A stretch of DNA of 20,214 nt from a virus. Position numbers and translations under genes: made by a program. Of this stretch, positions 1 to 20,214 are shown piece by piece. The stretch's first letter is position 1. Each line of letters opens with the position of its first letter. The stretch covers positions 1-20,214 of the IMG/VR virus record IMGVR_UViG_3300013126_000316; one strand, 5' to 3'. A model generated the notes under the pieces. The model saw nothing but the letters and a program-made list of their open reading frames with translations. It was not told the DNA's origin and did no database searches.

Positions 1-3000
1 CCGTAATAAAACACATTGGCTAACTGAGGCATCCCAAACGCCGCTGCTACGGCTTGTGCCATAGGCATGGTCATCCCTGTGGTCGGTGGACTTACCGGCG
101 GTGAAGTAGGTGGCCTTACTGGGGGAACCGGCGGAGATACAGGAGGTGTCGTCGGTGGCGTAACGGGAGGTTCCGTCGGTGGACTTACCGGTGGAGGGCT
201 GACTGGCGGAACCGTAGGTGGAGCGACCGGTGGTGACACAGGTGGACTGACTGGTGGTGTAGTTGGTGGCGACACCGGAGGAGACACTGGAGTGGCAGGG
301 GTCGTCGGAGTGGTAGGCGTTGCAGGGGTCGTTGGAGTAGCGGGAGTTGCCGGAGATGTAGGCTCGGTTGGTGTCGCTGGAGTAACAGGTGTTTCTGTAG
401 GCGTAGTTGGAGTTACGGTAGGTGTTGCAGGAGTAGCAGGGGTCGTTGGCGTAGTTGGAGTAGTTGGAGCGGTTGGAGTAGCAGGAGTTTCAGTAGGTGC
501 AGTTGGAGTTGCAGGTGTTACCGGCGTAGTTGGGGTAGTAGGAGTTTCTGTAGGCGCAGTAGGAACCGTAGGGGTAGTAGGAGTTTCTGTAGGTGTGGTT
601 GGAGGTGCGGTAGGCGTAGTGGGTTCTGTTGGTGTTGTAGGCGTAGTTGGAGATGTTGGCGCAGTGGGAGATGTTGGAGTAGTTGGCTCTGTCGGTGTAG
701 CAGGGGTCGTTGGAACAGTAGGCGTCGCTGGTGTTTCGGTAGGAGCTGTAGGCGTGACAGGAGTTTCGGTCGGTGTAGTAGGAACCGTAGGAGTAGTGGG
801 TGTTTCGGTCGGAGTAGTCGGAACAGCAGGAGATGTGGGAGTAGTAGGTGTAGCCGGTGTTGTAGGAACTGCTGGGGTAGTAGGAGCGGTAGGAGAAACA
901 ATGTCTATAAGTTCTTTTAATGAATCTTCATAAGCTTTTCGTTCTGTAGAACTGATTCGGTTATCTTGATTCACATCAAACTTCGACAAGTCTTTCCACT
1001 CTTGAGTATCAAGACTTGTAAACAAAGCGATTAAATCATTTACATCAAGGTTGTACGTTTTAGCTGTGTCAGCCCAAAAAGCTAGGCCTCCTTCATCTGC
1101 CGTCCTTCCATATACGTTTTGATAGATGTTTTTAATATCTTCTGTACTTGCTACATTTTTTGCTTCTGGTGGCAGATAGATGGGTGCAGGGGTCGTTGGA
1201 GTAGTAGGCGGTGCGGTCGGAGTTGTTGGAGGTTCAGTAGGCGCAGTAGGCGGTGCAGTAGGCGCAGTAGGTGCGGTAGGAGTAGTAGGTGTAGCAGGAG
1301 GCGCAGTTGGAACCGTAGGAGGTGTAACAAACGATCTATCTTTTGGCTTGCCCGTTGTGTCAAGTAAAAAGTCTGTGTTTAACGTTGTTAGAACTTTGTT
1401 TGTTTCGTTTAACGCATCTGTAGTACTTAGTCCTGCATCAAGCAACCCTGTATAGACTTGCTCGCTTGCATCTTCTAAGTCAATGTTGGATGTTCTTGCG
1501 GCATTCAAAACAATGGATGCCGCTTCATTTCTATCCATGCCGCCCAACACAGCAGCATGTATCAATGACTCTGCTGCTTCAGGTGTATTGAGTCGGCTGA
1601 ATGTACCTTCTGAAATACCACCAAGAACAGTTTTTAAATCAACGTTATTCTTTAACGCTTCATTAATGACAGCAGGTATGCCATCTTCTCCGGTCTGTTG
1701 TAGTACATCCGAAGAGAAGTCTTTAAATAACTTTGATTGACCGGCTGCATCTAAAGCCGTGAATCCACCCTTGGTAGAACTTTGTAACCATCCACCAAGC
1801 ACCATGGCAGTCAATGCTTCGTTATCATTGATACTGCCTGTCATGGCAATATTTTTAGCCGCTACCGTTCCGCCTTCTTCTAATGCGCCTTTAGGAACTT
1901 CTAAACCAACGTCGCCTAAATTTTTAAGGCCTGTTCTAAGTGCAGTGCTAGATCCTACACTTCCTGCTTCGTTTGCAAATTGCCTAATGAATGGTAAGTC
2001 TAGTGCGGTTTCTAAAATAGAACCCACCACACCGGAAGCCATAGCTCCACGATCCGTTAAGTAATTGATCTGATTAGGATTAAGTCCTTGCTGTTTTGCG
2101 CCTTCTATAAGTTCTTCTTTTGTTACGCCTGTGTTTTCTATAAAGTTCCACAAAGCATCTGCCGCAGCAGCAGCTTTCATACTGCCTGTTGCTTGCAACA
2201 CTTTAGCTGCACCAAGCAGTGGAAATATTTCTTGCGAACCTTCTTTACCTGCCCACCAAAAAGCGGAGCCAGGATTTTCTAATATGCCGTTTGCTAACGC
2301 CTTGGATTTATTCCATAAACCATCAGCCTGGTCTACAGCATCGCCAATTCTGTTAGCGCCTGCTGCAAGGTCTGGAACTAAAACATCACTTGCGCTGTTG
2401 CTTATATTGGCAAGGTTTCTTAGGTTTGTTGAAAACGAGTTATATGCATCTTGAGTTGCAATAGATCCTAATCCTGCGCCAATACTTCCTACTAATCCTA
2501 CCCCTGCCGATGTGTACGAATTGATGATATTTTGTACACTTGAAGCAATCCTTTGCCCCGCAGCAACATTACTTAGTACGTTAGATTTAAAAATATCAAA
2601 TTGACTAACTGGTTCTTCAAAAGTTGTGGTAGCCGAAGGCGGTATGGTGTAAACAAGTTCTATTGGTAAAGATATTCTTTGGCCCGCTGCTACTCTAGGA
2701 GACTGAGCAATCAGATACGATTGATAGCGTTGCTCAAGCGGTACTGTTTCATCAACGTTGGCGTCCTTCATTAATTTTGTAAATTCAGGAAACGCTAGTA
2801 AACGTGCTGTAGTTCCGTTTGATGCGTCAAACGCCAACGGTGACTTCATGAGATTTACGTCAAATGTGGATGCGTTTTGAAGTTCTTGAGATGCCGTACC
2901 AACACGCGCAAGTTCATCTTTGGTAAATGTGTTATACGTTTTACCATCATAGGTAAACGTCTGGCCCGTTCCAAGTAACTCCCTAGCTTTTCTAAAAGCC

Positions 3001-6000
3001 GCGCCAAAGCTTGGCTGCGCATTTACTTGATCTTGAATCCAAGCCCTTGTTCCTTGAGAACTCCATACATCTTGAAGCGTTTGTTCAGAAGACGTTAAGT
3101 CTGATCCTGCTCTAATGGCGTTTCCAAGCTGTACTTGGTTTGCTATTTGATCTGGCGTATACCCAGCAGTTGTCATGGCTTGCCTTAAAGCCGAGTCATC
3201 TACTTTTCCAGATAAGAAATCTCTATATACGGAATTTGCTGCGTTTTGTTTTTGTTGCTTATCTATTAGTTCGTCTTCTGTAGGATTGGGATCAAACACA
3301 CCTCCTACCGTATCGTTTCCTGCTCCGCCTGATACAGTGTCTTGTTCTGTCCCACTTGGCACAGTATCTGTGCCTGATGGCGGAGTAGTAGAACTATCGC
3401 CGACTTTTGGTGCTTGTTTGCTTACATTATCTAATGTAGCAACAAGTCGATCTATACCCAATGCAATATCAAGTGGGTTTGCATTTGGGTTATTTAACAA
3501 ATTAACAAATCTAGTAGCCGCTGCTGCTACCTTGATGTCCCCACTTTTTGTAAGTTCAGCGGTTGCATTAAGGATAATTGTTGGGTTTTCAGTACCTAAC
3601 GCTTGTATAAACTTTGCACCGTTAAACGCATCACCAACTGTAAAATTAGTATCGCCAATCTTTGTGTTTGCAAGTGTGTTACCAACACCACTCTGATTTA
3701 AAAGCTCTTGCAAAGCTGGCAAATAATTATTTTGACTTACGCTATATACAAGATTAAATCCTTTTAACGCCTCTGCTGCGCCAGGAATTTTAAAATCACT
3801 AGCAGCACTTAAACCACTTAAAACTGCCCCGCCAAGATCTCCTTGCGAGACTTTGTATGCTGTATTGGCTAAATTTAAATAAGGTCTAACCTCGGCAAGA
3901 GTACTTGAAAGCGTTCTTCCTGCCTCAACAAGCTCTACTGGTAATGCGGCTGTAAGTTCTGATAGTATAGAACTACCTAACCCTGCTACGCTAGTTGCAG
4001 CCGCTGCGCCGTAACCGGCTCCAGTGACACCCAAACCTCCAAGAAAAATACCTGACTCTGAGGCTAATAGAGCAGCTTCTCCGGTTAGCGCGGCCAAACT
4101 GGAGCCTAACGTAAATGGTAACGAAAGAACAGACACTATCGTTACAATATCTTTTAACCAGTTTTCTTCATCACCGTAAGTATCAACTCTTGGTTTTCCG
4201 TTAGCGTCAAAATTTAATGTTGCGTAAGTTACGCCAACGCCTTGACCCCAGTCACCAAGATTTATTGAACTACCGTCCCGGATTTTTTGACCAGTTGCTT
4301 TGTTATATATTTGTGGTGCTGTACGATCTATTTGAATAGATCCATTTTGTATTTGGTTTTTTTGTTCTTCTGTTAATAAAACACCTATACCATTTCCTAG
4401 ATCATCAAGGTCTTCGTAATAAGGCGTTCCATCATCATAATATTTAACTTGTTTTACAACCGGACTATATCTTATTCCAAGTTGATTGATGTCAGAAACG
4501 CCGGTTTGACCAACAATCCTCCGTCCAAGTTGATCAAGCATACCAAGAGTGCCAAACCCAGGACCACTGCTTTTTCCAGATTTGGTACTCCAAGCGCCTC
4601 CGGCTGTACTCCCTAAATAGCCATTTGTTAGTTGCCTACCAACTCGAACTATCGGGTCAAAACTTTTTTCAATGCCTGTAGGCATTAATAGGTACTGCGT
4701 TCCTGCTTGATCATCAAACAGTACTGGATGCCCTAAACGTGTAACTGGCGTATTTAATTTTTGACCAGTAGTTTTGTCAATAGCTTTTACTTTTCCAACG
4801 CCGTCTTCAAAATAATATTGCCAATCTATATCTGTATAAAGATTCTTAATACCTAAATCTTTCATCTTGTTAGCAAGATGTATTCTTAACTCATTAGTAA
4901 AGTCTTTTTGATTTATTGGATCTAAATACGTTTCAGTTTTTCTATAAACATTGGTTGCTATACCCCACGGCAATCCAGTGTTGTTAATAAAATCTAATTC
5001 TGGTTTATTTTCGTTTCTCCATGCAATTGCTTCTGGTGTATTTGCAGTTTCCAAATATGTTGAGCGAAGAACCTTTTCCCCTGTAACCGGGTTTTTAACA
5101 TAAGGCTGTGTTGGTCCATACATGCCATCATCTGCCGCAACCTTTTCCCAATTAGGTTGCTCTTGATTTAAGAACGTGCCTAAAATGTCTTCGGTGACAC
5201 CTAGTGCCTTAGCAAGATCGGCATTTGAATATTTTTTTGTGTTTGCAAGCTGCTGTACTTTTATTGCTTTCTGAGGACTTGTAAGGCTTTCATCATCATA
5301 AATTGCATTAAATTCACTCTTAAGTAGTGAAAGCGGGACGCCGCTTGCAGTTCGTGGCGTTGACTCATAAGCCACGCGTTCTTGGTATTCAGTAGAGTTA
5401 GGATCGTTAAAGGATCGCCAGTTAGCTTTTTCGCTTTCTTCAATCTGCTGATTACGATTTGTGTCTACATAGTTAGCGTCTGCTTCATTAGCAAATTGAC
5501 CTACCCACCAAGGGGTTTGAGGTTTGGCTATGTTTGCAAGATAATTTGCCCAAGATTGATACTGTGGCGTTAGCCCTAAGTTTGGGTCAGTTAAGTTCAG
5601 CCCTAAGCTTTCAGCCTTGGTTCTTAGATCTGAAATATCTTCAGGCGTTGCTGTTCTTCCTTGCTCTTGAAAACGCGCATTAATAAGCGGCATCAAGTTT
5701 TGGAATGGATCGGAAGCTACAGTATTAATTGACCCTGTTGGCGTACCCTGACGAGAAGCAAGCTCTGGCGCAGCAGCCAGTTGGAATGCAGCCTTTTCTT
5801 CAGGAGAGACTTCGGCACCAAATTGGTTTGCCCAATAATCTAATCCTGGCTGATCAGCTTCACGGCCAAGAATGTCTGTATAAAGACCTTTAATCTGGTC
5901 TAAGCTTGATGGCCTTGAAGCAATTTCTGGCGCAGCAGCTTGTTTGAATATTTCTAATTCATCAGGAGATACTTCAGTACCAAACATTGATGCCCAGTAA

Positions 6001-6293
6001 TCAAGCCCTGGTTGATCTGCTTGCCGACCTAGAACATCTGTATATAGTTGACGTATTGCATCTAAATTAGGTGTTTGCTGTGCATATTGCCTTCCTTCGC
6101 CTGCGCCATATAAAGCGTAGTGACGTTGAGCTTCAAGTAACGTGTCTATCCCTGCCGCACCAAGATCAGGATAACGTGTTAAATAGTTTTGATAATCAAA
6201 GTTCTGCGGTACTTTTGATTGATCAAATACAGAACCCGTCATCCAGTTATCTAACTCTGGCGATGTCGGTGTTTTATTAGGATCAGTTGCCAT
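1..6293 (-). CDS. Giant modular virion-associated protein, DUF4214 plus Pro/Thr-rich blocks (3' end outside window)
   Basis: Reading back from an ATG at 6293 gives 2097 codons with no stop up to base 1, so the protein continues past the left edge. Order of parts: residues 37-70 hold a YPDLGAAGI...HYALYGAGEGR motif that often accompanies DUF4214; residues 77-184 are two DUF4214 units in tandem; about 715-776 and 1257-1285 are hydrophobic, glycine/alanine-rich stretches; 989-997 is a single RTX-like nonapeptide (GGAGNDTVG); 1657-1703 is rich in Pro and Thr; about 1713-1784 is a third DUF4214-like unit ending in a canonical EF-hand loop; 1801-2071 is a long Pro/Thr then Pro/Ser/Val block; the visible end is a hydrophobic segment. 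The gene starts 2 bases after the C1q-like gene. DUF4214 is common in secreted bacterial RTX-type proteins. Its place after the nozzle-like gene fits an internal, ejected, tape-measure-like or fibre protein. The reading frame is certain; the function is not. Confidence 0.88.
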   Translation of the reverse strand, partial: MATDPNKTPTSPELDNWMTGSVFDQSKVPQNFDYQNYLTRYPDLGAAGIDTLLEAQRHYALYGAGEGRQYAQQTPNLDAIRQLYTDVLGRQADQPGLDYWASMFGTEVSPDELEIFKQAAAPEIASRPSSLDQIKGLYTDILGREADQPGLDYWANQFGAEVSPEEKAAFQLAAAPELASRQGTPTGSINTVASDPFQNLMPLINARFQEQGRTATPEDISDLRTKAESLGLNLTDPNLGLTPQYQSWANYLANIAKPQTPWWVGQFANEADANYVDTNRNQQIEESEKANWRSFNDPNSTEYQERVAYESTPRTASGVPLSLLKSEFNAIYDDESLTSPQKAIKVQQLANTKKYSNADLAKALGVTEDILGTFLNQEQPNWEKVAADDGMYGPTQPYVKNPVTGEKVLRSTYLETANTPEAIAWRNENKPELDFINNTGLPWGIATNVYRKTETYLDPINQKDFTNELRIHLANKMKDLGIKNLYTDIDWQYYFEDGVGKVKAIDKTTGQKLNTPVTRLGHPVLFDDQAGTQYLLMPTGIEKSFDPIVRVGRQLTNGYLGSTAGGAWSTKSGKSSGPGFGTLGMLDQLGRRIVGQTGVSDINQLGIRYSPVVKQVKYYDDGTPYYEDLDDLGNGIGVLLTEEQKNQIQNGSIQIDRTAPQIYNKATGQKIRDGSSINLGDWGQGVGVTYATLNFDANGKPRVDTYGDEENWLKDIVTIVSVLSLPFTLGSSLAALTGEAALLASESGIFLGGLGVTGAGYGAAAATSVAGLGSSILSELTAALPVELVEAGRTLSSTLAEVRPYLNLANTAYKVSQGDLGGAVLSGLSAASDFKIPGAAEALKGFNLVYSVSQNNYLPALQELLNQSGVGNTLANTKIGDTNFTVGDAFNGAKFIQALGTENPTIILNATAELTKSGDIKVAAAATRFVNLLNNPNANPLDIALGIDRLVATLDNVSKQAPKVGDSSTTPPSGTDTVPSGTEQDTVSGGAGNDTVGGVFDPNPTEDELIDKQQKQNAANSVYRDFLSGKVDDSALRQAMTTAGYTPDQIANQVQLGNAIRAGSDLTSSEQTLQDVWSSQGTRAWIQDQVNAQPSFGAAFRKARELLGTGQTFTYDGKTYNTFTKDELARVGTASQELQNASTFDVNLMKSPLAFDASNGTTARLLAFPEFTKLMKDANVDETVPLEQRYQSYLIAQSPRVAAGQRISLPIELVYTIPPSATTTFEEPVSQFDIFKSNVLSNVAAGQRIASSVQNIINSYTSAGVGLVGSIGAGLGSIATQDAYNSFSTNLRNLANISNSASDVLVPDLAAGANRIGDAVDQADGLWNKSKALANGILENPGSAFWWAGKEGSQEIFPLLGAAKVLQATGSMKAAAAADALWNFIENTGVTKEELIEGAKQQGLNPNQINYLTDRGAMASGVVGSILETALDLPFIRQFANEAGSVGSSTALRTGLKNLGDVGLEVPKGALEEGGTVAAKNIAMTGSINDNEALTAMVLGGWLQSSTKGGFTALDAAGQSKLFKDFSSDVLQQTGEDGIPAVINEALKNNVDLKTVLGGISEGTFSRLNTPEAAESLIHAAVLGGMDRNEAASIVLNAARTSNIDLEDASEQVYTGLLDAGLSTTDALNETNKVLTTLNTDFLLDTTGKPKDRSFVTPPTVPTAPPATPTTPTAPTAPTAPPTAPTEPPTTPTAPPTTPTTPAPIYLPPEAKNVASTEDIKNIYQNVYGRTADEGGLAFWADTAKTYNLDVNDLIALFTSLDTQEWKDLSKFDVNQDNRISSTERKAYEDSLKELIDIVSPTAPTTPAVPTTPATPTTPTSPAVPTTPTETPTTPTVPTTPTETPVTPTAPTETPATPTVPTTPATPTEPTTPTSPTAPTSPTTPTTPTEPTTPTAPPTTPTETPTTPTVPTAPTETPTTPTTPVTPATPTAPTETPATPTAPTTPTTPTTPATPATPTVTPTTPTETPVTPATPTEPTSPATPATPTTPATPTTPTTPATPVSPPVSPPTTPPVSPPVSPPVAPPTVPPVSPPPVSPPTEPPVTPPTTPPVSPPVPPVRPPTSPPVSPPTTGMTMPMAQAVAAAFGMPQLANVFYY
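81..893 (-). repeat. Pro/Thr-rich block 2 (about 271 residues), degenerate minisatellite
   Basis: Residues about 1801-2071. The first roughly 200 residues repeat in threes (xTP/PTx, with Ala, Val, Glu or Ser as the variable residue). The last roughly 70 change to a PPVSPPT pattern. At DNA level, near-identical longer units occur; one 23-base stretch is repeated exactly with a 39-base (13-codon) shift at 532-554 and 571-593. Pro at every third residue predicts a rigid polyproline II rod. The reverse-frame Gly/Val open frame over the same bases is an artefact of this composition. Confidence 0.9.
942..977 (-). other. EF-hand calcium-binding loop in the giant protein
   Basis: Residues 1773-1784 read DVNQDNRISSTE. 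They match the 12-residue EF-hand loop: acidic or amide side chains at positions 1, 3 and 5, Asn at 6, Ile at 8, Ser at 9 and Glu at 12. A predicted helix follows (RKAYEDSLKELI). The loop lies directly after the third DUF4214 unit and just before the long Pro/Thr block. Calcium binding is inferred from the pattern. Confidence 0.7.
1185..1325 (-). repeat. Pro/Thr-rich block 1 of the giant protein
   Basis: Residues about 1657-1703 consist almost only of Pro, Thr and Ala, with Pro at about every third position (PTAPTAPTAPP type). The block joins the helical body to the third DUF4214 unit and probably forms an extended polyproline-type linker. Confidence 0.85.
5742..6065 (-). repeat. Two tandem 54-residue DUF4214 units
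   Basis: Residues 77-130 and 131-184 of the giant protein align without gaps, with 36 of 54 positions identical by hand count. The core of each is LYTD(V/I)LGR(Q/E)ADQPGLDYWA, followed by FG(T/A)EVSP(D/E)E and AAAPE(I/L)ASR. The (Y)xxxLGR.AD..GL.YW pattern is the DUF4214 signature. Confidence 0.85.
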
Positions 6294-6295
6294 AG

Positions 6296-6940
6296 TTACC
6301 CTGGTATCGATGACACAAACGTTGCTGTCAATATCACAGACGGGATAGCAGGTCTAGTCGGACTAGATGATGCTGTGTAGTGTTCAATATAAGCCGATGT
6401 ATTTGATGTCCGCCAGTACAGTTGCACATAATCATTGGCTAAAAACGAATCTACAAAGTTTAAGCTACCAATCACATGATAGGGGTCGCCAGCAGATTTC
6501 CTTGGTGCTAACCCAAACCGGCTGTTTGAATCAGGGATATCAACCCCGTTCTTCCTAAACCAAATGTCAATATCTTGCGTGGCGTTGTCATCATTAGCTA
6601 GTTGAATACTAAACTGGATGTTGTAAACACCTTCATACTCAAATGTAATCTGGCTATTACTTTCAATGGATACTCCACTTGCTAATGTCGTACTATTAAG
6701 TGTGATAGGGTAAGCCACTGTAGTGGAAGCAGCCGTCTGATCGGTCGTGTCATAGAACGATCCAAAAGGTAAACTGATATACCGTCCACCATCTCCCGAC
6801 AACAAACCTCTCATTGAATTGTCTAAACGGTTGAAGTACAAACGCAAGACGTTGTTTAATGCTTCTATATACAACGTTTCATAAGTTTGCGGCGCTAACG
6901 GCAAATTAGGTGGCGCAGGAACTTCAAGACGTAGTGTCAT
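6296..6940 (-). CDS. Phage structural protein with C1q/TNF-like beta sandwich
   Basis: A 214-residue protein. Residues 1-50 are a mostly helical leader (YETLYIEALNNVLRLYFNRLD) that could trimerise or attach to the virion. Residues about 55-214 are beta-rich and resemble the C1q/TNF-like jelly-roll proteins of phages: a strand region near SLPFGSFYDTTDQTA, then ITFEYEGVYNIQFSIQL, then IDIWFRKNGVDI, and a closing strand VILTATFV. The start ATG overlaps the stop of the nozzle-like gene (ATGA), which implies translational coupling. The gene lies between the nozzle-like gene and the giant protein gene, so it is probably a small trimeric tail or fibre component. The fold comes from the pattern of motifs, not from a structure comparison. 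Confidence 0.8.
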   Translation of the reverse strand: MTLRLEVPAPPNLPLAPQTYETLYIEALNNVLRLYFNRLDNSMRGLLSGDGGRYISLPFGSFYDTTDQTAASTTVAYPITLNSTTLASGVSIESNSQITFEYEGVYNIQFSIQLANDDNATQDIDIWFRKNGVDIPDSNSRFGLAPRKSAGDPYHVIGSLNFVDSFLANDYVQLYWRTSNTSAYIEHYTASSSPTRPAIPSVILTATFVSSIPG

Positions 6941-9078
6941 GCTCCACGTCCTGTTGCTCTACCATCAGACCTAATATCAATACGAGGCGCGCCAAGTTGC
7001 CAAGTACATCCCAACTGATTGGACTCTACTTTAAAAATCATCTGGCGACCGCGAACTCTTACATAAACTTGTCCTGTAAATTGTTCAATAGGCACAGTTG
7101 CTGTTCGAGTAACCCCGGCTGACGAAGATCCACTATTTGATTGAGGACTGTTATAGCCCGAACCAGAGTTCATCATAGGAATCAACGTCATTGTGACATT
7201 AGGCGATGCCGCTTCTGAACCATCAAACGTTATGTCAGGGAGTATGCGGTAGACATAGCCAAGGTTTTGCCCATCTTGAATATCAAACTCTGATGACTCT
7301 ATGTAAGCATTGATTGCTACAGGTGTACCATTGATGTTGTCATCGACGCCGCGTTCGTGGTCTACCAAGTTATATTGATATGTAGCGGCTTGTGGATAAG
7401 ACCTTAGTCCACTATCAATCCAAGCGGTTCTAGCAAGATTTCCGTAATACCAGATCTTTTCAAAATAGTTGTAGACAACGTATCGATCAATCGTTGTGGA
7501 TTCTTCAGAACAATAAAACCACCAGACTTCATTGAAGCCTTCATTAGTTCCCGCAAATACCTGTTCGTTTTGACCTGTGTTGATATCGTTAAAAATGTAT
7601 CGACGAAGATCGCAGTTAAGTGTTTGAACGCGACCATCGTAAAAATAAAATTTATCTACGCCCATCCAGTAAACCACACCGGATGCCACTGCCGTCGCGT
7701 TAGGTCCAAAAATAGAAATGTTGTCTGCTAATAATTGAGAACCCCAGACAAGTGGCGCGCCTAGATATTGAAGCGAGTACAACGAAGAATCAGTCCAAGT
7801 CACTATCTCTTGTCTGGTTTGTGCGGCAGTAATGATTTTCGACCCGTGTGATAAACGAATTGATCCCGCTTGATTTGTTGCTGAGGGACTCCAATCAACA
7901 GCCGATTCTTGATCAGACCAACGAATAAACATGGGATCTTGTGTCGCAGATCCTATTTCGTTAGTGCCAAACGCAATAACAAAACGATACGTATCAGAGA
8001 CGAAGATAAAGTTTTGTACCGTGGGTGGGCTTACTGCGCCTGGCAATGTAACAATGTTGACCCCACGCGAACCTACTCCGGATGTGGCGTCCCAATAGTA
8101 AATTGCTCCACCCCTTGGACCAAAAACTAAGTCTTCGCCAAAGTTATTAGCTGACCACAAACGTAATGAATCGGTTGCAGCAGAACCAGTTCCCCATGTT
8201 CCTAGCCCCCAGCCACCAGCTCCCCAACCAGACAATGGAAACTGATAGGCAGGTCCAGTATTGATCTGATACTCTGCATAAACAGCAGACCCGCCGCCGG
8301 TCGTTGTTGCGTTTGCATTACTTGATGCTGTGATGGAATATGTATTAGCCGTCAAATAAGTGAGTTGATACTCGTCATTTAAGTCTAACCCTGCAACTGT
8401 TGTCGCTCCGCTAAAGGTAACAAAGTCCCCCGTCAAAGCACCGTGAGATGTATGGGTTACCACAACAACTGGTGAATTATTTGTTGTAGCAAACGGATCA
8501 GTACCTAATAGATATTGTTTGATGTAATAAGACGCTGTAACAGAACCGCCACCACCAGTTACTGTTGATGTAGCCGCAGTGGTTACCGTGATGACGTATT
8601 TATTCGCGTTAGTTACTGACGTGATAACGTGCCGTGTATTTAATTCAGCGGCTGGAATACCACCAACAGTAGAAGCACCAGTAAAATAAACCAAGTCACC
8701 AGCTTTTGCGCCGTGGTCCGTGTCATTGACCGCTACTGCTGTTGATGTATTAGTTGTGTCAAAAGGATTTGACAAGGACGTTGTATAGTTTCTCGTACGT
8801 ATTGGGGTGATGTCATTGTATGCGCCACCTTGTTCAATGTAATACTTAAGGTTTGTTCCAACACCCATAAGATTTTGGGCTTGAAGCGTTACCCAGTTCC
8901 ACAGGTTGCGGCAAACTCCTAAAAAAGTATTAGGTGAGATCCTTGTCCAACCACCTATTTTTTCTGGAGAACCTTGGCGAAAACGAACCTTGTCTGAGAT
9001 GTACCAGCCACCTTCAGTTGTATACCTCGTATTTTCCCGGTTAACCCCAGGTTTATAAATAATCTTGGTAAGAGGCAT
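6937..9078 (-). CDS. Tail nozzle/hub-like structural protein (P22 gp10 or SU10 nozzle type)
   Basis: A 713-residue protein. The N terminus carries the pattern typical of phage hub/nozzle proteins: GVNRENTRYTTEGGWY, VRFRQGSPEKIGGW (about residues 31-44) and a WNWVTL...GVGTNLKYY segment. The body from about 300 has propeller-like strand motifs (LVFGPRGGAIYYWDA, WSDQESAVDWSP, VYWMGVDKFYFYDGRVQ, WWFYCSEES), and the C terminus ends with the widespread WQLGAPRIDIRSDGR motif. Two similar units of about 80 residues (104-187 and 193-273) are inserted near the N terminus, followed by a Gly/Trp motif at 284-296. The start ATG overlaps the endolysin stop (TAATG). The family assignment rests on remembered motifs. 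A general structural role is very likely; the exact position in the tail is inferred. Confidence 0.8.
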   Translation of the reverse strand: MPLTKIIYKPGVNRENTRYTTEGGWYISDKVRFRQGSPEKIGGWTRISPNTFLGVCRNLWNWVTLQAQNLMGVGTNLKYYIEQGGAYNDITPIRTRNYTTSLSNPFDTTNTSTAVAVNDTDHGAKAGDLVYFTGASTVGGIPAAELNTRHVITSVTNANKYVITVTTAATSTVTGGGGSVTASYYIKQYLLGTDPFATTNNSPVVVVTHTSHGALTGDFVTFSGATTVAGLDLNDEYQLTYLTANTYSITASSNANATTTGGGSAVYAEYQINTGPAYQFPLSGWGAGGWGLGTWGTGSAATDSLRLWSANNFGEDLVFGPRGGAIYYWDATSGVGSRGVNIVTLPGAVSPPTVQNFIFVSDTYRFVIAFGTNEIGSATQDPMFIRWSDQESAVDWSPSATNQAGSIRLSHGSKIITAAQTRQEIVTWTDSSLYSLQYLGAPLVWGSQLLADNISIFGPNATAVASGVVYWMGVDKFYFYDGRVQTLNCDLRRYIFNDINTGQNEQVFAGTNEGFNEVWWFYCSEESTTIDRYVVYNYFEKIWYYGNLARTAWIDSGLRSYPQAATYQYNLVDHERGVDDNINGTPVAINAYIESSEFDIQDGQNLGYVYRILPDITFDGSEAASPNVTMTLIPMMNSGSGYNSPQSNSGSSSAGVTRTATVPIEQFTGQVYVRVRGRQMIFKVESNQLGCTWQLGAPRIDIRSDGRATGRGA
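8260..8769 (-). repeat. Two similar ~80-residue inserts in the nozzle-like protein
   Basis: Residues 104-187 and 193-273 share the pattern (N/D)PF.TTN.S..V.V..T.HGA..GD.V.F.GA.TV.G, then a TxxxY.IT.....A..TGGG segment and Y(Y/Q)I. They look like a duplicated small beta domain set into the protein between its N-terminal region and the Gly/Trp motif. Confidence 0.8.
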
Positions 9079-9587
9079 TACACACCCCGAAGATACAACG
9101 CTTTTTCAGCTTTGCGGCGACGCACCAATCCAGGCAACTCTTTGCCACCGCCCGTAGTCCACATCATAAACGCTTCTGCTGCGCCTTCATAGTCGGTGCG
9201 GTTGTTCTTCATTCTTATTGAAGACCGCTGGTAATTCCCGACTCCAGCGTTGAACGCAAAACTGACCACAGCGTCGAAGCTTGACTGACGGCCAGCAAGA
9301 TTAGGAGACATTCTAAGAACACCGCGTTCAAAACGGACGAGATCATCCTCAAAAAGGCGATCAATCTCCTCTTGCGTCCAAGCGCGATTATCTTGGGGTG
9401 CGAGTGGGTAGTCCTTGCGAAGGATGCCGGTATAGCCATCTTTCCTCATTACTGGTAATTTGATCTGTTCTTGGTATAAGACATGACCATAACCAATGGT
9501 CCAGATGTGGGCAGGGCATAAATAAGGCTTGAGGCTCTTGCCTTCAAACCTGTGCATCAACTCAATGCCAGCCTGCCCTGTTTTCAC
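9078..9587 (-). CDS. Endolysin, GH24 (T4-type) lysozyme
   Basis: The protein cleaves the peptidoglycan glycan backbone at host lysis. With a GTG start at 9587 it has 169 residues, within the usual range for GH24. The N terminus shows GIELMHRFEGKSLKPY and then TIGYGH, the phage lysozyme signature. Counted from GTG, the catalytic Glu is residue 15, Cys 24 takes the place of the usual Asp and Thr is residue 30, giving the E-8aa-C-5aa-T variant of the triad. RAWTQEEID and SFAFNAGVGNY are further family motifs. No signal peptide or anchor helix is visible, so a holin is needed for export. A TTG at 9599 would add four residues; I prefer GTG because GTGA overlaps the holin stop TGA, as in coupled genes. 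Confidence 0.93.
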   Translation of the reverse strand: MKTGQAGIELMHRFEGKSLKPYLCPAHIWTIGYGHVLYQEQIKLPVMRKDGYTGILRKDYPLAPQDNRAWTQEEIDRLFEDDLVRFERGVLRMSPNLAGRQSSFDAVVSFAFNAGVGNYQRSSIRMKNNRTDYEGAAEAFMMWTTGGGKELPGLVRRRKAEKALYLRGV

Positions 9588-10087
9588 TTTTTCTGCCAAC
9601 TACGCGAACCAAACCAAAACCCAATGATGCCACCAAGCATTGCCATCTCATCTTCAGAAAAGATGATTGCACTGACTCGGATCAAATCGTCAATGTTTTG
9701 CACAAGGTGCGGGTGCTGCCAAATGTAATACGCAAGCACGGCATTGATAGCAATGAGTTCTAGGATCAACAGATAAGTAACATTAGGCCGCACTGTTCCG
9801 ATGTAATTCACTACCCACTTGCTAGACTTCTCAATGATTTGCTTGTCATGATCCAACGCAGCAACTGTCATTTGAGCATCAGTCTGCATGGCGATCTGGT
9901 CAGTGCGTATTTCTTCTACGCGCTGCTGGGCTAAGAACCCTTCCTTAGCTAGAGCCAGTTCACGCTCTGATTGCATCCTCGCAAGCTCAAGTTCATGGGC
10001 TTGGTCTGCTTTGTTTTGGAAGTAATCAAGCAGCTTTGGCAAGCCTGAGATCAGTAGCCCACCGAGTGTGGAGAGAAGTGAAAGCAT
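9584..10087 (-). CDS. Holin-like protein, 3TM (GTA/phage) type
   Basis: A 167-residue protein. Residues 1-20 (LLSTLGGLLISGLPKLLDYF) form a hydrophobic, amphipathic first segment. Residues 25-75 form a charged helix likely to be a coiled coil (HELELARMQSERELALAKEG). Membrane segments follow at about 103-122 (LLILELIAINAVLAYYIW) and 147-162 (AMLGGIIGFWFGSRSW). The C-terminal GFWFGSR.W motif and the overall layout match the family called holin of 3TMs for gene transfer release. The ATG has a good Shine-Dalgarno sequence, AAGGGG, and starts 2 bases after the previous stop; the 3' end overlaps the endolysin start. It should make the inner-membrane lesion that lets the endolysin out. The family call is from motifs. 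Confidence 0.82.
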   Translation of the reverse strand: MLSLLSTLGGLLISGLPKLLDYFQNKADQAHELELARMQSERELALAKEGFLAQQRVEEIRTDQIAMQTDAQMTVAALDHDKQIIEKSSKWVVNYIGTVRPNVTYLLILELIAINAVLAYYIWQHPHLVQNIDDLIRVSAIIFSEDEMAMLGGIIGFWFGSRSWQKK

Positions 10088-10089
10088 GA

Positions 10090-10527
10090 TTACCCCTTAG
10101 CCGTTACGATGTCTTGGCCTTTTTTGACCGTGACTTTACTGCCTTCAACATCCACTTGCATGGGTTGCTCGGCTCGGTCCAGCTTATCAAGACGGTGGAT
10201 CAAGTCTTTGATGACTTCAAACTCTGGCTTTTCTTGTTTTGGATTTGCCCCAGCAATGCCATTGAGCATCTGAATAAGTGCAGTAAGTGACGCGCCGAGT
10301 AAGCCCATCACAGCCGCGATCTTTTCGCCATCAAGGAATAGCGATGCACCAACACCCACAAGCACAATCAGGAAGATGTATAGCAGCCCATCTTCACCAA
10401 TGGCTTTGCCGGCGACTTCCTTGGCTGAATCTTGAGCCTTTAATTCCTCAAGCCTAATCTTGGCCTGAGCCTTGAGGACCGCCAACTCATGGGTTTTGTC
10501 ATCCAATTGAATCACCCATAGAATCAC
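10090..10527 (-). CDS. Small two-helix membrane protein of the lysis cassette
   Basis: As drawn, 145 residues from a GTG at 10527. Residues about 8-40 form a charged helix (KTHELAVLKAQAKIRLEELK), followed by two membrane segments at about 47-64 (LLYIFLIVLVGVGASLFL) and 70-93 (AAVMGLLGASLTALIQML). The C-terminal region from about 95 is soluble and charged. The start is uncertain: GTG at 10515 and TTG at 10506 are in frame, and a later start would shrink the 29-base overlap with the upstream gene. Its position just before a 3TM holin and an endolysin suggests a lysis role, as a second holin, antiholin or accessory protein. I do not recognise the family. It has no lipobox or signal peptide and does not look like a spanin. 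Confidence 0.75.
   Translation of the reverse strand: MILWVIQLDDKTHELAVLKAQAKIRLEELKAQDSAKEVAGKAIGEDGLLYIFLIVLVGVGASLFLDGEKIAAVMGLLGASLTALIQMLNGIAGANPKQEKPEFEVIKDLIHRLDKLDRAEQPMQVDVEGSKVTVKKGQDIVTAKG
10093..10098 (-). promoter_or_regulatory. Shine-Dalgarno of the holin gene
   Basis: AAGGGG on the minus strand lies 5 bases before the ATG at 10087, inside the last codons of the preceding gene. It is among the clearest ribosome binding sites in the window and supports this start. Confidence 0.75.
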
Positions 10528-10831
10528 CTAAGAATACGGAATCGGCTGGGGAATCGGCTGGCAGATCAACATACGTCACCTCAACTGGTTCTACAGTTGG
10601 AATGACGACCTTCGTGGCAGGTTGATGAATAATTGCTGTCCTGCCATTTAGGATCGGCGTACATGGCACTAAGACTTCAGTCTCAGGATCGTAAGCCACA
10701 TCAGCAATTTCATAAACGCTATGGGTCTCTAGCCATTCAGGTGTTCCCGATGGCGGGAAGACGTTTGAAATGAACATTGCTTCAAGAGTGCCGGTGTTGA
10801 CGATCCTGCCTTCTTTGATGATTGCATACAT
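10499..10831 (-). CDS. Small phage protein of unknown function
   Basis: A 110-residue soluble protein with no membrane segment. The N terminus reads MYAIIKEGRIVNTGTLEAMF, with FPPSGTPEWLETHSVYEIAD after it (about residues 25-45). The C-terminal half is proline- and valine-rich (TKVVIPTVEPVEVTYVDLPA). It ends in short repeats, PADSPADS and then GDSMGDS. It starts 2 bases after the stop of the five-LamG protein gene, and its 3' end overlaps the next membrane protein gene. A small gene straight after a large fibre gene is a common place for a fibre assembly chaperone or accessory protein, but nothing in the sequence proves this. Confidence 0.75.
   Translation of the reverse strand: MYAIIKEGRIVNTGTLEAMFISNVFPPSGTPEWLETHSVYEIADVAYDPETEVLVPCTPILNGRTAIIHQPATKVVIPTVEPVEVTYVDLPADSPADSVFLGDSMGDSIG
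10538..10561 (-). repeat. Perfect tandem 12-base repeat (2 copies)
   Basis: The unit ggaatcggctgg (plus strand) occurs twice back to back and codes for PADS PADS near the C terminus of the small unknown protein. A second short duplication, GGTGATTC (minus strand), lies just downstream and gives GDS twice. This looks like recent slippage. Confidence 0.9.
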
Positions 10832-10833
10832 GA

Positions 10834-13800
10834 TTAGCCTATTGGGAAAGGTCCGGTGGGGACGGTAATTGATGCGCCGGAATAGCCTCTGTTGTAACCT
10901 TTGGTTATACGAAAGTCATCAACATAACCATTCAATTTCCACGTTGTTGTAGCGTCTGCGTTATCTCTCAAAGTCCCAAGTAAAAATGTGGTGTCAGTAA
11001 GGTTATTGCTTAAGGCTGAAGAATTTACAAGCGACCCTGCGACGTAAAGATAAACCGTTGATCCCGTTCTTACGACAGCAACATGAGTCCAAACTGAATT
11101 TGTAATAGAACCGCCAAAGTTAACTCCAGCATTGTTTAGTACCATCTGCCACGCATTTCCAGACGTTAAATACAAAGCAATTCCAGTGGTGGAGGTGTTT
11201 GTTGTTCTGGTGTCAAAGATTCCTTGAGCTTTACTTGCATTCAAATAAACCCAACCCTCCACAACAAAATCGCCGCTGCCTAAAGGTACGGTTGTAACAG
11301 CTACGTTTAAATATGTTCCGGACGCCCCATTGAAAGCCATACTGCCCGGAGGCCACTTAGCCTGCACTGTGCTGACCTGAGCATTTGCCACCGTCTCCAA
11401 GTTATTCTTACCCGTCGCATCGACAATCCCGCCGCCAGTGAAGTTGAGCAGGAGGGAGGTGTTGGGTATTGCAGTGGGTGGAGCAGTGGGCGGCGTGAAT
11501 ATTGTTACACCTGTAGAAGTAACGCTTGTTTGATATAAGTCTGGGACTGCACCTTTAACAATTCTTAAGCTAGATATATAACCAGATTGGCCGCTGGTCA
11601 TAAAAGTTGTAGAAGTAACATTAAGAGTGCGGCTTGTTGTGTTATAGGATTGCAAGACGCCATTAATAAACATACGAACAGCAGTGCCAACCCTTGTAGC
11701 AACACAATGATTCCAAGCGTTTAGGGTAATTGTGTTCTCCGCAGTCCTAAAATAATCTTCCCCGCCGCCGCCATCAAGAGCAAGAGATAATCGATTTACT
11801 CCGTCAATCGTAAACCAGTATTCCGAAGCGCCTACATTGCCGCCAACATACTTCCATGCAAACGTAATTGAAGCTGCTGTGGGATAGGCCCAACCTTCCA
11901 TACAAAAGTCACCAGTCATATTTAGCGCCGACGCACTTGGAATCGTTAGACTGTCCCCACTTGCATCAAAATACCCACTCCCGCCCGTGACCAGTGGAGA
12001 CGATTGCGTTGCCGGGGCGAAGGGTGAGAAGGCTTGGACTGAGAGCGTACTTGTTGGGGTCAGTGTGAAGTTGTTGGGGCTGTTGTCTTTGAAGCGATTG
12101 GATTGGCAGGTGAGAATACCTACCGCCCCCGTAATCGACTGCGTCGGAACGTTTGTCCCTGTCCAGCCAACAACCGTGCTAGATAGCAATTCTGTGGGCG
12201 GCGTGAACGCTCCAGTTGCAAAAGCCTGACCTTTTGTAAATCGAATATTTGAGATCAGCCCCGAGAAATATTCTCCGCCAGCCGAGCTACCAACATAGGC
12301 CGATGCAGAAACAGAAGTCGGAGAACCGCTGTAGCTGCTGTTTGAGCCTACAAGATTGCCGTTCAGGTAAAGAGAAACCGAGTTGCCACTTCTCACAGCA
12401 GCAACATGCGACCACGTATTAAGACTTGGGGCCGAGCTAGACGTAACCACGCCGCCGGTATCGACCTCCAAGAAGAGGTAGCCATTGCTTGAATTGATCC
12501 TGAAAATCCATCCGTAGCCATCCGAGCTTCGTTGCTTCGCGATAATCCGCTGGTTGCCACTGTAGTTGAGCGGATAGATCCAAGCCTCGACAGTGAAGTT
12601 TCCCGATCCAAGGTCAAGCGCCGTCGTTTGAGCAACAGAAAGATTGTTTGCCCCATTGAAGTTATTGCTCCACCCCGTAGGACTGAACGGGCTGAACGTC
12701 CCTTGGGTCGTATTACCATTCTTCGTAACGATGAACTCGTTAGGACTGCTATCTATAAATCCGATGTTTTGTGATGCTGCGCGGGTCTGGAGGGTGAGGA
12801 GGGATGTGTTGGTGATCGGCGTCAGTGGTGCCGTTGGTGGGGTAAAGGTAGATGTGTAGACAGCCGTGCTTGTAGTTCTAAGACTGCTGATGTAACCCGT
12901 AAAAGCCGATGAAGCATCTGAAAACGCACCTATAGTAGCCGCAATTTGCTGTATAGATGCGGTATAACTTGAAACGGTTGTATCCAATGCACCGTTAATA
13001 AATAATAATAAATTGTTACTTGAATCTCTAACAACTGCAACATGCGTCCATGTGTTTGTTAAAACACTTGCCACTGATGTAGCTGTTGAAGCAGATGAGT
13101 TAGCAAAAGTTAATTTTCCAGAAACAATTCTAAAACTACTTCTTCCAGAAGTTCCCGCTGAATATTGAGTCCATATTGTTTCGTCGGTTACATCCGTCGG
13201 AAAAACCCAAGCTTCAATTGTAAAAGTGCCTGAAGAAGGTATTGGTATACCAGTCGCCAAACTCAAATAATCCCCATTCCCATCAAAATACCCCGCGCCG
13301 GTCGTGGAGTCGGTAGATACGAAAGGCGAGTTGTCGGTGACTCTGACGTCGCCGTTACGGGTGATGGTGAAGCCTGAGCCGCTGTTAGCCGTGCTGTTGT
13401 CGATGAAGCGGTTGGACTGGCAGGTCAGCAGGGAAGTGCCGGTGATGTTCTGGAGAGGTTGGGTTGGTGGCGTGAAGTTGGTCGTGTAGACCGCAGTGCC
13501 TTTTACTAAGCGCAAGTTGCTTAAATATCCGTTGAAATATCCGCCTGCTCCATCAACATCAAATCCACGTCCAACTCGTAATTCGCCATACCCCAAGTTA
13601 AAACCAAGACTTGCACTGATTGTTACAGATGCGTCTTGCGTTCCGTTTAAATATATTTTTAATGACGTACCCTGCCGCACAATAGCAACATGCGTCCAAA
13701 TACCATAAGCAACGGTACTGGCAGAAGCAATGACTGGGTCACCACCTCCATTAAGGTACATAAAAATCTTTTGTGAATAGCCCGTATTACTATACCGAAT

Positions 13801-14283
13801 GCTTGCCGAACCTGATGTGTTGTAATCGCTAGAACTCACAATGCCCGGATAATTTCCCGGCTGCGCCCCTACGGCGTTAAACCAAAACTCAACCGTTGCA
13901 TCGCCAGTCCCAAAGTTAAATGCGGCGTTTGTTGCTACGTTTAAGTAATCCCCACTTCCGTCAAAATAATTGCTATAGTTCCCACCAAAATACGGACTAA
14001 ACGGCCTTGGGCTTACATCACCATTAGGGGTGACCAAGAAGTTGTTGGTACTTGCGTCTGAGTTGTAGGCCAGAGGCTGTGTCATCGCCTGTGGGCCTGT
14101 CGTGTTGGGGACGTTGCCTTGTAGTAGCAGGGTCGTGTAGTTGAAGTACGGATCGGGCTGGAACGGCCAGAGATTATTGCGCTGTGCAACGATTTGATCG
14201 CGCAGGGACCATACCCCAGAAGCCGATGACTGCGTGGGCGTGACGTTTGGTAGCTTGATGATGTTGCCGGGGAATCGGGACAT
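10834..14283 (-). CDS. Large surface protein with five LamG-like (concanavalin A-like) domains
   Basis: A 1149-residue protein. Residues 16-45 carry a probable virion-anchor motif (PTQSSASGVW...AQ..NLWP), shared with the gene upstream. Five LamG-like jelly-roll domains follow at about 107-262, 332-470, 541-682, 770-910 and 983-1128. Each contains the family pattern (YFDG.GDYL, F(T/V).E.W.(Y/F)P, W.HVA.VR, (L/V)Y(L/I)NG and GY(I/L)S.LR). Between domains is a repeated linker, FTPPT.PL...TSLLTCQSNRF.DNS, then NGD....FSPF. LamG domains usually bind carbohydrates or surface ligands, so this is a likely receptor-binding or decorating fibre. The ATG follows an AGGA ribosome site (14290-14293) that overlaps the upstream TAG stop. 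The linkers are more GC-rich than some of the domains. No enzymatic residues are evident. Confidence 0.88.
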   Translation of the reverse strand: MSRFPGNIIKLPNVTPTQSSASGVWSLRDQIVAQRNNLWPFQPDPYFNYTTLLLQGNVPNTTGPQAMTQPLAYNSDASTNNFLVTPNGDVSPRPFSPYFGGNYSNYFDGSGDYLNVATNAAFNFGTGDATVEFWFNAVGAQPGNYPGIVSSSDYNTSGSASIRYSNTGYSQKIFMYLNGGGDPVIASASTVAYGIWTHVAIVRQGTSLKIYLNGTQDASVTISASLGFNLGYGELRVGRGFDVDGAGGYFNGYLSNLRLVKGTAVYTTNFTPPTQPLQNITGTSLLTCQSNRFIDNSTANSGSGFTITRNGDVRVTDNSPFVSTDSTTGAGYFDGNGDYLSLATGIPIPSSGTFTIEAWVFPTDVTDETIWTQYSAGTSGRSSFRIVSGKLTFANSSASTATSVASVLTNTWTHVAVVRDSSNNLLLFINGALDTTVSSYTASIQQIAATIGAFSDASSAFTGYISSLRTTSTAVYTSTFTPPTAPLTPITNTSLLTLQTRAASQNIGFIDSSPNEFIVTKNGNTTQGTFSPFSPTGWSNNFNGANNLSVAQTTALDLGSGNFTVEAWIYPLNYSGNQRIIAKQRSSDGYGWIFRINSSNGYLFLEVDTGGVVTSSSAPSLNTWSHVAAVRSGNSVSLYLNGNLVGSNSSYSGSPTSVSASAYVGSSAGGEYFSGLISNIRFTKGQAFATGAFTPPTELLSSTVVGWTGTNVPTQSITGAVGILTCQSNRFKDNSPNNFTLTPTSTLSVQAFSPFAPATQSSPLVTGGSGYFDASGDSLTIPSASALNMTGDFCMEGWAYPTAASITFAWKYVGGNVGASEYWFTIDGVNRLSLALDGGGGEDYFRTAENTITLNAWNHCVATRVGTAVRMFINGVLQSYNTTSRTLNVTSTTFMTSGQSGYISSLRIVKGAVPDLYQTSVTSTGVTIFTPPTAPPTAIPNTSLLLNFTGGGIVDATGKNNLETVANAQVSTVQAKWPPGSMAFNGASGTYLNVAVTTVPLGSGDFVVEGWVYLNASKAQGIFDTRTTNTSTTGIALYLTSGNAWQMVLNNAGVNFGGSITNSVWTHVAVVRTGSTVYLYVAGSLVNSSALSNNLTDTTFLLGTLRDNADATTTWKLNGYVDDFRITKGYNRGYSGASITVPTGPFPIG
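10900..13965 (-). repeat. Five LamG-plus-linker units
   Basis: Repeat units begin near 13965, 13290, 12663, 11976 and 11337, about 210-230 codons apart. At DNA level the linker is most conserved: 12081-12114 and 13395-13428 match at all but about 5 of 34 bases, over the region coding for TCQSNRF. The domains themselves have diverged much further than the linkers. Confidence 0.8.
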
Positions 14284-14289
14284 GCCTGT

Positions 14290-14293
14290 TCCT
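14290..14293 (-). promoter_or_regulatory. Shine-Dalgarno of the five-LamG gene
   Basis: AGGA on the minus strand, 6 bases before the ATG at 14283, overlaps the TAG stop of the upstream gene. It fixes the start and suggests translational coupling of the two large surface proteins. Confidence 0.65.
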
Positions 14294-16763
14294 ATCGTGC
14301 AAGACTGAGTCTGAAAGGATATTCTGCGAAAGCGGCGTAGATGTAGGTATTGCTTGAAGTGTTGTACGCGCCATCAGTGTTTCTGATTTTAAACCCGCTT
14401 GAGAGAATATCGATGTTGACCGCGCTGGTTGTCACATCCGCTGCGGAAGTATTTGGGGAAAGTTTTGTGTCAGAAACATTATATGGATTTCGTGAAGTGT
14501 CATGCAGCACCCAATCCGCTGCCGGAGAACCCGTAGCAACTTTAATCAATACCCATCTCGGCCTGAACCCGAGATACACAAACGGACCATCCGCCGAGCC
14601 ATTGCCAGTATACGAACCAAATGCGCTGAAACCAGTTATAGGAGCAAAGGCGTACCAGACAAACGGACCTGAGATATAAGACCCAACGGTAAATAATGAA
14701 GATGTCGGCTGAGTTCCGCCCCAAACACCAGAGTCTATGTTTTCTGCGCCGGTTGTAAACACCAAAAACTTTGTTGCCCCAAGCGAACTGTGGTAAATAA
14801 CCCAATTGGTCCCGGCAGAATCTCTGTCTTTTCCAATAATAAATCCGGGAACAGCGTTCAATCCATGACCAACCGTAGCAGGTCCGGCTGATCCATTTGT
14901 TGTGATTACACTAAACCCAGACGACGGATTAGCCCTTACTGAGCTTGTAATGGTTCCTTGTGTATTACTGACCGTTGAGCCGCCTGCGTACCACTGCCAT
15001 GCCACATAAGTTGCTGTGTTGGTGTTGACCTGAGCTAATGCACCAACCGTAAAGCCATCGGCACCAAAGGCGGTAAGTCCAGTGGTTTCAGTTGTTTCGT
15101 CTGTTGTTGTGTTGCTTTCAAGCTGCTTCTCTACGCCACGCACAGCGTCATACAAGGCGTGGTCAGTTGCTGCCGAGCGAGACTTGATCCATACCAAATC
15201 AGGTTGGAAACCTGTGCCGGTGACTGATTGTGTTGATCCTGTTCCCGTATACAGCACTGTATTGAAGTAATTATCAGCCTGATTGGTGGATGTCTGACCA
15301 ATAGCAGGAGCCGAAAGATTCGTCGTGCAAAGGGCTTTGAAGCCTGTTGGTGCGGTATAAGCGAAGGGGCGTTGGCCGAAGTTGCCGTACCACGCCGAGG
15401 TGTAGGAAGCCTCGCGGATTACCCTGACAGTGGGAATCAGTGTGCCTGATAGACCAGTGAAAGCGGTCCCCTGACTGACGCCGTTTTTGTAAAAAGTCAT
15501 TGTTCCGGCATCTAAGTCTAGAGCAACGCCAATTATGTCCCCTGTTGTAAATGAAGATCCATAACTAGCGGTTGTTCCAAGTGTTACTTTTTGACCTCCG
15601 CGCAAGTATGCATAAGCGGCATTAGCATTATCTGTGGCTGAGGTAGCCCAGCCTATGTGAGCTTCAAAAGAAGAACTGCCACTTTGACTAAACATTGCTT
15701 CCCAGTACCACTTGCCCGAACTTACGGCGAACGTGGCGTAGGTACTCTGACCGGTAGTTGAACCGGTACTCGTTGTCACATCCAAAGCGCCATTCGACAG
15801 GGTAATAATGCCACTGAAAGCTGGAAGCGCAGGGTTCCATGTCGCGTAATTCCCCCTCACCTCACCGCCAAGGCCCGTATCTGTGCCGTACAGACTTGGC
15901 ACATCCAGTAAGGAATCGTTGCCTGTTCCTGCGGTTACTGAGAAGTTATTAGGCGTCCAGTTGTTGCCATTACCACTAGCGTCGTAACCAAGCGCCGTTG
16001 TGGTTGAGTTGTTCGTAAAGGGCAGTCTGAAGCCATTAGTGCCGTAGGTTCCGGTGTAAACCTTGGGAACCCATACGCCTGTTTGTGCGTCGGTCTCGCC
16101 GAAGGAAGATGGGGTTAAAGCTTGGCCGTCAATGAAGTTGACCTCGGCCATGTAGCAGTTTGCTAACTCCGTTCCGTTATAGGCACTCGCTCCGATCAAA
16201 TGTGCCTGGGCAGCATTGACCGAATAATCCGTATTTAGCGTTGGATAGCTTGCCACAGCGAAAGCCGTAAGTTCAGTACCATTGATGTAAAGACGGACGC
16301 GATTTGCAGCAGTAGCTTGCGTCGTGTCAAATGAGAGAACCAAGTGGTACCAAGCAGACGGATCACGGAATACTGCCGTTGTCTGAACCTGAAACTGAAA
16401 AGCTGTAGTGTAGTAAAAAACCTCAATTGCGCCGTTTGACGTTAATTGCATTCCGGTGAAGCTTGTTGACGTAACACCAGCATTGAAAATTACATAACTG
16501 GTTGATACGACGCTTCGCTTAACCCAGCCGCTCCATGTCCAAGTTTTACGATTTGATGCGCTTGCAGGCGTCCTATTCAGATAAGCACTATCCGCACTGT
16601 TAAACCGCAAGCTCCGCTGGATCACATTAGGCGGCAGAGGCCATGCGTTCTGTACCTGTGCAGAGGCTTGCTGCTCAAGCTCCCAGACACCTTGTGCCGA
16701 CGATTGGGTCGGAGGGTTCGGCGCAGCCGTGATAAAGCTGCCTAAATAACGGTCAAGACCCAT
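14292..16763 (-). CDS. Modular tail/surface protein: LamG-like, SPRY and DUF7483-like regions
   Basis: An 823-residue protein. Residues 18-47 hold the anchor motif PTQSSAQGVW...AQ..NAWP, nearly the same as in the next gene. A LamG-like domain spans about 47-225 (WTWSGWVKR, WYHLVLSFDT, RLYINGTEL). A linker with YDASGNGNNWTPNNFS follows. A SPRY-like domain lies at about 345-465 (GKWYWEAMF, HIGWA, GDIIGVALDLDAGTMTFYKNG). The C-terminal third, about 500-823, has three related motifs (GFQPDLVWIKSR, LNAVPGFIIGKDRDSAGTNW, GFRPRWVLIK) and resembles the phage family DUF7483. Such proteins are usually annotated as tail or structural proteins. LamG and SPRY are binding folds, so host recognition is the likely role. 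The start ATG abuts the preceding TAA directly. Confidence 0.87.
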   Translation of the reverse strand: MGLDRYLGSFITAAPNPPTQSSAQGVWELEQQASAQVQNAWPLPPNVIQRSLRFNSADSAYLNRTPASASNRKTWTWSGWVKRSVVSTSYVIFNAGVTSTSFTGMQLTSNGAIEVFYYTTAFQFQVQTTAVFRDPSAWYHLVLSFDTTQATAANRVRLYINGTELTAFAVASYPTLNTDYSVNAAQAHLIGASAYNGTELANCYMAEVNFIDGQALTPSSFGETDAQTGVWVPKVYTGTYGTNGFRLPFTNNSTTTALGYDASGNGNNWTPNNFSVTAGTGNDSLLDVPSLYGTDTGLGGEVRGNYATWNPALPAFSGIITLSNGALDVTTSTGSTTGQSTYATFAVSSGKWYWEAMFSQSGSSSFEAHIGWATSATDNANAAYAYLRGGQKVTLGTTASYGSSFTTGDIIGVALDLDAGTMTFYKNGVSQGTAFTGLSGTLIPTVRVIREASYTSAWYGNFGQRPFAYTAPTGFKALCTTNLSAPAIGQTSTNQADNYFNTVLYTGTGSTQSVTGTGFQPDLVWIKSRSAATDHALYDAVRGVEKQLESNTTTDETTETTGLTAFGADGFTVGALAQVNTNTATYVAWQWYAGGSTVSNTQGTITSSVRANPSSGFSVITTNGSAGPATVGHGLNAVPGFIIGKDRDSAGTNWVIYHSSLGATKFLVFTTGAENIDSGVWGGTQPTSSLFTVGSYISGPFVWYAFAPITGFSAFGSYTGNGSADGPFVYLGFRPRWVLIKVATGSPAADWVLHDTSRNPYNVSDTKLSPNTSAADVTTSAVNIDILSSGFKIRNTDGAYNTSSNTYIYAAFAEYPFRLSLAR

Positions 16764-17135
16764 TTAGGTAATTGCCTCGTAAGATGCAACCAGTTCTAAT
16801 GCGCTTGCAGTGCCAACCGTAACCACCACTGATTGACTATCAGTGACGTACATGGCTGTCGTCTTATCAAGTATAACCAGCGTCGAGTATGCAGGCACTG
16901 AGATCTGATAAGCAACCCGATAAGCCGTACCACCACCGCCTGTGGCTGAGTTGATTGAAACCGTTACCGTTGCAGCCGCTGAGGTGACGTTAGACGCGGT
17001 CATGAAGTCCACACGGTTGACCGTGTTGGATGATGGCGTTAACGCTGTCCAGGTATTGGCTGACGTATTTGACGGGATCAGATAGCTGGTATCACCAACA
17101 ATCGATGTGACATTGACAATATTTGGCGAGGCCAT
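16764..17135 (-). CDS. Small beta-rich virion protein
   Basis: A 123-residue protein, beta-rich throughout, with no membrane segment. The opening MASPNIVNVTSIVGDTSYL and the later pattern AYRVAYQISVPAYSTLVILDKTTAMYV (about residues 71-97, in part) resemble a family common in marine and freshwater phages and annotated as a structural protein. The ATG has a strong AGGAG site 7 bases upstream, which overlaps the previous stop. Its stop touches the start codon of the large LamG/SPRY gene (TAAATG). A decoration or fibre-collar role would fit the context, but no specific function is known to me. Confidence 0.8.
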   Translation of the reverse strand: MASPNIVNVTSIVGDTSYLIPSNTSANTWTALTPSSNTVNRVDFMTASNVTSAAATVTVSINSATGGGGTAYRVAYQISVPAYSTLVILDKTTAMYVTDSQSVVVTVGTASALELVASYEAIT

Positions 17136-17142
17136 GAGTTAA

Positions 17143-17147
17143 CTCCT
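17143..17147 (-). promoter_or_regulatory. Shine-Dalgarno of the small beta-rich virion gene
   Basis: AGGAG on the minus strand lies 7 bases before the ATG at 17135 and overlaps the TAG stop of the upstream fibre-like gene. Confidence 0.75.
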
Positions 17148-18027
17148 AGAATCCTAAGACGAGAGCCATTGCGATGGCAAAGCCCGTTGTAGATACTGTC
17201 CCCGTACTGTCAGGAAGGGTCAGCGTTCGACTTGCAGTAAGCGTTGCCGGGGTAAGTGTCACACGGTACGAATTCGATCCACCGGCACGACCCGCCACAA
17301 TTACTCCATCTTGAGTTGACGTTCCGGTTCCAAAGGTTTGGCCTGTACCATTGTAAAAAGTGTTCGCGCCTGTAAACGCGTTGTTTAAACCAAGACCAGC
17401 AACCGTGAAACTTGCATCAGGGAAGGTTACTGTAATGTTACCTGTAAGCGTTGTCGGCGTTAATGTCGCTGCATAAGAATTAGTTCCACCCGCTCTACCC
17501 GCAAGGACTATGGCATCCTGTGTTGACGCAGCTTCAGCCCTTACTGAATTAGCAGCCCTAAATGTTTGGGCGGCTGTAAACGTTTGAGCTTGGTTAAGTA
17601 CAACACCTATTGCTGCGTAGTCTGTACCATTAAAAGCCACAACACCTGATTGTCCGGGAAGGAATGTAAATCCTGTCTGCCCCGATGCTTTGATGGTTAA
17701 GTTATAGGTCGAATCTGCATTAATAATCCGATAAGACCTGTTACTGCTTGGCGCTGTAATGGTTGAGTTAACGGCAAGACCAGATACTTTTATCGTGGCA
17801 TATTGCGCCGATGCTGCTGCGATATTTGTTGCTGTGTTATCGCCGGTGGTGTTTGAGATCGTTAAAGCACCAGCCGTGAAATTTGCACTGGTTAATGCCG
17901 TCATACCGGCTACCGCAATATCTATATATTGCGTTAATCCATTATTGGTCGTATCGCCCCAAGTGCCTGACTCCGTTCCTGTTACCGGAAGAGGTAAGTC
18001 CAACAGCGTTGTACGGTTAATCGTCAT
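17146..18027 (-). CDS. Tail-fibre-like protein with an internal duplication
   Basis: A 293-residue protein. The N terminus (LLDLPLPVTGTESGTWGD, then NNGLTQYIDIAVAG) is characteristic of a widespread phage tail-fibre-like family; it is probably the attachment part. Residues about 50-145 are beta-rich (APSSNRSYRIINAD, FLPGQSGVVAFNGTDY). Residues 168-208 and 237-278 are two copies of a unit with the core STQD..(V/I).AGRAGG(T/S)NSY..TLTP.TLT......T.PD, separated by a NAFTGANTFYNG linker. The C terminus is short and hydrophobic (FAIAMALVLGF). A clear AAGGTGG ribosome site precedes the ATG. It is probably a trimeric beta-rich fibre or fibre adaptor. I see no peptidase or endosialidase motif. Confidence 0.82.
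   Translation of the reverse strand: MTINRTTLLDLPLPVTGTESGTWGDTTNNGLTQYIDIAVAGMTALTSANFTAGALTISNTTGDNTATNIAAASAQYATIKVSGLAVNSTITAPSSNRSYRIINADSTYNLTIKASGQTGFTFLPGQSGVVAFNGTDYAAIGVVLNQAQTFTAAQTFRAANSVRAEAASTQDAIVLAGRAGGTNSYAATLTPTTLTGNITVTFPDASFTVAGLGLNNAFTGANTFYNGTGQTFGTGTSTQDGVIVAGRAGGSNSYRVTLTPATLTASRTLTLPDSTGTVSTTGFAIAMALVLGF
17194..17526 (-). repeat. Duplicated unit within the tail-fibre-like protein
   Basis: Copy 1 codes at 17526-17404 and copy 2 at 17319-17194. They share STQD, AGRAGG, NSY, TLTP, TLT and a closing PD. DNA similarity is visible but eroded, so the duplication is not recent. Confidence 0.75.
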
Positions 18028-18029
18028 GT

Positions 18030-18038
18030 CACCACCTT
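18030..18038 (-). promoter_or_regulatory. Shine-Dalgarno of the tail-fibre-like gene
   Basis: AAGGTGGTG on the minus strand has its AAGG core 7 bases before the ATG at 18027, overlapping the stop of the repeat protein gene. Confidence 0.7.
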
Positions 18039-18564
18039 ATGTCGTAATGGGCGTCCAGTTGGCTGTCTGGTTTGTATTGATAGGTTCCCACAATAACCTT
18101 CTATTTATTTCGTCTGATGCCGTCGCTGTTTCAGAAACTAATATTCCAGGTTTAAAGTTCACAATCACTACATCGTTACCAGAAGCCGATTCACTTACTG
18201 TTATTGCAAATTTTACAAGGGCATCATTAAGTTCGCTAGCAGTTGCCGACTCTTCAATAAGTGACCCAAATGTAACTTGTCCATCTACAGCATCAGTTCC
18301 TGTTGCTGATTCGTCAACATATGCACCAATGCCAACCAACGAAAGTAAAACTTCTGACCCTGTAGCGCTATCTGAAACTTCAGCACCAAACTGTGTATTA
18401 CTTAAAACTACATCCGAAGCAGTGGCTGATTCTTGAATACTTAATGAATAAGCTGTTGTAATCTGATCCTGAGCCGTAGAAGCTTCATCAACGTTACGGT
18501 CATAAACTGAACCGCCCCACGCTGACTGACCCCATGAACCAGATCCCCAGCCGCTAACATCCAT
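18037..18564 (-). CDS. 20-residue ESATASD-repeat phage structural protein
   Basis: A 175-residue acidic protein. Residues 5-17 form a Gly/Trp motif, GWGSGSWGQSAWG. From residue 26 on, the protein is a run of repeats beginning (D/E)(S/T)A(T/S)(A/G)(S/T)(D/E), with the first acidic residue at 45, 65, 85, 105, 125 and 145, an exact period of 20; a shorter unit starts at 26. Each unit ends in a hydrophobic strand such as LVGIGAYV or FAITV. The regular period suggests a beta-solenoid or stacked-hairpin rod. The C terminus (about 154-175) is non-repetitive and contains WEPINTNQTANWTPI. Similar repeat proteins occur in uncultured aquatic phages, usually without a defined role; a fibre shaft or spacer is plausible. 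The start is 1 base after the upstream TGA, with no strong ribosome site visible. Confidence 0.8.
   Translation of the reverse strand: MDVSGWGSGSWGQSAWGGSVYDRNVDEASTAQDQITTAYSLSIQESATASDVVLSNTQFGAEVSDSATGSEVLLSLVGIGAYVDESATGTDAVDGQVTFGSLIEESATASELNDALVKFAITVSESASGNDVVIVNFKPGILVSETATASDEINRRLLWEPINTNQTANWTPITT
18076..18489 (-). repeat. Seven ~20-residue protein repeats
   Basis: Seven units, six of them spaced exactly 20 codons (60 bases). The Ser-Ala-Thr core after the acidic residue is the constant part, while the hydrophobic half varies. The DNA copies are clearly diverged, so the period is kept by selection on the protein rather than by recent duplication. Confidence 0.85.
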
Positions 18565-18565
18565 A

Positions 18566-19144
18566 TCATGCCGCTAAACTGAATGTATACGTTACTAACA
18601 ATACATCTCCACTAACAACAGACCTATCTCCAGGCGCTGAAAAATCAGCCGCTGAAAATAACGTTCCTGTTGTACCGCCTTTTGTATTGCTACTTGTTAA
18701 GAAAGCACCACCTACAGTAACCGTGGCATTCATATTAAATTCAGCTTTGCTCGCAGAATTTGTTACTACTGACGGATCTGCGTCTGTAGAAGCAGCAAAT
18801 ACCGCAGTTACTCGATTGGCTTCACTGTAGTTTGTGACTTCCGTCCATCCTGCGTGAGAAGACATTGAGTCTGAAGGATCTGGTGTATTACTTGCTGCTG
18901 CTCCGTACAAACCAAGATACCAACTTGTAATTCTTGCAGTCGCACCATCCAATGCGGTGCCTGCCATATATTGCAAACCTTCGTTGACTACAAGGTTCTT
19001 TGACTCAGCAGTCCACTTTAAGTTTTTATCTTTATCAAAACACTCAATAAGATATCGACCTGTGGCTTTAAGTCCTTCACCCATTCTTGGGCTGGTAATT
19101 AATCCGCTTTCAGCGGTATCTTTAGCTTTTGCTTTCAGCTTCAT
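18566..19144 (-). CDS. Phage virion protein, probable minor tail component
   Basis: A 192-residue soluble protein. The conserved part is near the N terminus: GRYLIECFDKDKNLKWTAES followed by KNLVVNEGLQYM (about residues 29-60). This pattern is shared by many phage proteins annotated as structural. A WYLGLYG motif follows at about 75, then a beta-rich C-terminal half (AEFNMNATVTVGGAFLTSS, LLVTYTFSLAA). An AAGGA sequence lies about 10 bases before the ATG. The stop is 1 base before the start of the next gene. Context in a block of small beta-rich virion genes supports a tail or baseplate role; the exact role is unknown. Confidence 0.78.
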   Translation of the reverse strand: MKLKAKAKDTAESGLITSPRMGEGLKATGRYLIECFDKDKNLKWTAESKNLVVNEGLQYMAGTALDGATARITSWYLGLYGAAASNTPDPSDSMSSHAGWTEVTNYSEANRVTAVFAASTDADPSVVTNSASKAEFNMNATVTVGGAFLTSSNTKGGTTGTLFSAADFSAPGDRSVVSGDVLLVTYTFSLAA

Positions 19145-19146
19145 AA

Positions 19147-19563
19147 CTAATCCATCCTTATCAAAGCATTGGTAGCCGAATTAGTCGGCATCGTAATAGT
19201 AAACTTGGTCGTCGTTGTTTTGTCGGAACCAAAATCTAAAACAGCAATCGAACGATTTGCTTTACTACTGTTGTATATCAAAGCACACCGTGAAGTAAAT
19301 GAAGCTGGATCCCAAATAACATTATCAAAATCTACATAAGCTACAGTACCAGACGAGTTGACCGTCGTTCCTGTCAACACTTTTCCGCCTGCGCTATAAC
19401 CCGTACCTGTTACTTCATTAGATGCTGTGTATACCGTTGTTGATTGATTTAAATCTGCATTCGCAGTATACAAAGCAATCTTCAATGTGTCTGTTAAAAG
19501 ATCATGAATGCCTTCATACAGTTCTACTTTGAAGCTAGTAGTTTGTCCCTGAACAATACTCAT
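19147..19563 (-). CDS. Phage structural protein (MSIVQG...SFKVEL family)
   Basis: A 138-residue beta-rich protein of a family common in environmental phages. Typical segments are SFKVELYEGIHDL at the N terminus, LKIALYTANADLN (about 27-39), NEVTGTGYSAGGKVLTG (about 49-65), VAYVDFDNVIWDPASF (about 74-89), CALIYNSSKANRSIAVLDFG (about 93-112) and a final ITMPTNSATNALIRM. No catalytic motif is seen. The ATG overlaps the adaptor gene stop (ATGA), so it is probably coupled to it. Neighbours point to a small tail or virion surface component; its function is not established to my knowledge. Confidence 0.82.
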   Translation of the reverse strand: MSIVQGQTTSFKVELYEGIHDLLTDTLKIALYTANADLNQSTTVYTASNEVTGTGYSAGGKVLTGTTVNSSGTVAYVDFDNVIWDPASFTSRCALIYNSSKANRSIAVLDFGSDKTTTTKFTITMPTNSATNALIRMD

Positions 19564-20214
19564 GAGACTTGTACCCTAACCTGCCCATCACGGTAAGCAT
19601 CCATACGTTGTTTACCGTCGCCAAGATTCTTCAACAGGGCTATGGATTGAACATAACGCTCTTGAGAAAGTTTTAGCAAATCTGGTTCAAGCTTTAGAAA
19701 AGTTGAACCTTCATAAATTGTTGCGTTCAATAATGCCGAATCAAAGTTATCACCTAACCAAGTAGTCGTAGCTGTAACTATTGACTCTGGATAATAGTAG
19801 TAATGAAGTTCTACGCCATAACTTAAATCAGGCGTCGGACCTAAAATAAACACCAACTCATTAGGAGAGCCAGGGTAATCTGGACCAAAAATTGCGTAAT
19901 GCCGTGGCTTACCTTTATCTGTTGGATTTGGGTACGCTTCACGAATGAAGTTCACATCTTTGTTCAACAGATAAAGATAGTCACCGCCAGCCGATGGATA
20001 AACAGCCATTGAATACACTGAAAGAAAATCAGCAGGGCATTGAAGGTACTTATTATCGGCTGTGCAATTAGCTGTCACATTCTTTCGCAGATTAGCAATC
20101 TGTACCGTGTTGTAGATACGTTGCTCTGCCTGACGGATCATCGTATTGATGTCCGTCGTATTAAAGGTCGTTTCAAGATAATCTTGAACCGCTGTGACAA
20201 GCTCCGAATAGGTC
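19560..20214 (-). CDS. Head-tail adaptor-like protein, SU10 adaptor type (5' end outside window)
   Basis: The frame is open to the right edge, and 217 codons are visible. An internal ATG at 20141 is not the true start, because in-frame sequence upstream (YSELVTAVQDYLETTFNTTD) matches the usual N terminus of this family and precedes IRQAEQRIYN. Further features are LQCPADFLSVYSMAVY, FIREAYPNP, KPRHYAIFG, FILGPTPDLSYGVELHYYY and a C-terminal helical region (EGSTFLKLEPDLLKLSQERYVQSI). The pattern fits the phage SU10 adaptor family, which forms the ring joining portal to tail. The next gene overlaps its stop by 4 bases. Being at the upstream end of the tail genes fits an adaptor. The family call is from memory of motifs. 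Confidence 0.82.
   Translation of the reverse strand, partial: TYSELVTAVQDYLETTFNTTDINTMIRQAEQRIYNTVQIANLRKNVTANCTADNKYLQCPADFLSVYSMAVYPSAGGDYLYLLNKDVNFIREAYPNPTDKGKPRHYAIFGPDYPGSPNELVFILGPTPDLSYGVELHYYYYPESIVTATTTWLGDNFDSALLNATIYEGSTFLKLEPDLLKLSQERYVQSIALLKNLGDGKQRMDAYRDGQVRVQVS

Follow-up and report, generated by a model that had tools for sequence, protein, structure and literature searches.

A two-part N-terminal tag on exchangeable adhesin-like proteins of aquatic phages, and a small jelly-roll protein as its candidate socket

We analysed a virus record of 20,214 bases from an uncultured water phage (the whole stretch, a fragment, is called the window here) and found that two neighbouring genes for large putative adhesins, A and B, start with the same kind of two-part N-terminal tag. 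In more than a hundred other phage sequences this tag recurs in front of exchangeable bodies and downstream of a gene of near-constant family, c0. Our favoured reading, somewhat better than an even guess, is that the two-part tags fix swappable adhesin bodies to the virion, most likely through c0, predicted to be a jelly roll, or through an assembly on it. No description of the tags was found in the titles and abstracts that searches of an open-access library listed, and neither the tags nor c0 have a name in the Pfam and PHROGs libraries searched.

The shared N-terminal anchor and its two elements

Genes A (16763-14292) and B (14283-10834) both lie on the minus strand and are separated by 8 nt. 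Their features are as follows.

14292-16763, minus strand: protein A, 823 aa, N-terminal anchor followed by a body with LamG_3, SPRY and DUF7483 (ORF and Pfam)
16728-16751, minus strand: tag I of protein A, RYLGSFIT, residues 5-12 (anchor alignment)
16638-16697, minus strand: tag II of protein A, AQGVWELEQQASAQVQNAWP, residues 23-42 (tblastn and profile), with a helix predicted between the two Trp
10834-14283, minus strand: protein B, 1149 aa, N-terminal anchor followed by five LamG_3 domains (ORF and Pfam)
14254-14277, minus strand: tag I of protein B, RFPGNIIK, residues 3-10 (anchor alignment)
14164-14223, minus strand: tag II of protein B, ASGVWSLRDQIVAQRNNLWP, residues 21-40 (tblastn and profile)

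Comparison of the 823-aa protein with the window by tblastn revealed 47% identity over 45 aa between the N termini of A and B (E 7e-8). The anchor-anchor alignment scored 92, against 44 for the highest of 5,000 shuffles; the likeness of the two N termini is thus genuine and greatly exceeds what chance would give. A first-pass annotation of this DNA had described the motif as PTQSSAxGVWxLxxQxxAQxxNxWPxxP, which is indeed present in both proteins; the end positions given for it needed correction, to residues 18-45 (not 47) in A and 16-43 (not 45) in B. The similarity begins before this motif, at RYLGSFIT and RFPGNIIK (tag I), and the anchor measures about 46 residues in both proteins, being directly continuous with LamG_3 in A. 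Matches of Pfam and PHROGs to A and B begin only downstream of the anchor. The bodies gave no blastp match to each other, in agreement with the earlier description of different bodies behind a common motif, though both contain LamG-type domains.

A profile was built from the two window copies and iterated over 208 loci, which had been fetched by the 823-aa protein, by phage-record matches and by an in-frame DNA pattern. Within these loci it detected 216 matches in 132 environmental phage contigs, and none in the reversed sequences. The N-terminal position proposed for the motif holds in these other phage proteins as well, since 206 of the 216 matches lie at most 60 residues from the start of their open frame. 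Exactly two copies on the same strand were found in 80 contigs (75 after dereplication), with 36 pairs in directly adjacent genes. The in-frame DNA pattern occurred in at least 120 stretches, compared with 5 for a pattern with an out-of-frame spacer, which gives the empirical chance rate. A GenBank search with the anchor alone returned one phage record, DSL-LC04. Six clearly internal motif matches were considered as a refutation of an N-terminal anchor and rejected as such, because each of these ORFs also has a tag I at its N terminus or close to it; five of them read tag I-body-tag II-body, and in the sixth (L118) tag II stands at the end of the ORF. We also observed one locus (L110, 10983-11009) in which an open frame of just 50 codons contains the first anchor, stops just past GVWTP and is followed by a complete B gene; this may be a broken A gene or an assembly error.

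The upstream (A) and downstream (B) anchors are two distinct types in fixed order: one tree split recovered the order for 86% of the copies, whereas swapping the labels within pairs gave at most 64%. Comparison of the genes downstream of c0 showed that the anchor consists of two separable elements, tag I (RYxGGxI) and tag II (SGVWTLxxQ..A....WP). Among 124 c0 loci, 43 read (I+II)(I+II), 35 read (I)(II)(I+II) and 7 read (I)(II)(I)(II), and the series I-II-I-II, with the pair exactly twice, is present in 85 loci, spread over two, three or four proteins. A single (I+II) protein was found in 14 loci. For the loci fetched with c0 as bait alone the three arrangements numbered 6, 14 and 6 (26 of 40). 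This tally used hand-written exclusions of small or unrelated genes, and trailing tag I calls were removed. The tag II profile matched none of 498 upstream genes; the tag I regular expression is loose and matches 7% of unrelated genes, and tag I assignments are therefore less sure. Pelagibacter phage HTVC033P and S-SKS1 are c0 phages with tag I only, and Synechococcus phage Bellamy likewise has c0 together with adhesins of tag-I-like start. In a further locus (L289, 6001-12372) c0 is followed by three paralogues of about 480 aa that share another common start, AEGAITAGKPVIVEADGDVAQVA, with no tag II and no recognisable tag; these are possibly a different body type whose tags have diverged or are absent.

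The bodies behind the tags are diverse and include LamG/SPRY/DUF7483, RCC1 and SBBP beta-propeller, Gly-rich and fn3 types. Among pairs of same-type anchors that are at least 75% identical, 44% (A) and 41% (B) carry non-homologous bodies. The window and one relative (L004) share 91% and 87% identity in the anchors and 61% and 48% in the remainders; when more distant relatives are compared, conservation of the A anchor does not exceed that of the A body. Of 70 phages, 44 have two bodies that are homologous to one another, compared with 11% between phages, and therefore a paralogous pair of adhesins is the commoner state and the unlike bodies of the window represent the minority. It is plausible but unproven that the phage displays two specificities, as the first-pass annotation had supposed.

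Linkage of the tags to the upstream gene c0

Directly upstream of the gene for the 823-residue protein lies a conserved gene that the first-pass annotation had overlooked.

16764-17135, minus strand: c0, protein of 123 aa predicted to fold as one jelly roll, possible socket of the tags (linkage, AF2 model and jelly-roll matches)

Clustering of the neighbouring genes of the 75 motif pairs singled out c0 (about 125 aa) as one near-constant family, present in 65 of the 75 contigs and, with few exceptions, encoded ahead of the first anchor. Among loci of at least 8 kb, 78 contain both motif and c0, 10 the motif alone, 1 c0 alone and 59 neither; that is, c0 accompanies the motif in 78 of 88 loci and is missing from 59 of 60 loci that lack it. 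Loci fetched only by similarity to the body of the 823-aa protein gave the same picture (c0 in 11 of 12 with the motif and in 1 of 56 without), and the one c0 locus scored as lacking the motif, L009, has the architecture (I)(II), one tag having diverged. When c0 served as an independent bait, 41 of the 42 loci that extend 4 kb or more downstream matched the motif profile, and reading of the architecture placed tag II in 39 of 40. Bacterial and archaeal assemblies yielded seven c0 loci, in all of which a tag was visible by eye among the neighbouring genes. Two loci with the motif that were negative for the c0 profile (L167 and L059) have a protein of 110 to 129 aa at the place of c0, with weak profile similarity to it (hhalign probability 52% and 66%), and a third (L104) has no full gene left upstream. 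The association of c0 with the motif is linkage and not proof, because related phages share many genes, and genes that are neighbours and have descended together would be linked in any case. Similarity of c0 and similarity of the anchors were weakly correlated, with Spearman coefficients of 0.18 and 0.25 (n=64), and little of this correlation was left once neighbouring genes were controlled for (n about 23).

The AF2 model of c0 is a single jelly roll with a pLDDT of 91.9. The first ten residues (MA.PNIVNV) are conserved and form the lowest-confidence part of the predicted structure. The structure matches include the KHP40 cement protein (Z 9.2) and a 114-residue turret chain of the archaeal virus HFTV1 (Z 8.8); the jelly-roll matches, at Z 8-9 and rmsd 3.5-5.1, fall within the stated noise range of the tool. 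In PHROGs, c0 of the window had no match, and two marginal matches were obtained among 25 relatives. When c0 was modelled as if read through its stop codon into the anchor, from an alignment that omitted the row of DSL-LC04, the anchor reached moderate confidence (about 55-82) with a helix in tag II; there was no strand pairing between tag I and c0 in this one model, which speaks neither for nor against docking.

Docking site, neighbouring genes and alternative readings

We propose that tag I (RYxGGxI) and tag II (SGVW-helix-WP) may together form a two-part docking element that fixes the adhesin bodies to the virion. The docking surface would most likely be c0, or an assembly built on it, and this hub would offer two compound sites, A and B. 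In the window phage, one large protein would occupy site A completely and the other would do the same at site B, while in relatives three or four smaller proteins would take the same I-II-I-II positions. The following genes of the window bear on where on the virion such a hub might sit.

19560-20213, minus strand: SU10-type head-tail adaptor, incomplete at the window end (PF24175, E 8.8e-22)
6937-9078, minus strand: stabilization-type tail protein, 713 aa (phrog_3287, E 1.5e-60)
10499-10831, minus strand: 110-aa protein after B, no Pfam family (neighbour clusters 4, 15 and 42)

The SU10-type adaptor and the phrog_3287 stabilization protein were each found in 29 of 31 larger records, and no contractile sheath was detected in these 31 mid-sized relatives. 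Most carriers of the cassette look like short-tailed phages, and the adaptor and stabilization genes place the window phage with them, its sheath status being taken from relatives as the window is a fragment. In many of these larger records (G001-G029, W01 and W02) the PF24175 adaptor family is matched at least twice in the genome. The cassette of the window sits between the adaptor and stabilization genes, and both this position and the frequency of the two genes would suit tags that dock directly on the tail machine, in the adaptor or nozzle region, with c0 as a co-inherited neighbour of another role. We regard this as fairly unlikely, because four records, L158 (157 kb), Bellamy, S-SKS1 and the L296 assembly, combine c0 and tags or tag-I-like starts with a contractile sheath and show no match to an SU10-type adaptor, and because c0 is missing from phages that have the same bodies without tags. 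The adaptor or nozzle, which the first-pass annotation had named as a partner for modelling, is disfavoured by the same contractile-sheath records; what stands of its common docking element with alternative modules is the N-terminal element and the swappable bodies. Since the cassette also occurs in phages with contractile-tail genes, c0 is the better candidate for the partner; judging from gene content, it would be more economical to assume a partner that accompanies the tags whatever the tail type.

The jelly-roll fold raises the alternative that c0 forms the base of a turret or decoration on the head and carries the tagged proteins as capsid turret heads, as in HFTV1, in which the hexameric turret base gp30 bears the trimeric turret head gp31 (PMC12494034). 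The alignments of c0 with the HFTV1 turret chain and the KHP40 cement protein are consistent with such a role, but jelly rolls are common, these matches lie in the noise range, and the cassette genes sit in the tail and lysis region, which makes this reading unlikely.

Small genes like the one for the 110-aa protein sit between or after the tagged adhesins in relatives, and this protein may be an assembly chaperone. Genes of about 118 aa starting with MAHFA (L083, 5928-6284, and similar ones) form a small family without Pfam match that recurs at such places and is another possible chaperone. The N terminus could be an assembly signal, such as a chaperone-binding site or a trimer nucleus, instead of a virion dock, and the short helix predicted for tag II would be compatible with it. 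We consider this very improbable, given that the small genes vary in family and position whereas c0 is near-constant, and that tagless bodies are widespread. That the tags are a functionless relic of a recent single-gene duplication, as the homology of bodies within phages might suggest, is scarcely credible, given that the anchors outlast replacement of the bodies, that the A and B types are old and distinct, and that the split forms keep the order.

Other genes of these regions were also recorded. Cargo-like genes lie between tagged adhesins in L083 (5324-5944, annotated as a 2OG-Fe(II) oxygenase), L104 (2167 onward), L146, L208 and L258, and in loci of the RCC1 type the cargo-like proteins with a PRSGSTVLAAILNQ motif are putative sulfotransferases. 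Proteins with WGxGxWG repeats lie upstream of the cassette in many loci (window 18037-18564, minus strand; L083 1149-2278; L095). At 3-6293 (minus strand) the window encodes a giant protein of 2097 aa, cut by the window end, that combines DUF4214 domains with a long tail of Pro/Thr-rich repeats; its repeats also create antisense ORFs at 67-933 and 1180-1455, which are unlikely to be genes.

Comparison with known systems and significance

In phages of the K1-5/SP6 type, the adapter gp37 holds two tailspikes through conserved N-terminal peptides of 7 and 11 residues, as described in PMC6872550. The window resembles this arrangement in having two adhesins with unlike bodies, each with a short conserved N-terminal peptide, the bodies here being presumed to bind receptors; if c0 is the adapter, the window cassette would work in the same way. 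The tag of the window differs in being bipartite, of other sequence and splittable over several proteins, and its candidate socket is a 125-aa jelly roll, whereas the K1-5 adapter has a T4gp10-like domain. No T4gp10-like domain was found by Pfam in A, B or the neighbours scanned.

The KP32/G7C scheme (PMC6872550) is similar in that the second adhesin has a conserved N-terminal peptide and phages exchange the bodies; it differs in its first adhesin, which combines a long anchor with a T4gp10-like dock for the second, the latter having the peptide only. Both window adhesins carry the same kind of tag instead, and A is without a T4gp10-like Pfam domain. We know of no GVW/WP tag in HFTV1. A likeness to HFTV1 would consist of the jelly-roll match to c0 (rmsd 5.1, one among many) and of the arrangement of a base plus a surface protein; HFTV1 differs in the capsid location and the single head protein of its turret (PMC12494034). 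We file the window system as a variant of adhesins with short N-terminal docking peptides, outside the K1-5/SP6, KP32/G7C and HFTV1 families.

More tentatively, the cassette could be a widespread plug-and-socket independent of tail type in aquatic phages, in which a c0 hub with two compound sites would hold two to four exchangeable adhesins per virion in the order I-II-I-II, the tags being joined on two proteins or distributed among three or four; we think this possible rather than probable. With the tags, host-recognition proteins of uncultured aquatic phages can be picked out by a rule on sequence even when their adhesins belong to no recognisable family, and c0 names one small protein as the likely socket. 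Modular display of multiple adhesins per virion thereby becomes testable with short peptides and one 125-aa protein.
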